Notes under the pieces: model-generated
What the model was told of the DNA's origin: nothing
Databases searched by the model: none
The model's input: the letters and a program-made list of their open reading frames with translations, nothing else
Source of the DNA: Sulfuricurvum sp.
GTDB lineage: Bacteria; Campylobacterota; Campylobacteria; Campylobacterales; Sulfurimonadaceae
DNA length: 64,000 bases
Direction: 5' to 3'
NCBI GenBank assembly: GCA_030692765.1
Contig: JAUYUB010000006.1
Coordinates: 62,001-126,000 of the forward strand
Made by a program: the position numbers and the translations under genes
In this document: in pieces, positions 1-64,000 of the stretch
How the letters are laid out: each line of letters begins with the position of its first letter
How positions within the stretch are numbered: position 1 is the first letter of the stretch

Positions 1-438
1 TTCGTTGCATACAGGAAAAAGTTTACATTTAATACAATCAGCCCAAATTTTATGCTCGGGAATACTCTCTTTTGGAATTTCGATGAATCCTAATCTCTCA
101 AAGAAATGCTTCTGGTACGTCAATGCCAATACTTCTTTAAGCCCCAACAGCAAGCCTTCTTGACATACTCTATTTACTAATTCACTCCCAATATTTTTTC
201 CTCTGTAATCACTGTCAATAATCATTGATCGTATTTCTGCAAGATTAGGAGAATGGATATGCAAAGCACAAAATCCTACCAATTTATCCCCATCCATTGC
301 AAGTGTATAAGATCGTATATTTGTTGCTATCTCATCATCCGTACGTGGCAGAATAACGCCGCTCTCAATCTCAGGGGCAACCAATAATTGCATCTGAGGA
401 ATATCGACCAGTGTTGGTTTCTTATACTCAATCTTCAT
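1..438 (-). CDS. GNAT N-acetyltransferase, ArgA-like (3' end cut off by window edge)
   Basis: The frame opens at an ATG on the minus strand and stays open to the left edge, so only about 146 codons are seen. The protein has the layout of a GNAT acetyltransferase: an acetyl-CoA binding turn with RGKNIGSELV around residue 90, then a C-terminal YQKHFFERLGF stretch like that of bacterial N-acetylglutamate synthase-type enzymes. A short stand-alone acetyltransferase of this kind supplies the first arginine-biosynthesis step in several Campylobacterota, so an arginine role is plausible but inferred. The start lies inside the last codons of engB (11-bp overlap), which implies translational coupling and co-transcription with the envelope operon upstream. 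Confidence 0.7.
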   Translation of the reverse strand, partial: MKIEYKKPTLVDIPQMQLLVAPEIESGVILPRTDDEIATNIRSYTLAMDGDKLVGFCALHIHSPNLAEIRSMIIDSDYRGKNIGSELVNRVCQEGLLLGLKEVLALTYQKHFFERLGFIEIPKESIPEHKIWADCIKCKLFPVCNE

Positions 439-1048
439 GCTGCTCCACATGGGTCAATAATTCATAAATTTTGGCAACCACTGCGTCCACACCGCGCTTT
501 TTTGTGTTCGACACCATCAAAGCGTCCGGGAACTGAAGCTTGAGTTCATTGAGCTCTTTTTGATTCAATTTGTCAATTTTCGTAAAGACATTGAGAATAA
601 ACTGGTCTTTACGGCATATTTGTTCCAAATACTCAGAGACCGAATGGTCTAGCTCCAAGTCAGGATGACGCGCATCGATCAGATGGACAAAAATACGTAG
701 CTGCTGGCGCTGTGTAATAAAATCCGTTAGGTTACTCTCCCAATCCGTTTTCAGTGACTTAGCGACTTTTGCGTATCCAAATCCGGGAAGATCGACCAGC
801 TTTGCTTCGAACTTCGTCCCCGTATCACGATCCATAAACTCCACATTAAAATAATTAATCAATCTTGTCTTACCCGGCGTAGAGGAAACTTTTGCCAATG
901 ATTTTCGCTGAGTAAGGGTATTGAGAATCGAGCTTTTACCCGTATTGGAACGTGCCATAAAAGCTACTTCGTTTTGCAGCGGGTTCTCGGGAGAGAGGCG
1001 AATATGAGGAGCCGATGTCATAAAAACTGAATTAATAATTTCGATCAT
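428..1048 (-). CDS. engB: Ribosome biogenesis GTPase EngB/YsxC
   Basis: A 206-residue GTPase of the TrmE-Era-EngA-YihA family that helps assemble the large ribosomal subunit. The P-loop region reads ARSNTGKSS near residue 32, the G3 motif is DLPGFGYAKV near residue 87, and the G4 motif is TKIDKL near residue 155. Length and motif order match the family. The first P-loop residue is Ala where most homologues have Gly (GRSNVGKS), a variant worth noting. The start overlaps the end of lptA by 4 bp. The same partner genes (LPS transport, kdsC, rlpA, mltD, tatD) follow engB in Helicobacter, as far as I recall. Confidence 0.93.
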   Translation of the reverse strand: MIEIINSVFMTSAPHIRLSPENPLQNEVAFMARSNTGKSSILNTLTQRKSLAKVSSTPGKTRLINYFNVEFMDRDTGTKFEAKLVDLPGFGYAKVAKSLKTDWESNLTDFITQRQQLRIFVHLIDARHPDLELDHSVSEYLEQICRKDQFILNVFTKIDKLNQKELNELKLQFPDALMVSNTKKRGVDAVVAKIYELLTHVEQHED

Positions 1049-1533
1049 TTCGACGTCCCTTTTTTAGTTTCATTGGCATCTTGAAGCGTAAAAACCATCA
1101 TTACCGGCTCATTATTCGCACTGTCAGCGCTTGCGTGTCCATGAATCGTATTAACAATAACTTTATCCCCTTTTACACGGCGAAAATCGTCTAAACGGAG
1201 TAAATCGACTTTTGTATAAAACTGGTACTCTTTCTCATTTGGCAAGTAGACCGCTCGCTGAGACTTTCCTCGGTACTTCTCTTTTAATTCCGTAACTATG
1301 TAAAAAGAGACATCTCCTTCAGCCACTATTTTGGTAGGTTTGCGGTTGCTGTCGGTATAAATCGTCACTTTTGAAGCATTCAACTCATCTAAGCCTTTGG
1401 TCACAACAACCTTACCTGTAAAAATAGAAACGCCCTTAGACTGGTCGGCTCTAAAATTTTCAGAGAGTACTTTAAGTTCTTCGCCATAAAGGCCAAAGAG
1501 GAAAAGTAAAGAGATAAAAATAATTATTTTCAT
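1045..1533 (-). CDS. lptA: LptA-like LPS transport periplasmic protein
   Basis: A 162-residue secreted protein with an N-terminal hydrophobic signal segment (about residues 2-16) followed by an OstA/LptA N-domain: SKGVSIFTGKVVVTKG and KPTKIVAEGDVSFYI are the repeating beta-strand signatures of the jellyroll bridge that carries lipopolysaccharide across the periplasm. The acidic/asparagine-rich C terminus is not conserved. It lies directly downstream of the LptC-like gene with a 15-bp gap and overlaps engB by 4 bp, so both LPS-transport parts come from one transcript. The assignment rests on fold-level pattern and context, since sequence identity in this family is low. Confidence 0.82.
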   Translation of the reverse strand: MKIIIFISLLFLFGLYGEELKVLSENFRADQSKGVSIFTGKVVVTKGLDELNASKVTIYTDSNRKPTKIVAEGDVSFYIVTELKEKYRGKSQRAVYLPNEKEYQFYTKVDLLRLDDFRRVKGDKVIVNTIHGHASADSANNEPVMMVFTLQDANETKKGTSK

Positions 1534-1548
1534 GGTTTAGTCTTTATA

Positions 1549-2058
1549 TTAATCTAATTGATAGCTTCCCGAAACTGCATTCGCGCTTACCGTATGACTT
1601 TTTGTATTTAACTGCAGTTGTGTACCGTTTACTCTATTACTGTTTTGCGTTATCACAAAACTTCCACGTGTAGAAACCAACGAATTAACCGTATCGTATT
1701 GTCCCTCATCGGAGCGAAACTGGAGTCCGTCCTCACGCACATAGTGAACATTCCCCTCTAACGAAATGATGTTGTCTTTATAAAGAACTTCGTTTGCGCT
1801 GATCGATTCAAAAAGGTCTTTGGAATTATTGCTGAATTTTGCTGATGAAACCTCATAGCGATCTTCAAAACGTTTTCCATGGTTACCTTCGAAAAAACGA
1901 TCGATCCCCGCACTGCTGATTTCATAAATAACAAACGATTCTAACTCAAATTCAGGAACTTCTTCTTTCGTCTCTTCTTTGAACATGGTAGGTTTAAAAT
2001 AACCGAACATACCAATCAGTAGACTTAACAGCAAAACAAAAAAGAGATTGATAGACAT
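1549..2058 (-). CDS. lptC: LptC-like LPS export protein
   Basis: A 169-residue protein with one N-terminal membrane anchor (about residues 4-20, rich in Leu/Phe) and a periplasmic beta-rich domain. The stretch around residues 85-160 (VLYKDNIISLEGNVHY, then the RSDEGQYD region) is the pattern of LptC, which hands LPS from the inner-membrane LptBFG transporter to LptA. The gene abuts kdsC with no spacer, placing an LPS-export component next to the phosphatase that makes KDO, an LPS sugar. LptC is poorly conserved, so the call relies on anchor, strand pattern and the neighbouring LptA-like gene. Confidence 0.78.
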   Translation of the reverse strand: MSINLFFVLLLSLLIGMFGYFKPTMFKEETKEEVPEFELESFVIYEISSAGIDRFFEGNHGKRFEDRYEVSSAKFSNNSKDLFESISANEVLYKDNIISLEGNVHYVREDGLQFRSDEGQYDTVNSLVSTRGSFVITQNSNRVNGTQLQLNTKSHTVSANAVSGSYQLD

Positions 2059-2550
2059 CTAAATCCATAAATTCAAAAATTTTTCACGCTCACCATTATG
2101 ATCGATTACTTTTTCGATCATTTCACGCACAACCGCATCCCCACCAACATTATCCAATACTGTAGCCACAGCATGAAGATGATGAACACCGTCTTTAGGC
2201 GTATATCCCTGACCCACCCACTGAAGCATATTGTAATCGTTTAGATCATCACCGATTGCAGCTACTTCATGGGATTTTAGACCAAGCTCTACACAAAGCT
2301 TTTGTGCGACTTCAAGCTTGTTGTCTATACCTTGAAACACAAAAGGAATACGTAGCTCTTTCGCGCGGCTTTCTACGATCATCGATTTACGTCCGGTGAT
2401 AATCGCGACATGATGCCCCATGTTCAACCACGATCGAATGACAAAGCCGTCTTTGACGTTGAAGTTCTTGATCTCTTCGCCTTTTTCATTGTAAATGATA
2501 CGACCATCAGTCATACAGCCATCAACGTCCAATATTATCAGTCGAATCAC
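2059..2550 (-). CDS. kdsC: 3-deoxy-D-manno-octulosonate 8-phosphate phosphatase KdsC
   Basis: A 163-residue HAD-superfamily phosphatase without a cap domain, as expected for KdsC, which dephosphorylates KDO-8-phosphate on the way to the inner-core LPS sugar KDO. The nucleophile motif is DVDGCMTDG at residues 8-16, motif II is TGRKS near residue 52, and motif IV is GDDLNDYNML near residue 101. The length is slightly below the usual 170-180. It is nestled between lptC (abutting) and hisB (4-bp ATGA overlap), so it is translated from the same messenger. Confidence 0.92.
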   Translation of the reverse strand: MIRLIILDVDGCMTDGRIIYNEKGEEIKNFNVKDGFVIRSWLNMGHHVAIITGRKSMIVESRAKELRIPFVFQGIDNKLEVAQKLCVELGLKSHEVAAIGDDLNDYNMLQWVGQGYTPKDGVHHLHAVATVLDNVGGDAVVREMIEKVIDHNGEREKFLNLWI

Positions 2551-3119
2551 AATACACCTTTGGTGCTGGGAACGCCGGCACGTTCATTGGTCATCAATGC
2601 ACGGCGCAGTGCTACTGCAAGCGATTTAAAAGCGGCTTCGATAATATGATGTTTGTTTTTACCGCGTTGCAATATGATATGCGCTGTAATACCGGCATTA
2701 AAAACAACCGCACGGAAGAACTCCTCAACCAACTCAACGTCAAAATCCCCTACTTTTCCTTCAAGCTCAATATCGTATATCAAAAAGGGACGATTGCTCA
2801 AATCCAAATCGCAACTAACCGCCGCTTCATCCATGACAATAACCGCACTTCCGAAACGTTCCACTTTTTCTATTGGATAAATCGCTTCACGCAATGCCTG
2901 ACCCAAAACAATTCCGATATCTTCTACACTGTGGTGATCATCGATATGCGTATCACCCTTACAGCTAACGCTAATATCCATCAAAGAGTGTTTTGTGAAG
3001 CTCTCCAGCATATGATCGAGAAATGGGACACCGGTTGCCATAGTACTTTGACCCGTACCCGTAACTAAAAGTGCTAATGCAATATCGGTTTCTTTTGTTT
3101 TACGACTTTTTTGAATCAT
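2547..3119 (-). CDS. hisB: Imidazoleglycerol-phosphate dehydratase
   Basis: A 190-residue monofunctional HisB that converts imidazoleglycerol phosphate to imidazoleacetol phosphate in histidine synthesis. Metal-binding histidine motifs are present: DDHHSVEDIG near residue 61 and KHHIIEAAFK near residue 156, with FLDHMLESF near residue 28. There is no fused histidinol phosphatase domain. It overlaps kdsC by 4 bp and follows rlpA by 1 bp. A histidine gene inside an envelope operon is odd by function, but the tight spacing shows it is an integral operon member rather than a recent insertion. Confidence 0.95.
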   Translation of the reverse strand: MIQKSRKTKETDIALALLVTGTGQSTMATGVPFLDHMLESFTKHSLMDISVSCKGDTHIDDHHSVEDIGIVLGQALREAIYPIEKVERFGSAVIVMDEAAVSCDLDLSNRPFLIYDIELEGKVGDFDVELVEEFFRAVVFNAGITAHIILQRGKNKHHIIEAAFKSLAVALRRALMTNERAGVPSTKGVL

Positions 3120-3120
3120 C

Positions 3121-3927
3121 TCATACCCCTGTGATAAACTGACCGCTAAAATAACCCTGAGCTATAAAATCTCTGGCTTCTGCTTCGCTTCTAAATCCGC
3201 GTAACCAAACTCTGAATAATGGAGCGTTATTATACTGCGAATCTTTGATGATTGCGGAGTATCCATGAAAAGAGGCATATTTCTTTTGCGTCTCAAGCGC
3301 CCCTTGAATATTTGCAAATGCACCGATCTGAATTGCAAATGAACTTACCACTTCCTGCTTTGGACCAGCAGCCATTCTTTTGTAATCAATCGATTTTTCA
3401 CCACTTGGTTCAAAGCCCAATACTTCCAGACTCACCGCAGCGGTCCCTGTTGCAACTAAATTAATTTCCTTGGCTGCTGAGAACGATAAATCGATAATAC
3501 GGGATTCTACAAATGGACCTCTGTCATTGATACGTACAACCGTTTGCTTATTGTTTTGGGTATTAGTCACTCGCACGACTGTGTTCATAGGCAATGTCTT
3601 ATGCGCCGCTGTCATGGCATACATATCATACGCTTCTCCATTGGAGGTAGATTTACCATGAAAATCACTACCGTACCAACTCGCACGCCCGGTCATTGTG
3701 TCTCCGACACTTACCACTGTTGGACAATACTCTTTTCCAAGCACCGTATAAGGGCGCATAGACGCTATTAAGTCTCCATTTTTTTTCTTAATACCAGATG
3801 GTGTATCGTCCAATGTGTCTGAAGGGTACTTCTTCGATACTTTGGATGGACGATATTGATACGAACCCATATAAGAAGTACACCCACTCATAATAAGTAC
3901 TAATCCTAATAAAATCACTCTAATCAC
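3121..3927 (-). CDS. rlpA: RlpA-family septal lytic transglycosylase, lipoprotein with SPOR domain
   Basis: A 268-residue lipoprotein: the N terminus ends in the lipobox MSGC (Cys about residue 16). A double-psi beta-barrel follows (about residues 75-165), with the RlpA signatures GRASWYGSDFHGKSTSNGE, MTAAHKTLP and VRINDRGPF. The C-terminal 70 residues form a SPOR domain (FAIQIGAFANIQGA...), which binds denuded septal glycan. RlpA cleaves naked glycan strands at the division site in other bacteria. The gene overlaps mltD by 8 bp, so two glycan-cutting enzymes are produced together. Confidence 0.92.
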   Translation of the reverse strand: MIRVILLGLVLIMSGCTSYMGSYQYRPSKVSKKYPSDTLDDTPSGIKKKNGDLIASMRPYTVLGKEYCPTVVSVGDTMTGRASWYGSDFHGKSTSNGEAYDMYAMTAAHKTLPMNTVVRVTNTQNNKQTVVRINDRGPFVESRIIDLSFSAAKEINLVATGTAAVSLEVLGFEPSGEKSIDYKRMAAGPKQEVVSSFAIQIGAFANIQGALETQKKYASFHGYSAIIKDSQYNNAPLFRVWLRGFRSEAEARDFIAQGYFSGQFITGV

Positions 3928-5137
3928 TTACTTTAACTTCCTCATTTTCTTTAGCTTTATGCTGAGTAAAAATATTTTTTACTTTTAATTGTTCAATGGT
4001 TGAATTGTACAGTTTTACGACTGAAACCTTGGTTTCGGGGACTTGAGGCTGATTAAGTGCTACATACTTAATAAACCCACGATTAATAGGGATTCTAATA
4101 CTGTGATTGGTCGAGAGTGCATCACCCTCTCCCATCATGTTTTCACTACGGATTGCCACCGTTGAAACATCATATTTTTTTGATAACGTAGCAATGCTGT
4201 CACCGGCTTTTATTCTATGCATGACAAAATAGCCTTTTAACGCTTTTGTGCGATACGTCTCACGGAATAACTGCAGTTTATCCTCAGGAATGTAAACAGG
4301 ATACATATCTTTGCTAGGAGGCGTCACTCCACGTCTAAGATGTGTATTTAACAAAACCAACTTCTTTTTTGGCATCTCCAAAACAGCTGCAATACGATTG
4401 ATATCTTCTCCCTCTGGAAGATAGACCGTAGCAATAGGATTTTCAGATGCCACTCCGATCAAATGATCATATTGGATTTGTTCTAAAAAGGCTCTATCAC
4501 TGGCAAGTAACGCCAATGAAACGATTTTACGAATATAGCGGCGGCTCTCGGGAGGAATATAGGCTTTGGAAGGACTCGCTAACACACTCAAATCAGTCGT
4601 TCCCGCTTTACGTATCGCACGGGAAAGTCTTCCATCACCACAGTTATACGCGATAATAGCAAGATACCATTTGCCAAACTGACGATGCAATTGCGACAAA
4701 TAGGTAATAGCCGCTCGTGTAGATTTGAGATGATCACGCCGTTCGTCTACATAAGGGGTGATCTGCAAACCGTGCAGTTTTCCGGTTCTTGCCATAAATT
4801 GCCAAATTCCACTGGCACCTTGTGACGAAGTGGATAAGGTATCCAGACTTGATTCTGCAAGGGCGACAAATAAGAATTCACTTGGTAAATCGGATTGTGA
4901 GATCAAAGATGTGAGCATGGGAATTAAAATATCTGCATTCTCAGGCGAATTGGCAAATCCGTTTTCTGTACAATCACGCTTTTGCGCCACATATATATCG
5001 TTCAAATAGGGATCATTTAAAAATGAGGCAGGAATATCGAAATGTTTTAATACCGTGATTTTTTTTTCGTCATTTGGATTAAAAGCAAACGGGAATACAT
5101 CAAAGGTTAATGCAATCATAAGTAACAACCAGCGCAA
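3920..5137 (-). CDS. mltD: MltD-like membrane-bound lytic murein transglycosylase with LysM
   Basis: A 405-residue protein with a signal segment, a GH23/SLT domain and a C-terminal LysM glycan-binding module. The catalytic glutamate lies in ALAESSLDTLS (about E95), followed by the family motifs QGASGIWQFM and AYNCGDGRLSRAI. The LysM repeat is at about residues 305-350 (HRIKAGDSIATLSKKY). It cuts the glycan strand of peptidoglycan to form anhydromuramic ends. I see no lipobox at the N terminus, so membrane anchoring, if any, is by the signal segment. It is the most upstream gene of the overlapping chain; a 51-bp gap separates it from tatD. Confidence 0.9.
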   Translation of the reverse strand: MRWLLLMIALTFDVFPFAFNPNDEKKITVLKHFDIPASFLNDPYLNDIYVAQKRDCTENGFANSPENADILIPMLTSLISQSDLPSEFLFVALAESSLDTLSTSSQGASGIWQFMARTGKLHGLQITPYVDERRDHLKSTRAAITYLSQLHRQFGKWYLAIIAYNCGDGRLSRAIRKAGTTDLSVLASPSKAYIPPESRRYIRKIVSLALLASDRAFLEQIQYDHLIGVASENPIATVYLPEGEDINRIAAVLEMPKKKLVLLNTHLRRGVTPPSKDMYPVYIPEDKLQLFRETYRTKALKGYFVMHRIKAGDSIATLSKKYDVSTVAIRSENMMGEGDALSTNHSIRIPINRGFIKYVALNQPQVPETKVSVVKLYNSTIEQLKVKNIFTQHKAKENEEVKVSD

Positions 5138-5188
5138 CTTACCTCCTTATGCTTTTAATCCATAGCGAACAAGTATAACACTCTCTTA

Positions 5189-5974
5189 TTAATGTTTGGT
5201 TAACCCCTCAAAAAGTACCTGCGCATTATGGGTTGTTATTCGTTCAATCTCTTCGCTGGAGAGTTCTAACAATTCAGACATTTTTTGGGCAACAAGTTTT
5301 GTATAAGAGGGTTCATTACGCTGTCCCCTGTGCGGATGAGGAGTCAAATAAGGGCCATCGGTTTCTATCAAAAGCTTCTCTTTTGGGATTTTAGGAAGAA
5401 CATGCACCAGTTTCTTCGCATTTGAAAATGTCAACACTCCCCCTATTCCAAAATAAAACCCTTCATTGGCAAGACTCAGAAGCTCTTCATCTGCATTGTA
5501 ACAATGCAATACGCCCCCTACTTCTCCAGCGCTCTCTGAGAGTAAAACCATCTTGGAATCATGGCTCGCATCACGAATATGGACAATCAGCGGCTTTTTA
5601 ACCTTCTTTGCCATACGAATCTGTGCTCGGAATGCTGTTTCCTGCCGTTGTTTTTCGGCTTTTTTCTCTTCATCACTCCCCTCAAGACGAAAATAATCCA
5701 TTCCGCATTCTCCGATAGCAACACATTTTGGATGAGAGGCATAGTATTCAAAATCCAAACCGTCCATCCCCTCTAAATCATACGGATGTACCCCGACCGC
5801 GAAATAGATATTGTCATATTTTTCACATAACTCTACCGCACGCCCCAAGGTTGAGGGATGCGCACCGGGAATGATAAAACCCTCAACACTTGCTTCTCGT
5901 GCACGAGCCATGACCGCTTCAAAATCCTCGCGATAACGTTCATCATCCAAATGGACATGGGTGTCAATAATCAT
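5189..5974 (-). CDS. tatD: TatD-family metal-dependent hydrolase
   Basis: A 261-residue TIM-barrel metallohydrolase of the TatD/YcfH family, whose members act as 3'-5' DNases. The metal ligands are visible: DTHVHLDD at residues 4-11, AIGECGMDYF near residue 88 (Glu ligand), KPLIVHIRDA near residue 130 (His), GGVLHCYN near residue 155 (His) and LIETDGPYL near residue 202 (Asp). Length is typical. The start overlaps the end of recN by 4 bp, and both act on DNA. The true substrate in the cell is not known from sequence. Confidence 0.9.
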   Translation of the reverse strand: MIIDTHVHLDDERYREDFEAVMARAREASVEGFIIPGAHPSTLGRAVELCEKYDNIYFAVGVHPYDLEGMDGLDFEYYASHPKCVAIGECGMDYFRLEGSDEEKKAEKQRQETAFRAQIRMAKKVKKPLIVHIRDASHDSKMVLLSESAGEVGGVLHCYNADEELLSLANEGFYFGIGGVLTFSNAKKLVHVLPKIPKEKLLIETDGPYLTPHPHRGQRNEPSYTKLVAQKMSELLELSSEEIERITTHNAQVLFEGLTKH

Positions 5975-7518
5975 TTGGTATTCTCCATGCGTACGCGTTC
6001 AAACAGCTCTTTTGCAAACCCTTTTGCCTCTTCACTGATCCCCTCACCACTGATAATACGGGCGATTTCTTCTATACGTTGGGCATCATTGAGCTCACGT
6101 ATACGGCTCTCATCATCTTTATAGATCAAAAAGTGCTGTTCTCCCATAGATGTCAACTGCGGCTGATGTGAGATGACAAATATCTGATAACAACGCGCAA
6201 GATGTCGAAGGACTTTTGCCACACTCATCGACTCTTCACCGCTAAGATTTGCATCGATCTCATCGAGCATCAGTACACCGCCTTGCTCTTCCATACTCTC
6301 AACACGAAGCGCCAATAATGCCAAACGAAGACGGTTAAACTCACCCGAACTTAACTTCTCCAACTTTGTCCCCTCAAGTCCCAAAACAATACGATCAACC
6401 CCATGCGGATGATGATCGACCTTTTCGATACTCAAACTTGCCGGACGCAAATACAGCATCGTCAAATACCCATTGAGCTTTTCTAAGGAAGTATGAATTT
6501 CATCCGAACGTTTTTGCGAGAGCTCTTGCGCTATCACTTCCAGTTCTGACGTCAGCTTTGCTATTTTTTGCGTCAAATCACCCTTTGAGTGTTCAATCAT
6601 CTCATACGATTCGAGTTCTTTGGCTTTTTCTTCACGGTACGCTATTGCTTCCGCGATTCCTCCGTAACGGCGTTTAAGCTCACTTAACTGCTCTATACGG
6701 TCCAATACCCCTTCAACCGATACCTCTTCGAGTTCTTCGAGCTTTTCCAGCGAGCTTTCAAACACCGAGCGTAATTCATTCATCGCATCATCAAAAAAAG
6801 AACTCTCAACCTCAAGCATACTCAACGCATTATTTACCTGTGACTCATATCCAAACACTCCTTGTGCGGCATGGATAGATTCTTCTATTTTTTCTTTTTT
6901 AGAGAGCTGTTTTTTTATAAGCGTTAGTGCTTCATCTTCGCCAACAGTAGGTTTGATCGCATCTATTTTTCCGATCTCATACGCAGCGAATTCTTTGAGT
7001 TCTGTGAGCTTTTTTTCCTGATCTTCGATTATTTTGAGCTCATCGCGCAAAGTTTTGTATTCCGAAAATTTTGCTTTATGCTCATGTAAACGATCACGAT
7101 GTTCTGGAAACACAAGCGCAATACGTTCATCTAACAATCCCAATAATGATGCGGGATCAAAATCGCTGTAGTCCTTTAGACTCAAATGACGTAAATGCGA
7201 TGAGCTGATGGATTCCATCGATGATTTTGAGGTACGCTGATTGTTGATAAAATAATTTACTTTCTCTTTTTTGACATGACGAAATACATTGATAGGCTCA
7301 TTGTCTATCCCGTATTCTTCCTCATTGAGTTGCCATGACACCGAGGATTCGCACACGCTCGCATCCACCCCATCCAGACCTACAGAGGCCAAAATAGAAC
7401 GCATCAGTATGGATTTACCACTTCCACTTGGTCCCGTAAAAACGATCAAGCCCGGCTTAAACTCCAGTTCCGCTTCTTTAAAGGTTAAAAATTCTTTGAG
7501 ATAAAAACGCTCTATCAC
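5971..7518 (-). CDS. recN: DNA repair ATPase RecN
   Basis: A 515-residue SMC-like ATPase for double-strand break repair, a little shorter than E. coli RecN (553). The Walker A motif is GPSGSGKS at about residues 30-37, the ABC signature is KLSSGEFNRLRLALLAL near residue 383, and Walker B is GGVLMLDEIDANLSGEES near residue 410, followed by the switch histidine in IFVISHQPQL. The middle (about residues 140-330) is glutamate/lysine-rich coiled coil, consistent with the SMC-type arm. It sits 3 bp downstream of nadK and overlaps tatD by 4 bp. Confidence 0.9.
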   Translation of the reverse strand: MIERFYLKEFLTFKEAELEFKPGLIVFTGPSGSGKSILMRSILASVGLDGVDASVCESSVSWQLNEEEYGIDNEPINVFRHVKKEKVNYFINNQRTSKSSMESISSSHLRHLSLKDYSDFDPASLLGLLDERIALVFPEHRDRLHEHKAKFSEYKTLRDELKIIEDQEKKLTELKEFAAYEIGKIDAIKPTVGEDEALTLIKKQLSKKEKIEESIHAAQGVFGYESQVNNALSMLEVESSFFDDAMNELRSVFESSLEKLEELEEVSVEGVLDRIEQLSELKRRYGGIAEAIAYREEKAKELESYEMIEHSKGDLTQKIAKLTSELEVIAQELSQKRSDEIHTSLEKLNGYLTMLYLRPASLSIEKVDHHPHGVDRIVLGLEGTKLEKLSSGEFNRLRLALLALRVESMEEQGGVLMLDEIDANLSGEESMSVAKVLRHLARCYQIFVISHQPQLTSMGEQHFLIYKDDESRIRELNDAQRIEEIARIISGEGISEEAKGFAKELFERVRMENTK

Positions 7519-7521
7519 CGC

Positions 7522-8388
7522 TTAATCCCCCCAGCCCAATTTTTCTTTTAGTACTTCAAAATAGTTAAACTCTTTACGATGGATCAAATGCGCTCCACCA
7601 TCTGCCAGTTTTATGTGAACGGTATCTTTATCGGTAATTTCTACCATGTCCTGACCATCGACGATGACCAATGCACTTGTATCGGGTGTTTTAATCTCGA
7701 TCTCAAAATGCCCCGGTAATACAACCGAACGCTGGGTGAGTGAATGGGGGCATATAGGTGTCAGCGCAAAAACTTGCGTAAGGGGAAACAACACAGGCCC
7801 ACCGGCAGAGAGGTTATACGCGGTTGAGCCCGTCGGGGTAGAGATCACGACACCATCACCATAGTAGGTGTTGAAGTTACGTCCATCAACATACGTTTCC
7901 AAACGAATCATCTTCGAAATAGAGGGACGTGTCAGTACGATGTCGTTAAAGGCAACTACTTTATTTTCTCCATGTTTGGTCGTAATGGTTGCTTCCAACA
8001 TAGCACGTTTATCGATTCTATAATCTCCGTCAAGCAGATCATCGATAAAAGATTCAAGCTCTCCAAAATCCAAGTCCGCCAAAAAACCCAATTTCCCAGC
8101 GTGTATTCCAAGTACCGGTATTTGATACTCATACGATCGGCGCACAACAGATATAAGCGTTCCGTCTCCGCCGATGGTCACTAAAAAATCACTGTTTTTA
8201 CATAGCAGATCAAACGGTTGACCCATAACGTCGATCATCCCACCGCTCACATGATCGATCGAGACCTCGATACCGCGCGACTCAAAAATCCGCTTTGCTT
8301 CCAAAAACATCTCTTTGAGCTCAGGAGTAGAGGGGCGTAATACAATGCCGACACGCTTAATGTTTTCTAACTTCAAATTTTTTCTCAC
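7522..8388 (-). CDS. nadK: NAD kinase
   Basis: A 288-residue NAD kinase that phosphorylates NAD to NADP. The two family motifs are clear: VTIGGDGTLISV (about residues 69-80) and the nucleotide-binding loop DGVVISTPTGSTAYNLSAGGP (within about residues 178-198, aspartate and glycines conserved). The chosen start is a GTG 19 bp downstream of a TATAAT box on the minus strand; no good Shine-Dalgarno precedes it, so initiation may be weak or near-leaderless. It is the first gene of the nadK-recN-tatD run. Confidence 0.93.
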   Translation of the reverse strand: MRKNLKLENIKRVGIVLRPSTPELKEMFLEAKRIFESRGIEVSIDHVSGGMIDVMGQPFDLLCKNSDFLVTIGGDGTLISVVRRSYEYQIPVLGIHAGKLGFLADLDFGELESFIDDLLDGDYRIDKRAMLEATITTKHGENKVVAFNDIVLTRPSISKMIRLETYVDGRNFNTYYGDGVVISTPTGSTAYNLSAGGPVLFPLTQVFALTPICPHSLTQRSVVLPGHFEIEIKTPDTSALVIVDGQDMVEITDKDTVHIKLADGGAHLIHRKEFNYFEVLKEKLGWGD

Positions 8389-8406
8389 ATATTCATTTAT
8401 TAGCTT

Positions 8407-8412
8407 ATTATA
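8407..8412 (-). promoter_or_regulatory. Promoter -10 box for nadK
   Basis: A perfect TATAAT on the minus strand, in the context GGCTATAATAAG, 18 bp before the nadK start. No recognisable -35, as is usual for the main sigma factor in Campylobacterota. It would place the RNA start about 12 bp before the GTG. Confidence 0.5.
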
Positions 8413-8604
8413 GCCAACTTTATATACAGAGATAAAAATCCTTGCAAATTTAAAACTTGTTTAAAAATATGTTTTGATATTATGTCTAGATTTTTTGTGG
8501 TCTCGCGTTATGACTTGAAAAATGTAGAAAAAGAAAAACGTGGGTCAAAGAATTAAAAAACGTGAGAATGTAGCTCGTAAATATTTTATAAAAGGACTAT
8601 CATT

Positions 8605-9024
8605 ATGCGTAATCTATTATTAGTTCCACTGAGCTTTCTATTCGTAGGGTGCATTGGCATCGGTAGTGTTGTTTCTGAGAAACGAACTTACGAAACTAAG
8701 TCATTAACAATAAAAGAAGATGTTCTTGCAAAAAAAGGTGAACCTTACAAAAAAATCACCCATGGCGATCGAGAAGATTGGTTTTATAAGCGTGAATTGG
8801 CATGGGGCGGTATAGTAGTTCATTTTTTTCTTATACCAATTCCACTACTTCTTCCTTATGGGTACAGGGATACAGTTATAAACTTTGAGAAAAATACTAA
8901 AATCAGCGAAGAATTTGAATACGGAAGGACTCCTACAATTCTTTGTGGTCCACTTGTTCCAATGATACATGGAGCACAAGGTGATGATTTTTGCAGCATA
9001 TTCCCCAATTATCGATTTAACTAA
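8605..9024 (+). CDS. Small lipoprotein of unknown function, possibly BamE/SmpA-like
   Basis: A 139-residue protein with an N-terminal signal and lipobox (FVGC, Cys about residue 16), so it is probably a membrane lipoprotein. Residues 30-65 (LTIKEDVLAKKGEPYKKI, then DREDWFYKR) resemble the helix-helix-strand start of the BamE/SmpA fold, where a lipoprotein checks a short conserved turn (GEP) before a W/F-Y strand. A hydrophobic proline-rich stretch (IPIPLLLPYG) follows. It stands alone between nadK (opposite strand) and aspS. An AAAGGA site lies 9 bp before the ATG. I do not recognise a specific family, so the function is open. Confidence 0.6.
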   Translation: MRNLLLVPLSFLFVGCIGIGSVVSEKRTYETKSLTIKEDVLAKKGEPYKKITHGDREDWFYKRELAWGGIVVHFFLIPIPLLLPYGYRDTVINFEKNTKISEEFEYGRTPTILCGPLVPMIHGAQGDDFCSIFPNYRFN

Positions 9025-9116
9025 AACATGGGTCATATAATTCCCTCGTTCCAACTCTTGTGAGTGGAAACCATAGGGCAATTTGCAACATTATCAAAGC
9101 AAAAGTTTCTTAAGGC

Positions 9117-9122
9117 TATAAT
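9117..9122 (+). promoter_or_regulatory. Promoter -10 box for the aspS operon
   Basis: TATAAT in the context GGCTATAATTGCG, 30 bp upstream of the TTG start of aspS and followed by an AAGGA ribosome site at about 9139-9145. It probably drives aspS, both adk genes and the CinA-domain gene, which overlap or nearly touch. Confidence 0.55.
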
Positions 9123-9151
9123 TGCGAAAAATATAATCTAAGGACTTTGAT

Positions 9152-10905
9152 TTGAGAAGTCATTTTTGTACTGATTTAAGTGAAGTAAACGTTGGCCAAA
9201 AGGTCGTATTGTGCGGATGGGCGAACAGCTATCGCGACCATGGCGGAATCGTATTTATCGATCTTCGTGATAAAAGCGGCTTGATACAGCTCGTTTGTGA
9301 TCCAACGGACAATGTTCACGCGCACAAAGTTGCCAGTGAAGTACGCGATGAGTTTGTCCTCATAGCGCACGGACATATTCGTGCACGTGGCGAGGGTCTT
9401 ATTAACCCGCGTTTGAAAACAGGTACGATTGAAGTCGTAATTGATGAATTAATCATTGAAAACCGTAGCGAGCCTGTCCCTTTTCAAATTGGTGACAACA
9501 GTGTTGGAGAAGAAATACGTCTCAAATACCGCTATTTGGATCTTCGTAATCCAGCGATGTACAAGACTTTTTTACTACGCTCAAAAGCGGCGATAGCAGC
9601 TCGAAATACGCTCGATAAGCTAGGATTTCTGGAAGTCGAAACCCCTATTTTGACCAAATCAACTCCCGAGGGCGCACGTGACTATCTCGTGCCTAGCCGT
9701 GTGCATGAGGGTGAGTTTTACGCCCTTCCGCAATCTCCACAGCTTTTCAAACAGCTTTTGATGGTGGGCGGATTTGACCGTTATTTCCAAATCGCACGAT
9801 GTTTCCGTGATGAAGATTTACGTGCCGACCGTCAGCCTGAATTTACCCAGATAGACGTTGAGATGAGCTTTTGTAACCAAGAAGACGTTATTCGTGTTGC
9901 TGAAGAACTTATCGTTGCGATGTTTGAATCTGCGGGACACACCGTGACGACTCCGTTTAACCGTATTAAGTTCAACGATGCGATGGAGTGGTACGGTTCG
10001 GACAAACCGGACATGCGTTACGACCTCAAAATGGTCGATGTGATCGATATTTTTGCACGTTGTGACAATGAGATCTTCACAGGTATTGCCGCAAATCCAA
10101 AAATGAACCGTATCAAAGCCCTACGCGTACCGGGTGCTGATTTGGTTTTCTCCAAACGTGAGATGAAAAGCTTTGATGACTATGTCCGTAAATTCGGGGC
10201 AAAAGGGCTTGGCTATTTTCAGATGAAAGAAGACGGTCTTAAGGGACCTTTGGAAAAATTCTTTTTGCCTGAAGATCTTCAGCTCCTCGTTGAGCGCACA
10301 GGTATGGAAGTGGGCGACGTTGTCTTCTTCGGTGCAGGTGATAAAACAACCGTATGGGATTATATGGGACGTTTCCGTATTTTCATTGCGGAACATGAGA
10401 AAATGAATCTGATCGACAAAGATCGTTTCGAATTTGTCTGGGTTGTTGATTTCCCGATGTTTGAAATCGAAAACGGGCGTGTAAAAGCACTTCACCATCC
10501 GTTTACGATGCCTCGTGACCTTAATCATGAGCACCTGGACGATATCGAATCGATCGCATACGACATCGTACTCAACGGTGTGGAACTGGGCGGCGGATCG
10601 ATTCGTATCCACAAACAAGAGTTGCAGTCACAAATCTTCCACCTTCTTGGTATCGGTGAAGAAGAAGCGCAAGAGAAGTTTGGCTTCTTGCTGGATGCAC
10701 TCAAATTCGGTGCACCACCGCATGGCGGATTTGCCCTTGGATTTGACCGCTTCATGATGTTGTTGTCTAAAAAAGAGAGTATCCGTGACGTTATCGCCTT
10801 CCCTAAAACACAAAAAGCATCGTGTATCATGACCGATGCCCCTAACACCGTTGATATCGCTCAGTTACGCGAACTTCATATTCGTTTACGTGAGACTGCT
10901 AAATA

Positions 10906-10906
<1 letters not shown>
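9152..10906 (+). CDS. aspS: Aspartyl-tRNA synthetase (TTG start)
   Basis: A 584-residue class II synthetase that charges tRNA with aspartate. Motifs are complete: N-terminal OB-fold anticodon domain (residues 1-105), flipping loop and motif 2 [18 protein letters not shown] near residue 216, GAD/insertion domain (about residues 285-420), and motif 3 [13 protein letters not shown] near residue 530. The start is TTG, chosen because an AAGGA site precedes it by 7 bp and the N terminus MRSHFCTDL aligns with AspRS. Campylobacterota lack asparaginyl-tRNA synthetase in known genomes and use a non-discriminating AspRS with GatCAB; that role is inferred here. Confidence 0.97.
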
Positions 10907-12880
<1,974 letters not shown>

Positions 12881-12971
12881 TAACTTTTTTAATATTTATC
12901 CCGCTAATGACGATATACTCTTAAGGTTTTGTATTTCAGCAGTAAATGTAAATCTATACTGGGAGAAAAAG

Positions 12972-13106
12972 ATGCTAAATTATTTACTAATTGCCTTGCT
13001 AATCATAATAATCGCCTATATAGGTTACAGACGTTATTTTTTCCAAAAGCATAAAACCACACCCCCTTCAAAGCCTCACTTTACCCTAAAAATAGAGCAC
13101 GAATAA
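12972..13106 (+). CDS. Small membrane protein, 44 residues
   Basis: An ATG preceded by a GGGAGA ribosome site 5 bp upstream opens a 44-codon frame ending in TAA. The first 18 residues are a nearly continuous hydrophobic helix (LLIALLIIIIAYIGY), followed by a basic turn (RRYFFQKHK) and a short proline/threonine-rich tail. This is the shape of a single-pass membrane peptide with an N-out or N-in orientation set by the RR pair. It fills most of the otherwise empty 318 bp between the CinA-like gene and dapD. No family recognised. Confidence 0.55.
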   Translation: MLNYLLIALLIIIIAYIGYRRYFFQKHKTTPPSKPHFTLKIEHE

Positions 13107-13161
13107 TCCTTCTTTAAATAGCATAACCTACAAGCTTCAACACACTCCTAGGGGTTTATGC

Positions 13162-13167
13162 TAGAAT
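13162..13167 (+). promoter_or_regulatory. Extended -10 promoter for dapD
   Basis: TAGAAT with an upstream TGC (TATGCTAGAAT) forms an extended -10 box 32 bp before the dapD ATG. No -35 is needed or seen. Confidence 0.5.
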
Positions 13168-13198
13168 TCCATATTAATATTATCACAAGTGAGAGAAT

Positions 13199-14398
13199 AT
13201 GGAAATTTTAGAAACAGAATCCGCTTTCAAAGCAAGTGTTCAAGAGATTCAGAATACTGCTGGCTATAAAAATCCACTTGGATTTGGTATTTGTCGTGTT
13301 GATTTTGGCCAATTGGACTCAAGTAAAGTTCTTCAAGCAACTTACCCTGTTATGAACTGGAATGAAAATTTTGGCAGTGCCGCTGTTTTTATTAAAAATG
13401 TACAAGAGCAAGGACATAGTATTGACTTTAATGCCGATGAAGTCATCATTCCTGTAAATCTAAAGTTTTTAGAAGGGTGTCTTAATGCATTCACCCCTTA
13501 TGCAGATGAAGCGTATGGCGATGCCCATAAAAATATACAAGTCATTTCTGCGTTATACAATCACATCAAAGAAAATGGAATGCGCGACGAAGAGTTTCGT
13601 TTAGTACTCATTTTTAATGATGCAGCTTGTAAAAGTGTTGAAGCTACGTATCTCAAACTTTACGCGCTCTCTGCAGGAAAAGCTGGTTTACGTACATTAA
13701 ACCTCAATGGCGCATTTGGCGCATTACACAACGTTGCATGGTCTGATGGGCAACCAATTGAACTGGAATGGCTACGTGAAAATGAGATTGAACTCAAAAT
13801 TGCCAATCAATATCCTAAAATCGATTTTGTGGATAAATTTCCTCGTTTCCTTCAGCACATCATTCCTGCCAATAATACACGTATCCTTGATGATTCAAGA
13901 GTTCGTTTTGGGGCACAACTGCATGCGGGAACTACTATTATGCCGGGTGCCAGTTATGTCAATTTCAATGCAGGTACAACGGGTTCTAGTATGGTAGAGG
14001 GACGAATTTCGAGTTCTGCTATCGTCGGAGACGGTTCTGATGTCGGAGGTGGTGCTTCCATTCTAGGCGTACTAAGCGGTACAGATGGTAATCCTATATC
14101 CATCGGTAAAAACACCCTTTTAGGGGCGAACAGTGTTTGCGGAATCCCTCTTGGTGATGGCTGTATTATTGATGCAGGTATTGCAGTCTTAGCGGGTACG
14201 AAGATACAAATATCTCCCGATCAGCTTGCGCTTATCAAAGCAGCCAATCCTGCACAATCTCTAAAAGACTCTACTGTGTTTAAAGGCTCAGAACTTGCTG
14301 GATACAATGGAATCCATTTCCGTCAAGATTCACAAAACGGATCACTCATCGGTCGACGTTCCACGCGTGAAGTCAAACTAAACGCTGATTTACACTAA
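13199..14398 (+). CDS. dapD: Tetrahydrodipicolinate N-succinyltransferase, long form
   Basis: A 399-residue DapD of the long type found in Campylobacterota and Actinobacteria-like lineages (E. coli DapD is 274). It transfers succinyl from succinyl-CoA to tetrahydrodipicolinate in lysine/meso-diaminopimelate synthesis, which also feeds peptidoglycan. The C-terminal half (about residues 225-370) is a left-handed beta-helix built of hexapeptide repeats: VRFGAQLHAGTTIMPGAS, then SSSAIVGDGSDVGGGASI and ISIGKNTLLGANS. The gene is monocistronic, with its own extended -10 promoter. Confidence 0.92.
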   Translation: MEILETESAFKASVQEIQNTAGYKNPLGFGICRVDFGQLDSSKVLQATYPVMNWNENFGSAAVFIKNVQEQGHSIDFNADEVIIPVNLKFLEGCLNAFTPYADEAYGDAHKNIQVISALYNHIKENGMRDEEFRLVLIFNDAACKSVEATYLKLYALSAGKAGLRTLNLNGAFGALHNVAWSDGQPIELEWLRENEIELKIANQYPKIDFVDKFPRFLQHIIPANNTRILDDSRVRFGAQLHAGTTIMPGASYVNFNAGTTGSSMVEGRISSSAIVGDGSDVGGGASILGVLSGTDGNPISIGKNTLLGANSVCGIPLGDGCIIDAGIAVLAGTKIQISPDQLALIKAANPAQSLKDSTVFKGSELAGYNGIHFRQDSQNGSLIGRRSTREVKLNADLH

Positions 14399-14409
14399 AT
14401 CCATTTTCT

Positions 14410-14430
14410 CTACAACTCTTAAGGTTGTAG
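14410..14430 (+). terminator. Hairpin downstream of dapD
   Basis: A perfect 7-bp inverted repeat CTACAAC/GTTGTAG with a 7-nt loop lies 12 bp after dapD. No run of T follows, so it may be a weak terminator or only an RNA 3'-end stabiliser. Confidence 0.35.
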
Positions 14431-14469
14431 GACATATACTGTGTCTAATTTAATATAAGGGGTATTGTG

Positions 14470-14778
14470 ATGATAAGTTCAAACGTATCTTCCATTCTCT
14501 CGCATCAAACATACATGAATAATGATGCACACAACGTAGCCAATGTAAATACAGATGGGTTTGTTCCACAAAACACTGTCATAAAAGAGGCTGACAATCA
14601 AGGATCTACTCAAGCAGTAACCAGCAAAGCTACTGATGTTGGAAGCGAGAAATCGCAAACCAATCTAGCAAAAGAGCTCACTGATCAAATTACGATAGAG
14701 AATGTCACTGAAGCAAATGTAGTGGCAATCCAGACACAAGACAGAATGTTTGGATCACTTTTGGATATTAAAGCTTAG
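14470..14778 (+). CDS. Tiny flagellar rod/hook-like protein
   Basis: A 102-residue protein carrying both ends of a flagellar axial protein with almost no middle. Near the N terminus it has SHQTYMNNDAHNVANVNTDGF, trimmed here to its core ANVNTDGF, the rod-protein signature seen as ANNIANVNTxGY in FlgG. The C terminus NVTEANVVAIQTQDRMFGS matches the amphipathic C-terminal helix of FlgC/FlgB-type rod proteins. The ATG is chosen over a GTG one codon upstream because an AAGGGG site fits it. It is not in a flagellar operon. It could be a rod adaptor or a regulator-like mimic; the role is inferred only. Its last 11 bp overlap the convergent NlpC/P60 gene. Confidence 0.65.
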   Translation: MISSNVSSILSHQTYMNNDAHNVANVNTDGFVPQNTVIKEADNQGSTQAVTSKATDVGSEKSQTNLAKELTDQITIENVTEANVVAIQTQDRMFGSLLDIKA

Positions 14779-16246
14779 AAAGCTTCTCTTTGCCTTTTTG
14801 ACGGGCAGTAGGAATTACAGGCGCATGTGTAAATATATTCATACTCACCAACGTTCTTAATAGCATATTGTTGAGATCAAAGTTTTCAACTTCTCTCCCG
14901 AGTTGAAGTGTTGTAATCACTGCTTTTCCAACAATGTCTCTCCCTTTTTTTCCCGTCGTATCAATCGTTCGTATCCCCCATATATTATGCATTACCATAA
15001 CATTATTTTCATAGGTTCCAATATACAACAGAACATGTCCCTTTTTATATAAAATAGTTTCAAAAGGGATGCCTTTTTCTTTTATTAATGCAATTTTTTG
15101 ACTATTATCAAGTCCATTGAAGGAAATAACTTCCCCTTTTTTAGCTTGTGATGCTGAATTTCTTGGCAGCCAAATCCCAAAAGGAGTCAAATAATCACGG
15201 ATCATAGATGAACAATCACGCTCTTCAAACATCCCACCCCAACCATAAGTATTACGCAATAGATGCATTCCTATCTTAGTCAGATCCTCTTTATTCAGCA
15301 GATGTCTTCCAATGTGTCCTACATCTTTTGGAACCATCATCTCTTCAGTACTGCCACTGCTTTTCAAAAAGAGAACCTTGAAACCTTCAGACGTCTCTTC
15401 TATAAGTGGCAAAACCATTCCTATACGTGAATAGGCAATAAATTTGTTGGATTCGTCGTACAGAGGTATTTGATCCTGAGTAATAAAAACTTTTTCTTTA
15501 TCCTGGATGAGTTTGATCTGTTCTTGAGTTATCACTCTAACCCCATCGCTTTCAACCCATCCTGATGCATTATTGGTAAAAATATACACCCATGAACCAT
15601 CTTTGGAATAATGGGAGATAAAAATAGGTTCATTAAACGCTACACTGCTGTTTTGCAGTAGATCAAATGGATATCCCTCGCCTGGTTTTGTTGGATTTTT
15701 GTAGAGTGGTTTTGATGTAGGAAACACACGGATATTCATCCATTTAGTAGTAATCGCAGGTTTATTAACTGTTGAAAAAGCCAAAAAATTACTCTGAACA
15801 ACAAGCTGGGGAATCCATGTAGGATCAATAGGTTTTAAATTACTCCCATATCCTCCAGTAAAGGCACTGATGGGCCACTGAGCTTCTTTACTGCAAATAG
15901 GCGCTGCTACTAAATAACCCCATGGAGCATAATAATGCTTCTCAAAATGTTTTTGAACTTCAAAAGGAATCTCTTGATTCGTAAAATTCAGATCAAGATA
16001 GGGTGAAAGGCTTTGTGGAAAATATTCTAAATCATTGACTTTTTTAAAAATTGAAGGAAGTTCTGGCTCAAGATCTTGAGGCAATGGGACATCATATACA
16101 TCAGACGTCGTATTTAGATCATTACAAATAGGAGGCAAAGAGTTTGCCTCTGTGTCACGTGAAGCTATTTTTGGATGCGTTTTACTACACCCGTTCAATA
16201 AAAATAAAATTCCAAAAATACCTACACACTTCGCTACACTTTTCAT
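14768..16246 (-). CDS. SH3/NlpC-P60 peptidoglycan endopeptidase, lipoprotein
   Basis: A 492-residue lipoprotein (lipobox LLNGC, Cys about residue 20). An N-terminal stabilising domain (about 45-160) and two SH3b domains (about 165-330, with SGWVESDGVR) precede a C-terminal NlpC/P60 cysteine peptidase. The catalytic Cys lies in FEERDCSSMIRDYL near residue 345, and the His in KKGHVLLYIGTY near residue 405. This arrangement is the YkfC-like gamma-D-glutamyl-diaminopimelate endopeptidase type, cutting peptidoglycan stem peptides. It ends head-on against the tiny rod-like gene and follows the S24 repressor by 25 bp. Confidence 0.85.
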   Translation of the reverse strand: MKSVAKCVGIFGILFLLNGCSKTHPKIASRDTEANSLPPICNDLNTTSDVYDVPLPQDLEPELPSIFKKVNDLEYFPQSLSPYLDLNFTNQEIPFEVQKHFEKHYYAPWGYLVAAPICSKEAQWPISAFTGGYGSNLKPIDPTWIPQLVVQSNFLAFSTVNKPAITTKWMNIRVFPTSKPLYKNPTKPGEGYPFDLLQNSSVAFNEPIFISHYSKDGSWVYIFTNNASGWVESDGVRVITQEQIKLIQDKEKVFITQDQIPLYDESNKFIAYSRIGMVLPLIEETSEGFKVLFLKSSGSTEEMMVPKDVGHIGRHLLNKEDLTKIGMHLLRNTYGWGGMFEERDCSSMIRDYLTPFGIWLPRNSASQAKKGEVISFNGLDNSQKIALIKEKGIPFETILYKKGHVLLYIGTYENNVMVMHNIWGIRTIDTTGKKGRDIVGKAVITTLQLGREVENFDLNNMLLRTLVSMNIFTHAPVIPTARQKGKEKLSKL

Positions 16247-16271
16247 TCATTCACTTTGATACTAGATATAC

Positions 16272-16931
16272 TTATTCAACACCACCAAAACGTCCCACGA
16301 CACGCCCAATAATCTCTACTTCATTGCGTTGTGCCACATACGTTGGATAGTCTTTATTGTCTGAAATAATATCGAGTTTACCATCAATTCTCACTTGTAC
16401 TCTTTTAATAAATAGCCCATATTCAGTTCGTATGGTAAACACACCACCTCGGCTTACTTCTTTTTTAGCTCGATTGATAAAGACAATATCGTTGTAACTA
16501 AAAGATGGCTCCATAGAATCACCCGAAACGTTAATCGCCTCAATATTGCGTAATTCTTTCTCACCGCCCAGTGACATCACAAAATTTTCTTCTAACATTA
16601 AGGGTTCAAAATCCAGCTCTTCATTTTCAGCGCCCCCACCTGCGGAGGCACTTACCGAAGAGAAATACCGCACCATATAAAAGCGATTGGTCGGTTCAAT
16701 CAAGCTTTCGGGAGATTGATTGTAAAGAATCCAATTAATAGCAATGGAACGCTTGGCACAAAAATCGAGCAATTCATTAAACGGAATCTTATTGCGCTTT
16801 TTCATCGTTGCGAAATTCATTTGAGTAATTTCCAATAACTCTGCAACATCTTTATCGAATACTTTTTTATCGGGGAATTCCCCTGAAACGATATCTTTGA
16901 TCGTTTCAACAATTTCAAAAAAACTTTTCAT
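16272..16931 (-). CDS. S24-family (CI/LexA-like) transcriptional repressor
   Basis: A 219-residue self-cleaving-type repressor. Residues 25-70 form a lambda-type helix-turn-helix (DVAELLEITQMNFATMKKRN). A linker with an Ala-Gly pair (SASAGGG, A97-G98) is the probable autocleavage point. The S24 protease part carries Ser139 (VSGDSMEPSF) and Lys176 (GLFIKRV), the catalytic dyad. LexA itself is absent from well-studied Campylobacterota, so this may be a damage- or stress-responsive regulator. No phage genes are nearby. It is preceded by a promoter whose -35 and spacer contain palindromes, suggesting autoregulation. Confidence 0.88.
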   Translation of the reverse strand: MKSFFEIVETIKDIVSGEFPDKKVFDKDVAELLEITQMNFATMKKRNKIPFNELLDFCAKRSIAINWILYNQSPESLIEPTNRFYMVRYFSSVSASAGGGAENEELDFEPLMLEENFVMSLGGEKELRNIEAINVSGDSMEPSFSYNDIVFINRAKKEVSRGGVFTIRTEYGLFIKRVQVRIDGKLDIISDNKDYPTYVAQRNEVEIIGRVVGRFGGVE

Positions 16932-16965
16932 TGAGCCTCTCCATCTTTTAATTGTATGTGATATT

Positions 16966-17053
16966 GTAGGTATTATGGCATATATTTCAATAAATATGTC
17001 AATTTGTCATATTAATACTGATAAAGTTGATAATTAATTACTATTTGTCAAAT
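16966..17053. promoter_or_regulatory. S24 repressor promoter/operator region
   Basis: On the minus strand a TTGACA (16997-17002) and an extended CATAAT lie upstream of the repressor, though the 19-bp spacer is long. The spacer holds a palindrome ATATTTcaatAAATAT (16982-16997). Three related boxes with a TGTCA core follow: ATATGTCAATT (16994-17004), ATTTGTCATAT (17002-17012) and the palindrome ATTTGTCAAAT (17043-17053). They are good candidates for repressor-binding sites between the repressor and the divergent micro-ORF. Binding is inferred. Confidence 0.45.
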
Positions 17054-17086
17054 CAATAAAAAATTACTATCCAATAGGAGTACACA

Positions 17087-17170
17087 ATGGCGCGAATAAT
17101 TAAAAAAGCAAATACAATGATGGATCGTTTTGAAGAAAGAATGGAAAACTGGGCAAAAAAAATATTTTAA
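17087..17170 (+). CDS. Micro-ORF, 27 residues, divergent from the S24 repressor
   Basis: ATG preceded by a strong AGGAG site 6 bp upstream opens a 27-codon frame with start, stop and ideal spacing. The peptide is basic and amphipathic: MARIIKKANTMM, then DRFEERMENWAKKIF, with a helical spacing of hydrophobic residues. It lies directly downstream of the putative repressor operators and its stop overlaps the stop of a convergent 41-residue ORF. Such short amphipathic peptides can act on membranes or be regulators; no homologue known to me. The strong ribosome site is the main evidence. Confidence 0.45.
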   Translation: MARIIKKANTMMDRFEERMENWAKKIF

Positions 17171-17292
17171 TTCGAAGCAGAATCTTCTTTATCGAACTGA
17201 TTGATACGCGAGAGGTGGTAGCCTCTAAAAATGTAGATGAGAAAGAGGATAAAGCCAATGACCATGATCGTATCAAAAGTTTGAAAGATCAC
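17167..17292 (-). CDS. Small membrane protein coupled to trmL, 41 residues
   Basis: A GTG start overlaps the trmL stop codon (GTGA junction), and the frame runs 41 codons to a TAA. The peptide has one hydrophobic segment (TIMVIGFILFLIYIF) followed by a basic turn (RGYHLSR) and a short acidic tail. A stop-start overlap after an enzyme gene is typical of a real coupled gene. It is the last gene of the leuD-trmL operon. The function is unknown. Confidence 0.55.
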   Translation of the reverse strand: MIFQTFDTIMVIGFILFLIYIFRGYHLSRINQFDKEDSASN

Positions 17293-17759
17293 ATCATTTC
17301 CTTGTATCCTATGAAGTTTTGTTTAATAGCTTCATAGAGTATGATTCCTGTACTTATCGCGAGATTAAGACTTCGCCCCTCTTTCGTCATTGGAATGGTC
17401 ATACATTGCTGCGGAAATTTAGCCAATAAATCAGCAGGTAAACCCGCTGTTTCACTACCAAAAAAGAGATAATCTCCTTCTTGAAATTCAAACTCAAAAT
17501 ATGGTTTATCCGTCTTGGTGGTAGCATAAAAAAAACGGTCACTTTTTTCAATTGAATCAAAAAAATCGTCCAGACTTTCCCATACTTTTAAATCAATTTT
17601 ATGCCAATAATCTAAGCCAGATCTTCGAACGGCTTTTTCGCTGATGTCAAATCCAAGAGGCTTAACAAGATGCAATGTCGCACCCGTATTGACGCATAAA
17701 CGTCCGATTGCTCCGGTGTTGTTAGGAATTTGAGGGTTAACAAGGACAATATTAAACAT
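17289..17759 (-). CDS. trmL: tRNA (cytidine/uridine-34 2'-O)-methyltransferase TrmL
   Basis: A 156-residue SPOUT methyltransferase that 2'-O-methylates the wobble base of tRNA-Leu. Motif 1 is NPQIPNNTGAIGRLCVNTGATLHL, of which NNTGAIGRLC marks the site near residue 14; motif 2 is LFFGSETAGLP near residue 94; motif 3 is MTKEGRSLNLAISTGI near residue 118, the trefoil-knot S-adenosylmethionine pocket. Length matches E. coli TrmL (157). It follows purU by 3 bp. Confidence 0.93.
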   Translation of the reverse strand: MFNIVLVNPQIPNNTGAIGRLCVNTGATLHLVKPLGFDISEKAVRRSGLDYWHKIDLKVWESLDDFFDSIEKSDRFFYATTKTDKPYFEFEFQEGDYLFFGSETAGLPADLLAKFPQQCMTIPMTKEGRSLNLAISTGIILYEAIKQNFIGYKEMM

Positions 17760-17762
17760 GGT

Positions 17763-18614
17763 TTAGAAAATGACTGTTTTATTTACATGAACAAAAATAC
17801 GATCTTCTAGTGCCAGCTTCAATGCTTTTGACAAGACGATTTTCTCAACATCTTTTCCCGAACGCTGCATGTCTTCCCAACCGTATGCATGATCCACATG
17901 AATAACATTTTGCGCGATAATAGGACCTTCATCCAGATTATTATTTACAAAATGGGCCGTTGCACCAATAATCTTAACCCCACGTTCATACGCCTGCTTG
18001 TAAGGGTTGGCACCGATAAATGCCGGAAGAAAAGAATGGTGAATATTGATGATTTTATCTTCATACGCTTGGACAAAACGTGGTGTTAAAATACGCATGT
18101 ACTTTGCTAATACAATATAGTCAATATCCCCCAATGAAGCTAAACACTCTAATACCTTTGTTTCATGACTATCACGATCCAGATCCACGTGTGAGACCGT
18201 ATAAAAAGGGATATCAAATTTAGAAACCAACGGTTCTAACAGATTATAGTTTGATACAACCGCTACGATCTGAGCATCCAGTTCACCTGCCTCATAACGG
18301 ATTAAAATGTCACCTAGCGCATGAGATTCTTTGGTTGCCATCAATACAATACGCTTTTTACGTGGCGCAATAACTTCTAAAATGGTGTTTTTTGGTAGAA
18401 CATTGGATAATTCTTGCTTTAAATCTTCTACATCAATATCACCCGCAATGACACTGCGCATAAAAAACTTATTGTGCACTTTATCTACAAATTCATGATT
18501 GGAAATAATATTAAGATTGCGATGATAAAAAATACTCGAAACTTTATAAACAAGTCCCTTTTCATCATTGCACTGAATTAATACACGATACTGTTCATTC
18601 ATATTGATACTCAT
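17763..18614 (-). CDS. purU: Formyltetrahydrofolate deformylase
   Basis: A 283-residue PurU: an N-terminal ACT regulatory domain (about residues 1-80, RVLIQCNDEKGLVYKVS) and a C-terminal formyltransferase-fold hydrolase domain. The catalytic segment is INIHHSFLPAFIGANPYKQA near residue 190, with the essential Asp in NLDEGPIIAQ near residue 229. It releases formate from 10-formyl-tetrahydrofolate and balances one-carbon units. The ATG overlaps the last base of the CiaD-like gene. In Campylobacter jejuni purU also lies close to ciaD, as I recall. Confidence 0.95.
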   Translation of the reverse strand: MSINMNEQYRVLIQCNDEKGLVYKVSSIFYHRNLNIISNHEFVDKVHNKFFMRSVIAGDIDVEDLKQELSNVLPKNTILEVIAPRKKRIVLMATKESHALGDILIRYEAGELDAQIVAVVSNYNLLEPLVSKFDIPFYTVSHVDLDRDSHETKVLECLASLGDIDYIVLAKYMRILTPRFVQAYEDKIINIHHSFLPAFIGANPYKQAYERGVKIIGATAHFVNNNLDEGPIIAQNVIHVDHAYGWEDMQRSGKDVEKIVLSKALKLALEDRIFVHVNKTVIF

Positions 18615-18970
18615 TAACGGATTGTATCCAAACGGTTATCGATCGTTGCCAATAAATATTCAAAAAAATTCAAGGTAAGGTCCACTTTCGCTTCGATATT
18701 AACATTATTAGGAGATTGAAACCCTTCAAATAAAACCAACAAACGCTCTCGTATCCCTTCAAGCATCCTTACTTCATCATCTGATCCCACATTTGGCATT
18801 TCCTGTGACAATACACTCGCAAACGATACTGAAGCTTCTTCTTCAATGGGTTTAATAACCGCGGTTTTTTCAGCTTCTGCAGGTGTTTCTTGAGACTTAA
18901 CAGAAGAATCCTGCATAATAACATTGTCTAATTCGGCTAACGTCGATAAAATGACATCTTTTAATTCCAT
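18614..18970 (-). CDS. CiaD-like conserved protein
   Basis: About 118 residues. A GTG five codons upstream (18985) is another possible start; I favour the internal ATG (MELKDV), which reduces the overlap with the preceding gene to 10 bp. The N-terminal and C-terminal parts are helical and conserved-looking (ILSTLAELDNVI; GIRERLLVLFEGFQSPN; LNFFEYLLATIDNRLDTIR), joined by a variable acidic linker. This C-terminal pattern and the adjacency to purU resemble Campylobacter CiaD (Cj0788), an invasion antigen. In a probable free-living organism the ancestral role must differ. Recognition is from memory and context. Confidence 0.6.
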   Translation of the reverse strand: MELKDVILSTLAELDNVIMQDSSVKSQETPAEAEKTAVIKPIEEEASVSFASVLSQEMPNVGSDDEVRMLEGIRERLLVLFEGFQSPNNVNIEAKVDLTLNFFEYLLATIDNRLDTIR

Positions 18971-19209
18971 GCGCGCAATAGCCACCTTTCAAACTGGATA
19001 AACTCTTCTTTTTCATCCATCTGAACAAAAAAAGTTTTCATTTCGTTATTGACACCCAGAAATTTCTTACGCATTCCCGAAAGACGGCGTATGGCAATTT
19101 TAGCATCACTGTTCACAGGATCTTTTTTCAAAATTTCTTTGTATATCTCCAATGCCTCTTCTTTGAGACCTTGAAGCTCATAAATATTAGCTAAGGTTAG
19201 AGTTTGCAT
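18961..19209 (-). CDS. Small TPR-like protein
   Basis: An 82-residue protein whose first 45 residues form one tetratricopeptide unit plus a half ([38 protein letters not shown]). The remainder is charged. It is likely a protein-protein interaction module. Start ATG lies within the last codons of leuB (13-bp overlap), and its end overlaps the CiaD-like gene, so all are translated in a chain. A comparable small gene lies next to ciaD in Campylobacter, as I recall. Partner unknown. Confidence 0.65.
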
Positions 19210-20273
19210 TTAGCCGCAAAATCAGCGATGATAGAACCCATTTCGCTGGTAGTACAAATCTCTTTTGCATCAAATGCTGCTAAATCCTTCGTACGGTATC
19301 CAAGTGAGAGGGCTTGCTTGATAGCAAAATCAATACGATCAGCCGCTTTGTTCTCACCTAATGCAAAACGCAGCATCATAGACGCGCTTGCTATCGTAGC
19401 AATAGGATTAGCAATCCCCTGCCCTGCGATATCGGGAGCAGAACCGTGAATTGGTTCATAAACACCTATTTTAGCACCCACAGACGCTGATGGCAGTAAA
19501 CCGATTGAACCAGAAAGCATGCTTGCCTCATCGCTGAGAATATCACCGAAGATATTACCTGTCAAAATAACATCAAACTGTTTCGGATCACGAATCAACT
19601 GCATTGCTGCATTATCCACATACATATGCGTCAGTTCTACTTCCGGATACTCACGCGCCACTTCAATCACCACTTCACGCCAAAGCTGACTGACATCCAA
19701 CACATTGGCCTTGTCTACCGAACACACTTTTTTACGGCGTTCCATGGCTATTTTAAACGCAACATGCGCGATACGGATCACTTCATCGCGCGTGTAAACC
19801 ATGGTATTCCAGCCCTTGTTTTCATCACGCCCTTTTGGTTCACCAAAATAGATTCCGCCGATAAGCTCACGTACGACCATCAAATCAACACCTTTGACGA
19901 TCTCTGGCTTCAATGAACTTGCATTAACAAGCTCATCATACACACTGGCAGGACGGAGATTGGCAAATACCCCAAGTTCTTTACGAAAACGCAACAATCC
20001 GCTTTCCGGACGTTTTTCTCTCGGGAGCGCATCCCACTTTTCTCCGCCGATCGCCCCAAAAAGTACGGCATCGCTTGCAAAAGCAATGTCAATTGTCTCT
20101 TGCGGTAACGGATCGCCCGTAACATCATAGGCGCATCCGCCCATCAATGCCTCACGGTAATTAAACGCAATGTTTTCGCTTGGTGCAACGGCATCGAGTA
20201 CTTTGACCGCTTCATCAATAATTTCAGGACCGATTCCGTCCCCTTTAATCAGTGCAATATTATAAGTTTTCAT
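19197..20273 (-). CDS. leuB: 3-isopropylmalate dehydrogenase
   Basis: A 358-residue LeuB that oxidatively decarboxylates 3-isopropylmalate in leucine synthesis. I place the start at the ATG of [17 protein letters not shown]; a longer frame beginning 39 bp upstream would run into leuD and lacks homology. Family motifs: [17 protein letters not shown] near residue 90, [17 protein letters not shown] near residue 135, substrate/metal residues in [13 protein letters not shown] and [15 protein letters not shown], and the NAD-specific [12 protein letters not shown] near residue 280. It lies 4 bp after leuD. Confidence 0.96.
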
Positions 20274-20277
20274 ACGA

Positions 20278-20781
20278 TTAGTTTCCTTGAGCTGCGATTT
20301 CAGCTGCAGCATAGTTCATGAGTCCACCCGCAGAGATCAGCTCTTGCATAAACGGTGGGATTGGGATGAAGCTATAGACTTTACCCGTTGTTTTATTGGT
20401 AATCGTTCCGGCATCCATATCGATACTAACCACTTCACCCTCTTTAATCTCTGGGCTCTCAGTTAATTCAAAAATCGGCAATCCCATGTTAAAAGCATTA
20501 CGGTAAAAAATACGGGCAAACGTAGGGGCGATAACTGCAGCAACACCGGCAGCTTTAAGTGCGATGGGAGCATGTTCACGAGATGAACCACAACCGAAGT
20601 TATCCCCAGCAACAATAATGTCACCCGGAGTCATTTTTCCCACAAAAGTAGGGTCGGCATCTTCCATTACGTGTTTTGCGAGTTCTATTGGGTTTGAGGT
20701 GCTCAGATATCGGGCAGCGATAATGAGATCGGTATCAACATCTTTACCGAAATTCCAAACTTTACCTTCCATTTTTTGCAT
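20278..20781 (-). CDS. leuD: 3-isopropylmalate dehydratase small subunit
   Basis: A 167-residue LeuD of the short, archaeal-like type (E. coli LeuD is 201). Signature: [19 protein letters not shown] at the start and [17 protein letters not shown] near residue 60, the swivel-domain substrate loop. It pairs with LeuC, which is not in this window. The first gene of a leucine-purU-trmL operon: TATAAT 30 bp upstream and an AGGA ribosome site support the start. Confidence 0.94.
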
Positions 20782-20810
20782 AATTTATCCTAGTAATCTA
20801 AATTGTAGTG

Positions 20811-20816
20811 ATTATA
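20811..20816 (-). promoter_or_regulatory. Promoter -10 box for the leuD operon
   Basis: TATAAT on the minus strand (CGCTATAATCAC), 30 bp before the leuD ATG. I see no leader peptide rich in leucine codons or T-box, so leucine attenuation is not evident. Confidence 0.5.
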
Positions 20817-20853
20817 GCGAAGATGAGTTGAAAGAGTTTTAAATCAGCCGTAT

Positions 20854-20880
20854 GAATTAAGCGAAAATATCGCTTAATTC
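20854..20880 (-). terminator. Strong hairpin spanning the stop codon of the small acetyltransferase
   Basis: A perfect 11-bp stem, GAATTAAGCGA with TCGCTTAATTC and a 5-nt loop, covers the last codons and the stop of the gene on the minus strand. T-tract is absent immediately after, but the stem is strong enough to end or protect the transcript. See findings. Confidence 0.5.
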
Positions 20881-21132
20881 AGGGTGTTTTTCCTGGTATT
20901 TGACAACGTATGAACATTTAGCCACCGCCTTCTTACCTGCTGCTTTGATCACGTCCAGGACATCTTTTAACAAAATACCTGCAAGACCTTTTCCCGCCAA
21001 TTCATCAGGAACAATCGTGTGCGTGAGGTGCATATTGCCATTTTGATCATCATAAGTGATATATGCGATATACCCATCGATATGGTACTCGTATTTGCAT
21101 TCTGGTTCATTGTGAATAAGTGTGTAAGACAT
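20857..21132 (-). CDS. Small GNAT-like acetyltransferase (YjdJ type)
   Basis: A 91-residue protein of the short N-acetyltransferase family (COG2388 type). Seen: YIAYITYDDQNGNMHLTHTIVPDEL as the strand pair, ELAGKGLAGILLKDVLD as the acetyl-CoA loop near residue 47, and CSYVVKYQEKHPEL at the C terminus, a signature of this subfamily. Substrate unknown. It has its own extended -10 promoter and AAAGGA ribosome site, and a strong hairpin ends it, so it is a single-gene unit. Confidence 0.85.
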   Translation of the reverse strand: MSYTLIHNEPECKYEYHIDGYIAYITYDDQNGNMHLTHTIVPDELAGKGLAGILLKDVLDVIKAAGKKAVAKCSYVVKYQEKHPELSDIFA

Positions 21133-21404
21133 TATATTTTCCTTTATTATTAGTCGTAAAATAAGAGAAGCGAACTCTTTATTAAACGTATTCTAGCATA
21201 AAATTCAATGATCTCTTTAGAGTTTATTTGCTTTTAGCCCAACTAGAATTCTAATTATTCTCCTGTCTGTATCTGATGTAAAGTAACAGTCATATAAGCA
21301 AAAGCAGCCCGTCATTTAACCCATTTATAAGTGATTTTATAAATATCCAAAAAAAGAGCCACTATTTGAATGCTCTGCCTAATACTTTTAAAAATGTCAT
21401 CACA
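21133..21404. other. Non-coding, AT-rich spacer
   Basis: 272 bp between the acetyltransferase start and the toxin stop. The left end holds the acetyltransferase promoter, an extended -10 on the minus strand (TGCTAGAAT, 21190-21198). In the rest I see no open frame with a ribosome site, no tRNA and no clear repeat. Confidence 0.5.
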
Positions 21405-21731
21405 TCACCCGATAAAACGATGAAATAAAATATCTTCTGCATTTTGCCGTGAATCAATAACAGATAACACATAGACATGATCTGCATCAATTTTATACAT
21501 AACACGCCATCGGTCAATAATCAACTCACGATAGATTAGGATACCAAATTCTCGCAGTTCGGGAACAATTCGCCCTCGTTCTGGAAAGGTATTGAGTTTT
21601 TGAGCTTGGTCTTTCATTGATTTTAAAATTGAACGGGCATTTTGAGGGCTGTCATGATGGATATATTCTAAAATAGCCGATAAATCATTTTGAGCCGTAT
21701 TTGTCCAAAAAACTGAAAAAGTTTTTGCCAT
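21405..21731 (-). CDS. ParE/RelE-family toxin
   Basis: A 108-residue protein of the ParE/RelE fold: FWTNTAQNDLSAILEYIHHDSPQNA (core NDLSAILEYI near residue 15), LNTFPERGRIVPEL near residue 52 and RELIIDRWRVMYKID near residue 70, with the final strand VYVLSVIDSRQN. The PERGRxVPEL and RVxY pattern is typical of ParE toxins acting on gyrase, though RelE-type mRNA cleavage cannot be ruled out. The ATG overlaps the antitoxin stop by 1 bp. Confidence 0.85.
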   Translation of the reverse strand: MAKTFSVFWTNTAQNDLSAILEYIHHDSPQNARSILKSMKDQAQKLNTFPERGRIVPELREFGILIYRELIIDRWRVMYKIDADHVYVLSVIDSRQNAEDILFHRFIG

Positions 21732-22000
21732 TAGACTAATTTTTGTTCGATTTTTTCAAAAAAGGAGTCTTGCGATACAAAGTTACCGCTTTGAATCTCT
21801 TTTTCCCCTTCAGCTAACAGCTTTAACAAAGAAATCGCATTCTTCATATTTTGATAGCTTTCGATGTCTTGTATGACAGCTTTTGCTTCCCCATTTTGAG
21901 TAATAATGAGAGGTCTGTGTGATTCATTAACGTATAACAATGCATCTGCAGTTTTTGCTTTTAAATAACTGATTGGTTTAATATCGGTCGCTAAATTCAT
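21731..22000 (-). CDS. Phd/YefM-family antitoxin
   Basis: An 89-residue antitoxin. The N terminus IKPISYLKAKTADALLYVNESHRPLIITQNGEAKAVI, of which RPLIITQNGEAKAVI is the hallmark, forms the Phd/YefM DNA-binding fold. The C-terminal half (about 55-89) is the flexible toxin-neutralising tail. It precedes its toxin with a 1-bp overlap. Two ACTAAATTTA boxes just upstream are the likely autoregulatory operator. Confidence 0.87.
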   Translation of the reverse strand: MNLATDIKPISYLKAKTADALLYVNESHRPLIITQNGEAKAVIQDIESYQNMKNAISLLKLLAEGEKEIQSGNFVSQDSFFEKIEQKLV

Positions 22001-22015
22001 GATGACCCTTTTACA

Positions 22016-22045
22016 ACTAAATTTAAATATGGTACTAAATTTAGT
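22016..22045. promoter_or_regulatory. Putative toxin-antitoxin operator
   Basis: ACTAAATTTA occurs at 22016-22025 and again, as the perfect 12-bp palindrome ACTAAATTTAGT, at 22034-22045, 18 bp apart. They lie 15 bp upstream of the antitoxin start, where Phd/YefM antitoxins bind. Binding is inferred. Confidence 0.45.
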
Positions 22046-22075
22046 CTTAACTTCAGCTAACGTTTTTAATTGCTA

Positions 22076-22864
22076 TTAACGTTTCAAGCTATTCGTAGTG
22101 GCAAGCATTTCATCACTGGTGGTGATTACTTTGGAATTTGCATCATAGGCGCGCTGACCTGTGATCAGGTCCGTGAGTTCCACAACGAGCTGTACATTTG
22201 AAAGCTCTACGAAGCCTTGGCGAATGTTTCCAAGACCGTTGTCACCAGGAGTCCCCTCTACAGGCTGACCAGAACTGTCCGTTTCGACAAAAAGGTTATC
22301 TCCCATCGCATGCAGACCCGCCGGATTGATAAAGTTGGTCAATGAAATCTGTCCTACTTGCGTTGCTTGTGCCTGCCCTGCTTGAGTAACACTGACGATA
22401 CCATCCGTTCCTATACTGATATTAGTCGAATCTTCCGGGATAACAACCTCAGGAATAACCGTATATCCATCTGAATTCACTAATGTTCCATTTTGATCTA
22501 TTTTCAATGCCCCATTACGTGTGTACACTTCCGTACCGTTAGGGAGCTGTAATTTCAAAAAGCCCTTGCCTGTAATCGCTAAATCCAAAGAGTTATCGGT
22601 TTGCTTGAGACTTCCTTCTGAGAAGATCTTATTAATCGCTGTTGGTCGAACCCCGAGACCCACTTCGATACCTGTCGGAGATTGAGTGGTGTCACTCGTT
22701 GATGTTCCCGCATAGGTCATGACCTTATACATCAAATCCGCAAACTCTGCACGTGATTTTTTATACCCCATCGTGTTAACGTTGGCAATATTATTCGCAG
22801 TCGTGTCGATTTGTGTTTGCATGGCCAGCATTCCCGTAGAGCTGGTATAGAGTGATTGCATCAT
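22076..22864 (-). CDS. flgG: Flagellar distal rod protein FlgG
   Basis: A 262-residue rod protein that forms the distal part of the flagellar driveshaft. The N-terminal rod signature TTANNIANVNTMGYKKSRAEF starts near residue 22 (core ANNIANVNTMGYK). Family motifs GIEVGLGVRPTAI and ITGKGFLKLQLPNG follow, and the C-terminal coiled helix NVQLVVELTDLITGQRAYDANSK is near residue 220. The length matches Campylobacter FlgG (263). It lies 17 bp behind the FlgF-like gene with its own ribosome site (AAGGAGATAA). Confidence 0.95.
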   Translation of the reverse strand: MMQSLYTSSTGMLAMQTQIDTTANNIANVNTMGYKKSRAEFADLMYKVMTYAGTSTSDTTQSPTGIEVGLGVRPTAINKIFSEGSLKQTDNSLDLAITGKGFLKLQLPNGTEVYTRNGALKIDQNGTLVNSDGYTVIPEVVIPEDSTNISIGTDGIVSVTQAGQAQATQVGQISLTNFINPAGLHAMGDNLFVETDSSGQPVEGTPGDNGLGNIRQGFVELSNVQLVVELTDLITGQRAYDANSKVITTSDEMLATTNSLKR

Positions 22865-22881
22865 TGTGTTATCTCCTTAGG

Positions 22882-23694
22882 TTATCGTCGTGTAACAGCG
22901 ATTTTTTCAATCGCATCACGGTTAAGATCATTCATTTGTGAATCCATTGCTTTTTGATACATCCCTACCAAACGGTTTGCTTCAACAAGCGCGATCATCT
23001 CATTAACCGCATTGACATTGCTTTTTTCTGTATAACCTTGCATCACTCCGCCGCTTTGTGCCACAGGTTTCAACGGATCAGCTGCATCAGGGACATATAG
23101 GTTGTCTCCCTCTTTACTCAGCATACGAAGATTTTCAGGCTGAACGATCAATAAACTTCTTCCTGCAACCATTTGTGTTGATCCCGGTACATTTGTAGCA
23201 AATTGACCATTTTTACTCAATGTTATGATGCTGTCTCCAGGATTAAACGTGATCGCTTTTTGATCAGATCCTATTACTTCGTAGCCTTGCTTATTAACTA
23301 GTTTTCCATCTTGGTTCATGGTGAATGAACCGTCTCGCGTTAACCGAATCCCTTGTGGTGTGCTAACAGCAAAAAACTGGCCCTCTTTGTTTAAAGCAAT
23401 ATCAAACGTGTTATCTGTCTGTTGCAATGTCCCAAGAGAAAAATCAGTATAGGCATCGCTGATTTGAGGAACTCTGGATAATGATCGATTCAAATATTGC
23501 GCTGCTTGTTCGGTATGGTTTTTAAGTGGAAGCTCATCTCTGGCTTCTTTATACAAACGGGCAAAATCACCTGTAATAAGCTGCTCTTTCTTATAACCGG
23601 CTGTATTGACATTGGCCAAATTGGCTGCAATGCTGTCCATACGGTTAAATTGAGCAACCATTCCACCCGTCGCGGCATAATATCCGGTCTGCAT
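22882..23694 (-). CDS. flgF: Flagellar proximal rod protein, FlgF/FlgG2-like
   Basis: A 270-residue rod protein. I start it at the ATG of MQTGYYAATGGM, preceded by AAGGATCAGGA; a longer frame adds 17 residues but runs through a sigma-54 promoter and is therefore not translated from that transcript. The axial signature is AANLANVNTAGYKKEQ near residue 25, and the C-terminal helix NAVNEMIALVEANRLVGMYQKA is near residue 225. It forms the rod segment proximal to FlgG. Same gene order and lengths as the flgG2-flgG pair of Campylobacter. Confidence 0.92.
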   Translation of the reverse strand: MQTGYYAATGGMVAQFNRMDSIAANLANVNTAGYKKEQLITGDFARLYKEARDELPLKNHTEQAAQYLNRSLSRVPQISDAYTDFSLGTLQQTDNTFDIALNKEGQFFAVSTPQGIRLTRDGSFTMNQDGKLVNKQGYEVIGSDQKAITFNPGDSIITLSKNGQFATNVPGSTQMVAGRSLLIVQPENLRMLSKEGDNLYVPDAADPLKPVAQSGGVMQGYTEKSNVNAVNEMIALVEANRLVGMYQKAMDSQMNDLNRDAIEKIAVTRR

Positions 23695-23723
23695 TCCTGA
23701 TCCTTGAAATGATATTAAAGCAA

Positions 23724-23744
23724 GTAAGCAAAGGGCATTCCACA
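23724..23744 (-). promoter_or_regulatory. Sigma-54 (RpoN) promoter for the rod genes
   Basis: On the minus strand the sequence TGGAATGCCCTTTGCTT has GG (23741-23740) and GC (23729-23728) separated by exactly 10 nt, the strict -24/-12 spacing of RpoN promoters. The TTTGCTT half matches the Campylobacter consensus. The expected RNA start is near 23716, 22 bp before the ATG. Middle flagellar genes are RpoN-controlled in this phylum. Confidence 0.8.
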
Positions 23745-23797
23745 TTTTTTAAAAGAAAGCAACTTTAGATTGAATGGTAAATTTAATACTATTTGGG

Positions 23798-23803
23798 TAT
23801 AAT
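23798..23803 (+). promoter_or_regulatory. Promoter -10 box for rpoD
   Basis: TATAAT in TTGGGTATAATCC, 38 bp before the rpoD ATG. The T-rich upstream region without a -35 fits the phylum's main promoter type, so rpoD is likely transcribed by its own product. Confidence 0.5.
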
Positions 23804-23841
23804 CCAATTCTTTTTTAAACGGCAAGGGAGCCTTCTTCATA

Positions 23842-25707
23842 ATGAGCGTCAAAGACTTAAACAAACACATCGAAACACTGTTTACGGAACATAAATCTAA
23901 AAATTGTCTTACTTATGAGGCCATTGTTGAGGCTTTTGATAAGCAACCGACTCTTGCTCAAGCTAAAAATATTTTAAAATTGGCAGAAAAACACAAAACC
24001 TGCCTTTTTACTTCTTCGGAACATGCAAAAATTCTCAATCAGCAAGAAGCGGACGCAAAGCGTGCAGCTCAGATTAAATATATTGAAGAAGCAAGTACAG
24101 ATCAGTTTGACATTCTAAAACAACATGAGCTTTTGGAGTGGTCACGATCGGATTCCCCGGTTCGTATGTATCTGCGTGAAATGGGACAGATTCCTCTTTT
24201 GACCAAAGAAGAAGAGGTTGAGATCTCTAAACGTATGGAGATGGGTGAAGAGATCATTATTGATGCAATTTGTTCTGTCCCGTATCTCATTGAGTTCATC
24301 CTAGATTACAAAGACCCTTTAATTAACCGTGAAAGACGCGTTAAAGAACTCTTCAAAAGTTTTGAAGACGATGCAGAAGAAGATGCTGGTTCGGATGATG
24401 ATTCGGACGATTCAGACGATGAAGAAAACAATGAAAAAGCTCCTTCTGCTAAAGATAAAAAACGTATTGAAAAAGTTATAACCTCCTTTAAAGCGCTCGA
24501 AAAAGCAAAAAAAGACTGGGCAAAAGCAACTGAAAAAATGCTTGATGAACGTCCACTAGAAGAGATGGACTCCGATTACGTCTTCTTCTTTCTAAATGTA
24601 AGTTTTAAGAAAAAAACACTCAAAGATGCATTAATGGATTTGGGGCCAACCTCAAAACTCATCAACGAACTAGTACGTTCTATGGAGACAGCATTACGCA
24701 GTGATGAAGGTTTTGACCGTGAACTAAAACGACTGGAATACAAACTTCCGTTATTCAATGAGCAATTGAAAAAAAATCACATCGTTATTGTTGATAAGAT
24801 TACAGAGCTTACCAAAGAAGAGATCGCCGCCAAAGTTCCGGAAGCTACTATGGTCAGTACCTATATGGAGATCAAAAAACTTATCCAGACCAAAGAAGCG
24901 TCTAAAGGCGGCTTTGATATGGAGCCTGAAAAACTTTCTGATATTTTGGAACAGATCAAACGCGGAAAAAACATTTCCGAAACCTCAAAAACCCGTATGG
25001 CGAAAAGTAACTTGCGTCTCGTTGTTTCCATTGCCAAGCGTTATACTAATCGCGGTCTTCCCTTCCTTGATTTGATTCAAGAAGGAAACATCGGCTTAAT
25101 GAAAGCAGTTGATAAATTCGAATACCAAAAAGGGTATAAATTTTCAACGTATGCTACATGGTGGATTCGTCAGGCTATCAGCCGCGCGATTGCCGACCAG
25201 GCACGTACTATTCGTATCCCGATTCACATGATTGAGACAATCAACCGTATTAATAAGATCATGCGTAAGCATCTCCAGGAACATGGTAAAGAGCCAGATG
25301 TCGAGACCATCGCGGAAGAAGTCGGCCTCTCGGTTGAAAAAGTCAAAAATGTTATTAAAATCACCAAAGAGCCGATTTCTCTCGAAGCTCCTATCGGTAA
25401 TGAGGAAGATGGACGTTTTGGTGACTTCATCGAAGATAAAATGTCACTTTCTCCATCCGATGCAGTTCTCAAAGATGACCTCAAAGTTCAAATCGAAGGT
25501 GTCCTTGAGCAACTTAATGAGCGTGAAAAAGCAGTAATTAAAATGCGCTTTGGAATTATGGATGACGAAAGTGACCGTACTCTCGAAGAGATCGGAAAAG
25601 AGCTCAATGTTACCCGTGAACGTGTTCGTCAGATCGAAAGCAGTGCGATTAAAAAGCTGAAACACCCAAAAGTGGGTCGTAAATTGAAAAACTACATCGA
25701 AGACTAA
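23842..25707 (+). CDS. rpoD: RNA polymerase primary sigma factor RpoD
   Basis: A 621-residue sigma-70. Region 1.1 occupies about residues 1-75, region 1.2 has [21 protein letters not shown] near residue 103 (core VRMYLREMG), followed by an acidic, Asp/Ser-rich non-conserved stretch (residues 175-205). Region 2 has [25 protein letters not shown] near residue 390 and the -10 melting segment [15 protein letters not shown]. Region 4 ends with [20 protein letters not shown], the -35 reading helix, near residue 595. AAGGGAG is 13 bp before the ATG. A further gene starts at the stop codon. Confidence 0.97.
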
Positions 25708-26393
25708 TGACATTCGATCAACAATGGATTGAGTACGACTTTAATCCATTTATCCTTTTTAGCGCTAGCGGTAAAGTCCTCTCACTCAATACGGAGGCTC
25801 AATATCTGCTCGGAGCTGTGGAGCCTTCCGTTATCTATAAGATCGCGATGGCCAATGCCAATTCCACTTTTGGATTCAAGACGACATTCATGGAGCTAGA
25901 GTTCGGCCGTTTCAAATTTTTTGGAATCACCGTAGGCTATGAAGATGAAGAACAAATCGGTATGCGCCTCTATCAACTTCCCTCTTTTCAATTCACCAAG
26001 CAAAAACCAGAGGGAAATTTTGTCAACGTGTATACACTTATTGATTTGTGTATTAGCTCTAATTCGATTGGCTCATCTGTTAAATACATCAAAGAACTTG
26101 ACCCATCAATACCTGAAATACGATTGCAACCCGAGCTTTTCATTAAACTGCTTAATAAAACATACCAGGCATTTAGTGAAAATGAGACGATATTGACGCG
26201 TCTATTTTTCAGAGTCGGTGAACATATCAAATATGAGGGTGAAAAATACTCTCTTTTTGCCATCGAATTCTCTGCGCCTCATCTTAACCGAAAATACACA
26301 TCAGAGCTCACACGGCTCGCAGAAGAAAACAATCTTTACTGCGATATGAGAGAATCAAAAGTCACCGTTAATATACCGATGATCTCTAAATAA
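25707..26393 (+). CDS. Unknown protein coupled to rpoD; PAS-like and degenerate kinase-like regions
   Basis: A 228-residue protein whose ATG overlaps the rpoD stop (TAATG). The first 80 residues read like a small PAS domain (NPFILFSASGKVLSLNTEAQYLLG). Around residues 145-190 the pattern FIKLLNKTYQAFSENETILTRLFFRV resembles the N-box of HATPase-type kinases, but the later glycine boxes that hold ATP are missing. A histidine for autophosphorylation is not seen. It could be a sensor or a sigma-associated regulator; that is inference. It ends 1 bp before the convergent fusion gene. I do not recognise a named family. Confidence 0.6.
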   Translation: MTFDQQWIEYDFNPFILFSASGKVLSLNTEAQYLLGAVEPSVIYKIAMANANSTFGFKTTFMELEFGRFKFFGITVGYEDEEQIGMRLYQLPSFQFTKQKPEGNFVNVYTLIDLCISSNSIGSSVKYIKELDPSIPEIRLQPELFIKLLNKTYQAFSENETILTRLFFRVGEHIKYEGEKYSLFAIEFSAPHLNRKYTSELTRLAEENNLYCDMRESKVTVNIPMISK

Positions 26394-28550
26394 TCATTTA
26401 ATAAACTCTTTCACCGCTTCAAAAATCTCCTCATAGTGTTTCTCATTGAGAATGACATGCTCATTTGCCTTTAGAAGCACTTTTATTTTCTCTTCGCTTT
26501 GTATTGTATTGTAAATCATATCTGCCCCTTTTGGATTTACCACAGGGTCATTGTCCCCTTGAATAATTAACGTTCTTGCTGTGACTTTTTTTAGCAGCGG
26601 ATATGCGTAATCAATCAATTTTTTGAGTTCTCTAACCGATTGTATATGATGTTCGCTGTAGTTAACTTCAGGATTCTCAGGTGTGTCTTGGATGTATTCA
26701 ATTTTGGAATTAATCACCGAAAGCCAGCTGCTGATCACCCCCATCGTAGGAAGTAAATAGTTAAACCGCAGGTCATCAAATTTTATGGCAGTATTAATAC
26801 AAATCAATCCATCCACTTTGTGCTGTTTAGATGCTGCTGCTATAAGCGCAAGTACACCACCTGCTGAAAACCCGCAGAGGTAGAGTCTATGACTAATCAT
26901 TCTCATTGCCGCAAACCCTCGGTTAAAACTGTCAATCCAATGCATGTATGAACTTCCTTTTAGATCTTCGGGAACAGTCCCATGACCTTCCATGCGTATG
27001 CAATAGACATTAACCCCCAAGGAATGAACGAAGTTAGCCAATCCTTCCATCTCTTTGGGTGCAGATTTATAGCCATGAGTGATAACCATCCCAACATCAA
27101 AATGCGGGTTGTACAAAATAAATGGTCTTCCAATGTCTTTTGGTTTACTATGAATAACTGAGTAATAGTGTTGATATGCATAGTCAAAACGTCTCATATC
27201 CTGTTCAAATATCGCATCAAAAACACCCTTGCCTACTTCTTGCAATGAGCGCTTGACTGTATGAGTTAAAAGGCTCTTTAGGTCTCCAAAAAGATCCACC
27301 TCGTTCAACACAACACGCAGTGTATTTTTAAGCCGTACCATCCCAAAGGTATGTTCATCTGCAAGCGCTTCTTTATCTATACGATAACTGCCATCATCAA
27401 GCGGAATTAGAATCTTTTGCTCACATGCTAACGCCAAAACAGTATCAAACATCTCATAAGGCTCATCAATCAAAAGTTTGTAAAAATCACGATGCAGCAT
27501 TCCATGGGTCTTATGTACTTTCAAACATAGAATCTCTTTAACAGACAGAAAAATGACCGCTCGCAAATGAGATAAGCGCAAGGTATCTGTTGGGTAGTTT
27601 TCCAATGCTAAAGCAAATATATGGTCAAAATTTACAAGGGTATTTTTATAGACTTTGTCCATCACCAAGGTAGTGAGTTTATGCCGACTGTACTCAATGA
27701 GAGCATCGTGATCACTTTTTGTATGACCGGTAATATTAAGTGCTTCACGTGCGGTATGTATCTGTTTTTCTATACTGATCGGTGCATCAAGATGAATGTG
27801 CATATGTGCATTGACCAAAAGGTTCCCTTCAACCTCTAGCTCTTCTAAAAACATTTCACTTTTAATCTCTAAAATAGAACCTGCCATCTGAGTAAAGATA
27901 TTTTTGCCCGTGCGTATCGGAAAATAATTGATGCTTACGGGGACAATTTGAGTCGCGACATACGAAAAACCTTCATTCTCTTTGACACCGTATTTCTTTT
28001 TAAATGCATTAACTGTTACTATGTCTCCCTCTTTTTGTGCATGACGGCATGCTTGTTTTTCCAATTCACATTTAAGCGCTAGTACGGCAGATCCCGTTGG
28101 CATAGGATGGGAACCATGTGCATTGTGTATCATAAACTGTTTACCGCTTATAGTCACTTTTTTGTTTTTAAGCATGCTACCCTCTGGATAAATCAACCAA
28201 CTGTTGTTACCCTGCAAAAGGTCCGAGAGAATAATAGTATCTCGATTGATATCTTTGGTTGAGATCGTTCCCAAGGACTCCAAATACTCTTTCAGTTTTG
28301 GCTGAAACAATCCAGAGTCCGCTAAAGATCGGACTTTAATATTAAGTTTTTGATACAGAAAACTAGGGATTAAAAACGTTTCAACACGTGTAAAGTGATT
28401 TGCACAAAACAAGGTAGGACGTGTAAGATCCAAATCGGGATGCACACTGATCGTCAGACTCGAATCTAAGATGTGCCTGACGTATTTAATGAGCTGATGA
28501 GTGGACCCAAAAGAAATTTTTTTGAGTAACAGTTCTTGCCCGGGAGTCAT
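26394..28550 (-). CDS. Acyltransferase-alpha/beta hydrolase fusion
   Basis: A 718-residue two-domain protein. The N-terminal third is a PlsC/LPLAT-type acyltransferase: FCANHFTRVETF near residue 49 (the NHx4D box with Glu for Asp) and IYPEGSMLKNKK near residue 120. After a helical middle region the last 250 residues form an alpha/beta hydrolase with a lysophospholipase-like MEGHGTVP and the triad Ser562 (GFSAGG), Asp668 (GDNDPV) and His698 (NEHVIL). It is the last gene of the beta-oxidation operon, 2 bp after fadE. A lipid-remodelling or acyl-releasing role feeding FadD is likely by context. Confidence 0.75.
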   Translation of the reverse strand: MTPGQELLLKKISFGSTHQLIKYVRHILDSSLTISVHPDLDLTRPTLFCANHFTRVETFLIPSFLYQKLNIKVRSLADSGLFQPKLKEYLESLGTISTKDINRDTIILSDLLQGNNSWLIYPEGSMLKNKKVTISGKQFMIHNAHGSHPMPTGSAVLALKCELEKQACRHAQKEGDIVTVNAFKKKYGVKENEGFSYVATQIVPVSINYFPIRTGKNIFTQMAGSILEIKSEMFLEELEVEGNLLVNAHMHIHLDAPISIEKQIHTAREALNITGHTKSDHDALIEYSRHKLTTLVMDKVYKNTLVNFDHIFALALENYPTDTLRLSHLRAVIFLSVKEILCLKVHKTHGMLHRDFYKLLIDEPYEMFDTVLALACEQKILIPLDDGSYRIDKEALADEHTFGMVRLKNTLRVVLNEVDLFGDLKSLLTHTVKRSLQEVGKGVFDAIFEQDMRRFDYAYQHYYSVIHSKPKDIGRPFILYNPHFDVGMVITHGYKSAPKEMEGLANFVHSLGVNVYCIRMEGHGTVPEDLKGSSYMHWIDSFNRGFAAMRMISHRLYLCGFSAGGVLALIAAASKQHKVDGLICINTAIKFDDLRFNYLLPTMGVISSWLSVINSKIEYIQDTPENPEVNYSEHHIQSVRELKKLIDYAYPLLKKVTARTLIIQGDNDPVVNPKGADMIYNTIQSEEKIKVLLKANEHVILNEKHYEEIFEAVKEFIK

Positions 28551-28552
28551 CG

Positions 28553-30919
28553 CTAGTCTCGCACGAAGGTATTCACATCATAACTGTCAACTTGAACTAC
28601 TTCTTGTTTAAGCGTATACGCTTTTTTCAAGCTTACCCCCTCATCCTGAGTAATCACTGATTTTTCGACCGCTTGTTCTATGAGGAGATCAAAAGGTGCT
28701 TTTGGCAATGTGTGGGCACGTATCGCTTTTTTCATTTTACCAATGATCGGTTTAACCTCATTATGTAACGTGAATGCTTCCTCAAGCGCTGACAATTGCT
28801 TGCCCACAAAAACATCTTTTGTCAAAGCATCGCGCATTTTTCCTTGCGTCAAGATGATTGTAGCCAAGCGATGAAGCTGTACATCATTGGCAGGTTTTCC
28901 CATACGGTTTAAACGCATGTAAAAACGTAGCGGTGCAAATAAAAAGCCACCAAAGAGATTGTGGGCAACATCATCAAACGCTTTTTGTATATTACTCAAA
29001 GCAAAATCACCTACGTAACGCATAAAGATTTCGCTCTCTTTGGAATATCCTTCCTCTTTGTAACGGCGCATGGTTGCCATGAGTAAATAGCTGTACGACA
29101 TTACATCCCCAAATCGCGCGGAGATCATCTCACGCTGCTTAAGTGTCCCCCCAAACATCCCCATAATCATGTCGGTCATGAACGAGAAGGTTGCCGATGT
29201 CCACATTAACTTACGCTCATAATTTCGTGCGATCCCGCTTGATTTTGGAAGATAGATGTATCCTCGAGTCAGACTCAATAATGTCATACGCACCATGTTC
29301 CCCAAGGCAAATCCAATATGAGCGAAAAAGTTTTTGTCAAACTCTCTGGCGTTATGTGCTCCTAATGCTTCAATCTCTTTGTAAGCAAACGGATGACAAC
29401 GAATCACCCCTTGACCAAACTGGATCAATGTACGTGTCATGATATTCGCACCCTCAACCGTGATAGCAATCGGCGCTCCCATATAGGCATGACCGATTAA
29501 GTTACGCTCACCCAAACTGATCCCTGCACCGCCCACGATGTCCATAGCGTCATTGATCGTTTTACGAAATAGCTCTGTTGAGTGGTATTTCATCACGGCA
29601 TTGATAACGGAAGGTTTTTTGCCCTCATCAATCGCCCCAATCGTAAAGATACGTGCGGCATCAATCATGTACGTCATTGCCGCCATGTGTCCCATAACGG
29701 ACTCAATCCCCTCAAAATTACCGATACTCGTTCCAAACTGCTCACGCACGGTTGCATAGGCACCGCAGACTTTGGTACTAAGTTTGATACCGCCTGTACA
29801 CGTTGATGGAAGTGAGATTCCACGACCAACCGCAAGCGACTCCATAAGCATCATCCACCCCTGCCCGATACCATCCATCCCACCGATTACATCATCAATA
29901 TCAATGACAACATCTTTACCCTGAAGCGGTGAATTGACAAACGGTATTCCCAATGGATTATGACGTTTTCCTTGTATAACACCCTCAAGACTTGACTTAA
30001 CTAAGGCGCAGGTAATACCCAGATCATCCCCTTTGCCTAAAATATTATCCGGATCTCTTAGTGTGAATGCCAATCCGATCAGACTCGCTATCGCACCAAG
30101 CGTGATATAACGCTTTTCAAAGTTAAGACGAATTTTTGTTTCCCCGTTCTCTTTGAAAACGATTCCATAAGCACGTATCGACGTTGCATCCGAACCTGCA
30201 AGCGGTTCTGTCAATGCAAAACACGGAATATCGGTACCATTTGCAAGACGTGGAAGGTAATAATCACGCTGTACTTGTGTTCCATAATGAAGCAACAGCT
30301 CTGCTGGCCCAAGTGAATTGGGAACCATAGTGGTAATTGCCAAGGCTTGTGAATGGGTCGCCAGCTTTTGAATAACCGCTGAATGACCCAGTGCCGAGAA
30401 TCCAAGTCCACCGTATTCTTTAGGGACAATCATCCCAAGAAACTTTTTATCTTTGAGATACTGCCATACCTCAGGTGAAAGATCACGATGCTCAGATGTC
30501 TCATAATCATTGGTCATACGACATACAATATCCACTTCATTATTCAAAAAAGCATTCTCTTCAACTGTTAATGATGGGTATGAATCTGTGAGAATGGTAT
30601 TAAAATCAGGACGACCCGAAAAAATCTCACCGTCCATCCATACCGTCCCTGCACGCAGTGCAATTTTTTCTGTTTGAGAAATGGAGGGCATCAGTTTCAA
30701 TTTATCAATGATCCCCATCAGAGGCTTAGAAATCAATGCCGTTCGAATCGGCTCAATAAGTAACAGCGCGTTAATCGCAAGATAGATCGTCACACCCATA
30801 GTATCAGGGCATGTCAGATAAACAAACACCGCCAAAACCGGTGACCAGATGATAAATTTAACACGGTTGTACCATAAAATAAGCACCAAAACTAAAAGTG
30901 TATACAAATAATAATTCAT
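28553..30919 (-). CDS. fadE: Acyl-CoA dehydrogenase FadE
   Basis: A 788-residue membrane-associated acyl-CoA dehydrogenase of the large FadE type (E. coli 814). Residues 1-65 hold two or three hydrophobic segments. The catalytic part includes IVPKEYGGLGFSALGHSAVIQ (core YGGLGFSALGHS), CFALTEPLAGSDATSIRAYG for FAD/substrate near residue 235, and GRGISLPSTCTGGIKLS; GGAGISLGERNLIGHAYMGAPIAITVEGAN holds the base Glu region (VEGAN). It introduces the first double bond in fatty acyl-CoA oxidation. It abuts fadJ with no gap. Confidence 0.95.
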   Translation of the reverse strand: MNYYLYTLLVLVLILWYNRVKFIIWSPVLAVFVYLTCPDTMGVTIYLAINALLLIEPIRTALISKPLMGIIDKLKLMPSISQTEKIALRAGTVWMDGEIFSGRPDFNTILTDSYPSLTVEENAFLNNEVDIVCRMTNDYETSEHRDLSPEVWQYLKDKKFLGMIVPKEYGGLGFSALGHSAVIQKLATHSQALAITTMVPNSLGPAELLLHYGTQVQRDYYLPRLANGTDIPCFALTEPLAGSDATSIRAYGIVFKENGETKIRLNFEKRYITLGAIASLIGLAFTLRDPDNILGKGDDLGITCALVKSSLEGVIQGKRHNPLGIPFVNSPLQGKDVVIDIDDVIGGMDGIGQGWMMLMESLAVGRGISLPSTCTGGIKLSTKVCGAYATVREQFGTSIGNFEGIESVMGHMAAMTYMIDAARIFTIGAIDEGKKPSVINAVMKYHSTELFRKTINDAMDIVGGAGISLGERNLIGHAYMGAPIAITVEGANIMTRTLIQFGQGVIRCHPFAYKEIEALGAHNAREFDKNFFAHIGFALGNMVRMTLLSLTRGYIYLPKSSGIARNYERKLMWTSATFSFMTDMIMGMFGGTLKQREMISARFGDVMSYSYLLMATMRRYKEEGYSKESEIFMRYVGDFALSNIQKAFDDVAHNLFGGFLFAPLRFYMRLNRMGKPANDVQLHRLATIILTQGKMRDALTKDVFVGKQLSALEEAFTLHNEVKPIIGKMKKAIRAHTLPKAPFDLLIEQAVEKSVITQDEGVSLKKAYTLKQEVVQVDSYDVNTFVRD

Positions 30920-33040
30920 TTAAATCCCTTTGTAAAAAGTTGAGCCCGAACGAACCAGCTCTTGCAGTAACGGTGCCGGCTCAAAACGCATACCATGTTT
31001 ATCACGTAAACGCAACAAACTGTGAAATACTTTCTCTAAACCATAGGCATCCGCATATTTTAGTAATCCTCCTCTAAATGGAGGGAATCCGGTTCCCATA
31101 ATCATAGCGACATCCAAATGCTGTGCATTTTTAACAATTCCTTCTGCGAGACAATACGCCGCTTCATTAACCATTATGAGCATCGCACGATCCAAAATCT
31201 CTTCTTCGCTAAAGCGTTTATTTCCCGTTTTAAGAGCTTCAATCTGCGGGTTGAGCTTTTTCTCTTTTCCTTCGTGAATGTAAAACCCTTTGTTGGCTTT
31301 TTTACCCAATAAATGAAGTTCATTGTATGCACGATCCAGAAGGGTGGAGACCTCCATGCGTTCACCATACCCTTGGCTCAATACACTGGCTACTTTATAT
31401 CCCACATCCAATCCTACTGTGTCCGCTAGAACAAAAGGACCCATCGGCATACCAAAATTCTCGATAAGGGCATCGATACGCTCAACACTCTCCCCTTGGT
31501 CCACGATTTTTGCGCATTCATTGATGTACGGAAGCAAAATACGATTGACCAAAAAGCCAGGGCAGTCATTTACCACAATTGGTGTCTTGCCCGCTTTTTT
31601 TGCTAATGCAACAATCGTAGCAATAACCTCCGGTTTTGTCTGTTTAGAGGGGATTATCTCCACTAACGGCATCTGCTCTACTGGGTTAAAGAAGTGCATA
31701 CCCACAAAACGCTCAGGATGTTTCATCTCTTCACATAACATATTGATCGACAATGATGATGTGTTGGTGGCAATAATGGCATCGTCTCTCATCACGGCTT
31801 CTAGGTCTTTGAAGGTTTGCTTTTTAGTCGCAACGTCCTCCACTATCGCTTCAATCGCCAAATCACTGTGGCCAAAAGAGTTCAAATCGGTTCCATAGGA
31901 AATCAGCGAGAGCTTCATGTCCACTTCTCGCGCATTAAGACTGCGTCGCTTTTTCAAAAATTCAAAGGATTGCGCAACATGCTGTAACGTCTGCGCCGCC
32001 TTATCAAAACTTCTCGCATACAGGCGTACTAACAAATCCATTTTGGCAAATAGCCAAACAATGCCGCCACCCATAGCACCGCCGCCAATGACGGAAGTAA
32101 ACCGTATCGGTAAAAGTGCTTCTTTGCCTACTAACTGTTTTTCGTTTTTAACCGCTTCTATGGCGAAATAAACTGAAATCAAATTTTTTGACTCAGGAGT
32201 AACTGCCATTTGCGAGAAGACATTGGCTTCATATTCCAGCGCACGTGTAGGGTCCATACCATTGGTCTTTTTAAAGATGTCGATGACTGCTAAGGGTGCC
32301 GGATATTTGCCCTTGCTCTTTTGCATTACCGTTTTATGCGCGACACTGGTGATTAACCATGGGAAGAGTTTTTCAACCATCGTAAATTGATACCGTTTTT
32401 TGAGAATAGCCTCTCGTGCAACGGGATCTAAAATAGCTTTAGTAAAAGCCTCGAGTTTAAAATCCAAATACCCTTGAGGTACACACGCATCGATCATCCC
32501 CAGCTTGAGTGCTTTAGCACCATTGATGTATTTGGCTCCTAAAATAAGCTCCAGTGCTTTTGAGGGACCGATAAGCGCTTTTAGCGTCTGTGTTCCTCCA
32601 AAACCCGGTATTACCCCTAGATTTGTCTCTGGCAATCCGATTTTGGTTGCTTTGTTTTCTGTAGCAATTCGATAGGTACAACGCAATGCAAGTTCAAATC
32701 CACCCCCCAAACATGCCCCATCAATCACAGCAATCGTAGGAAAAGGGAGATAGGCTATTTTTTCCAAAATTATTTGCCCATGTCTCACTACATCATACGC
32801 CGTATCACAGTTATCCAAAGAACGTATTTCCGTTATGTCCGCACCGGCAATAAAAATATCTTTTTTACTGCTCACAAAACGCAGTACCTTGATTTGTGTA
32901 TTCTTTTTTAATGCATCCAAGTGCCCGTTAAGCTCTTCCATGGATTCATGATTTAAAATATTGACTTTACTGTCTGGAATATCAAATACAAGCGTAGCAA
33001 TTCCCTCATCAACGGTAAGTGTAAAATTATGTGTTTTCAT
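30920..33040 (-). CDS. fadJ: Enoyl-CoA hydratase/3-hydroxyacyl-CoA dehydrogenase FadJ
   Basis: A 706-residue multifunctional enzyme. The start is the ATG of MKTHNFTLTVDEG, which overlaps the fadI stop by 1 bp; a longer frame 48 bp upstream would lie inside fadI. N-terminal crotonase domain: IAGADITEIRS and GACLGGGFELALRC, with catalytic Glu in GLPETNLGVIPGFGGTQ. The dehydrogenase domain has the NAD fold VIGGGAMGGGIVW near residue 314 and the catalytic His in VGMHFFNPVEQMPLVEI. It carries the two middle steps of beta-oxidation. Confidence 0.95.
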   Translation of the reverse strand: MKTHNFTLTVDEGIATLVFDIPDSKVNILNHESMEELNGHLDALKKNTQIKVLRFVSSKKDIFIAGADITEIRSLDNCDTAYDVVRHGQIILEKIAYLPFPTIAVIDGACLGGGFELALRCTYRIATENKATKIGLPETNLGVIPGFGGTQTLKALIGPSKALELILGAKYINGAKALKLGMIDACVPQGYLDFKLEAFTKAILDPVAREAILKKRYQFTMVEKLFPWLITSVAHKTVMQKSKGKYPAPLAVIDIFKKTNGMDPTRALEYEANVFSQMAVTPESKNLISVYFAIEAVKNEKQLVGKEALLPIRFTSVIGGGAMGGGIVWLFAKMDLLVRLYARSFDKAAQTLQHVAQSFEFLKKRRSLNAREVDMKLSLISYGTDLNSFGHSDLAIEAIVEDVATKKQTFKDLEAVMRDDAIIATNTSSLSINMLCEEMKHPERFVGMHFFNPVEQMPLVEIIPSKQTKPEVIATIVALAKKAGKTPIVVNDCPGFLVNRILLPYINECAKIVDQGESVERIDALIENFGMPMGPFVLADTVGLDVGYKVASVLSQGYGERMEVSTLLDRAYNELHLLGKKANKGFYIHEGKEKKLNPQIEALKTGNKRFSEEEILDRAMLIMVNEAAYCLAEGIVKNAQHLDVAMIMGTGFPPFRGGLLKYADAYGLEKVFHSLLRLRDKHGMRFEPAPLLQELVRSGSTFYKGI

Positions 33041-34332
33041 TACGATACCTCCAATATCATTGATGCACCCTGACCACCGCCGATACACAACGTTGCCAAT
33101 CCACGATTTTTATTTTCTTGACGAAGCGCTTTTAATAAATGAATCACTAAACGTGTTCCCGTCATCCCTACCGGATGACCCAGAGCAACAGCCCCTCCAT
33201 GTATATTCAAAATAGTCTCATCAATACTTCCGACTGCTGTTGACTGATTGAGATGCTGTTGGGCATAAGACGCTGATTCAAATGCTTTTAGATTGGCCAA
33301 AATCTGTACTGCAAAAGCCTCATTCATCTCAATAAGTTCCATATCTTTGAGTGTCAAACCTGTTTTTTTGAAAATCTTCGCCGTTGAGTACACAGGACCT
33401 AATCCCATACGACTAGGGTCAAGACCTGCATACGCATAAGAGCTCATGTAACCAAGCGGTTCTAGTCCAAGTTCTTTGGCTTTGCTCTCACTCATCACCA
33501 CCACTGCTGCAGCAGCATCCGAGACTTGAGACGAGTTTCCTGCGGTAACCGTTCCATTTTTACGGTCAAAAAACGGCTGTAATTTACTCAATTTATCAGG
33601 CGTTTGATCGTAACGTATACCATCATCGTCCATCATCACTTTACCGCGTAGGGCATCATACACAATCGGAATAATCTCTTGGGCAAAGATTCCCGCTATT
33701 TGTGCTGCCTGTGCTTTGTTATGACTCATGGAAGCGTAAATATCCTGGGCTTCTCTACTGATACCAAAATCCTGTGCCAAGATCTCTGCGGTCGAGCCCA
33801 TCATCAAGCCATTCGTAGGATCGGTCAATCCCTGCATCAGTCCAATAATAGGTTTTAGAAATGCCGGCCGTAGATGACTGATATTTTTGAGCTTTTCTGA
33901 CACACTGCGAGATTTGAACAACCCCTCAAATACACCCGTCAATGCTGGTGAAAAGAGAAGCGGAATATTACTCATAGACTCAACGCCCCCGCACATATAG
34001 ATCTCGCCTTGACCGCTTAGAATCTTGTCGGTAGCCGTAGTGATCGATTCCATACCCGATGCACAATTACGATGGACAGTATACGCAGGAATACTGGCCC
34101 CAAACCCTGCTTTTAAACCGATAACACGCGCTATATTAGCAGCATGAACCGGTTGGGAAACATTCCCAATGATGATTTCATCGTATCGATCATAGTCAAT
34201 TCCCACACGCAGTGCGAGTTCTTGCACCACATGAGCACCCAGCGTTTCGGCCTGAATATTTTTAAGTAAACCTCCCGACTTGGCGATTGGGGTTCTAATA
34301 CCGTCAATAATAGCTATACGTTCATGTTTCAT
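33040..34332 (-). CDS. fadI: Acetyl-CoA acyltransferase (thiolase) FadI
   Basis: A 430-residue thiolase closing the beta-oxidation cycle. Active-site residues: Cys in VHRNCASGMESI near residue 90 (nucleophile), His in NIHGGAVALGHPVGMTG near residue 385 and Cys in LCIGGGQGASMIL near residue 417. Length matches FadI (436) rather than FadA (387), which pairs well with the FadJ partner. Overlaps fadD by 4 bp. Confidence 0.94.
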   Translation of the reverse strand: MKHERIAIIDGIRTPIAKSGGLLKNIQAETLGAHVVQELALRVGIDYDRYDEIIIGNVSQPVHAANIARVIGLKAGFGASIPAYTVHRNCASGMESITTATDKILSGQGEIYMCGGVESMSNIPLLFSPALTGVFEGLFKSRSVSEKLKNISHLRPAFLKPIIGLMQGLTDPTNGLMMGSTAEILAQDFGISREAQDIYASMSHNKAQAAQIAGIFAQEIIPIVYDALRGKVMMDDDGIRYDQTPDKLSKLQPFFDRKNGTVTAGNSSQVSDAAAAVVVMSESKAKELGLEPLGYMSSYAYAGLDPSRMGLGPVYSTAKIFKKTGLTLKDMELIEMNEAFAVQILANLKAFESASYAQQHLNQSTAVGSIDETILNIHGGAVALGHPVGMTGTRLVIHLLKALRQENKNRGLATLCIGGGQGASMILEVS

Positions 34333-36053
34333 AATTCATTCTCCCTATGGTGTGGATTGTGTGGTTGATACATTGCTTCAATTTCTGTACTAAATTCACT
34401 GTAAACACGATTACGTGAAACTTTCATCGATGGGGTTAGCATATGATTTTCAATGGTTGGTAAGATTTCAATCAGGGTATATTTTTGAATTTTCTCCCAT
34501 GCGTTAAGATGTTTGTTCACTCGATTGATCAAATGAAGCATACGCTCTGTCGTTTTTAAATCATGGATGTAGTCAGTGAAAGGTTCACTACTCATCAGTG
34601 GGTCGAGGAAAATCAATGCAGTAACGTATGGCTTGTTATCTGCAACGATGATCGCATAATCAACCCATTTACTATGCGTCAAATGATGTTCAATATGAAT
34701 CGCTGAGACATACTTACCTGTGGAGGTTTTGAAAAGCTCTTTTTGACGGCTTTTAATAAAAATATATCCTTCATCATCGATCACCGCTAAATCGCCCGTA
34801 TGAAGCCATCCGTTTTGTATGGTTTTGGCGGTTTCCTCAACTTTGTTGTGATAACCGTGCATCACATTGGGACCCTTGACTAAAAGTTCACCCTCAGCGG
34901 AGAGCTTGACCTCTACACTGCTGAGTTTTTTACCACATGAACCGAATCGATATGCGCTGGGAGTATTGACACTCACAACTGGTGAAGTTTCACTCAAACC
35001 GTATCCCTGATACAGCGGGATACCGATATTGACAAAAAATCGCTCGATAGGTGCCGACAACGCAGCCCCACCACTGATCATATACTGCATACGACCACCT
35101 AAAGCTTCGGTGAGCTTAGAATAAACGAGTTTATGGGCGAGCCTATCCAAAAGACTTAACGGTTTATGCACATCCCTGGTATCTGCCAAACTCAATGCCA
35201 ATTTTCCTATGATCCCTTTTATCCCATGGGTATCATTGATTTTATCGTGCATTTTAGTATAGATTTTTTCCAGTAGTCTTGGAACCACCGTCATCACCGT
35301 AGGGCGTATTTCTTTGATAAGATTTCCAACGTTTTTGACATCATCCGCAAAATAAATACTGATACCGTTGGCCAAATAGTATAAAACAACCATCCGCTCA
35401 AAGATATGGGCCAAAGGTAAAAAACTGAGAGCAACTTCATCAGAGGTGATTGGTATGGCTAATTGGACGTCTTTGAGCTGAGAAATGAGGTTTCTATGGG
35501 CTAGCTCAACCCCTTTTGGCTTTCCAGTTGAACCGCTGGTGTAAATAATCGTAGCAACATCATCTTGGGCAACATCAACATCAGGTAACTCAGACGAAAT
35601 CTTTAAAAAAGGATCAAAGTCAATTGCATTTTGTAAATGCGATTGTATGCCCAACGTTACAACGAGTTTCATGCTGTGCAAACTCTCTTCAAGCTGATCA
35701 TACTTTTCTTGCGAAGCTATAAAGACATATTCTATCGCACTATCATTGATCTCATAGTGCAGGTTTTCTTGTGAGATATTGGCAAAAATCGGAACCGATA
35801 CCGCTCCTAGACGCTGCAAAGCAAAATCGATCATCAGCCAAAAAGGGGAAGAGTCAGACACAATCGCGACACTGGTTCCCTTAACTACGCCATGATGGGC
35901 AAAGGAAGCCGCTAAATGATCAACGTGAATAACAAATTCCGCAGATGAAAAACTTTTCCACATGCCGTTATCGAGGTAAGAGAGATAGGTGTGATTATCT
36001 ACGGAGGTTTTGATGTGGTCTAAAAGCTGGGGAAACGTATTAAACGAAAACAT
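34329..36053 (-). CDS. fadD: Long-chain acyl-CoA synthetase FadD-like
   Basis: A 574-residue AMP-forming acyl-CoA ligase that activates fatty acids. The P-loop is IIYTSGSTGKPKGVELAHRN near residue 170 (core YTSGSTGKPKG), the A5 motif is YQGYGLSETSPVVS near residue 345, and the A7 motif is WLHTGDLAVIDDEGYIFIKSRQKE, with HTGDLA near residue 415. The sequence type is the eukaryote-like FAA1/AMP-forming group. It is the first gene of the operon with a TATAAT-like box about 85 bp upstream. No FadR site is seen. Confidence 0.92.
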   Translation of the reverse strand: MFSFNTFPQLLDHIKTSVDNHTYLSYLDNGMWKSFSSAEFVIHVDHLAASFAHHGVVKGTSVAIVSDSSPFWLMIDFALQRLGAVSVPIFANISQENLHYEINDSAIEYVFIASQEKYDQLEESLHSMKLVVTLGIQSHLQNAIDFDPFLKISSELPDVDVAQDDVATIIYTSGSTGKPKGVELAHRNLISQLKDVQLAIPITSDEVALSFLPLAHIFERMVVLYYLANGISIYFADDVKNVGNLIKEIRPTVMTVVPRLLEKIYTKMHDKINDTHGIKGIIGKLALSLADTRDVHKPLSLLDRLAHKLVYSKLTEALGGRMQYMISGGAALSAPIERFFVNIGIPLYQGYGLSETSPVVSVNTPSAYRFGSCGKKLSSVEVKLSAEGELLVKGPNVMHGYHNKVEETAKTIQNGWLHTGDLAVIDDEGYIFIKSRQKELFKTSTGKYVSAIHIEHHLTHSKWVDYAIIVADNKPYVTALIFLDPLMSSEPFTDYIHDLKTTERMLHLINRVNKHLNAWEKIQKYTLIEILPTIENHMLTPSMKVSRNRVYSEFSTEIEAMYQPHNPHHRENEL

Positions 36054-36135
36054 ACAAACTCTTTTAAAACAGGTTAATTAATAACTTTTGTTTATCTTAG
36101 AGTTTTTTAACTTAATTTGAACTTTATTTTAAATA

Positions 36136-36141
36136 ATTATA
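36136..36141 (-). promoter_or_regulatory. Putative -10 box for the beta-oxidation operon
   Basis: TATAAT on the minus strand in TTATATATAATTATT, 83 bp before fadD. The region is so AT-rich that the match alone is weak. Confidence 0.3.
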
Positions 36142-36155
36142 TATAACAGATTATA

Positions 36156-36680
36156 TTAATCAGAAGAGTGACCTATAAACCACTCTTTGGCTATAAGATA
36201 CCCGATAACGATTCCATAGCCTAGCCCTACGAGATAGGCTAAAAGTTGCATCATATGGCTGTTTTGTAAAATGACAAATCCCATGGCGAAAAAAACATAA
36301 GGGATTACACGATAAATCGAAATCAATGCGGAACCATTTTTGACCGTATTTTCAAGAATCGCTTTTTTTTGGAGCTGCTTTTCGGCTTTGATCATCTCTT
36401 TGACGTCTGCTATTTCCATATCCCGTTCATCATCATACAGATCATACGGATCTTCCATCATATCAATCGCGTCTTTATGGTCGCCTATTTCTGCTTCGCC
36501 CACTTTTGAGTGAATCATATTGCGGTACGCATACAGCGATCCCATGGTTATCATGGCGCCAGAGAGCATCGCTACTTCAAAACTAGCGAATGTAGCATCC
36601 GAAATCACTAACAATAAAGCAATGGGCAGATGTAAAAGAACAATAAACAGTGCGGTTCTTTTAATCTTCGTCATCATCAT
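36156..36680 (-). CDS. Membrane protein of unknown function, AtpI-like context
   Basis: A 174-residue protein with two N-terminal transmembrane helices (about residues 8-48), a hydrophilic acidic middle (DHKDAIDMMEDPYDLYDDERDMEI, about 65-95) and two C-terminal helices (about 122-168). The start is one of three successive ATG codons that overlap the GAT codons ending the AtpZ-like gene in another frame. A similar membrane gene follows hemL in Campylobacter, as I recall. Not recognised further; topology suggests both termini face the cytoplasm. Confidence 0.65.
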   Translation of the reverse strand: MMMTKIKRTALFIVLLHLPIALLLVISDATFASFEVAMLSGAMITMGSLYAYRNMIHSKVGEAEIGDHKDAIDMMEDPYDLYDDERDMEIADVKEMIKAEKQLQKKAILENTVKNGSALISIYRVIPYVFFAMGFVILQNSHMMQLLAYLVGLGYGIVIGYLIAKEWFIGHSSD

Positions 36681-36963
36681 CTTTGCCGATGGTTTGCCCC
36701 ATATTGTATCTAGGGTCTTTGGCTAACTTTTCAAATTCTTTGTACTGTTTGCTGTAGGCTTTATAGATATTGACTATGGCAGCCGCAATACCGATAGCCA
36801 CACCTATCCATAACAGCCATCCAATTCCCGTAAGTTTCTTTAGCCCCAAACCGATACCAACACCGATCAAAACCGCCACAACCATCGAAATCCCAAGAGA
36901 GAGGCTCTCTGCTCCCTCAATGATCGGTTTTATTCGTGGTTTTTGCTCTTCTACGTTTTCCAT
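36661..36963 (-). CDS. AtpZ/AtpI-family small membrane protein
   Basis: A 100-residue protein with two hydrophobic helices (about 25-45 and 47-68) around a GLGLKKLTGIGWLLWIG turn, and a highly acidic tail. This matches the AtpZ/AtpI family, which helps assembly of the F-type ATP synthase rotor or magnesium uptake. The atp genes are not in this window. It overlaps hemL by 1 bp (TAATG). Confidence 0.78.
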   Translation of the reverse strand: MENVEEQKPRIKPIIEGAESLSLGISMVVAVLIGVGIGLGLKKLTGIGWLLWIGVAIGIAAAIVNIYKAYSKQYKEFEKLAKDPRYNMGQTIGKDDDDED

Positions 36964-38246
36964 TAAAGTGCTCCAAAAATAGTGTTTGCAGCTTCTATTG
37001 TCTCTTCGATCATAGCATCGGTTGTTGCTGTAGAAATAAATCCGGTTTCAAACTGCGAACAGGCAAAATAAAAACCGGCATCCAGCATCGCCGCATGAAA
37101 TTTTGCAAAACGCTGTGTGTCACTCGTAAGCGCATCTTCGAAATTGCTAACAGTGCTATCACAAAAGAAAAACCCAAACATTGATCCGCGCACATCCGTT
37201 TGTAACGGTATATTATATTTTGCTGCTGCGTCACCAAATCCTTGCATCAACCGTTTTGCTCTGGCTTCGAGTATCCCAAACACTCTTGCGTTTTCACGAA
37301 GCTTTCGTATCGATGCAAGACCTGCGGCCATAGCCACCGGATTACCGCTGAGTGTACCCGCCTGATACACACCGCCCTCAGGTGAGAGACACGCCATGAT
37401 CTCACGACGTCCGCCAAAAGCTCCTACTGGCATTCCACCGCCGATAACTTTGCCCAGTGTTACCAAATCAGATTTGGTTCCTGTCATAGACTCAGCACCA
37501 TGTAAACAGGCACGAAAACCGCTCATAACCTCATCAAAAATCAATAGCGCACCATGTTCATCACATAACGCTCTTAATTGTGCCAAGAAGTCTTTGTCCG
37601 CAGGAACCAGTCCCATGTTCCCCGCGATAGGTTCGATAATAACACACGCGATTCCAGGGCTGTCAATAAAACATTTGCGTACACTATCAATATTGTTATA
37701 TTCCGCTAACAAGGTATGTTTGGTAAAATCAGCCGGTACGCCTGGAGAGCTAGGTGTGCCAAACGTTGCGGCACCCGAACCCGCTTGAACAAGTAATGCA
37801 TCACTGTGTCCGTGATAACATCCCGTAAATTTCACAATATCATCTCGTCCCGTAAATCCGCGTGCAAGACGGATTGCACTCATCACGGCTTCTGTACCGC
37901 TGCTGACAAAACGGACCTTTTCGATCGACTCGTAGATTGATATGATCAACGCTGCAAGTTCACTTTCCGCTTGCGTAGGAGCTCCGAAACTCAACCCGTG
38001 CTTAACCGCTTCAATAACCGCGTTTTCGATACTCTCATCACGATGTCCAAAAATCAATGGACCCCAGCTTTGCACATAATCCACATAACGGTTACCATCA
38101 ATATCTATGAGATACCCACCCTCACCGCTCTCAATAAAACGAGGAATCCCACCAACGCTTTTGAATGCACGTACAGGAGAGTTTACTCCGCCCGGAATGA
38201 GCTCTTGCGCCCTTAAAAATGCTTCTTGTGAATGCTGAATATTCAT
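36963..38246 (-). CDS. hemL: Glutamate-1-semialdehyde 2,1-aminomutase
   Basis: A 427-residue PLP enzyme making 5-aminolevulinate, the haem precursor. Signatures: [15 protein letters not shown] near residue 19, [16 protein letters not shown] near residue 115, the PLP Asp in [13 protein letters not shown] near residue 235, and the Schiff-base Lys in [19 protein letters not shown] near residue 262 (core [14 protein letters not shown]). A TATAAT lies 40 bp upstream on the minus strand. It heads a short operon with the AtpZ-like and membrane proteins. Confidence 0.97.
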
Positions 38247-38286
38247 GAATTATCGTCCTATAGTAACGTCTTTTATTAGTACATGA

Positions 38287-38292
38287 ATTATA
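38287..38292 (-). promoter_or_regulatory. Promoter -10 box for hemL
   Basis: TATAAT on the minus strand (GGTTATAATTCATG), 41 bp upstream of the hemL ATG. It lies back to back with the -10 box of the divergent TonB-like gene. Confidence 0.5.
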
Positions 38293-38314
38293 ACCATTAA
38301 GCTATTAATTTGGC

Positions 38315-38320
38315 TATAAT
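38315..38320 (+). promoter_or_regulatory. Promoter -10 box for the TonB-like gene
   Basis: TATAAT in TTGGCTATAATTACC, 30 bp before the chosen ATG. Confidence 0.5.
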
Positions 38321-38350
38321 TACCCAAAACCTACCTAACGATTGAGACTT

Positions 38351-39214
38351 ATGCCGCGAACCAAATCTTTTTCTTTATTTGCATTTATCATTGCATTAAT
38401 GGTTCATTTTGTTGTATTTCTGGCGCTGCTATTGTTTAATACCCTCTCCCCAAAACTGTTTCCCAAGCCAAAAGAAAAAACCGAAGAATCACGTTTTAAA
38501 CTCTCCATTAAAGAACGCCCAAAAACATCCAAAGAGGCGCTTGTAAAAAATGAAATTCCAAAAATCACAAAAGCCCCTCCTACGCCAAGGGGGGAACAGC
38601 TCAAAACACCCACAACCTCTCTCAAAACACAAAAAGCTTCTGATCCAAAACCATCTCCTAAACCGCAAATAGCCCAACCGATCACACCCGCCCAAGAATC
38701 AGCTGCAACGCTTCCTGAACCAAAACGTGCGTTTGAACGGCACGTTGCCCAAAAAGTAGCCGCCATAGAACACCAGCCGCAGCCTAAAAAAGAGCCAGGA
38801 TTGTATGATTTTCTCTCAAAAGCCGACCCAAATCTACGATCTTCATCGGAATCAACCACTAAAGTCAGCGACAATATACAAAAACTCTATGGAGATAAGT
38901 TCGGGGAGCTATCTGAGGGCGAGCAAAAATACATTCTGGACCATCAAGAAACGATGCGCCGTATCACCCAAGGTGTTTTAGATCGCTATGGACGTTCCAA
39001 GGTTCCCGATAATCTCCATGTGGATGAAACCAACACGATTGAGTTTTATCTCCATCCCGATGGCAGTATTTCAGATATGCATTTTCTAAAAAACAGTCGT
39101 TTCTCAATACTCAATGACACAACCAAAGAGACCATAGAACTCGCCTACGCCCGATACCCTCGACCGGCACAAAAGACACTTATCCGTTATCGGGTCTGGT
39201 ACAATTTACGGTAA
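38351..39214 (+). CDS. TonB-family energy transducer-like protein
   Basis: A 287-residue protein with one N-terminal membrane helix (about residues 8-32), a long lysine/proline-rich periplasmic spacer (about 37-150), and a C-terminal TonB-like domain ending in IRYRVWYNL. I use the ATG of MPRTKSF; a TTG three codons upstream is less likely. No SHLS motif for ExbB contact is obvious, and exbBD are not here, so it may be a TonB/TolA paralogue. Its end overlaps the convergent CitE-like gene by 9 bp. Confidence 0.75.
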   Translation: MPRTKSFSLFAFIIALMVHFVVFLALLLFNTLSPKLFPKPKEKTEESRFKLSIKERPKTSKEALVKNEIPKITKAPPTPRGEQLKTPTTSLKTQKASDPKPSPKPQIAQPITPAQESAATLPEPKRAFERHVAQKVAAIEHQPQPKKEPGLYDFLSKADPNLRSSSESTTKVSDNIQKLYGDKFGELSEGEQKYILDHQETMRRITQGVLDRYGRSKVPDNLHVDETNTIEFYLHPDGSISDMHFLKNSRFSILNDTTKETIELAYARYPRPAQKTLIRYRVWYNLR

Positions 39215-40138
39215 GTTTTTGAGTACAGCCAATGCACCCTTATAAATGGGCTCATCAATAAACCCGTACCGTTCATCTACAAAACCTGTAACCCCGTTTG
39301 TTTTTTGTTCTTCAAACAGTTTAACAATTTCCCGACACCGTTGCATCTCTGTTTCACTGTGTCCGAGAATCTCATGGATCAGTGTCACTTGATCAGGAGT
39401 AATGCACCCTTTGGCAGCCAAACCGATCATTTTTTCCAGTTCAAGCCAATGTCTAAACCCGTCATTGTTTTTATAATCTTGATAGACAAATGACACGGGC
39501 TTCACTCCGCATGCTCTGGATGTCATCATAAAATGCGATAGCATATACTGCATGGTAGGATTGTCAGGGGTTAATAGACTCTGTGACAGTCCCAAATCAG
39601 CGAACAAATCCAGTACTCCTAAATAATAGGCTTTAACTCTGGGATGGATTGCCAATGCACCCAATGCCAGCCACGCTTCTTTTGTTTCAATGGAGAGATG
39701 AACTTCGATGTTTTCATCAATCAGTTCAAGCGCTTTTTGGATTTCCTCAACACTGCGAATTTTGGGAATACGAATGGCATCGGGCATAAAAGGGTTCAGA
39801 TAGGCTATTTCTTCGATTCCACCCTCATCCAGCGCATTGATACGCACCACCAGTTTTTTATCCAGTTTTGGAAACGTCGACAAAGCAATGGCACATAAAC
39901 GCAGAGCATACGGTTTTTGCTGCGCACTCACTCCGTCTTCGAGATTGAGAATAATACATTCGGCGTTCAACATGGGGATTTTTCCCAAATGTTTAAGATT
40001 ATGTGTTGAGAGCATTAAACATGAGCGAAAAGAGAGGGAACGATTTTGAACTCTGGCCGCGGGAATTGCCAAGCGGTTTAACGCTTCTAAATCGAGCGTA
40101 TCAATGAGTTTACTGAGGTTTTCGTTTTGCAGCAGCAC
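39206..40138 (-). CDS. CitE-like HpcH/HpaI aldolase family protein (GTG start)
   Basis: A 310-residue TIM-barrel lyase of the CitE/HpcH type. Seen: LNLEDGVSAQQKPYAL near residue 66 (core LEDGV, metal Glu/Asp), VVRINALDEGG near residue 95, IRIPKIRS near residue 120, LSIETKEAW near residue 145 (metal Glu) and YYLGVLDLFADLGL near residue 170. Likely a carbon-carbon lyase on an acyl-CoA such as malyl- or citramalyl-CoA; the substrate is not known. No citrate lyase partners are nearby. The GTG start overlaps the end of the cytochrome gene by 29 bp. Confidence 0.75.
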   Translation of the reverse strand: MLLQNENLSKLIDTLDLEALNRLAIPAARVQNRSLSFRSCLMLSTHNLKHLGKIPMLNAECIILNLEDGVSAQQKPYALRLCAIALSTFPKLDKKLVVRINALDEGGIEEIAYLNPFMPDAIRIPKIRSVEEIQKALELIDENIEVHLSIETKEAWLALGALAIHPRVKAYYLGVLDLFADLGLSQSLLTPDNPTMQYMLSHFMMTSRACGVKPVSFVYQDYKNNDGFRHWLELEKMIGLAAKGCITPDQVTLIHEILGHSETEMQRCREIVKLFEEQKTNGVTGFVDERYGFIDEPIYKGALAVLKNLP

Positions 40139-40475
40139 GCTTGAACTCTTCTCGGTGAAGATAATAATAGAGGGTTTGTATCTCTGTATCGGTGAGATAA
40201 TAACGCGGCATTCCCACTATCTTGCTGTTGACTGCATGATAAAAGAGTGAAAATGGGATTTTGTTGATCGGTTTTCCCTCAAATACTTTTTTTTCGCCTT
40301 TATGTTTATACTGGGCAATCCGTCGTCCTTCACCCGATTCACCGTGACACAGTTGGCATCCGATTCCGCGTGGATTATGATACAGATTCGCAGCATATTC
40401 TTCTTTGGTGATAAACGTAGCAGCACCGTAAACATGCATTCCAATAAACAAAGCCAACAGTGCTTTCAACATCAT
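40110..40475 (-). CDS. Small periplasmic c-type cytochrome
   Basis: About 121 residues with a signal segment (LKALLALFIGMHVYGA) and one haem-binding CQLCHGE motif near residue 35; the axial Met is probably the one in VGMPRYYLTD. An earlier TTG would add four residues, and the exact start is uncertain among two ATG and nearby TTG codons. It carries a single electron in the periplasm. Donor and acceptor are not evident; the adjacent genes are not redox enzymes. Confidence 0.82.
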   Translation of the reverse strand: MMLKALLALFIGMHVYGAATFITKEEYAANLYHNPRGIGCQLCHGESGEGRRIAQYKHKGEKKVFEGKPINKIPFSLFYHAVNSKIVGMPRYYLTDTEIQTLYYYLHREEFKRAAAKRKPQ

Positions 40476-40505
40476 CCCTTTAACCAATTGTTAGTCTTTT
40501 GTCGG

Positions 40506-40511
40506 TATCAT
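40506..40511 (+). promoter_or_regulatory. Putative -10 box for folD
   Basis: TATCAT in GGTATCATACCC, 27 bp before the folD ATG. Weak but well placed. Confidence 0.35.
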
Positions 40512-40538
40512 ACCCTAAAACAATTTGACGGTGACTAA

Positions 40539-41399
40539 ATGCAGCTATTAGACGGTAAATCCCTCGCCAAAAAAATCGAAGAAAATGTTGCGCATGAAGC
40601 AAAAGAGCTTAAAAATCGTACGGGAAATGTCCCCGGATTGGCCGTAATCTTAGTAGGCCACGATCCTGCAAGCCAAGCCTATGTAGGAATGAAGAAAAAA
40701 GCATGTGACCGTGCCGGGTTTTATTCCGTAACTCATGAAATGCCCGATGATATTTCTCAAGAGGCAATCATCAAAACCATTGAGATGATGAATGATAATC
40801 CCAATATTGACGGTATTTTGATCCAGCTTCCATTGCCAAACCATATCGATACGACCAAAATTCTAGAAATTGTTGCCCCAAATAAAGACGTTGATGGGTT
40901 TCATCCCTACAATGTCGGACGATTGGCAACAGGGCTTGACGGTTTTGTCCCTTGTACTCCGCTTGGTGTTATGCATCTTCTCAACGAATACAATATCAAT
41001 CCAAAAGGCAAAGACACCGTCATCGTCGGTGCTTCCAATATCGTTGGAAAACCGATGGCGGCATTGCTCCTTAATGCTCATGCAACGGTTACTGTCACCC
41101 ATATTCATACCAAAGACCTAAAAGCCCATACCCTCCAAGCTGATATTTTACTTGTAGGTGCAGGGGTGATTAATCTCATTAAAGAAGATATGGTCAAAGA
41201 AGGATGTGTTGTTATTGATATCGGAATCAACCGCGCCAGCGATGGGCGTCTTGTGGGAGACGTCGACTATGATGCGGTTGCCCCTAAAACTTCTTACATC
41301 ACCCCTGTTCCCGGAGGCGTAGGACCGATGACCATTGCGATGCTACTGTCCAACACCCTCAAAGCCGCACAAAACCATGCAAAAGAGCAGCACTCATGA
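40539..41399 (+). CDS. folD: Methylenetetrahydrofolate dehydrogenase/cyclohydrolase
   Basis: A 286-residue FolD that interconverts methylene- and formyl-tetrahydrofolate with NADP. Motifs: VGHDPASQAYVGMKKKACDRAG near residue 38 (core YVGMKKKAC, catalytic Lys), ILIQLPLPNHID near residue 90, VDGFHPYNVGRL near residue 118, and TPVPGGVGPMTIAMLL near residue 257. It starts a long overlapping run and shares 4 bp with lepB. Confidence 0.97.
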   Translation: MQLLDGKSLAKKIEENVAHEAKELKNRTGNVPGLAVILVGHDPASQAYVGMKKKACDRAGFYSVTHEMPDDISQEAIIKTIEMMNDNPNIDGILIQLPLPNHIDTTKILEIVAPNKDVDGFHPYNVGRLATGLDGFVPCTPLGVMHLLNEYNINPKGKDTVIVGASNIVGKPMAALLLNAHATVTVTHIHTKDLKAHTLQADILLVGAGVINLIKEDMVKEGCVVIDIGINRASDGRLVGDVDYDAVAPKTSYITPVPGGVGPMTIAMLLSNTLKAAQNHAKEQHS

Positions 41400-42214
41400 A
41401 GAAAAAAATTCTCGACACTCTCGTTAAAACCTACCATTTTTCAAACAGTTGGACAGGAACGATCATTATCGTGCTGTTTGTCATCTTTTTTATCGCACAG
41501 GCATTTCGTATTCCCAGCGGTTCGATGAAAGATTCCCTCTTGATCGGTGATCATCTTTTTGCGAAAAAATTTGCCTACGGCATCCCTACTCCGCACCTTC
41601 CATTCCTCGAATTTCCTCTCGTCCCGGGCACCGATGGGCACATCTATCATGGGGATGAGCCAAAACGTGGTGACATCGTGATCTTCCGCTACCCTAACGA
41701 TGTAAAACTGCACTACGTCAAGCGATGTGTTGCCCTACCGGGAGATGAGCTTTTTGTTTTAGAGAAAGTCTTGTATCTTCACCCACGTGAGGGCAATGAG
41801 TATGCGAAAAAAGCATTCAGCAACTATGAACTTAAAGATATAGATGGAAAACTGTGGGTCAAAGATCCTTATACGTTAGAGCATCCTGGGATTCATCACG
41901 ATGACAATATCATCGATAATGGTGTCTTCCCTCCCGAGATATTTAACACACAAACCATTATTGTCCCTCAGGGAGAGTATTTCATGATGGGTGACAACCG
42001 CGACCACTCCAATGACAGCCGTTTTTGGGGATCTGTCCCTTACGGCTTGGTTGAAGGGACTCCTTGGTTTGTTTATTTCAGTATAAATGACAATTACGAA
42101 GTACGCTGGGATCGTATCGGCAGAACACCACATGATTTAGAGCAAAAAGAGATCTTGGATCGTGCCGTAGCTCAACGGATTATAGAAGACGCAAAAGACA
42201 ATGAACTCTATTGA
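41396..42214 (+). CDS. lepB: Signal peptidase I
   Basis: A 272-residue membrane serine protease that cuts signal peptides. One N-terminal transmembrane helix (about residues 19-38) leads to the catalytic Ser in FRIPSGSMKDSLLIGD near residue 42 and the Lys in LHYVKRCVALPGDE near residue 106. Box E is MMGDNRDHSNDSRFWG near residue 195. A single TM helix rather than two is the Campylobacterota form. Overlaps folD and the M50 protease gene. Confidence 0.95.
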   Translation: MKKKILDTLVKTYHFSNSWTGTIIIVLFVIFFIAQAFRIPSGSMKDSLLIGDHLFAKKFAYGIPTPHLPFLEFPLVPGTDGHIYHGDEPKRGDIVIFRYPNDVKLHYVKRCVALPGDELFVLEKVLYLHPREGNEYAKKAFSNYELKDIDGKLWVKDPYTLEHPGIHHDDNIIDNGVFPPEIFNTQTIIVPQGEYFMMGDNRDHSNDSRFWGSVPYGLVEGTPWFVYFSINDNYEVRWDRIGRTPHDLEQKEILDRAVAQRIIEDAKDNELY

Positions 42215-42878
42215 TCTCCTAGGTATTCCAACCGCCATTATTGCACTGCTTATTGCCATTATCGGCCATGAGATCATGCACGGATGGGTTGCATTTAAAT
42301 ATGGAGATACGACGGCAAAAAGTAATGGACGTCTGAGTATTAATCCGCTCGTCCATATCGATCCGATCGGTTCTATTCTTGTTCCCCTCATGACCTATTT
42401 TTTACCCATGCTTTTAGGGGCATCAAGCGGTTTTTTATTTGGATGGGCAAAACCGGTACCTGTCAATATGCAAACCGTTATCCGAAACGGCGGCTACAAT
42501 GCAGCGATGCAGGTGAGTTTGGCTGGGATTGTTTATAATCTGTTTTTGGCCACCCTATTTTCTGTTATTTTGACCTCGATGCATGAGCCGCAAAGCTCAG
42601 AAAGCCTTATTTACGTCTTTACAATGATGCTAATCATTGCACTTGTAAAAATTAACGTGGTGTTAGCTGTCCTTAATCTCCTTCCTATTCCTGGATTCGA
42701 CGGAGCTCATTTTATTAGTTATGTGGCGTTAAAATTTCGTGTTTTAAAAGTCGCCGAATTTTTCGCTAAAGCCGAACCTTATGGAATGATTGTTATCATC
42801 ATCATTTTAATGACACCGCTTAAAATGCCGTTATTGATATGGCCCGTGTCAACACTACTCAATTTATTGCTAAGCTAA
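42201..42878 (+). CDS. Site-2 protease-like M50 metallopeptidase
   Basis: A 225-residue integral membrane zinc protease. HEIMHGW near residue 23 is the HExxH zinc site inside the first membrane segment, and IPGFDGAHF near residue 165 carries the second-site Asp (usually NxxPxxxxDG). There is no PDZ domain, so it is the short SpoIVFB/YwhC-type rather than RseP. Its start overlaps lepB by 14 bp. Possible role in cutting membrane regulators or leftover signal peptides; the pairing with signal peptidase is suggestive. Confidence 0.87.
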   Translation: MNSIDLLGIPTAIIALLIAIIGHEIMHGWVAFKYGDTTAKSNGRLSINPLVHIDPIGSILVPLMTYFLPMLLGASSGFLFGWAKPVPVNMQTVIRNGGYNAAMQVSLAGIVYNLFLATLFSVILTSMHEPQSSESLIYVFTMMLIIALVKINVVLAVLNLLPIPGFDGAHFISYVALKFRVLKVAEFFAKAEPYGMIVIIIILMTPLKMPLLIWPVSTLLNLLLS

Positions 42879-42888
42879 AAGGGAAAGA

Positions 42889-43326
42889 ATGAAATTTTAC
42901 GTTGCAACCGATCATGCAGGAATTGATCTTAAAAACTTTACCGTTGAGCTTTTACGTAATAAAGGGCATGAAGTTGTTGATCTTGGGCCCTTTGACAAAG
43001 AGAGAGTTGACTATCCGGATTACGCAGTAAAAGTGTGTGAACACGTCCTCGATGATACGAATGCGCAAGGTATCTTAATCTGCGGATCGGGTATCGGCAT
43101 GTCAATCGCTGCTAATCGTTTTCACGGTATCCGTGCAGCACTGTGCCATGATGCCTATACCGCTACTGTTGCACGTGGGCATAACGATGCAAATGTATTG
43201 TGTTTCGGAGAGCGTATCGTAGGTCAGGGAGTTGCTGAATCTATTTTGGACGCTTGGATTGCAGGTAAATTTGAAGCAGGCCGACATTGCGGACGTGTGG
43301 AAAAAATCGAATCGATCAAAGGATAA
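42889..43326 (+). CDS. rpiB: Ribose-5-phosphate isomerase B
   Basis: A 145-residue RpiB: DHAGIDLKNFTVELLRNKGHEVVDLG near residue 8 (core DHAGIDLK), active-site Cys and Thr/Ser in GILICGSGIGMSIAANR near residue 62, and the phosphate-binding HNDANVLCFGER near residue 100. It interconverts ribose- and ribulose-5-phosphate. An AAAGGGAAAGA site precedes it. Close to apt, so ribose-phosphate handling is grouped. Confidence 0.95.
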   Translation: MKFYVATDHAGIDLKNFTVELLRNKGHEVVDLGPFDKERVDYPDYAVKVCEHVLDDTNAQGILICGSGIGMSIAANRFHGIRAALCHDAYTATVARGHNDANVLCFGERIVGQGVAESILDAWIAGKFEAGRHCGRVEKIESIKG

Positions 43327-43329
43327 TGG

Positions 43330-43662
43330 ATGTTTTTTGAGTGGTCACTGCTCACCATTGTTACATTGGGAGCCCTCTTTTTCTTAGTTAAAATGTTTTA
43401 TTTCAGCAGTATTACTATCAAAGAGCAACGCACTAGTGAAATGATGAAGTTAACACTTCGAGAAGCGGAAATACTGATACGTAAATATCAGATTCAATTG
43501 CAGCGTTCCCTTGGCAATGTAGATATACTCAGTGAAGAGCTCAATAATTTACGAAATGAAGTCAAAGCTCTTAAGCAGCGTAATTCTAAATACCGTATCG
43601 ATACGGATCGCCTTCAAAATAAAATTGCAGAGCTCGAAGGGCGTATTGACGCACTTATATAA
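43330..43662 (+). CDS. Membrane-anchored coiled-coil protein, unknown function
   Basis: A 110-residue protein with one N-terminal membrane helix (about residues 5-27) followed by a long charged coiled coil (about 35-108, with heptads such as VDILSEELNNLRNEVKALKQR). It lies 3 bp after rpiB and 20 bp before apt, so it belongs to the run. Similar small FtsB/FtsL-like or scaffold-like proteins exist, but I see no divisome motif. Function unknown. Confidence 0.7.
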   Translation: MFFEWSLLTIVTLGALFFLVKMFYFSSITIKEQRTSEMMKLTLREAEILIRKYQIQLQRSLGNVDILSEELNNLRNEVKALKQRNSKYRIDTDRLQNKIAELEGRIDALI

Positions 43663-43682
43663 TATATTATTGAAGGATTTTT

Positions 43683-44231
43683 ATGACATTAAGCGTACAA
43701 GATAAAACCGTTTTAATGGACTCTATTCGTGATATTCACGATTTTCCAAAACCTGGCATAATTTTTAAAGACATTACGACGCTGCTTTCAAATAAAGATG
43801 CGTATGGACTTTTAATGAAACATTTGCATGATCGATACAGCACCTATAATCTCACTCATATTGCCGGTATTGATGCCAGAGGCTTTATTTTTGGTGCGGC
43901 ACTAGCACAGATGCTAGCCATAGGCTTTGTTCCAATCCGTAAAAAAGGAAAACTTCCTTACACAACCGTATCTGAAAAGTACGCACTTGAATACGGGGTA
44001 GATGAAGTTGAGGTCCATATAGACGCATTCAGTAATGTCAAAAATCCAAAAGTCTTACTCATTGATGATTTGATTGCGACCGGTGGAACAGCCTTTGCCG
44101 CTGCAAGTTTGATCAATAAAGTGGGAGCTAAGTGTGTTGAAGCCTGTTTTATCATGGGTCTTGATTTTTTAAATGGTAAGTCCAAGCTCGCAGAAGTAGT
44201 TCCCGTGTATACCGTTATTGGAGTTGACTGA
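43683..44231 (+). CDS. apt: Adenine phosphoribosyltransferase
   Basis: A 182-residue APRT salvaging adenine to [15 protein letters not shown] near residue 19, [14 protein letters not shown] near residue 60, the KKGKLPYTT loop, and the PRPP site [17 protein letters not shown] near residue 120 are all present. An AAGGATTTT ribosome site precedes it, and its TGA overlaps the trpB ATG (TGATG). Length is typical. Confidence 0.95.
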
Positions 44232-45427
44232 TGTATATCCCCTCACCCTCAAAGTTTGACCCTCAAAATGGGCACTTTGGTATTTTCGGAGGACGCTATG
44301 TTCCTGAAACTCTTATGCCTGCACTGCTAGAGCTTGAAAAGGCCTATGAAGAGATCCGTTTTGATGAAACCTTTTGGAAAGAGGTCGATGGCTATCTTAC
44401 CGATTATGTCGGACGCCCTAGCCCGTTGTACTATGCTGCCAATCTTTCGCAAGAACTAGGGGCAAAAATCTATCTCAAACGTGAAGATTTAAATCATACC
44501 GGTGCCCACAAAGTCAATAACGTCATCGCCCAAGGACTCATGGCAAAACGCTTAGGGATGAAAAAAGTCATAGCTGAAACAGGCGCAGGACAGCACGGTG
44601 TTGCAACCGCTACTATTGCGGCATTACTAGGATTGGAATGCGAAGTTTTTATGGGTGCCAAAGACGTTGCACGCCAAGAGCTCAATGTTTTTCGTATGAA
44701 ATTGCTAGGTGCTAAAGTTCACGCGGTAGAGAGTGGATCAAAAACGCTCAAAGACGCTATGAACGATGCGATTCGACATTGGGTCACCCATGCGCGTGAT
44801 ACTTTCTACATCATCGGAACGGTTGCGGGACCTCACCCCTACCCTATGATGGTACGTGACTTTCAAGCCATCATCGGCTGTGAAGCGCGTGCACAAATTT
44901 TGGAAAAAGAGGGGAAACTTCCCGATTACGTACTCGCATGTATCGGAGGCGGTTCTAACGCTATTGGAATGTTTCAGCATTTTCTGGAAGACGCTAGTGT
45001 TCAGTGTATCGGTATCGAAGCAGGTGGCCTTGGTGTCGAGACTGACAAACATGGCTGTTCTCTTCTAAAAGGACGTCCGGGTGTTCTGCACGGTCAAATG
45101 AGTTATCTGCTCCAAGACAATGACGGTCAGATCCTAGAAGCCCATTCGATTTCTGCCGGCTTAGACTATCCGGGTATCGGACCGGAACACGCGTTTCATA
45201 AAGACAATGATACCGTGCGCTACGACAACATCACTGACCAAGAGGCTCTGGATGCATTTGTATGGCTCAGTCGCGCAGAGGGAATTATCCCTGCATTTGA
45301 ATCGGCTCATGCCGTAGCCTATCTCAAAAAGATGGAAAATATACAAGGAAAAACGATCATCGTCAATGTCTCAGGACGCGGGGACAAAGACATGATACAA
45401 GCCAAAGAACTGCTCAAATTTGATTAA
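44231..45427 (+). CDS. trpB: Tryptophan synthase beta chain
   Basis: A 398-residue TrpB1. PLP Lys in [19 protein letters not shown] near residue 90 (core HTGAHKVNN), [13 protein letters not shown] near residue 112, and the phosphate-binding [12 protein letters not shown] near residue 236. It condenses indole with serine. No trpA follows: the next gene is dedA-like, 12 bp on. The alpha subunit must be encoded elsewhere, so the usual trpBA coupling is broken here. Confidence 0.96.
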
Positions 45428-45439
45428 TTAAGGCTATTA

Positions 45440-46033
45440 GTGGAACATCTTTTTTTAGAATGGCTCAAAGAATACGGCTACATCGTACTTTTCGCCTGGA
45501 GTATCCTCGAGGGTGAGCTTGGACTCATTATGGCAGGGATTATGTCGCATACCGGTGATATGTTTTTACCTATCGCTATTTTTGTGGGTGCATTGGGCGG
45601 TTTCACCGGGGATCAAATTTATTTTTATGTCGGGCGATTTAATAAAAGATACATTCATCGCCAACTGGTGACCCATCGCCGTAAATTTGCCATCGCCCAT
45701 TTGCTTATCAAAAAGTACGGCTGGCCTGTTATATTTGTCCAACGCTACATGATTGGTATGCGTACTGCCATCCCCATGGCCATTGGACTTACCAAATACT
45801 CAGGAAAAAAGTTTGCGCTTATTAACTTTATTAGCGCTGTTGTATGGGCATCGGTCACCATTATTCCCGCTTATTATTTTGGCGCCGAGATTTTAATAGT
45901 TTTACAATGGATAAAAGCCCATTGGTACTTTGCAATACCATTTATATTGCTTGTAGTTGGAGCAATTAGTCTAACGATTAAACGTATAGAAAATAATTTT
46001 TTGGAGAAACGCCGTGAACGTAGAACTTTATAA
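45440..46033 (+). CDS. DedA-family membrane protein (GTG start)
   Basis: A 197-residue DedA/SNARE-associated protein with about four to five membrane segments. Signature: SILEGELGLIMAGIMSH near residue 21, GGFTGDQIYFYVGRF near residue 52 and QRYMIGMRTAIPMAIGLTKYSGKKF near residue 97 (core RYMIGMRTAIP, reentrant Arg). Members recycle undecaprenyl phosphate or flip phospholipids; which applies is unclear. Overlaps pepA by 20 bp. Confidence 0.85.
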   Translation: MEHLFLEWLKEYGYIVLFAWSILEGELGLIMAGIMSHTGDMFLPIAIFVGALGGFTGDQIYFYVGRFNKRYIHRQLVTHRRKFAIAHLLIKKYGWPVIFVQRYMIGMRTAIPMAIGLTKYSGKKFALINFISAVVWASVTIIPAYYFGAEILIVLQWIKAHWYFAIPFILLVVGAISLTIKRIENNFLEKRRERRTL

Positions 46034-47447
46034 TCAACCTCTCTCTTCCGTAGTTGCTGACATTACCATCGAATTTGTCACCTCTTTACAACTTGAGACA
46101 CACGCTCATACATCTATTTTGTCAATGGCAAAATTTGAAGGTAAAAGTGAGCAAGTTTGCCTTCTTCATGAGCATCAATTAATCGTATGCGGTTTGGATA
46201 ACGAATCCAATGATGAGTATCGTCTCGCAATGAACTGTGTCATTAAAACGCTTCTAAATACAAACTACACCAGCGCAAAACTCTGTATCCCTAAAGAAGC
46301 TTATTTTCATGCGGTAGTCGAGGGTGTCCTTTTAGGTGCATACAAATTTCAAGAGTACAAATCACAGCCTAAAGTTCCATCATTGCAAAACATCTTCTTC
46401 GCCTATAACAGTGAATACGACTTTGAACATTTTCAATCCATTTTAACGCAAACACGCATCATCTCCCAAGCTACCAATTTTGTACGTGATTTAGTCAACC
46501 AAACTCCCTACGACATGACACCGCAAGCCATGGCTATTACAGCCGATTCGCTCTCAAAAACTAACAATCTTGACTGCATCATTCTGGATGTTAACGGTCT
46601 TGAAGATGAAAAAATGAATGCCATGCTCGCCGTTGGGCGTGCCTCAATCAACCCTCCTCGTTTGATACATTTAGCCTACAAACCTCAAAACCCTAAAAAA
46701 GTAATCACCCTTGTAGGCAAAGGACTCACCTATGACAGCGGCGGGCTTAGTCTCAAATCTGCAGCCTCCATGGTCACCATGAAAATGGACAAAGCAGGCG
46801 GCTGTGCCGTTATGGGAATCATCAAAGCGATCAGTGAACTGAAACTCGACATCGAAGTCCACGCGTTTGTAGGAGCTGTTGAAAACATGATCGGTGGTAA
46901 TGCCTACAAACCCGATGACGTACTCGTAGCTAAAAACGGTAAAACCATCGAAGTGCGCAATACCGATGCCGAAGGGCGTCTTGTTCTTGCTGATGTGTTA
47001 GGCTATGCACAAGCAAATGTAAAAGCCGACTATATTTTTGACTACGCAACCCTCACGGGTGCCTGTATGGTAGCTCTTGGGCCCTATACAACAGGTGTTA
47101 TGGGACATAATGAAGAACTCAAACAATCATGGCTAAAAGCCGCCGATGAGAGTGGTGAATACTGCGGAAACCTGCCCTTCAACCCTCAACTCAAAAAACT
47201 GATCAAAAGCGATCTTGCCGACGTGTGCAACGTCTCTAGCAAGCCATACGGCGGAGCCATCACAGCAGCATTGTTTCTCGATAACTTCATCAATGAGGAT
47301 ATGAAACAAAAATGGGTTCACTTTGACATCGCAGGCTCTGCGTATACTGAGAGTGCTTGGGATGTTCACACCTATGGCGGAACTGGCGCAGGGGTACGTA
47401 TGACACTGCAATGGCTACTAAAATTACAACAACAAGGAAATAACTAA
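46014..47447 (+). CDS. pepA: Leucyl aminopeptidase (GTG start)
   Basis: A 477-residue M17 aminopeptidase. Two-metal site: VGKGLTYDSGGLSLKSA near residue 235 (core GKGLTYDSGGLS), MDKAGGCAVMG near residue 259 and the signature NTDAEGRLVLADVL near residue 320 (Asp, Glu, Arg). N-terminal domain about 1-155. It trims N-terminal residues from peptides. GGAG site precedes the GTG by 8 bp. Overlaps ychF by 1 bp (TAATG). Confidence 0.94.
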   Translation: MNVELYNQPLSSVVADITIEFVTSLQLETHAHTSILSMAKFEGKSEQVCLLHEHQLIVCGLDNESNDEYRLAMNCVIKTLLNTNYTSAKLCIPKEAYFHAVVEGVLLGAYKFQEYKSQPKVPSLQNIFFAYNSEYDFEHFQSILTQTRIISQATNFVRDLVNQTPYDMTPQAMAITADSLSKTNNLDCIILDVNGLEDEKMNAMLAVGRASINPPRLIHLAYKPQNPKKVITLVGKGLTYDSGGLSLKSAASMVTMKMDKAGGCAVMGIIKAISELKLDIEVHAFVGAVENMIGGNAYKPDDVLVAKNGKTIEVRNTDAEGRLVLADVLGYAQANVKADYIFDYATLTGACMVALGPYTTGVMGHNEELKQSWLKAADESGEYCGNLPFNPQLKKLIKSDLADVCNVSSKPYGGAITAALFLDNFINEDMKQKWVHFDIAGSAYTESAWDVHTYGGTGAGVRMTLQWLLKLQQQGNN

Positions 47448-48547
47448 TGGGCTTATCAATCGGACTCGTAGGACTACCAAACGTCGGAAAATCAACCACT
47501 TTTAACGCGCTTACCAAAGCGCAAAATGCAGAAGCTGCCAACTATCCGTTTTGTACTATCGAGCCTAACAAAGCAACCGTACCCGTACCTGATTCTCGTA
47601 TCGACGAACTGGTAAAAATCGTCAAACCTGAACGCGTACAATACTCAACGCTCGATTTCGTAGACATCGCAGGTTTGGTTAAAGGTGCAAGCAAGGGTGA
47701 GGGATTAGGGAATAAGTTTCTTTCCAATATCCGTGAAACGGAAGTGATTTTGCAAATTGTTCGTTGTTTTGAAGATGAAAACATTGTCCATACCGAGGGG
47801 CGTATTGATCCGCTGTTGGATGTCGAAATTATCGAAAATGAACTTATTTTTGCCGATATTGAAGTACTTACCAACCGTATCGAGCGCCTTAAAAAACAAG
47901 CAAAAAATGAAAAAGATGCCGCAGTGATGGTTGTTTTTGCTGAAGAATTGGCTGAGTTCCTTGCAGATGGCAATCTCGCGCGTAACTTTCCACAATATAA
48001 CAGTGAAATGTTTGAAAAGTTAAATAACGAAGTACGTCTTTTGAGTGCAAAAGAAATTATGTACGGTGCAAATGTAGACGAAGACGGAATGAGTGAAGAC
48101 AATGAGTTTGTAACAAGACTCCGAGCTCACGCCGAAAAACACGGATGTGAAGTCATCAAATTATGTGCCAAGATCGAAGAAGAACTTGTCGGTCTCGAAG
48201 AAGACGAGCGCAATGAATTTTTGCGTGACATGGGTGTCGAAGAATCAGGATTGGAGCAAATCGTCCGAAAAGGATTCGATAAACTGGGTCTCATGAGCTA
48301 CTTTACCGCAGGGGTAAAAGAGGTACGCGCATGGACCATCCGTAAAAACTGCACCGCACCAAAAGCTGCCGCCGTTATCCACAACGATTTCGAAAAAGGG
48401 TTTATCCGTGCCGAAGTCATCGGCTATGATGATTACATCGCCTGTGGTGGAGAGGGTAAAGCCAAAGAAGCGGGGAAAATGCGTCTTGAGGGAAAAGAAT
48501 ACATTGTTGCTGATGGTGACATCATGCACTTTAGATTTAACGTTTAA
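47447..48547 (+). CDS. ychF: Redox-regulated ATPase YchF
   Basis: A 366-residue OBG-like P-loop protein that prefers ATP and binds ribosomes. GLPNVGKSTTFNALT near residue 8 (P-loop), DFVDIAGLVKGASKGEGLGN near residue 65 (G3, core DIAGLVKGASKGEG), a coiled coil at about 125-200 and a C-terminal TGS domain ending in DGDIMHFRFNV. A 36-bp diverged copy of this tail lies at 49131-49166. The noted pepA overlap makes it part of the long plus-strand run. Confidence 0.97.
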   Translation: MGLSIGLVGLPNVGKSTTFNALTKAQNAEAANYPFCTIEPNKATVPVPDSRIDELVKIVKPERVQYSTLDFVDIAGLVKGASKGEGLGNKFLSNIRETEVILQIVRCFEDENIVHTEGRIDPLLDVEIIENELIFADIEVLTNRIERLKKQAKNEKDAAVMVVFAEELAEFLADGNLARNFPQYNSEMFEKLNNEVRLLSAKEIMYGANVDEDGMSEDNEFVTRLRAHAEKHGCEVIKLCAKIEEELVGLEEDERNEFLRDMGVEESGLEQIVRKGFDKLGLMSYFTAGVKEVRAWTIRKNCTAPKAAAVIHNDFEKGFIRAEVIGYDDYIACGGEGKAKEAGKMRLEGKEYIVADGDIMHFRFNV

Positions 48548-48600
48548 CCTGCTTAGGGAACTATAAATAAAACTTAACACTCTTTTAAAATGCTTGAAGA

Positions 48601-48606
48601 TATGAT
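48601..48606 (+). promoter_or_regulatory. Putative -10 box for the ferredoxin
   Basis: TATGAT at 30 bp before the ferredoxin ATG, followed by an AAAGGA ribosome site. One mismatch from TATAAT and no -35. Confidence 0.35.
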
Positions 48607-48636
48607 CGTTTCAAAATTTCTACTAAAGGATAAAAA

Positions 48637-48990
48637 ATGGCAGTTCGAATTACCGATATGTGTATTTCATGTGACGCATGTCTAGATGAGTGTCCAACCA
48701 ATTCCATTGTGAATGATGATGATAATCCAACAGGTGAAGATATCTACTACGTTCACCCTGAAACATGTTCTGAGTGTGTAGGTGACCATGATACACCCGC
48801 GTGTCAAGCTGCATGTCCTACGGATGGCTGTATCGTTTGGGATCTTCCCTATGATGATAGCCATCGTGCCCATTTTGAAGGAAATAGTCTTTATAAATTA
48901 GGCGCAGATGCGTCAAATAGTCAGCCACATCGCGCCGAAGTCTCAATGGAAGATAGAAAAGCCGGCAACGTTGAATCCATCATCGAATAA
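48637..48990 (+). CDS. Dicluster 4Fe-4S ferredoxin, YfhL/FdxA-like
   Basis: A 117-residue ferredoxin with two clusters. Motif one is CISCDACLDECP (residues 8-19); motif two is CSECVGDHDTPACQAACPTDGC near residue 47, whose 8-residue insert between the second and third Cys is the YfhL/FdxN hallmark. The C-terminal 45 residues are variable. It carries low-potential electrons. It sits between ychF and a diverged copy of the ychF tail, so its position may reflect an insertion. Confidence 0.9.
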   Translation: MAVRITDMCISCDACLDECPTNSIVNDDDNPTGEDIYYVHPETCSECVGDHDTPACQAACPTDGCIVWDLPYDDSHRAHFEGNSLYKLGADASNSQPHRAEVSMEDRKAGNVESIIE

Positions 48991-49011
48991 TATTTTATTT
49001 TTAGTCGTTTA

Positions 49012-49035
49012 AGGGGTGGGTAAATACTCGCCCCT
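49012..49035 (+). terminator. Hairpin downstream of the ferredoxin
   Basis: AGGGGTGGGTA and TACTCGCCCCT form an 11-bp stem with two G-T pairs. A T-run does not follow directly, so termination strength is uncertain. Confidence 0.45.
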
Positions 49036-49130
49036 GCACATCAATCCTAGCCCAAACTTTTTAGAAGCCAGTAGATATATCCTTCTTACTACATATACTT
49101 TTTCATAAACCTCTACTCCAATATGCCTCA

Positions 49131-49166
49131 GATGGTGATATAATGCACTTAAGATTCAACATTTAG
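49131..49166 (+). pseudogene. Diverged remnant of the ychF 3' end
   Basis: 36 bp reading in frame DGDIMHLRFNI plus stop, against DGDIMHFRFNV plus stop at the end of ychF (48512-48547). By my count 30 of 36 bases match, and most changes are synonymous. Similarity stops abruptly upstream. It lies 13 bp before the next ORF and on the other side of the ferredoxin from ychF. Confidence 0.7.
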
Positions 49167-49179
49167 CATAGGAAGACAA

Positions 49180-49788
49180 ATGAATGTCACGCTTAAATAT
49201 GTAGGTCCAAAAGCCTTGTTTTCTGTATCGGGTATTAGTTTTGATAACAGCAAAGAAGATAAAATTATCTATTTAAGTATTCTTGCAGAACTTATCGAGG
49301 CACTAGATCATGAGTATGCAAGCGATCAGCGTTATGTCGTAGAAACGGGTAATAAACCGTTGGATGAGACTATTTTATTAGAGTTGATACGCAAACGTCC
49401 TTCAAATTTGGATGAACAACTCGAGTACTGGCTTGATAAAACAACCCAAGAGATTGATAATGATATTAAGCGTGCACGAGAAAATCTGATTTTAAATTCA
49501 GAAGAGCGTCAAGTTTTGATCAACAATCTTGAAATATTGCGCCCTTACCGTATTCAGCGCTCAATTAATAAAAGTGTTTATTACGCAGGGGTGAAGCTGT
49601 TAGCATCCATCATCAAACAAAGCGGTATTCAATACATCACCACACCAATGTATCCAAAATTTCTCCATGTTCTGCATTCAGTACAAGGATCGTTGCGCGC
49701 CATCCATCCTCCGGTTGAGAGTACAATTGACATTTACGAGCAACAAGGGCACTTAGTAATACAGCTTAAAATTCTAGGTGGTCGTTAA
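49180..49788 (+). CDS. Conserved-looking hypothetical protein, 202 residues
   Basis: No signal peptide or membrane helix. The N-terminal 60 residues mix strands and a helix (LKYVGPKALFSVSGISF), the middle (about 75-130) is charged helix, and the C-terminal part (about 130-202) is alpha/beta with YYAGVKLLASIIKQSGIQYITT. AGGA lies 8 bp before the ATG. I do not recognise the family. It directly follows the ychF-tail remnant, which hints it once sat immediately behind a ychF gene. It ends 1 bp before the convergent psd stop. Confidence 0.6.
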   Translation: MNVTLKYVGPKALFSVSGISFDNSKEDKIIYLSILAELIEALDHEYASDQRYVVETGNKPLDETILLELIRKRPSNLDEQLEYWLDKTTQEIDNDIKRARENLILNSEERQVLINNLEILRPYRIQRSINKSVYYAGVKLLASIIKQSGIQYITTPMYPKFLHVLHSVQGSLRAIHPPVESTIDIYEQQGHLVIQLKILGGR

Positions 49789-50604
49789 TCAAATCATCTT
49801 TGCGATGGTTTGACCAAATCGGACATTTTCTCCTATCGTAACATTCCACTCACACATCTCTTTTTCACACAGCATGATGATGGTTGACCCCATTTTAAAA
49901 CATCCAAAGTCATCTCCTTTTTTCAGACGAAGATTTTCATATTCATAAACAGAGGGGATAGAAACCGTATTCGTTTGTATCTTCGGTTCAAAAGCCACTT
50001 CCATTTGTCCCACATTCAGTGCACCTACCAAAACAAGGAAAAAACGTTTATCCTGTGCGCTTAAACACTCCAAAACAACCCGCTCATTTTCAATGAACAA
50101 ATCAACTTTATTTTTAAGTGTGGGAATATTGACGGGGTAGAGCTTTCCAGGGATATGAACCGCTTTGACAACCTGCATATCCAGGGGACTATGATAACGG
50201 TGATAATCACGCGGAGAGAGGTAAAAGTTTACATAAGAACCATCTCGAATTGATTCTTTGGCTGCATCACTAATCTCCTCTCCTAAAAAATCATTCACGT
50301 CATAACTCATCCCCTTGATTTGCAATGCACGCATCTCTTCTATCATTCCCCATTGCGTAACCAGTGAGTCACACGGGCTTATAACCTCGTTAGCTTCTGT
50401 TGAAAAGGTCCGCATAGTTACAAAATGGCGTGTAAACAGCTCATTGAGACTTGAATAGCTTTGCGGTGTTTTAAATTCACTCATATCTAATCCCATCATT
50501 CGTACATATGTGTTATTGATGAAGTTTTGGAATGTGGCTCCATGCTCTTTTGACGCAAAGCGTCCGAATGCTTGGGATAATGCTGACGTAAAATGCTGCT
50601 TCAT
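49789..50604 (-). CDS. psd: Phosphatidylserine decarboxylase proenzyme
   Basis: A 271-residue Psd making phosphatidylethanolamine. The start is placed at the ATG of MKQHFTSAL, 1 bp after the truD stop; a longer frame would overlap truD. The autocleavage site is KMGSTIIML near residue 237 (family LGST, here MGST, pyruvoyl from the Ser). VNFYLSPRDYHRYHSPLD near residue 120 holds the His/Asp residues (core SPRDYHRYHSP). Confidence 0.93.
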   Translation of the reverse strand: MKQHFTSALSQAFGRFASKEHGATFQNFINNTYVRMMGLDMSEFKTPQSYSSLNELFTRHFVTMRTFSTEANEVISPCDSLVTQWGMIEEMRALQIKGMSYDVNDFLGEEISDAAKESIRDGSYVNFYLSPRDYHRYHSPLDMQVVKAVHIPGKLYPVNIPTLKNKVDLFIENERVVLECLSAQDKRFFLVLVGALNVGQMEVAFEPKIQTNTVSIPSVYEYENLRLKKGDDFGCFKMGSTIIMLCEKEMCEWNVTIGENVRFGQTIAKMI

Positions 50605-50605
50605 A

Positions 50606-51697
50606 CTAGTCTTGTTCCTCATCTGATTGAATTTCACGCTTGGCAATCTCTTCGATCAATACCGTGGCATAGCACCCTTTTGGAAGGGTGAAATGGAGCT
50701 CAAACCATGCCTCATTTTCTTTATATTCCCCCTCGACCTCTTCGGGATATATCCAACCGTACCTTCTAGCTCCGTCTATTCCATTGTCAATCGTGTCAAA
50801 CTTTGCTTCAATATCACCTGCAAGACCCGATGCACGTGTAGCACGCTTTCCACTGAGCAATCCGCTGACGGAGATATCATGTTTGTTAAAACGCTCTATC
50901 TCTTCTGCACTCTCATAATGGAACAGCTTTCCATACGGATAGTGCATCATCACGTCCCCATGTATAAGCTTGAAGGGATGTGTTTGCTTTTTCATCACTT
51001 CCAGTTCAGCTTTATCCATTTCAAGCGCTACAGTCAGTTCATCAAGAGTGAATGCTTCCACTAGTTTTGACATCTCAATACGACGGCTCAACCATCCATT
51101 AAAAAGGTAGCTTTGGTATGCGTTGATATAAAGCTGATTCAACTTTCGGTTTTTTTCTTTGAGCGTCCCCTCAATGATAGCCTTGCCTTTAAGATAGTTT
51201 TCACCATCACGACCAAAACGTTGAAATCCAAAATAGTTGGGCATCCCATTTTTTTTGATCATTTTAAGCGCTTCTTGAATTTTATACGCTGCTGTCGGAT
51301 TCACTTTTTTTAATCGTATAAAAAAGCGGTTTCCCTTGAGATGACCCATGCGAATTTTGTTATTGTGATACTGTTTTTCGAGGATCTTTATCCCCTCATG
51401 CTCAAAATTATCCAACAATGGTTCGCATTTTTTTGGAATGGAGATGTACTGCTTGGTTTGCGCATTTTTATCTTTCATACCGGCATAACCGATGTCACGG
51501 CTTTTGATATTTAAGTGTTTAGCAAAGATTTCAAGCATCTGCCATGTAGTAAGGTTCTTTTTGCGTACATGGAGAACCAGGTGTTCCCCCTCTCCGCTAA
51601 AAGGGTATAAAGGAATCTCATCCACCACGAAATCACGTGCTGATTGGCGAAAATGAAATTCGATTGGGCTATGCGGTAAATAATAATGACGATTCAT
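50606..51697 (-). CDS. truD: tRNA pseudouridine-13 synthase TruD
   Basis: A 363-residue TruD that isomerises U13 of tRNA-Glu. The ATG of MNRHYYLPH is preferred, preceded by AGGGAG, over a longer frame that would overlap thiL. Catalytic Asp is in AGMKDKNAQTKQ near residue 72, with NYFGFQRFGRDGENY near residue 150 and a TRUD insertion domain. It sits 10 bp after thiL. Confidence 0.92.
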   Translation of the reverse strand: MNRHYYLPHSPIEFHFRQSARDFVVDEIPLYPFSGEGEHLVLHVRKKNLTTWQMLEIFAKHLNIKSRDIGYAGMKDKNAQTKQYISIPKKCEPLLDNFEHEGIKILEKQYHNNKIRMGHLKGNRFFIRLKKVNPTAAYKIQEALKMIKKNGMPNYFGFQRFGRDGENYLKGKAIIEGTLKEKNRKLNQLYINAYQSYLFNGWLSRRIEMSKLVEAFTLDELTVALEMDKAELEVMKKQTHPFKLIHGDVMMHYPYGKLFHYESAEEIERFNKHDISVSGLLSGKRATRASGLAGDIEAKFDTIDNGIDGARRYGWIYPEEVEGEYKENEAWFELHFTLPKGCYATVLIEEIAKREIQSDEEQD

Positions 51698-51707
51698 GGG
51701 TAACTCC

Positions 51708-52532
51708 CTAAAAATGATGCGCTTTACAGCGGTTAATAAACTTACCACGACGTGCACTTGCAACAATCGTTAAGGAAGTCCTTGTTAGTTTTGCAATACG
51801 TTTAACTGTCTTTGCTTGGCTTGGCTTAAAAGCAATGAGCATCTCATACTCTTCTCCACTGCATGCTGAGGCTTTTGAATACCGCTTTTTCCATGATATA
51901 CCGCAACGATTAGCGGCACACAGTTTTCCCATATCGCTGTATAGGCCATCCGAGAGATCCATGCCGCATTGTAAATAAGGACGGGCTTTCATAATAAACG
52001 CCTGTCGCAAAACAGGACGAACAAAGCGGCTCTTGGTATGCACTTTTCCACCCGCCGTCAAATAGCGCAGATGACGCAATGACTCTCCGATTTTACCGGT
52101 ATGCGCAATCATATCACCGGATTTCAATCCCTGACGCAATAACGGATTTTTACTCTTAGACACAATGGTGATCGAAAGATCAAGCTTACTATTGGAAATC
52201 GTATCTCCTCCGATGATCTCAACACCAAACTGAGACGCACATTCACGCATACCTCTCGCTAATTCATCCATCTCGTGCAAACTCATACTTTTAGGCATCG
52301 CTGCACCTACAAGTGCATACAATGGCTGCGCATTCATCGCGATGGCATCCGAAATATTAATAATCATCGCTTTATAGCCGATTTGGTAAGCAGTAAGCCA
52401 TTTACGTTTAAAATGAACATTCTCAAAGAAGATGTCTTTACTGTATATCCATTCTCCAATAACGGCACCATCGTCACCAATATGAGAGCTTTTCTGACTC
52501 ATGGAATTGATAAAGTAGTTTTCAACGTTCAC
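51708..52532 (-). CDS. thiL: Thiamine-monophosphate kinase (GTG start)
   Basis: A 274-residue ThiL (E. coli 325) making thiamine diphosphate. SSHIGDDGAVIG near residue 16 and IISDAIAMNAQPLYAL (core NISDAIAMNAQP) are the ATP/metal motifs; GGDTISNSKL and LDLSDGL-type GMDLSDGLYSD near residue 190 follow. I choose GTG because AGGG lies 6 bp before it and the -10 box (52564-52569) would put the RNA start after an upstream ATG at 52562. It is shorter than typical mainly at the C terminus. Confidence 0.9.
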   Translation of the reverse strand: MNVENYFINSMSQKSSHIGDDGAVIGEWIYSKDIFFENVHFKRKWLTAYQIGYKAMIINISDAIAMNAQPLYALVGAAMPKSMSLHEMDELARGMRECASQFGVEIIGGDTISNSKLDLSITIVSKSKNPLLRQGLKSGDMIAHTGKIGESLRHLRYLTAGGKVHTKSRFVRPVLRQAFIMKARPYLQCGMDLSDGLYSDMGKLCAANRCGISWKKRYSKASACSGEEYEMLIAFKPSQAKTVKRIAKLTRTSLTIVASARRGKFINRCKAHHF

Positions 52533-52563
52533 AATGACCCTAGGATGAGATATAATTAACATG

Positions 52564-52569
52564 ATTATA
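52564..52569 (-). promoter_or_regulatory. Promoter -10 box for thiL
   Basis: TATAAT on the minus strand in GTCTATAATCATG; RNA start expected near 52557, between the upstream ATG and the GTG used here. Confidence 0.5.
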
Positions 52570-52609
52570 GACTAAATGTAGTTATAGCTGTGTTAAGCGG
52601 ATTCTATGC

Positions 52610-52615
52610 TAAAAT
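52610..52615 (+). promoter_or_regulatory. Extended -10 promoter for the GGDEF-like membrane protein gene
   Basis: TGC followed by TAAAAT (TATGCTAAAATGG), 31 bp upstream of the ATG, with AAAGGA 8 bp before it. Confidence 0.45.
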
Positions 52616-52646
52616 GGTATCTAGTAATATTTAAAGGAATTAACAT

Positions 52647-53840
52647 ATGCTCGTCTCCATAGAAAAAGTATTTTTCAATCTTAAGCTATCTCTTTTTATT
52701 TTGCTTCTTTGTGCTGCTTTTCTTGGAGTTCAACTCATTAATATTACCAACTATTCTGACCGTCTTTCTGCCCTTAAATCTCAGCATACCCTTATTGAAA
52801 GCATTATCACTCAAGACTTAAGTGATTCTAAAATGGCCACTATTCTGGTAAATGATGACATAGCCAAACTCTCACTTGCTGTCAAACTTTCAACAAAAGA
52901 TGCTTTATTGGATTCCTTTTTACTTTTTACACAAGAGGAGACAGAAGTATCTGATACCTTGCACACCTCTGCCTCCGCATTTCAAGAAGCTGCTCTTTTT
53001 TGGCTGGAATCAACCCCTCTCGGACGTGCAACAATACAACATCGCATGATGATTGCACGTGATGCTTACCTTACTGATATCGCACATACGATCGACTTTC
53101 AAATTCAACGTATCAATCAATCCATAGAGATGGCAAAATATACTAGTATGATTCTCGTTTTTCTAGGATTATTGATCTATCTTTTGTACCGATTTCGTTT
53201 AAATCAAATATACCGTGATATTAAAAAAGCCTGTTCTGTTGATACCGATGGAACAAAAGCTGAAGCATTAACACAAGAAATCAATTTTATTTTTAAACGT
53301 CTCGCTCGCAAGGCTCCAATAGCCAACACAAGTCAATCCTTGCTTCATCCTCAGAGCGGACTCAATAATGAAAAGGGAATGCTCACGATGTATAACGCCA
53401 AAAAAGCAACAAAAAGTTCCAATTCACTTTTTACTGCTCTCTTTGAAATAGATCAACACATCACCCTCTCCAAATCACTCTCAAAAGACGATATGGGTAC
53501 ACTTTATAAAAAAATAGGTGAGATTATCAGTATGTATGAACAGCCTATGGATGTTGTCGCACATCTTGACAACAACAATTTTGTTTTTTTCATGTCACGA
53601 AATTCAAAAGACCTTGCTTTGAGTGACGCTGAAAAAATTGTTCATTCGGTTCATGACTCAGCTTTTAACACCGCGAAAGGACCTATTAAAGTGACTCTCA
53701 GCGGAGGGTTTTTACTCAAAGCTCCAGTCAGTACACTCGAATCATCCATTTTAGACGCACATAAAATCATGGAAAAAGCCAAAGAAAGCGGCGGAAATCG
53801 TGTTGCCCAACTCAGAGAAAAAGCAGATCAATTCCAATAA
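52647..53840 (+). CDS. Membrane sensor protein with degenerate GGDEF domain
   Basis: A 397-residue protein with two membrane helices (about 12-32 and 162-180) bracketing a periplasmic helical sensor domain. The C-terminal 165 residues keep the shape of a GGDEF cyclase: VAHLDNNNFVFFMS near residue 305 stands where GG(D/E)EF should be, and LSGGFLLKAP and AHKIMEKAKESGGNRVAQL close the fold. The active-site signature is lost, so it should not make cyclic di-GMP. It may bind the nucleotide or only partners. Neighbours thiL and sdh are on their own promoters. Confidence 0.68.
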   Translation: MLVSIEKVFFNLKLSLFILLLCAAFLGVQLINITNYSDRLSALKSQHTLIESIITQDLSDSKMATILVNDDIAKLSLAVKLSTKDALLDSFLLFTQEETEVSDTLHTSASAFQEAALFWLESTPLGRATIQHRMMIARDAYLTDIAHTIDFQIQRINQSIEMAKYTSMILVFLGLLIYLLYRFRLNQIYRDIKKACSVDTDGTKAEALTQEINFIFKRLARKAPIANTSQSLLHPQSGLNNEKGMLTMYNAKKATKSSNSLFTALFEIDQHITLSKSLSKDDMGTLYKKIGEIISMYEQPMDVVAHLDNNNFVFFMSRNSKDLALSDAEKIVHSVHDSAFNTAKGPIKVTLSGGFLLKAPVSTLESSILDAHKIMEKAKESGGNRVAQLREKADQFQ

Positions 53841-53858
53841 GTATAGCTCCTGATAGAA

Positions 53859-53880
53859 AAAAAAGTTATTACTTTTTTTT
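53859..53880. terminator. A/T hairpin after the GGDEF-like gene
   Basis: A run of seven A plus GT, loop TATT, then AC plus seven T: a self-complementary stem ending in a T-run, so it can act as a terminator for the upstream gene. It has little GC, which makes it weak. Confidence 0.4.
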
Positions 53881-53981
53881 ATCTCCTTTATTTTGTTACT
53901 TTTATGGACAACAATCCCATGAAACGGCCTCTTCAACAACCTTTTTTCTTATTTTACTTCTTAATTAAGTATTTCGAATGC

Positions 53982-53987
53982 TATAAT
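53982..53987 (+). promoter_or_regulatory. Extended -10 promoter for the sdhABE operon
   Basis: TGCTATAAT is a perfect extended -10 box, with a 70-bp untranslated leader to the sdhA ATG. No -35 is seen. AGGAAGAT precedes the start. Confidence 0.6.
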
Positions 53988-54056
53988 CGTGGATAACTTT
54001 TTGCCAAAAAAAATGGCTTAGTAATTGAAATTATTTTTACAATAGAAGGAAGATGC

Positions 54057-55769
54057 ATGAGTATTCCCATTTATACTTACGATGCAATTATCGTTGGAGC
54101 TGGCCTTGCAGGATGTGCTGCAGCTCGTGAATTACAATCTGCGGGTAAAAAAGTAGCTGTTATTACCAAACTCCATCCTCTTCGTTCTCACTCTGGTGCG
54201 GCTCAAGGCGGAATCAATGCTGCGTTTAGTGACAAAGACAGCGTTGAACTCCATGAGTATGATACGGTCAAGGGATCTGACTATCTTGCAGATCAGGATG
54301 TAGTCGAATTTATGTGCGAAAAGGCTCCTGAAACCGTCCGTTGGGTTGAGAAAATGGGTGCTGTTTTTAGTCGTAATGAAGATGGGACCATCGCACAGCG
54401 TCCTTTTGGCGGACAATCCTCCCCTCGTGCATGTTTTGCAAAAGACCGTACAGGACTTACTCTCCTTCAAACCATGTACGAGCAAGCATTTCGTGTTGGT
54501 GTAGAATTTTGGGACGAATGGTATGTTGCTGATCTTCTCTATGCAGAGGGCAAAGTGTATGGAGTTGCAGCCTATAACATCCGCAACAGCGAGTATGCTA
54601 TATTCAATGCTAAAACGGTTATGTTTGCAACTGGCGGATATGCCAGAGCATTCAAGATCAACTCAAATGCACATGCTAACACTGGTGATGGGCTCTCTCT
54701 CGTAGCACGTCACGGCCTTCCATTGGAAGACATGGAGTTTGTACAATTCCATCCATCAGGACTTTCCGGAAATGGTGTTTTGATCTCTGAAGCCGCTCGC
54801 GGTGAAGGCGGACGTCTTCTCAATTCATTGGGTGAACGTTTTATGGAAAAATATGCACCAAATGCACTTGAACTTGCTTCTCGTGACGTTGTTGCTCGTG
54901 CGATCATTCAAGAAATTCGTGAAGGACGCGGTGTAGGCCCACGTAAAGACGCGGTTTACATCGATCTAGTCCATCTTGGAAAAGAGAAAATCATGGAGCG
55001 TCTGCCTGAGCTTCGTGATCTTGCTATTACTTTTCTAGGCCTTGACATGATCAAAGAGCCTATTTTGATCTCAGCCACTGCTCACTATTCAATGGGTGGA
55101 ATACCGATGAATAAAGACGGTCATGTTCGTAAAAACAATACCGAATACGTCGAAGGTTTCTATGCAGCAGGTGAGTGTTCATGTTCAAGTGTTCACGGTG
55201 CCAACCGATTGGGTGCAAACTCCGTTCTAGAAGCATTGCTGTTCGGCCGATTCGTCGGTAAAACCATGGTCAACGATGTTGACGGTATCGCATTACGTGT
55301 GGCAACACAAGCCGATGCTCAGAGAATGATTGATGAAGTCGAATGGGCATTGACAAACCATGGTCAGGAACACGTTCCAACCCTTCGTGATGAGCTTCAG
55401 CAGTCTATGACTGACAATGCAGGAGTATTTCGTACCAAAGAGACACTAACCACACAAATGACAATCATCGAAGACTTGCGTAAGCGTTATAAAGACATCC
55501 GTGTCAGCGATAAATCAAAAATATTCAACACAGAGTTGCAAGAAGCAATCGAATTTGGTCATATGCTCGATTACTCACTCTTTATCGTAGCCAGTGCACT
55601 TGCTCGTAATGAGAGCCGAGGGGCCCACTTCCGTGAAGATTTTCCAACACGTGATGATGAGAAATTCTTAAAACACACCATGGCATACATGGATGAAAAC
55701 GGCACAATCTCCCTTGATTACATGGATGTCACTCTTGGCAAACATGAAGTCAAAGCTAGAACATACTAA
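54057..55769 (+). CDS. sdhA: Succinate dehydrogenase/fumarate reductase flavoprotein (SdhABE type)
   Basis: A 570-residue flavoprotein. FAD fold IIVGAGLAGCAAARELQSAG near residue 10, the histidine for covalent FAD in RSHSGAAQGGINAAF near residue 43, substrate region FVQFHPSGLSGNGVLISEAARGEGG (core EAARGEGG near residue 246) and catalytic Arg zone HYSMGGIPMN. There is no twin-arginine signal, so unlike periplasmic methylmenaquinol:fumarate reductase it stays inside the cell. It links succinate and fumarate to quinone, or fumarate reduction in a reductive TCA cycle; direction cannot be read from sequence. Confidence 0.93.
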   Translation: MSIPIYTYDAIIVGAGLAGCAAARELQSAGKKVAVITKLHPLRSHSGAAQGGINAAFSDKDSVELHEYDTVKGSDYLADQDVVEFMCEKAPETVRWVEKMGAVFSRNEDGTIAQRPFGGQSSPRACFAKDRTGLTLLQTMYEQAFRVGVEFWDEWYVADLLYAEGKVYGVAAYNIRNSEYAIFNAKTVMFATGGYARAFKINSNAHANTGDGLSLVARHGLPLEDMEFVQFHPSGLSGNGVLISEAARGEGGRLLNSLGERFMEKYAPNALELASRDVVARAIIQEIREGRGVGPRKDAVYIDLVHLGKEKIMERLPELRDLAITFLGLDMIKEPILISATAHYSMGGIPMNKDGHVRKNNTEYVEGFYAAGECSCSSVHGANRLGANSVLEALLFGRFVGKTMVNDVDGIALRVATQADAQRMIDEVEWALTNHGQEHVPTLRDELQQSMTDNAGVFRTKETLTTQMTIIEDLRKRYKDIRVSDKSKIFNTELQEAIEFGHMLDYSLFIVASALARNESRGAHFREDFPTRDDEKFLKHTMAYMDENGTISLDYMDVTLGKHEVKARTY

Positions 55770-55779
55770 GGAGCATCGT

Positions 55780-56757
55780 ATGGACGAAATCAAATCACAA
55801 CAGGTGACCTTTAAACTTTTTAGATTTAATCAAGAAACAGATTATCTTCCGTATTACAATACCTACGTATTAGACATTACTCATGAAGAAGTTATTCTCG
55901 ACGTTCTAAACCGTATCAAGTGGGATCATGATGGATCTCTATCGTATCGCCGAAGCTGCCGTCATGGTATTTGCGGTATTTGTTCGATCAAAGTAAACGG
56001 TAAAGCAATCTTGGCTTGTAAATCACGCCTTTTTGACCTGATTGAAGTTTTCGGTACGGAATTAACGATTGAACCATTAAGTACAAAAAGAGCACTCAAA
56101 GACCTTATTATTGATAAAGAAGATTTCTGGAATAAACACGAGCAAGTTACTCCTTTCCTTGTCAGTGATATTGATGAAAATCCTACTCTTGAAACTCTAG
56201 TTGTCCCTCACGATGCCGAGAAATTACTTGAAGCGGATTATTGTATCCAATGCGGAGCATGTCATTACTCATGTCCTGCATTAGAGATCAATGATCGCTT
56301 TATCGGTCCTGCAGCATTTGCAGCAGCGTTCCGTTTTGCCGCGGATGTACGTGACGATGCTTCATTAGAGCGTCTACATGTAGTTAATGAAGAAGCAGAA
56401 GGTGTTTGGGATTGTGTTAAGTGTATGGAATGTGCCGAAGCGTGTCCAAAAGATGTTAATCCAATCGAAAAGATCACCAAACTGCACAACATGATTTTCC
56501 AAGCAGGAATTGCCAAAGATAATGTTGCAACACGTCACGCCGTTGGCTTTGCCCATTCAATCCAAAAACACGGATTGCTTGATGAGGGTGAACTTGTACG
56601 TTACTCCGAAGGAAACATCGGTGTGCTTAAACACATGCCAGAAGCATTTGAAATGTGGAAGAATGGCAAAATTGTAATGCCGTGGAATATGCCGAAATCT
56701 AAAAATCTTGATGAAGTTAAAAAGCTTATGAAATCTTCATCTACCGTTAAATTCTAG
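55780..56757 (+). CDS. sdhB: Succinate dehydrogenase/fumarate reductase iron-sulfur protein
   Basis: A 325-residue iron-sulfur subunit; the ATG of MDEIKSQQ follows a GGAG site, and longer frames overlap sdhA. [2Fe-2S] site: SCRHGICGICSIKVNGKAILAC near residue 64 (core CRHGICGIC). First [4Fe-4S]: CIQCGACHYSCP near residue 156. The third site reads CVKCMECAEACPKDVNP, with an extra Cys making a CxxCxxCxxxCP pattern; classic enzymes have a [3Fe-4S] here. This extra Cys marks the SdhE-type family. 10 bp after sdhA. Confidence 0.93.
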   Translation: MDEIKSQQVTFKLFRFNQETDYLPYYNTYVLDITHEEVILDVLNRIKWDHDGSLSYRRSCRHGICGICSIKVNGKAILACKSRLFDLIEVFGTELTIEPLSTKRALKDLIIDKEDFWNKHEQVTPFLVSDIDENPTLETLVVPHDAEKLLEADYCIQCGACHYSCPALEINDRFIGPAAFAAAFRFAADVRDDASLERLHVVNEEAEGVWDCVKCMECAEACPKDVNPIEKITKLHNMIFQAGIAKDNVATRHAVGFAHSIQKHGLLDEGELVRYSEGNIGVLKHMPEAFEMWKNGKIVMPWNMPKSKNLDEVKKLMKSSSTVKF

Positions 56758-56765
56758 GAGTCACC

Positions 56766-57644
56766 ATGGAAAAGTTTAGATACGCACTTTATACAGGTTG
56801 TACTGCTCGCGAAAGTACTCCTGAACTTCTTAAATCGACGTTGGCAATTGCTGACAAATTGGGAATTGAACTTGTATTATTGGATGAAGCATCATGTTGC
56901 GGTGCTTCCCACTTACAAGACTATGATGATATGTTATCGTTGGTACTCAACGCTCGCAACATCTGTTATGCAGAGAAACTTGGGCTTACCATGGTTACAA
57001 TCTGTAATACATGTCAGCTAAACACAGCGATGACGAAACATCGTTTAGATACCAATCCTGAGCTCAAAGCAAAAGTAAATGAAAAGCTTGCCGAAGTAGG
57101 TCTTGAGTACAAAGGGACATCTGAAGTAACCCACTTTTTATACGCGATTATTCAAGACTACGGCTTGGAAAACCTCTCTAAAAAGGTAAGTGTTCCTCTC
57201 AGCAAGTTTAACATTGCACCGTTTTACGGATGTCATAACATTCGTCCATCAGAATTGCAAAACCTCTCAAACGGCGGTGAAAATCCTTATAATCCTACAT
57301 CACTTGATGATCTTATCATCGCGTGCGGTGGTAATAATGTTGATTACGATGCTAAAAATAAATGTTGCGGATTCCATGCAGAGCTTCAGTCTCCGCGTAC
57401 TGCGGCTGTATTGACAGGAAATGCCCTCTCAGGCGCAATCGATGCCAATGCAGACTGGATGGTAACCCCTTGCCCTCTGTGTCATCTAAAACTTGATGTT
57501 CAACACCATAGTGCTTCCAAAGCAATTGGCCGTGAAGTAAAACTTCCGGTTCTCCATATGCCACAAATGGTAGGACTTGCACTTGGTTGTACTCCTGCTG
57601 AACTTGGTTTACAACACCACGTAACTAAAGTCAATTTCGTTTAA
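56766..57644 (+). CDS. sdhE: CCG-domain membrane-side subunit SdhE
   Basis: A 292-residue protein with two cysteine-rich CCG domains: SCCGASHLQDYDD near residue 43 and KCCGFHAELQSPRTAA near residue 199, plus CNTCQLNT, YGCHNIRPS and TPCPLCHLKLDV. It resembles heterodisulfide reductase subunit B. In this enzyme class it replaces the usual haem-bearing membrane anchors. It lacks clear transmembrane helices, so the attachment is likely by amphipathic helices. 8 bp after sdhB; a hairpin lies behind it. Confidence 0.92.
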   Translation: MEKFRYALYTGCTARESTPELLKSTLAIADKLGIELVLLDEASCCGASHLQDYDDMLSLVLNARNICYAEKLGLTMVTICNTCQLNTAMTKHRLDTNPELKAKVNEKLAEVGLEYKGTSEVTHFLYAIIQDYGLENLSKKVSVPLSKFNIAPFYGCHNIRPSELQNLSNGGENPYNPTSLDDLIIACGGNNVDYDAKNKCCGFHAELQSPRTAAVLTGNALSGAIDANADWMVTPCPLCHLKLDVQHHSASKAIGREVKLPVLHMPQMVGLALGCTPAELGLQHHVTKVNFV

Positions 57645-57660
57645 TAACTGCTCTTTTTTC

Positions 57661-57678
57661 AGAGGGGATACCCCCTCT
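57661..57678. terminator. Bidirectional hairpin between sdhE and mog
   Basis: AGAGGGG and CCCCTCT pair around an ATAC loop, between converging operons. A short TCTTT follows on the plus strand. Confidence 0.55.
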
Positions 57679-57699
57679 TCATCTTTAATAACTCAATTA

Positions 57700-58230
57700 T
57701 TATGATTTCGGACGAAATGCTTTAATAACCTCTTCGTTACACTCCAGATACGGTCCTTCTATCAAATCAACACAATACGGCACTGCAGGGAAAACAGCAT
57801 CTAAACACTCACGAATCGATTTCGGCTTTCCTGGGAGATTAATGATCAGTGATTTTCCTCGTATTCCCGCTGTTTGACGTGAAAGAATCGCTGTAGCAAC
57901 GTACTGTAAGCTCACTGAGCGCATTAACTCACCAAAGCCAGGCATCATCTTCTCGCAAACATTTTGAGTTGCCTCAGGGGTAACATCACGCAATGCTGGT
58001 CCCGTTCCCCCCGTTGTCACTACCAAACAGCACCCTTGCACATCGCACAGTTCGATCATCGCAGCTTCAATCGTCTTTTGATCATCGGGAATACAGCGAT
58101 AAACAATCTCATGTTCACTTTTCAAATACGCTTTCATCGTGTCTTGAATCGCTACACCCGAAATGTCTTCATAAATTCCCGCACTGGCACGGTCTGATGC
58201 CGTAATAACCCCTATCTTAATCATTTGCAC
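57700..58230 (-). CDS. mog: Molybdopterin adenylyltransferase
   Basis: A 176-residue Mog/MoaB-type enzyme that adenylates molybdopterin. TASDRASAGIYEDISG near residue 10, TTGGTGPALRDVTPEAT near residue 72 (core TTGGTGP.DVTPE) and SLIINLPGKPKSIRECL near residue 135 form the active site. It feeds molybdenum- or tungsten-enzyme maturation. Its start overlaps the end of bioV by 10 bp. Confidence 0.93.
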   Translation of the reverse strand: MQMIKIGVITASDRASAGIYEDISGVAIQDTMKAYLKSEHEIVYRCIPDDQKTIEAAMIELCDVQGCCLVVTTGGTGPALRDVTPEATQNVCEKMMPGFGELMRSVSLQYVATAILSRQTAGIRGKSLIINLPGKPKSIRECLDAVFPAVPYCVDLIEGPYLECNEEVIKAFRPKS

Positions 58231-58736
58231 TCCTGTAAAAAATGGTTTGCCTTTGGCATCGATGTCACTGTCGCATATCTAAGAAAAAATGAACGTGCGG
58301 CATCGGCGTCAATAATATGATCTTTCATCCCAAAATAGACCTCGATGTGAATCCCTTTTGCCACTATTTTTTCCAGCAAAAGATCATCCCATATAAAGTC
58401 TAATAGCTCTTGGAGTTCATCTATAGTCCCCATCTTTAGATCAAGAGGCTGTACTTCGCATGGAGCAAAGCATCCATGAACAAATCTTTGGCGATAATTT
58501 TCGGGATCCGAGGTAAAACTGGCAAGCTGCAAACGTTTGAACGAACTTTTGGCCGTCTGAAAAAAAGCTGGTGAAAAAAGCTGTAAGGTGTCTATACGGT
58601 TTGTAGAATTTGCCGCATGCAGTGCCGCTTTGATCGCGCCATAGCTAAATCCCGCGACCGTATAGTCACTCTCTCGTAAAAACGGCTCAAAAAAACGGCG
58701 ATCGTTGGTAAGCGAAAACCCGCTATAAAATGTCAT
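58221..58736 (-). CDS. bioV: Pimeloyl-ACP methyl ester esterase BioV-like
   Basis: A 171-residue small alpha/beta hydrolase. Ser in VAGFSYGAIKAAL near residue 33, Asp in FGMKDHIIDADAA near residue 137 and His in MPKANHFLQE near residue 163. The short length and triad spacing match the BioV family of Campylobacterota, which demethylates pimeloyl-ACP in biotin synthesis (role of BioH elsewhere). It overlaps the FtsH-like gene by 14 bp. Confidence 0.8.
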   Translation of the reverse strand: MTFYSGFSLTNDRRFFEPFLRESDYTVAGFSYGAIKAALHAANSTNRIDTLQLFSPAFFQTAKSSFKRLQLASFTSDPENYRQRFVHGCFAPCEVQPLDLKMGTIDELQELLDFIWDDLLLEKIVAKGIHIEVYFGMKDHIIDADAARSFFLRYATVTSMPKANHFLQECK

Positions 58737-60387
58737 TCATGGTCTCTTTTGCTAATGCTTTGGATATCTGTTCGTATTCGCTCAAGATGGCTTCGAGTTT
58801 ATCAACACTGCTGCTATAGCGTTCCAGAAGTGTTTTGATCTCTAGATACAATCGATCGATCAAAATAATGCAATCATTCTCACTCGCTAACAGTGACGTA
58901 CCCATTCCATAGTCGTAAATCATTGCATGGGCCAGCTCACGTGTGGACACAACATCATGTTGCGCATTGGAAGCATGCTCCCCAAAACGAAGATCACACG
59001 CAGCCATTCCTGCTAAATGTATCCGTATTTGAGATTCAATTTCATGTTTGAGTAGCGGTTGGGCACTGGGAGGAGTAATCGTATCGTTACTCAACGTTAT
59101 CTTTTCGTATGGGAGATTGGACCACGTTGCGGCAAAAACTTTTCCTGCCTGATAACGAGCTTGATAATGACGTTGCTGCTGCGTAAGCATTGCTATTTTT
59201 TTCTTACCGAACATCACTTTGTCTTTGACTGCTAGGAAATGGTCCATTTTCACTTGAAATTCACGCTGTTTTAGACACAACAATGCCGCTTCATTGGTGA
59301 GTGCTGCCAGCGACGCACCGCTAAATCCAACTGTCATCTTTGCTAATTCCTCTACAGAGAGTTCATGGGGAATCGCATGGAGATATTTTTCCAAAATAGA
59401 AGCTCGCTCCGTTGCCGTAGGTAGCTCAACAAATATACGACGGTCAAATCGTCCTGCACGTAACAATGCACTGTCCATCACTTCAATATTGTTGGTTGCG
59501 GCAATAACGACGATTCCTGCTGTCTCTTCAAATCCGTCCATCTCAGTGAGAAGTTGGTTCAGTGTTCCTTCTCGCTCATCGTTACGCCCGCCGTCACGTT
59601 TCTTACCTACGGCATCGATCTCATCGATAAAAATAATAGAAGGAGCATTTTTTTTGGCTGCAGCGAACAGCTCATGAACTCTCTTCGCCCCCATTCCCAC
59701 ATAGATATGTACAAATGACGCACCGCTTTGATAAAAAAACGGAACATCGGCTTCTGCTGCAACAGCTTTTGCAATCATCGTTTTTCCAACGCCGGGAGGA
59801 CCTACGAGCAGAACACCGCGTGGCATACGGGCACCAAAATTATAATAGCGTTTTGGATTGCGCAAAAAGTCGATAATCTCTTCGAGTTCTTCTTTTACGT
59901 CCGTTATCCCGCCAATATCGCTGAAACGAACGTTGGATTTCACAGCAACAGCGGATGCATTGCTCACATTTTGGGCTTCATGTGTCTTTACTGCAACAGG
60001 TTCTTCCGTGTGAGTTGAGCCCTCAAACGTAAAACGTCCTTTGTAAACCCATCCCAATGTTCCGATAATACCGCCCACGATGATGATAAAAAGAATCCAT
60101 CCATAACTACTTTTAGGTTCAATTTTTAGCTGAGAAACCAGTTCCTGAGGTAAATTAGCAGATTGGATTTTAACAACGCCATAATCGCGTGTCGAAAGAT
60201 ACGTATACTCACCATCCATCACCGCATGATCCACTGTTCCTGTGCTAATTAAATGAGAAGCTTCTGCCAAAGAGACCGTATCAGTGTTATCACGCAACAA
60301 AGCATACATCAATAAAAGAAGAATAATTCCACCTGAAACAAGAAGAATCAGCTGATTACGATTAAAATTTGGCCACGTTATGTTCAT
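58723..60387 (-). CDS. FtsH-like AAA protein without the protease zinc motif
   Basis: A 554-residue FtsH paralogue. Two membrane segments (about 11-31 and 97-115) flank a periplasmic domain. The AAA module is complete: Walker A GPPGVGKT near residue 196, Walker B IIFIDEIDAVG near residue 251, pore loop FVHIYVG near residue 225 and SRH LLRAGRFDRR near residue 309. In the protease half the HEAGH box is replaced by YQAGK (about residues 412-416), so His, Glu and His are all lost. A zinc protease is therefore unlikely; unfolding or chaperone activity remains possible. Helicobacter has a similar gene in this order, as I recall. Confidence 0.85.
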   Translation of the reverse strand: MNITWPNFNRNQLILLVSGGIILLLLMYALLRDNTDTVSLAEASHLISTGTVDHAVMDGEYTYLSTRDYGVVKIQSANLPQELVSQLKIEPKSSYGWILFIIIVGGIIGTLGWVYKGRFTFEGSTHTEEPVAVKTHEAQNVSNASAVAVKSNVRFSDIGGITDVKEELEEIIDFLRNPKRYYNFGARMPRGVLLVGPPGVGKTMIAKAVAAEADVPFFYQSGASFVHIYVGMGAKRVHELFAAAKKNAPSIIFIDEIDAVGKKRDGGRNDEREGTLNQLLTEMDGFEETAGIVVIAATNNIEVMDSALLRAGRFDRRIFVELPTATERASILEKYLHAIPHELSVEELAKMTVGFSGASLAALTNEAALLCLKQREFQVKMDHFLAVKDKVMFGKKKIAMLTQQQRHYQARYQAGKVFAATWSNLPYEKITLSNDTITPPSAQPLLKHEIESQIRIHLAGMAACDLRFGEHASNAQHDVVSTRELAHAMIYDYGMGTSLLASENDCIILIDRLYLEIKTLLERYSSSVDKLEAILSEYEQISKALAKETMNDIL

Positions 60388-61606
60388 CTGCTACCTCATA
60401 GTTTTCAATTTGAATCCAATTTCCGGATAAATCTTCGTTTGATTGAATCAAGATTTTATTGAAAAACTGATCCAGTCCGCTATAGACTCCATTATTTTCT
60501 GACTCCACCAGAACATCCAATGGGACTTTTACATTTTGACGGAAAAGACGGTTATTTTTTTCAATCAATGCGGTTAACTCACGCATACGGAGATTGGAAA
60601 CCGATCCGTTGACTTCTGGCTTCATCGTAGCGCTTGGCGTTCCATCACGCTTGGAATAGGTAAAGGGATGGATATGGGTCAAATAAAGCTGTGCCGCATT
60701 GTCCATCGCTTCCTTCCACAGATCGTCACTCTCACCCGGATGCCCTACGATAAAATCAGTTCCCAGCGCAAACCCTTTTTGATGAAGCATGTCAAAAAGC
60801 TCCACATCACTCTCAAAACGGTTGCGGCGGTTCATGATTTTAAGCATCGCATTGGAACTGTGCTGTATGGCAATGTGCAAATGGCGCTCAAGCCACGGCT
60901 CATCCAATATCTCACGAAACGAATCGTTGATCTGGATCGGCTCCAAACTTCCTACTCTAATACGGCGAACCCCTCGGATCATCGACATTTTTTTCATCAA
61001 CTCTGCGATATTTTTTCCCTCGCCTTGACCGTAACTTCCTACATTTGTCCCTGTAAGGACAAATTCGCCAAATCCGTTGCTTGCCAAACGATAGACCTGC
61101 TCTAAAATTTTTGTTTCATCCATATTACGGGAGTCACCGCGTACAAAGGGGATAATACAGTAGCTGCAGCGAAAGTTGCATCCCTCTTGTATTTTAATAA
61201 ATGCTCTGGATTTTCCAACAAATTCATCGACAATGGCATCATCGATGTAATTGAGATCACCAATTTCGTAAAAACGGTTCTCTTGAGACAACAGCGTATT
61301 GATCTTCATTTTCTCTGACTGCCCAAACACTCCGTGCACTTTGTTCGCACCAAAAAGACTTTCCCCTTTGGTATGCGCGCCGCATCCTGTTAAAAAGAGC
61401 TTTTTTCCCTGCTTTTCAATACTGTTGATGTATCCGCGTACGCTTACGTCTGCCCCATTGGTGACCGTACAGGAGTTAACAACAACGATGTCTGCTTCGC
61501 TCTCATTCTCTGTTACATCATACTGCGTCAATGCACCCATCATCACCTGCGAATCATAGACATTGGTTCGGCATCCAAAGGTCTTAAAATAAACTTTTTC
61601 TTTCAT
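60362..61606 (-). CDS. mtaB: tRNA threonylcarbamoyladenosine methylthiotransferase MtaB
   Basis: A 414-residue radical SAM methylthiotransferase that adds methylthio to t6A37 of tRNA. N-terminal cluster Cys: GCRTNVYDSQ and VNSCTVTNGAD, and TGCGAHT; the radical SAM CxxxCxxC is GCNFRCSYCIIPFVRG near residue 142. A TRAM-like C-terminal region follows. It overlaps the FtsH-like gene (26 bp) and mscS (4 bp). Confidence 0.92.
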   Translation of the reverse strand: MKEKVYFKTFGCRTNVYDSQVMMGALTQYDVTENESEADIVVVNSCTVTNGADVSVRGYINSIEKQGKKLFLTGCGAHTKGESLFGANKVHGVFGQSEKMKINTLLSQENRFYEIGDLNYIDDAIVDEFVGKSRAFIKIQEGCNFRCSYCIIPFVRGDSRNMDETKILEQVYRLASNGFGEFVLTGTNVGSYGQGEGKNIAELMKKMSMIRGVRRIRVGSLEPIQINDSFREILDEPWLERHLHIAIQHSSNAMLKIMNRRNRFESDVELFDMLHQKGFALGTDFIVGHPGESDDLWKEAMDNAAQLYLTHIHPFTYSKRDGTPSATMKPEVNGSVSNLRMRELTALIEKNNRLFRQNVKVPLDVLVESENNGVYSGLDQFFNKILIQSNEDLSGNWIQIENYEVADEHNVAKF

Positions 61607-63216
61607 GCGTCTTCCATAACGGGCTGTTTCTTTTTCTCAATGGGACCTGTGTAAAATGTTTGCGTAGGGTAAGCAATAGCAATGTCTGACTCGGCATTAA
61701 ATGCATCAATAATGTCCGCCGATATTGTACTGCGAAGTGTCAAAGTCGCATGAGCGTTAGTCAAATACCATGCACTTACTTTCAAGCCGTTAGCCTCAAT
61801 AAACGTAAAAACTCTCGGTTCAACATTGGAGTTTTTTAAACTGTACCGATCGCGTAACTTGTTCATCTGCTTACGGGTTATTTCCGTGTATCCTTTGGCA
61901 TATTTTCGGCAAATTTCTTTGGCAATATGAACTGCTTTTTTATGATTGGATTCAAATGTAATGGTGATATCGATCCCGTCCCAAACGGTTTTAAGTGACG
62001 CATGCGAATAATTGGCAATCATCGAGGTGAAAACATAGTTGTTGGGAACAAAAATGATACGTCCTGCCCGACGATTGGTATTGATTGTCGTTAAAGTAAC
62101 ATCTTCCATCAAGGTAATACGTAACAAGGAGATATCCAAAACATCCCCTACATACTCCATCCCCTCTTTGACAAAACGAACACGGTCCCCTACATGAATC
62201 GATCCGCCAAAAACAATCACGAACCATCCGATGATAGACATAAACCAGTCACGTAAAGCAATCGCAAGACCTGCAGAGGCAAATCCCAAAACCGTCGCTA
62301 AGTAACCGACATTGTCCATAAAGCTGAAAAGCAAAATGACAATGACCAAAGTCACCGTTACAAACGTTAAAATCTTATTGGCCATATAAAAACGTTCATT
62401 ATCCGTAATATACCGCTTAACGATACGCTTGATTAAAAATGCGATAATAAACAATACAATGATTACCGAACCGATGTTCAGTAATTTATAAAGTTGATCT
62501 TTAATCTCTTTGTTAAGTTTTGCTTCAATGGACTCAACGCGTTTACCATACACATCTGCCGTAGAGGTAAGCGTGTCAAGTGCTAATTTGAACTTTTCTA
62601 TTTGCAACAGTGTCGCATCAAGCTCAACTTCATAATCTGCTTTTGGGTTTAGCTTCATCAGCTGTCGGTATAATGCAACTTGACGTTCCATAACATCGGT
62701 TATTTCTCTAAGTTCTTCCGCTTTTGCTTCATAATCTTTATACTGACTGTCAAGACGCTTGATATAGGAAAATCCGGTAATAATTCCAAACGGATTGGTG
62801 ATTTTAGGGGCTTCTTCAACCGTATCAGGTTTTAGTAAACTGGCGAATGGAGAGGTCCCTTGCATTCTAAAAGCATCAATCTGATCCGTTAGAATCTTTT
62901 CTTTGGCTTGTAAAGCTTCGATTTCCAATCGCCGCTCAGCTGTTGTACGACGATCTTTTAGCTCAAGGATACGTCGCTGAACTTCCCGTAAACTTTTACG
63001 CGAACTTTGATATGCCATATAAGAATTGTAGCTCTTTGTCCAAATACTGCTGTCTCTTGTCAACTCTTTTTTGATTTTCGCCAATTCATGCTCAGCATTT
63101 TGAATCGTTATCTCTTTGGATTCTCCCTCTATAAACTCAGCATCTTTTTTAGGGGCACCATAGGCACAGCTTGCAAGAAGAAAAAAAGTGACAATAAACG
63201 TAAAATACGACTTCAT
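61603..63216 (-). CDS. mscS: MscS-family mechanosensitive channel
   Basis: A 537-residue channel. Signal peptide (about 1-20, ending SCAYGA), a coiled-coil periplasmic region (about 30-230), three or so membrane helices (about 245-330), and the pore/TM3 helix LGFASAGLAIALRDWFMSIIG near residue 310 (core GFASAGLAIALRDWF). The beta domain has GDRVRFVKEGMEYVGDVLDISL. It relieves pressure on osmotic downshock. 2 bp after aroB; mtaB and aroB are its partners here as in Helicobacter. Confidence 0.93.
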   Translation of the reverse strand: MKSYFTFIVTFFLLASCAYGAPKKDAEFIEGESKEITIQNAEHELAKIKKELTRDSSIWTKSYNSYMAYQSSRKSLREVQRRILELKDRRTTAERRLEIEALQAKEKILTDQIDAFRMQGTSPFASLLKPDTVEEAPKITNPFGIITGFSYIKRLDSQYKDYEAKAEELREITDVMERQVALYRQLMKLNPKADYEVELDATLLQIEKFKLALDTLTSTADVYGKRVESIEAKLNKEIKDQLYKLLNIGSVIIVLFIIAFLIKRIVKRYITDNERFYMANKILTFVTVTLVIVILLFSFMDNVGYLATVLGFASAGLAIALRDWFMSIIGWFVIVFGGSIHVGDRVRFVKEGMEYVGDVLDISLLRITLMEDVTLTTINTNRRAGRIIFVPNNYVFTSMIANYSHASLKTVWDGIDITITFESNHKKAVHIAKEICRKYAKGYTEITRKQMNKLRDRYSLKNSNVEPRVFTFIEANGLKVSAWYLTNAHATLTLRSTISADIIDAFNAESDIAIAYPTQTFYTGPIEKKKQPVMEDA

Positions 63217-63218
63217 GA

Positions 63219-64000
63219 TTATGCCTCTTCGTAACGTTTCAATACGTTTTTAACCGTATCCGCAGGAATGGAATCGGTGATTTTAACGCCGCCAATAGAG
63301 TGAGGAAGGATAAAGGTAATCGACGCATCTGAACTTTTTTTATCCAGAAAAAAAGCTTGATAAAATTTTTCAATGTCCGCAATCGGATATGTTAACGGTA
63401 AATCATAACGTTCTAAAACAGCTCGAATACGTTTTGCTTCTTCACGATTCATCAGTTCAACATCACAGGCCAAATCATTCGCCATAATCATACCGATCGC
63501 AACACTCTCACCATGCAAATAGGTCTCATAACGGGTTTCATTTTCAATAACATGACCAAAAGTATGACCGTAATTGAGTGCTGCACGAAGTCCCTGTTCT
63601 TTTTCATCGGCTTCTACCACTTTGGCTTTAGTCTCAACTGCTTGAGTGATTGCCATGATAAGATTATCTCCCTCTCGTAAATCATTATCTTCCAGCCATT
63701 CAAAAAATTGAGCATTAAATGTCACTGCCATCTTAACGATTTCAGCTACTCCAGCCCCAAATTCCCGTGCCGGCAAGGTAGTTAAAAAAGAAGGGTCGAT
63801 GTGAACAGCTTTAGGCTGATGAAATGCCCCGATGAGATTTTTTCCATACTTGTTATTAATCCCGGTTTTTCCACCAACGCTTGCATCGACTTGAGAAAGA
63901 AGTGTTGTAGGGATTTGGATAAAATCAATCCCGCGATTGTACAAACTCGATGCAAAACCGCCCATATCCCCGATCACTCCTCCGCCAAAGGCTATCAAAA
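63219..64000 (-). CDS. aroB: 3-dehydroquinate synthase (5' end cut off by window edge)
   Basis: The frame runs off the right edge, so the first part is missing. About 260 residues of the NAD-dependent enzyme are seen: [20 protein letters not shown] (core [11 protein letters not shown]), [21 protein letters not shown] near residue 30 of the visible part (core [13 protein letters not shown]), and the zinc ligands in [12 protein letters not shown] (His) and [10 protein letters not shown] (His). It makes 3-dehydroquinate in the shikimate route. Confidence 0.95.

Follow-up and report, generated by a model that had tools for sequence, protein, structure and literature searches.

The window analysed here, a stretch of 64,000 nucleotides, is Sulfuricurvum chromosome, and the nearest named record, Sulfuricurvum sp., shares 99% protein identity with it. 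A gene for a 219-residue S24 (LexA/CI-type) repressor lies on the reverse strand at positions 16272 to 16931. Divergent from it, across a gap of 155 bp, lies a 27-codon gene (17087–17170, forward strand) with an AGGAG ribosome site, which encodes the micropeptide MARIIKKANTMMDRFEERMENWAKKIF, predicted to form an amphipathic helix. Both genes had been proposed in an initial annotation made from the sequence alone and both are real; the repressor matches the Pfam model Peptidase_S24 at 60.2 bits, against a cut-off of 23.3. According to Pfam and the ORF list, the neighbours are chromosomal genes, among them one for an NlpC/P60 lipoprotein (nlpC) and one for a SpoU-family methylase (trmL). Among 80 related loci nlpC is kept in 77 and trmL in 71, and because these flanking genes are conserved in position the locus is core chromosomal. 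The surrounding phage genes that would mark a prophage CI switch were not found in the window's ORF list. The initial annotation had noted no phage genes nearby and had argued against a simple prophage relic, and the core synteny of the flanks leads us to reject such a relic as well. A single S24 match to the repressor was found in the strain's own genome, and no structured RNA was found by Rfam between positions 16200 and 17800.

Two further small-gene features of the window were recorded. A 41-residue membrane-like ORF (17167–17292, reverse strand) overlaps the end of the micropeptide gene and lies upstream of trmL; it is probably a real small protein, since a relative is present in 60 of the 80 related loci. 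At 21405–22000, on the reverse strand, two adjoining small genes resemble, by eye, a RelE/ParE-type toxin and an antitoxin.

The repressor carries an N-terminal helix-turn-helix, with the recognition region QMNFATMKKRNKIP, and a C-terminal S24 domain. The predicted self-cleavage site, A97-G98, is encoded at 16638–16643, the predicted catalytic serine, S139 in the motif GDSMEP, at 16515–16517, and the predicted catalytic lysine, K176 in the motif FIKR and 37 residues past the serine, at 16404–16406, all on the reverse strand. These residues are invariant in an alignment of 37 family proteins (A2) and are retained in 29/29 order-level homologues. The sequence features of a self-cleaving S24 repressor are present: a helix-turn-helix joined to an S24 domain, an Ala-Gly site and a Ser/Lys dyad. 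From these residues we infer that cleavage at A97-G98 is stimulated by RecA. A structure model of the protein (mean pLDDT 79.5, pTM 0.55) has LexA, lambda CI and 186 CI as its best fold matches, with Z scores of 13 to 14 for the C-terminal domain, and the matches include RecA-bound LexA (8trg) and RecA-bound CI (8gmu). RuBisCO accumulation factor entries also appeared in the fold searches; they were far weaker than those for LexA and CI and were set aside.

The protein is poorly described by the curated models of its better-known relatives. It scored 20.4 bits with the LexA model TIGR00498 (cut-off 110.95) and, about as weakly, 21.5 bits with the UmuD model PRK10276 (cut-off 110). In Pfam, Phage_CI_repr matched residues 27–72 weakly (17.4 bits against a cut-off of 22) and no LexA DNA-binding domain was seen; the fold comparison barely covers this N-terminal part. 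A phmmer search against PDB sequences gave no match. The repressor matched PHROG 4 and PHROG 6201, and distant matches were found in Helicobacter and Campylobacter phages. Together with the fold, these family matches suggest that the repressor is phage-derived.

LexA itself appears to be missing from the order, as the initial annotation had stated for Campylobacterota. None of 149 order genomes scored above the curated cut-off of the LexA model, whereas six named control genomes did, and the best match in the strain's own genome was the S24 protein itself, at 19.8 bits. In published accounts, H. pylori and C. jejuni are described as being without lexA, and H. pylori also as being without an SOS response (PMC2912397), while in C. 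lari, whose SOS status was left open, the gene most strongly up-regulated after heat was an S24 gene (PMC7118207). Of the 32 order-level S24 loci that were read, 20 have the homologue divergent from dinB. A literature search, with subscription papers mostly outside its scope, returned no published account of a regulon such as the one described here in Campylobacterota.

Between the two divergent promoters lies a 17-bp pseudo-palindromic operator, TATGTCAATTTGTCATA (16995–17011; consensus TATKNCAWWWTGNMATA), part of an odd-centred inverted repeat, ATATGwCAA-T-TTGwCATAT, around 16994–17012. Its conservation was assessed in 86 distinct intergenic regions drawn from loci L001 to L110, in which identical regions were counted once; L068, truncated at its N terminus, and L102, with little upstream sequence, were excluded. 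In 80 of these 86 gaps the operator has one mismatch or none, and in 65 it is perfect. The three TGTCA boxes described by the initial annotation do occur, at 16997, 17005 and 17046; from the frequency of TGTCA/TGACA in the window, a gap of 155 bp should hold about 0.4. Two of the three boxes are the arms of the inverted repeat. The third, at 17045–17051, is less conserved than the main operator and overlaps the putative -10 element of the micropeptide gene (TACTAT, 17040–17045, forward strand; found in most relatives), where it may be functional. On the repressor side, the promoter has a putative -10 element (TACAAT, 16963–16968, reverse strand) and a secondary half-site, TATGGCATATA (16972–16982), which is conserved as TATGNCATA in many Sulfuricurvum rows and may be a second operator. 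The 16-bp palindrome that the initial annotation placed in the repressor promoter was not confirmed as an exact one, the best 16-mers having two mismatched pairs.

With up to one mismatch the operator pattern occurs once in the 64-kb window and at least once in 21 of 100 shuffles; since it is not significant within the window alone, its weight comes from conservation and from whole-genome searches. A search for the box elsewhere in the genome, proposed in the initial annotation, was run with the operator and returned a perfect tandem pair upstream of recA. The 2.15-Mb genome holds three perfect operators, one in the divergent gap and two directly upstream of recA, 28 bp apart. When one mismatch was allowed, 13 operators were found against 6 for a reversed control, and of the 13 one precedes dprA and another comM, each with one mismatch; given this control, lone one-mismatch operators were trusted only where relatives agree. 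Operators outnumbered matches to the reversed pattern by 164 to 5 in 41 genomes of the genus, by 70 to 2 in eleven Sulfurimonas-type genomes and by 26 to 0 in five further family genomes outside the motif definition. A chance motif was rejected on these genome-wide counts and on the sites at recA.

The identity of the protein that recognises the operator was approached through the recognition helix. Among 29 order-level homologues, an operator with at most one mismatch lies beside the gene in 8/8 cases with the helix [FL]ATM and in 0/21 with other helices (Fisher exact test, 2.3e-7, relatedness ignored). Several homologues with an ENLSVLK-like helix carry TTAACAWWWTGTTAA-like sites, which have a CAWWWTG core in common with the operator. 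This covariation of helix and operator ties the S24 protein to the site at the level of sequence, and we infer that the repressor binds it.

Among distant targets recA is the most constant. For 30 of 40 Sulfuricurvum matches and 30 of 34 Sulfurimonas-type matches the recA locus was examined, and in all 30 of each group an operator with no more than one mismatch lies in the 150 bp before the gene. The operator is perfect in 29/30 Sulfuricurvum and 27/30 Sulfurimonas-type loci, and two operators are present in 22/30 and 9/30, respectively; in the remaining 222 kb of these loci no operator with up to one mismatch was found. The second recA operator, where there is one, adjoins a -10-like hexamer, an arrangement that would fit repression. 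An operator at about -60 of dprA was found with at most two mismatches in 27/30 loci (at most one in 14), against a background of 4 sites with up to two mismatches in the 64-kb window, and one at about -75 of comM with at most one mismatch in 23/30 loci. Operators at recG, radA and recN were not found in the strain's own genome. In the Sulfurospirillum-type genome G055, the sole perfect operator in 2.8 Mb lies upstream of recA; no perfect operator was found at recA in G263 or at the repressor gene in G199. The repressor went undetected in G005, G008 and G032 (91, 81 and 57% complete), in which the recA operator is perfect, and incomplete assemblies may explain its absence. Many of the genomes counted throughout are metagenome assemblies, and the relatives are not independent of one another.

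Of the 70 perfect operators in the eleven Sulfurimonas-type genomes, 12 are at recA, and the other 58 were read one by one. They precede the repressor (8), radA (5), recN, recG and comM (4 each), comEA (1), a Y-family polymerase (1), a 114-residue Cys-rich protein (2), integron-integrase-like genes (2) and a polysaccharide deacetylase (1); the remaining 26 lie before methyltransferase, RhuM-like, transposase or unassigned genes, or inside genes. Many perfect operators in G076, G095 and G096 are of this kind, lying before methyltransferase, RhuM-like and further genes that have no obvious part in repair. The 26 perfect operators of the five further family genomes are distributed among recA (5), the repressor itself (4), recG (4), the 114-residue protein (3), recN (2), radA (2), comEA (1), an integron integrase (1), a deacetylase (1) and others (3). 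An operator is thus common to the regulator's own promoter and to DNA-repair genes, as expected of a non-LexA SOS regulator. Target names were initially assigned by inspecting the N-terminal 100 residues, and ten representatives each were then checked with Pfam and NCBIfam. Representatives of RecA, RadA, ComEA and the integron integrase scored above the NCBIfam cut-offs; those of RecN, RecG, ComM, DprA and Pol IV matched below them, several of the loci ending within the gene, and Pfam supports the DprA, Mg-chelatase (ComM) and Y-family polymerase representatives. The names RhuM-like, methyltransferase and transposase, and those of the integrases in L329 and L341, were assigned by eye only. The 114-residue Cys-rich protein (L403:1572–1916, forward strand; also in L316, L320, L407 and L408) is a recurrent target in Sulfurimonas-type genomes, has no match in Pfam or NCBIfam and is possibly a new SOS gene.

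We consider it very probable that this phage-derived S24 repressor replaces LexA as the SOS-type regulator of the Sulfurimonadaceae, sulfur-oxidising relatives of Campylobacter, with the micropeptide as one of its outputs. The protein appears to work like LexA, yet by the curated model it is not LexA. In undamaged cells, dimers of the repressor would occupy the 17-bp operator and keep down the expression of its own gene, of the micropeptide gene divergent from it, of recA, and of several genes for recombination and DNA uptake, namely dprA, comM, radA, recN, recG, comEA and a Y-family polymerase, together with an integron integrase in some genomes. Upon damage, RecA on single-stranded DNA would stimulate self-cleavage between A97 and G98 by way of S139 and K176, the operators would be left empty and the regulon would be induced. 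Repression, rather than activation, is the presumed mode of action; against the replacement of LexA it can be said that an operator at about -48 would suit an activator too, and that the targets differ by lineage, with expected operators missing in some. The initial annotation had envisaged a compact stress switch. Its theme of DNA damage and its LexA-like logic are retained here, whereas its two-gene compactness gives way to a dispersed SOS-like regulon that includes recA.

Three other accounts of the repressor and its operator were weighed. The repressor is phage-like, with its PHROG 4 and PHROG 6201 assignments and its distant matches in Helicobacter and Campylobacter phages, as would be expected if it were a remnant prophage repressor controlling only itself and the neighbouring peptide, with the sites elsewhere due to chance. 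That account is contradicted by recA operators in 60/60 loci, whose remaining sequence has none, and it sits badly with the conserved nlpC and trmL flanks and with operator numbers far above the control; we regard it as very improbable. Equally improbable is a different regulator that binds the operator and has the S24 protein merely as its target: the link between the S24 protein and the operator does rest on sequence, but the type of operator follows the S24 recognition helix across families (8/8 against 0/21). A regulator with the same regulon could alternatively govern competence and recombination in response to a signal other than damage, without RecA-dependent cleavage. The targets overlap late competence functions (recA, dprA, comM, radA and comEA), and IrvR of Streptococcus mutans is described as LexA-like yet deviating from the RecA paradigm (PMC7101444). 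The cleavage-site, serine and lysine residues are nevertheless invariant even in distant homologues, recA, recN, recG and the Y-family polymerase are classic damage genes, and homologues adjoin dinB, all of which makes this account unlikely, and leaves a damage-responsive substitute for LexA as the reading we prefer.

The micropeptide gene is an unannotated small gene that is strongly conserved. A related divergent ORF was found in 83 of the 86 distinct upstream regions; 78 of the 83 are exactly 27 codons from start to stop and 80 are preceded by a Shine-Dalgarno-like sequence. The three regions without it belong to L075, L079 and L057, for which 153, 136 and 500 bases upstream were available. 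The dN/dS ratio is about 0.2, close pairs having a mean dS of about 1.0 and a mean dN of about 0.2. On the strength of this ratio, the constant length and the ribosome-site-like sequences, a spurious ORF was rejected; a leader peptide was rejected because, in the window, no gene on the same strand follows the micro-ORF before convergent genes are reached. The initial annotation had made its proposal depend on the micro-ORF being conserved and translated, and conservation is indeed accompanied by clear signs of translation. Judged by its sequence, the ORF is a genuine conserved gene.

In an alignment of 42 of the 83 peptides (A1, from which GTG-start, near-duplicate, truncated and out-of-register rows were omitted), E16, E20 and A23 are nearly invariant and hydrophobic residues recur at fixed helical spacing. 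The predicted helix is amphipathic with one conserved face. It carries charged residues on one face throughout and its mean hydrophobicity is near zero, which makes a membrane-spanning helix unlikely. Pfam, PHROGs and NCBIfam gave no match to the peptide. A peptide HMM run against 298 order genomes gave 28 matches at E ≤ 0.01, of which 24 are within the family, and all 24 adjoin a repressor homologue. Of the four outside the family, three are fragments inside long frames. The fourth (L446; G302:C7:83799–83879) is an intact orphan homologue of 27 residues with a strong ribosome site, and neither repressor nor operator was found near it within a 4-kb stretch. Other small ORFs occupy the micropeptide position elsewhere: 34 residues long in the Sulfurospirillum-type loci L198 and L433, and 27 to 31 residues in three loci of family f7, in two of which (L431 and L432) dinB comes next. 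In family f6 (L426 and L429) a different conserved ORF of 35–36 residues, which looks unrelated to the 27-residue peptide, is divergent from the repressor and adjoins a matching operator.

Most probably the peptide is an accessory induced by damage, acting either as a modulator of the repressor or as a small effector. Its divergent, co-regulated position is that of ddrR beside umuDAb, as described in Acinetobacter (PMC7273328), and a DdrR-like peptide that binds the repressor, tuning repression or resetting the response, is a real possibility, if somewhat short of an even one. The amphipathic helix with its conserved face and the adjoining repressor in all 24 family genomes favour such a role; the orphan homologue in G302, with no repressor in its 4-kb stretch, argues against it. 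An effector might, for example, slow growth or division, act on membranes, or work with a polymerase or RecA; the orphan copy would be in keeping with such a role, as would the similar small ORF followed directly by dinB in L431 and L432 of another family. The near-zero mean hydrophobicity, with charged residues on one face throughout, speaks against an effector, which we likewise hold to be quite possible without calling it probable.

The repressor belongs functionally with HdiR, UmuDAb, FddR and the regulators of the Bacteroidetes. As the source describes it, FddR of Francisella is likewise an S24 repressor of phage type, co-opted in a lineage poor in LexA, is autoregulated through a palindrome and adjoins a divergent gene of unknown function, with a dinB unit in some species; its operator differs (GTG-N11-CAC), and it controls itself and its neighbours without recA being induced, whereas here the operator is dispersed (PMC13148647). 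UmuDAb and DdrR of Acinetobacter, a genus without LexA, likewise combine an S24 repressor with a divergent small gene under a common operator (PMC7273328; PMC11332147). The promoters of both Acinetobacter genes overlap the site bound by the repressor (PMC7273328), and DdrR is reported to enhance binding modestly (PMC11332147). UmuDAb derives from UmuD and governs mainly error-prone polymerases, in contrast to the recA, recombination and competence regulon described here (PMC7273328; PMC11332147). We take the likeness of the divergent, co-regulated small genes as a lead to the role of the peptide and not as evidence of homology. DdrR, with 84 residues, is larger than the 27-residue peptide. HdiR of the Streptococcaceae is also a phage-type S24 repressor that replaces LexA, and in S. 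thermophilus it controls cinA-recA and influences natural transformation; its regulon is minimal, and the passages of the account cited report no conserved divergent micropeptide (PMC8565304). The non-canonical LexA proteins of the Bacteroidetes, likened here by their description, are S24 regulators other than LexA, probably of phage origin, that govern a complete SOS-type regulon, in another phylum and with other motifs, CTAA-N5-TTAG and GGA-N5-TCC (PMC8565304). TF-smORF antirepressor modules of prophages likewise place a small protein divergent from a regulator, the small protein acting on a CI repressor, and differ in being phage-borne and independent of DNA damage (PMC10432266).

For a large group of environmental relatives of Campylobacter and Helicobacter, these results provide a concrete regulator, operator and list of targets. 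Within one order, one repressor family occurs in two arrangements, in one paired with dinB and in the other heading a dispersed regulon that includes recA. A network built up from divergent repressor units has been proposed for Francisella (PMC13148647), and by analogy the dinB units and the dispersed Sulfurimonadaceae regulon resemble that route; their presence in one order makes the proposed rebuilding of an SOS response from divergent units testable (PMC13148647). We suggest tentatively, as a proposal with nearly an even chance of being right, that the SOS response of Campylobacterota was rebuilt on a captured phage repressor, initially as a repressor-dinB unit, whose control was extended in Sulfurimonadaceae to recA and to genes for recombination and DNA uptake. 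Damage would then induce repair jointly with natural transformation, and the micropeptide would found a family of peptides, about 27 to 34 residues long and induced by damage, that either tune the repressor or carry out the response.

LexA controls intI and so ties gene capture to damage. The integron integrase and mobile-element genes under the common operator suggest a similar tie here. An integron integrase gene in L412 (333–1349, reverse strand; TIGR02249, 390 bits against a cut-off of 265) has an operator about 150 bp upstream, as do the integron integrase genes in L329 and L341. DNA methyltransferase, RhuM-like and other mobile or defence-type genes in L308, L310, L314, L324, L328 and L334–L337 have perfect operators some 20 to 70 bp ahead of them, as though, to judge from the sites, such elements had adopted the operator of their host.

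Follow-up and report, generated by a model that had tools for sequence, protein, structure and literature searches.

Can a sulfur-oxidising campylobacterotan of the genus Sulfuricurvum break down long-chain fatty acids, how did it come by the genes, and where would the electrons of the first oxidation go? These questions are raised by a locus in a Sulfuricurvum genome, of which we analysed one stretch of 64,000 nucleotides (the window). Positions 26394-36053 carry, all on the minus strand, fadD, fadI, fadJ, fadE and a gene for a fused acyltransferase/monoacylglycerol-lipase-like protein. We put at about three in four the probability that this operon represents a predicted working pathway of long-chain beta-oxidation, independent of the electron-transfer flavoprotein (ETF) and carried on an old cassette that evolves as a unit, tends to be lost and now and then passes from one family of the phylum to another.

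A five-gene operon

A first-pass annotation, made from the sequence alone, had described five genes in one tightly packed beta-oxidation operon of a campylobacterotan. The arrangement is as described, the domains and motifs fit, and the organism is a Sulfuricurvum. The locus and its flanks are laid out as follows.

23842..26393, plus strand: left flank, rpoD and a conserved 228-aa gene, convergent with the operon end
26394..28550, minus strand: fused acyltransferase-hydrolase, a putative PlsC-type acyltransferase with a C-terminal monoacylglycerol-lipase-like alpha/beta hydrolase
28553..30919, minus strand: fadE, large-type acyl-CoA dehydrogenase, 788 aa (PF09317, PF02771, PF02770, PF00441)
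30920..33040, minus strand: fadJ, enoyl-CoA hydratase / 3-hydroxyacyl-CoA dehydrogenase, 706 aa from the ATG at 33040 (ECH_1, 3HCDH_N, 3HCDH)
33040..34332, minus strand: fadI, 3-ketoacyl-CoA thiolase, 430 aa (Thiolase_N/C; TIGR01930, 441 bits)
34329..36053, minus strand: fadD, long-chain acyl-CoA synthetase, 574 aa, opening the operon (PF00501, 240 bits; PF23562)
36054..36155, minus strand: intergenic, 5' of fadD, with conserved blocks in an alignment of three Sulfuricurvum species and a weak -10 element resembling that of sigma-70
36156..38246, minus strand: right flank, a 174-aa membrane protein, an AtpI-like 100-aa protein and hemL

In gene order, the intergenic distances within the operon are -4, -1, 0 and 2 bases, the first being the 4-base overlap of fadI and fadD. 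The start of fadJ is most likely the ATG at 33040, which has one base in common with the fadI stop, rather than the GTG at 33088. All five genes are intact, with conserved active-site motifs, and evolve under purifying selection (dN/dS 0.03-0.08). The region before fadD is likely the operon's putative promoter, although a scan of it for the sigma-70 consensus was overall no better than chance. A conserved operator was also considered there and rejected, no clear inverted repeat being noticed in the three-species alignment, and no regulator was identified.

FadD carries the motifs YTSGSTGKPKG and GWLHTGD. FadI, the sole thiolase found in the genome (only one Thiolase_C match), has HRNCASG at 87, GHPVGMTG and CIGGGQG, and its closest solved structure is the E. 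coli-type FadI (8bnu/8bnr); that of FadJ is the FadIJ alpha subunit (8bnu/6ysv). FadJ unites hydratase and dehydrogenase domains and its gene adjoins that of a FadI-type thiolase, the arrangement by which we recognise a FadIJ trifunctional complex. The assignment of these enzymes to the proteobacterial large type holds for FadE, and for FadI and FadJ at the level of the family; the latter two miss the NCBI equivalog cut-offs (FadJ, 665 against 869 bits for NF008363; FadI, 418 against 560 bits for NF006516) and, by sequence score, belong to the same family but lie outside the curated equivalogs.

By domain content and catalytic residue, the FadE of the window is a large-type acyl-CoA dehydrogenase. 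It scores 932 bits against NF007000, and its ACDH_C domain (PF09317, 242.7 bits, model positions 1-284 of 284) lies behind the acyl-CoA dehydrogenase core. Hydrophobic N-terminal helices (about 2-54) precede the catalytic core (about 110-510) and the ACDH_C domain (506-780), and the catalytic glutamate E489, within TVEGAN, is invariant in an alignment of 51 sequences. The hydrophobic N-terminus is evident from hydropathy, and an AlphaFold model (pLDDT 88) gives three predicted helices and a VLCAD/ACAD9 fold (Z 31-32).

The fifth gene product joins two predicted enzymes. Its putative acyltransferase half bears the invariant motifs NHFTRxE at 51-57 and PEG at 122-124; the usual PlsC/LPLAT motif is H-x4-D, and that of the fused protein is invariantly H-x4-E. 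Its hydrolase half has the triad S562, D668 and H698, the serine being kept in 26 of 27 homologues, and shares fold and triad positions with the Bacillus monoacylglycerol lipase (3rm3, 4ke8; Z 32.8, rmsd 1.7, 239 aligned, 27% identity), in a fold search dominated by the lipase half, the part of the protein that this fold evidence covers. Unlike the Bacillus enzyme, the fused protein adds the acyltransferase domain and a helical middle part. Among homologues, PF12146 is matched in 27/27 and PF01553 in 26/27; PF01553 was not detected in the window's own copy. Plasmid homologues were considered and set aside, the listed matches spanning the hydrolase half only, at 24-29% identity.

Distribution and origin of the cassette

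The first-pass annotation had pointed out that well-known members such as Helicobacter pylori and Campylobacter jejuni are not known to have the pathway, and a genome survey shows it to be absent from most of the phylum. Large-type FadE occurs in 23 of 397 Campylobacterota genomes, in 4 of 41 Sulfuricurvum and in 30 of 228 genomes of the family, as judged from protein-family searches and single DNA stretches. The full-length fused protein is found in exactly the same 23 of the 397 genomes as FadE; it is an obligate fifth component of the cassette, a status overlooked by the annotation. The bearers span four families, and almost all of them keep the same gene order. Among the bearers are genomes of family f7 of this analysis, which we take to be Arcobacteraceae. 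Fatty-acid oxidation has already been reported for Arcobacteraceae clade C, in the same phylum (PMC11265409), and the pathway is thus not entirely new to Campylobacterota. In the part of that account considered here, a marker-gene metabolic map, neither the fused gene nor ETF is mentioned and Sulfurimonadaceae are not covered. For Sulfuricurvum and Sulfurimonas, open-licence papers on beta-oxidation yielded no report of the operon.

The annotation had further suggested a gain by transfer, to be checked by phylogeny and by codon use against the flanks. A recent acquisition from Proteobacteria would fit two observations: 37 of 41 Sulfuricurvum genomes, like most of the phylum, lack the operon, and its FadE belongs to the large type, whose best-known examples are gammaproteobacterial. 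Such an import is nevertheless very improbable. Campylobacterota FadEs form one clade (SH-aLRT 98) apart from Gammaproteobacteria, with family-level structure: the sequences of f7, of f4 and, all but one, of f1 each cluster together, and trees built from FadI, FadJ and the fused protein give a concordant picture. The closest relatives are other Sulfurimonadaceae, and mobile-element genes are absent from the operon borders. Codon use lies within 1 sd of the window mean, matching the flanks, and divergence (dS) from the sister species is the same for the operon as for flanking genes. We rejected recent transfer from Proteobacteria on the trees, codon use and equal divergence.

The cassette is rare, old in Campylobacterota and not a recent foreign import. 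In one Sulfuricurvum subclade it occupies a single site, where filled and empty versions could be compared at the same locus; in the operon-free sister species, the right-flank genes directly abut the left flank. A tree of the three flanking genes forces at least three presence/absence changes, and on this tree the operon was most likely lost at least three times within the subclade. The one visible transfer is between families inside the phylum, into genome G333, whose cassette groups with f4.

ETF and the electrons of FadE

Calling the pathway complete was right for the four core steps, all of which are present, but the genome is without ETF and without isocitrate lyase. The lack of ETF had gone unnoticed. 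The window genome has no match to PF00766 or PF01012, and 47 of 50 operon-bearing genomes are without ETF (PF01012 searched in all, PF00766 in part), unlike the ACAD + ETF + EtfD/ETF-QO systems of mycobacteria and mitochondria, in which an acyl-CoA dehydrogenase likewise feeds respiration. The ETF models match in 10 of 14 control genomes, and ETF is present in 14 of 15 FadE-bearing Gammaproteobacteria. Absence from a draft genome may reflect a gap, though of the 37 bearers with completeness of 90% or more and contamination of 5% or less, 35 lack ETF as well. Genome G310 has etfAB with a CCG Fe-S protein, adjoining a separate small acyl-CoA dehydrogenase, and G333 has an ETF-QO homologue and a fused ETF.

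The closest comparison is with E. coli, which has the same four core enzymes, including a large-type FadE with a hydrophobic N-terminal region and ACDH_C. Its fadD, fadE and fadIJ are scattered over the genome, whereas Sulfuricurvum has one operon, plus the fused acyltransferase/lipase; ETF homologues and the glyoxylate shunt, which E. coli possesses, are both missing from the window genome by the models used. No ETF partner of E. coli FadE has been identified (PMC9329746, PMC11495604), and the enzyme has been discussed as possibly reducing quinone directly and is reported to generate H2O2 (PMC11495604).

We tentatively suggest, at somewhat less than even confidence, that large-type FadE is ETF-independent and feeds the quinone pool itself or via a partner; the cassette of Campylobacterota, of which the fused acyltransferase/lipase is an obligate part, would then be a self-contained version of this pathway. 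A more specific proposal, possible but rather doubtful, is that the hydrophobic N-terminus is a membrane anchor replacing ETF, with FadE reducing quinone directly. This N-terminus, with its three predicted helices, is present in nearly all ETF-free bearers, direct quinone reduction has been raised as a possibility for E. coli FadE (PMC11495604), and the anchor has been lost in G333, a genome that encodes ETF as well as an ETF-QO homologue. A strict link between anchor loss and ETF was suggested by G333 alone but failed family-wide. FadE lacks the hydrophobic N-terminus in G333, G500 and G526, only one of which has ETF; G500 (100% complete) and G526 have neither anchor nor ETF, G510 and G310 have both, and gammaproteobacterial FadEs are anchored though their genomes carry ETF. 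Because the anchor does not track ETF strictly, the electron route is one that we infer. Cases with neither anchor nor ETF would be covered if FadE were an oxidase, passing electrons to oxygen with formation of H2O2, or used another soluble carrier (ferredoxin or an unknown flavoprotein), and the H2O2 report for E. coli points the same way (PMC11495604). We regard this as unlikely, and no acyl-CoA oxidase family match is among the matches listed. Further, an oxidase would be poorly suited to organisms of this kind, which live by respiring nitrate or oxygen at low levels.

Substrates and role of the pathway

In the ETF-free pathway that we favour, the fused protein, judging from its fold and motifs, would most likely use its hydrolase half to release fatty acids from glycerolipids of the mono- or lysolipid kind, and the acyltransferase half may handle part of the acyl groups. 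Family membership and conserved active sites suggest that FadD would convert fatty acids to acyl-CoA and FadE acyl-CoA to enoyl-CoA, that FadJ would hydrate enoyl-CoA and then oxidise the product with NAD, and that FadI would split off acetyl-CoA. FadE would hand on its electrons by a route that bypasses ETF; they would most likely enter the quinone pool, either straight from the enzyme or via a partner. Since isocitrate lyase is missing, acetyl-CoA would probably be used via TCA enzymes or by reductive carboxylation in the autotroph's own reductive TCA cycle. The window genome has no PF00463 match, and full-length isocitrate lyase was found in none of 38 bearers tested; Arcobacteraceae matches of 290-340 aa cover model positions 150-257 only, about a fifth of the model, and are probably methylisocitrate lyases.

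The main role could be to recycle membrane lipids of the cell itself rather than to use outside fatty acids, a reading that we hold to be plausible yet clearly short of even odds. Obligate linkage to a lipase/acyltransferase favours it, as does the lack of a FadL-family porin in the Arcobacteraceae bearers, which also led us to reject FadL as a required partner of the operon. Against it, each of the four Sulfuricurvum bearers encodes a FadL-family porin, which in the window's genome lies away from the operon and in one bearer is a mere fragment at the end of a contig, against one of four operon-free close relatives searched, albeit in small numbers, and sporadic loss marks a dispensable function, as expected for an optional substrate. 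Thiolase and FadJ reactions are reversible, and the enzymes might conceivably lengthen acyl chains. This is extremely improbable: FadE-type dehydrogenases are oxidative in known systems, trans-enoyl-CoA reductase and a bifurcating ETF complex are both missing at the locus, and FadD and the lipase point to breakdown.

In E. coli, the presence of several ETF homologues obscures what accepts the electrons of FadE; the ETF-free Campylobacterota bearers represent a natural test of whether FadE needs ETF. The cassette brings with it an uncharacterised fused acyltransferase/lipase, which across the 397 genomes surveyed was always accompanied by FadE. Among campylobacterotans regarded as autotrophic or microaerophilic, the cassette would also single out those able to use lipids.

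An intact five-gene operon

The genome that carries the window (2.15 Mb, 28 contigs) is 99.9% complete. Its fatty-acid oxidation genes form a compact cassette:

26394-36053, minus strand: fadD, fadI, fadJ, fadE and an acyltransferase-hydrolase gene, in that order, all five intact

The first-pass annotation had described a tightly packed operon with a large-type FadE, and both points hold. Family searches confirm FadD (PF00501), FadI (thiolase), FadJ (hydratase plus 3-hydroxyacyl-CoA dehydrogenase), FadE (ACDH_C domain of the large type; PF09317, 243 bits; NF007000, 932 bits) and the acyltransferase-hydrolase (Hydrolase_4 at the C-terminus). Neighbouring genes overlap or abut: taking the ATG at 33040 as the FadJ start, their spacings are -4, -1, 0 and 2 bases. 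The expected motifs are found in FadD, FadI and FadJ, the catalytic glutamate E489 of FadE is invariant across 51 aligned sequences, and dN/dS against the sister species is 0.03-0.08. Given this gene order and integrity, the family matches, the motifs and the low dN/dS, the five genes are a real operon under selection.

FadE (PF09317 above cut-off) occurs in 23 of 397 genomes of the phylum, representing four families, in 30/228 genomes of the Sulfurimonadaceae and in 4/41 Sulfuricurvum. The three closest FadEs (89-92%) come from Sulfuricurvum MAGs, and the host itself belongs to Sulfuricurvum (Sulfurimonadaceae, Campylobacterota). All five genes are linked in nearly every bearer examined. The exceptions are two genomes of family f1 without fadD beside fadI, and one of family f4 in which fadE and the fused acyltransferase/lipase gene lie apart from the remaining cassette genes. 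Full-length copies of the fused protein, detected with its own profile, occur in exactly the same 23 of 397 genomes as FadE. The gene is therefore no chance neighbour but an obligate component of the cassette. In one f7 genome, a putative thioesterase gene of YiiD_C type lies 3′ of the fused gene (L026:6843-7283), and genes of the same size follow it at two further f7 loci (L028:6939-7382, L035:6676-7116), possibly a sixth cassette gene in several f7 genomes.

One paper reports fatty-acid oxidation in Arcobacteraceae clade C (PMC11265409), so the phylum was already known in part to have the pathway. The open-licence literature searched yielded no such report for Sulfuricurvum or Sulfurimonas, nor any account of how the cassette is built, of its obligate fused gene or of the lack of ETF in the phylum.

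Origin of the cassette

Gain by transfer was raised initially as a possibility; a recent gain from outside the phylum is not supported. In a tree of 55 FadE sequences, every campylobacterotan sequence falls in one clade (SH-aLRT 98), adjoining single Rickettsiales and Bdellovibrionota rows and distant from Gammaproteobacteria. For each of the five genes, codon use departs from the window mean by no more than 1 sd. A 17.7 kb contig (L073) from a MAG labelled 'Rickettsia typhi', a name that seems doubtful given its 1.5 Mb genome, encodes a FadE 52% identical to that of the window. Families f7, f4 and Sulfurimonadaceae form distinct groups, except that G333, a Sulfurimonadaceae genome, groups with f4, an interfamily transfer. 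The FadI, FadJ and fused-protein trees recover the same groups, G333 included, so all parts of the cassette move and evolve together.

In operon-free sister species, both flanks adjoin directly at the same locus. A tree of three flanking genes mixes bearers and non-bearers within one nine-species subclade, where supported branches force at least three presence/absence changes. Repeated gain at the identical site, via recombination among relatives, is possible. Operon and flanks show similar divergence (dS mostly 0.7-1.7). The best fit is a cassette already present in the ancestor of the subclade and lost repeatedly since. An older origin of the cassette within the phylum is likely, early transfers being the alternative.

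Electron transfer from FadE

ETF is the normal electron acceptor of acyl-CoA dehydrogenases. Neither the ETF nor the ETF_alpha model detects it in the window's genome, and the ETF model finds none in 47 of 50 operon bearers; the ETF_alpha model, run on 22 bearers and 14 non-bearers, agrees. The ETF models match in 10/14 control genomes. Of the FadE-bearing Gammaproteobacteria, 14/15 possess ETF. The ETF_alpha model also found none in the 14 non-bearers, so genomes of the phylum usually lack ETF.

Three bearers are exceptional: G510 has a fused ETF, and G333 has genes for an ETF-QO homologue and for a fused, single-chain ETF (L138:5156-8770) inside a TCA gene cluster, beside malate dehydrogenase, fumarase, succinyl-CoA synthetase and 2-oxoacid oxidoreductase genes. 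G310 (f7) carries etfAB and a CCG Fe-S membrane protein beside a separate small acyl-CoA dehydrogenase, with an hbd-like gene, CoA-transferase subunits and a thiolase (L139:4060-14026); with gene roles assigned by sequence, this separate cluster is of butyrate type.

In nearly all bearers, FadE begins with hydrophobic stretches, modelled as three helices (residues 2-54, pLDDT 86-91). Replacement of ETF by such an anchor would fit G333, which has ETF and lacks the anchor. G500 and G526, however, lack both, and G510 and G310 possess both; the anchor therefore does not strictly stand in for ETF. At L157 (G503), the hydrophobic N-terminus is cut to about one helix, between anchored and anchorless forms. 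According to a review (PMC9329746), no ETF that E. coli needs to grow on fatty acids has been identified; another paper states that FadE may reduce quinones directly (PMC11495604). Our best guess is that FadE electrons pass to quinone, directly or via a partner. Elsewhere in the window (54057-57641) are flavoprotein, Fe-S and CCG-domain subunits like those of non-classical succinate dehydrogenase/methylmenaquinol fumarate reductase.

Lipid substrates and carbon fate

Among 27 homologues of the fused protein, Hydrolase_4 is found in all and the acyltransferase domain PF01553 in 26; PF01553 was not detected in the window's own copy. NHFTRxE (F at ≥90%), PEG, D668 and H698 are conserved throughout, as is S562 in all homologues but that of G333, where Ala takes its position. 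G333 combines this altered lipase with an anchorless FadE, the ETF-QO homologue and the fused ETF. The C-terminal half resembles Bacillus monoacylglycerol lipase (Z 32.8, rmsd 1.7, 239 aligned). The most likely role of the fused protein is to release fatty acids from glycerolipids, which may be the cell's own or external, and it may also re-esterify the freed acids. Divergent from the G333 cassette is a gene for an FAD-dependent oxidoreductase resembling glycerol-3-phosphate dehydrogenase (L043:15176-16270), which is consistent with breakdown of glycerolipids.

A search of 38 bearers revealed no full-length isocitrate lyase, and the window's genome gave no match whatever. Acetyl-CoA therefore probably enters central metabolism via TCA enzymes or reductive carboxylation, routes to be expected in a bacterium with a reductive TCA cycle.
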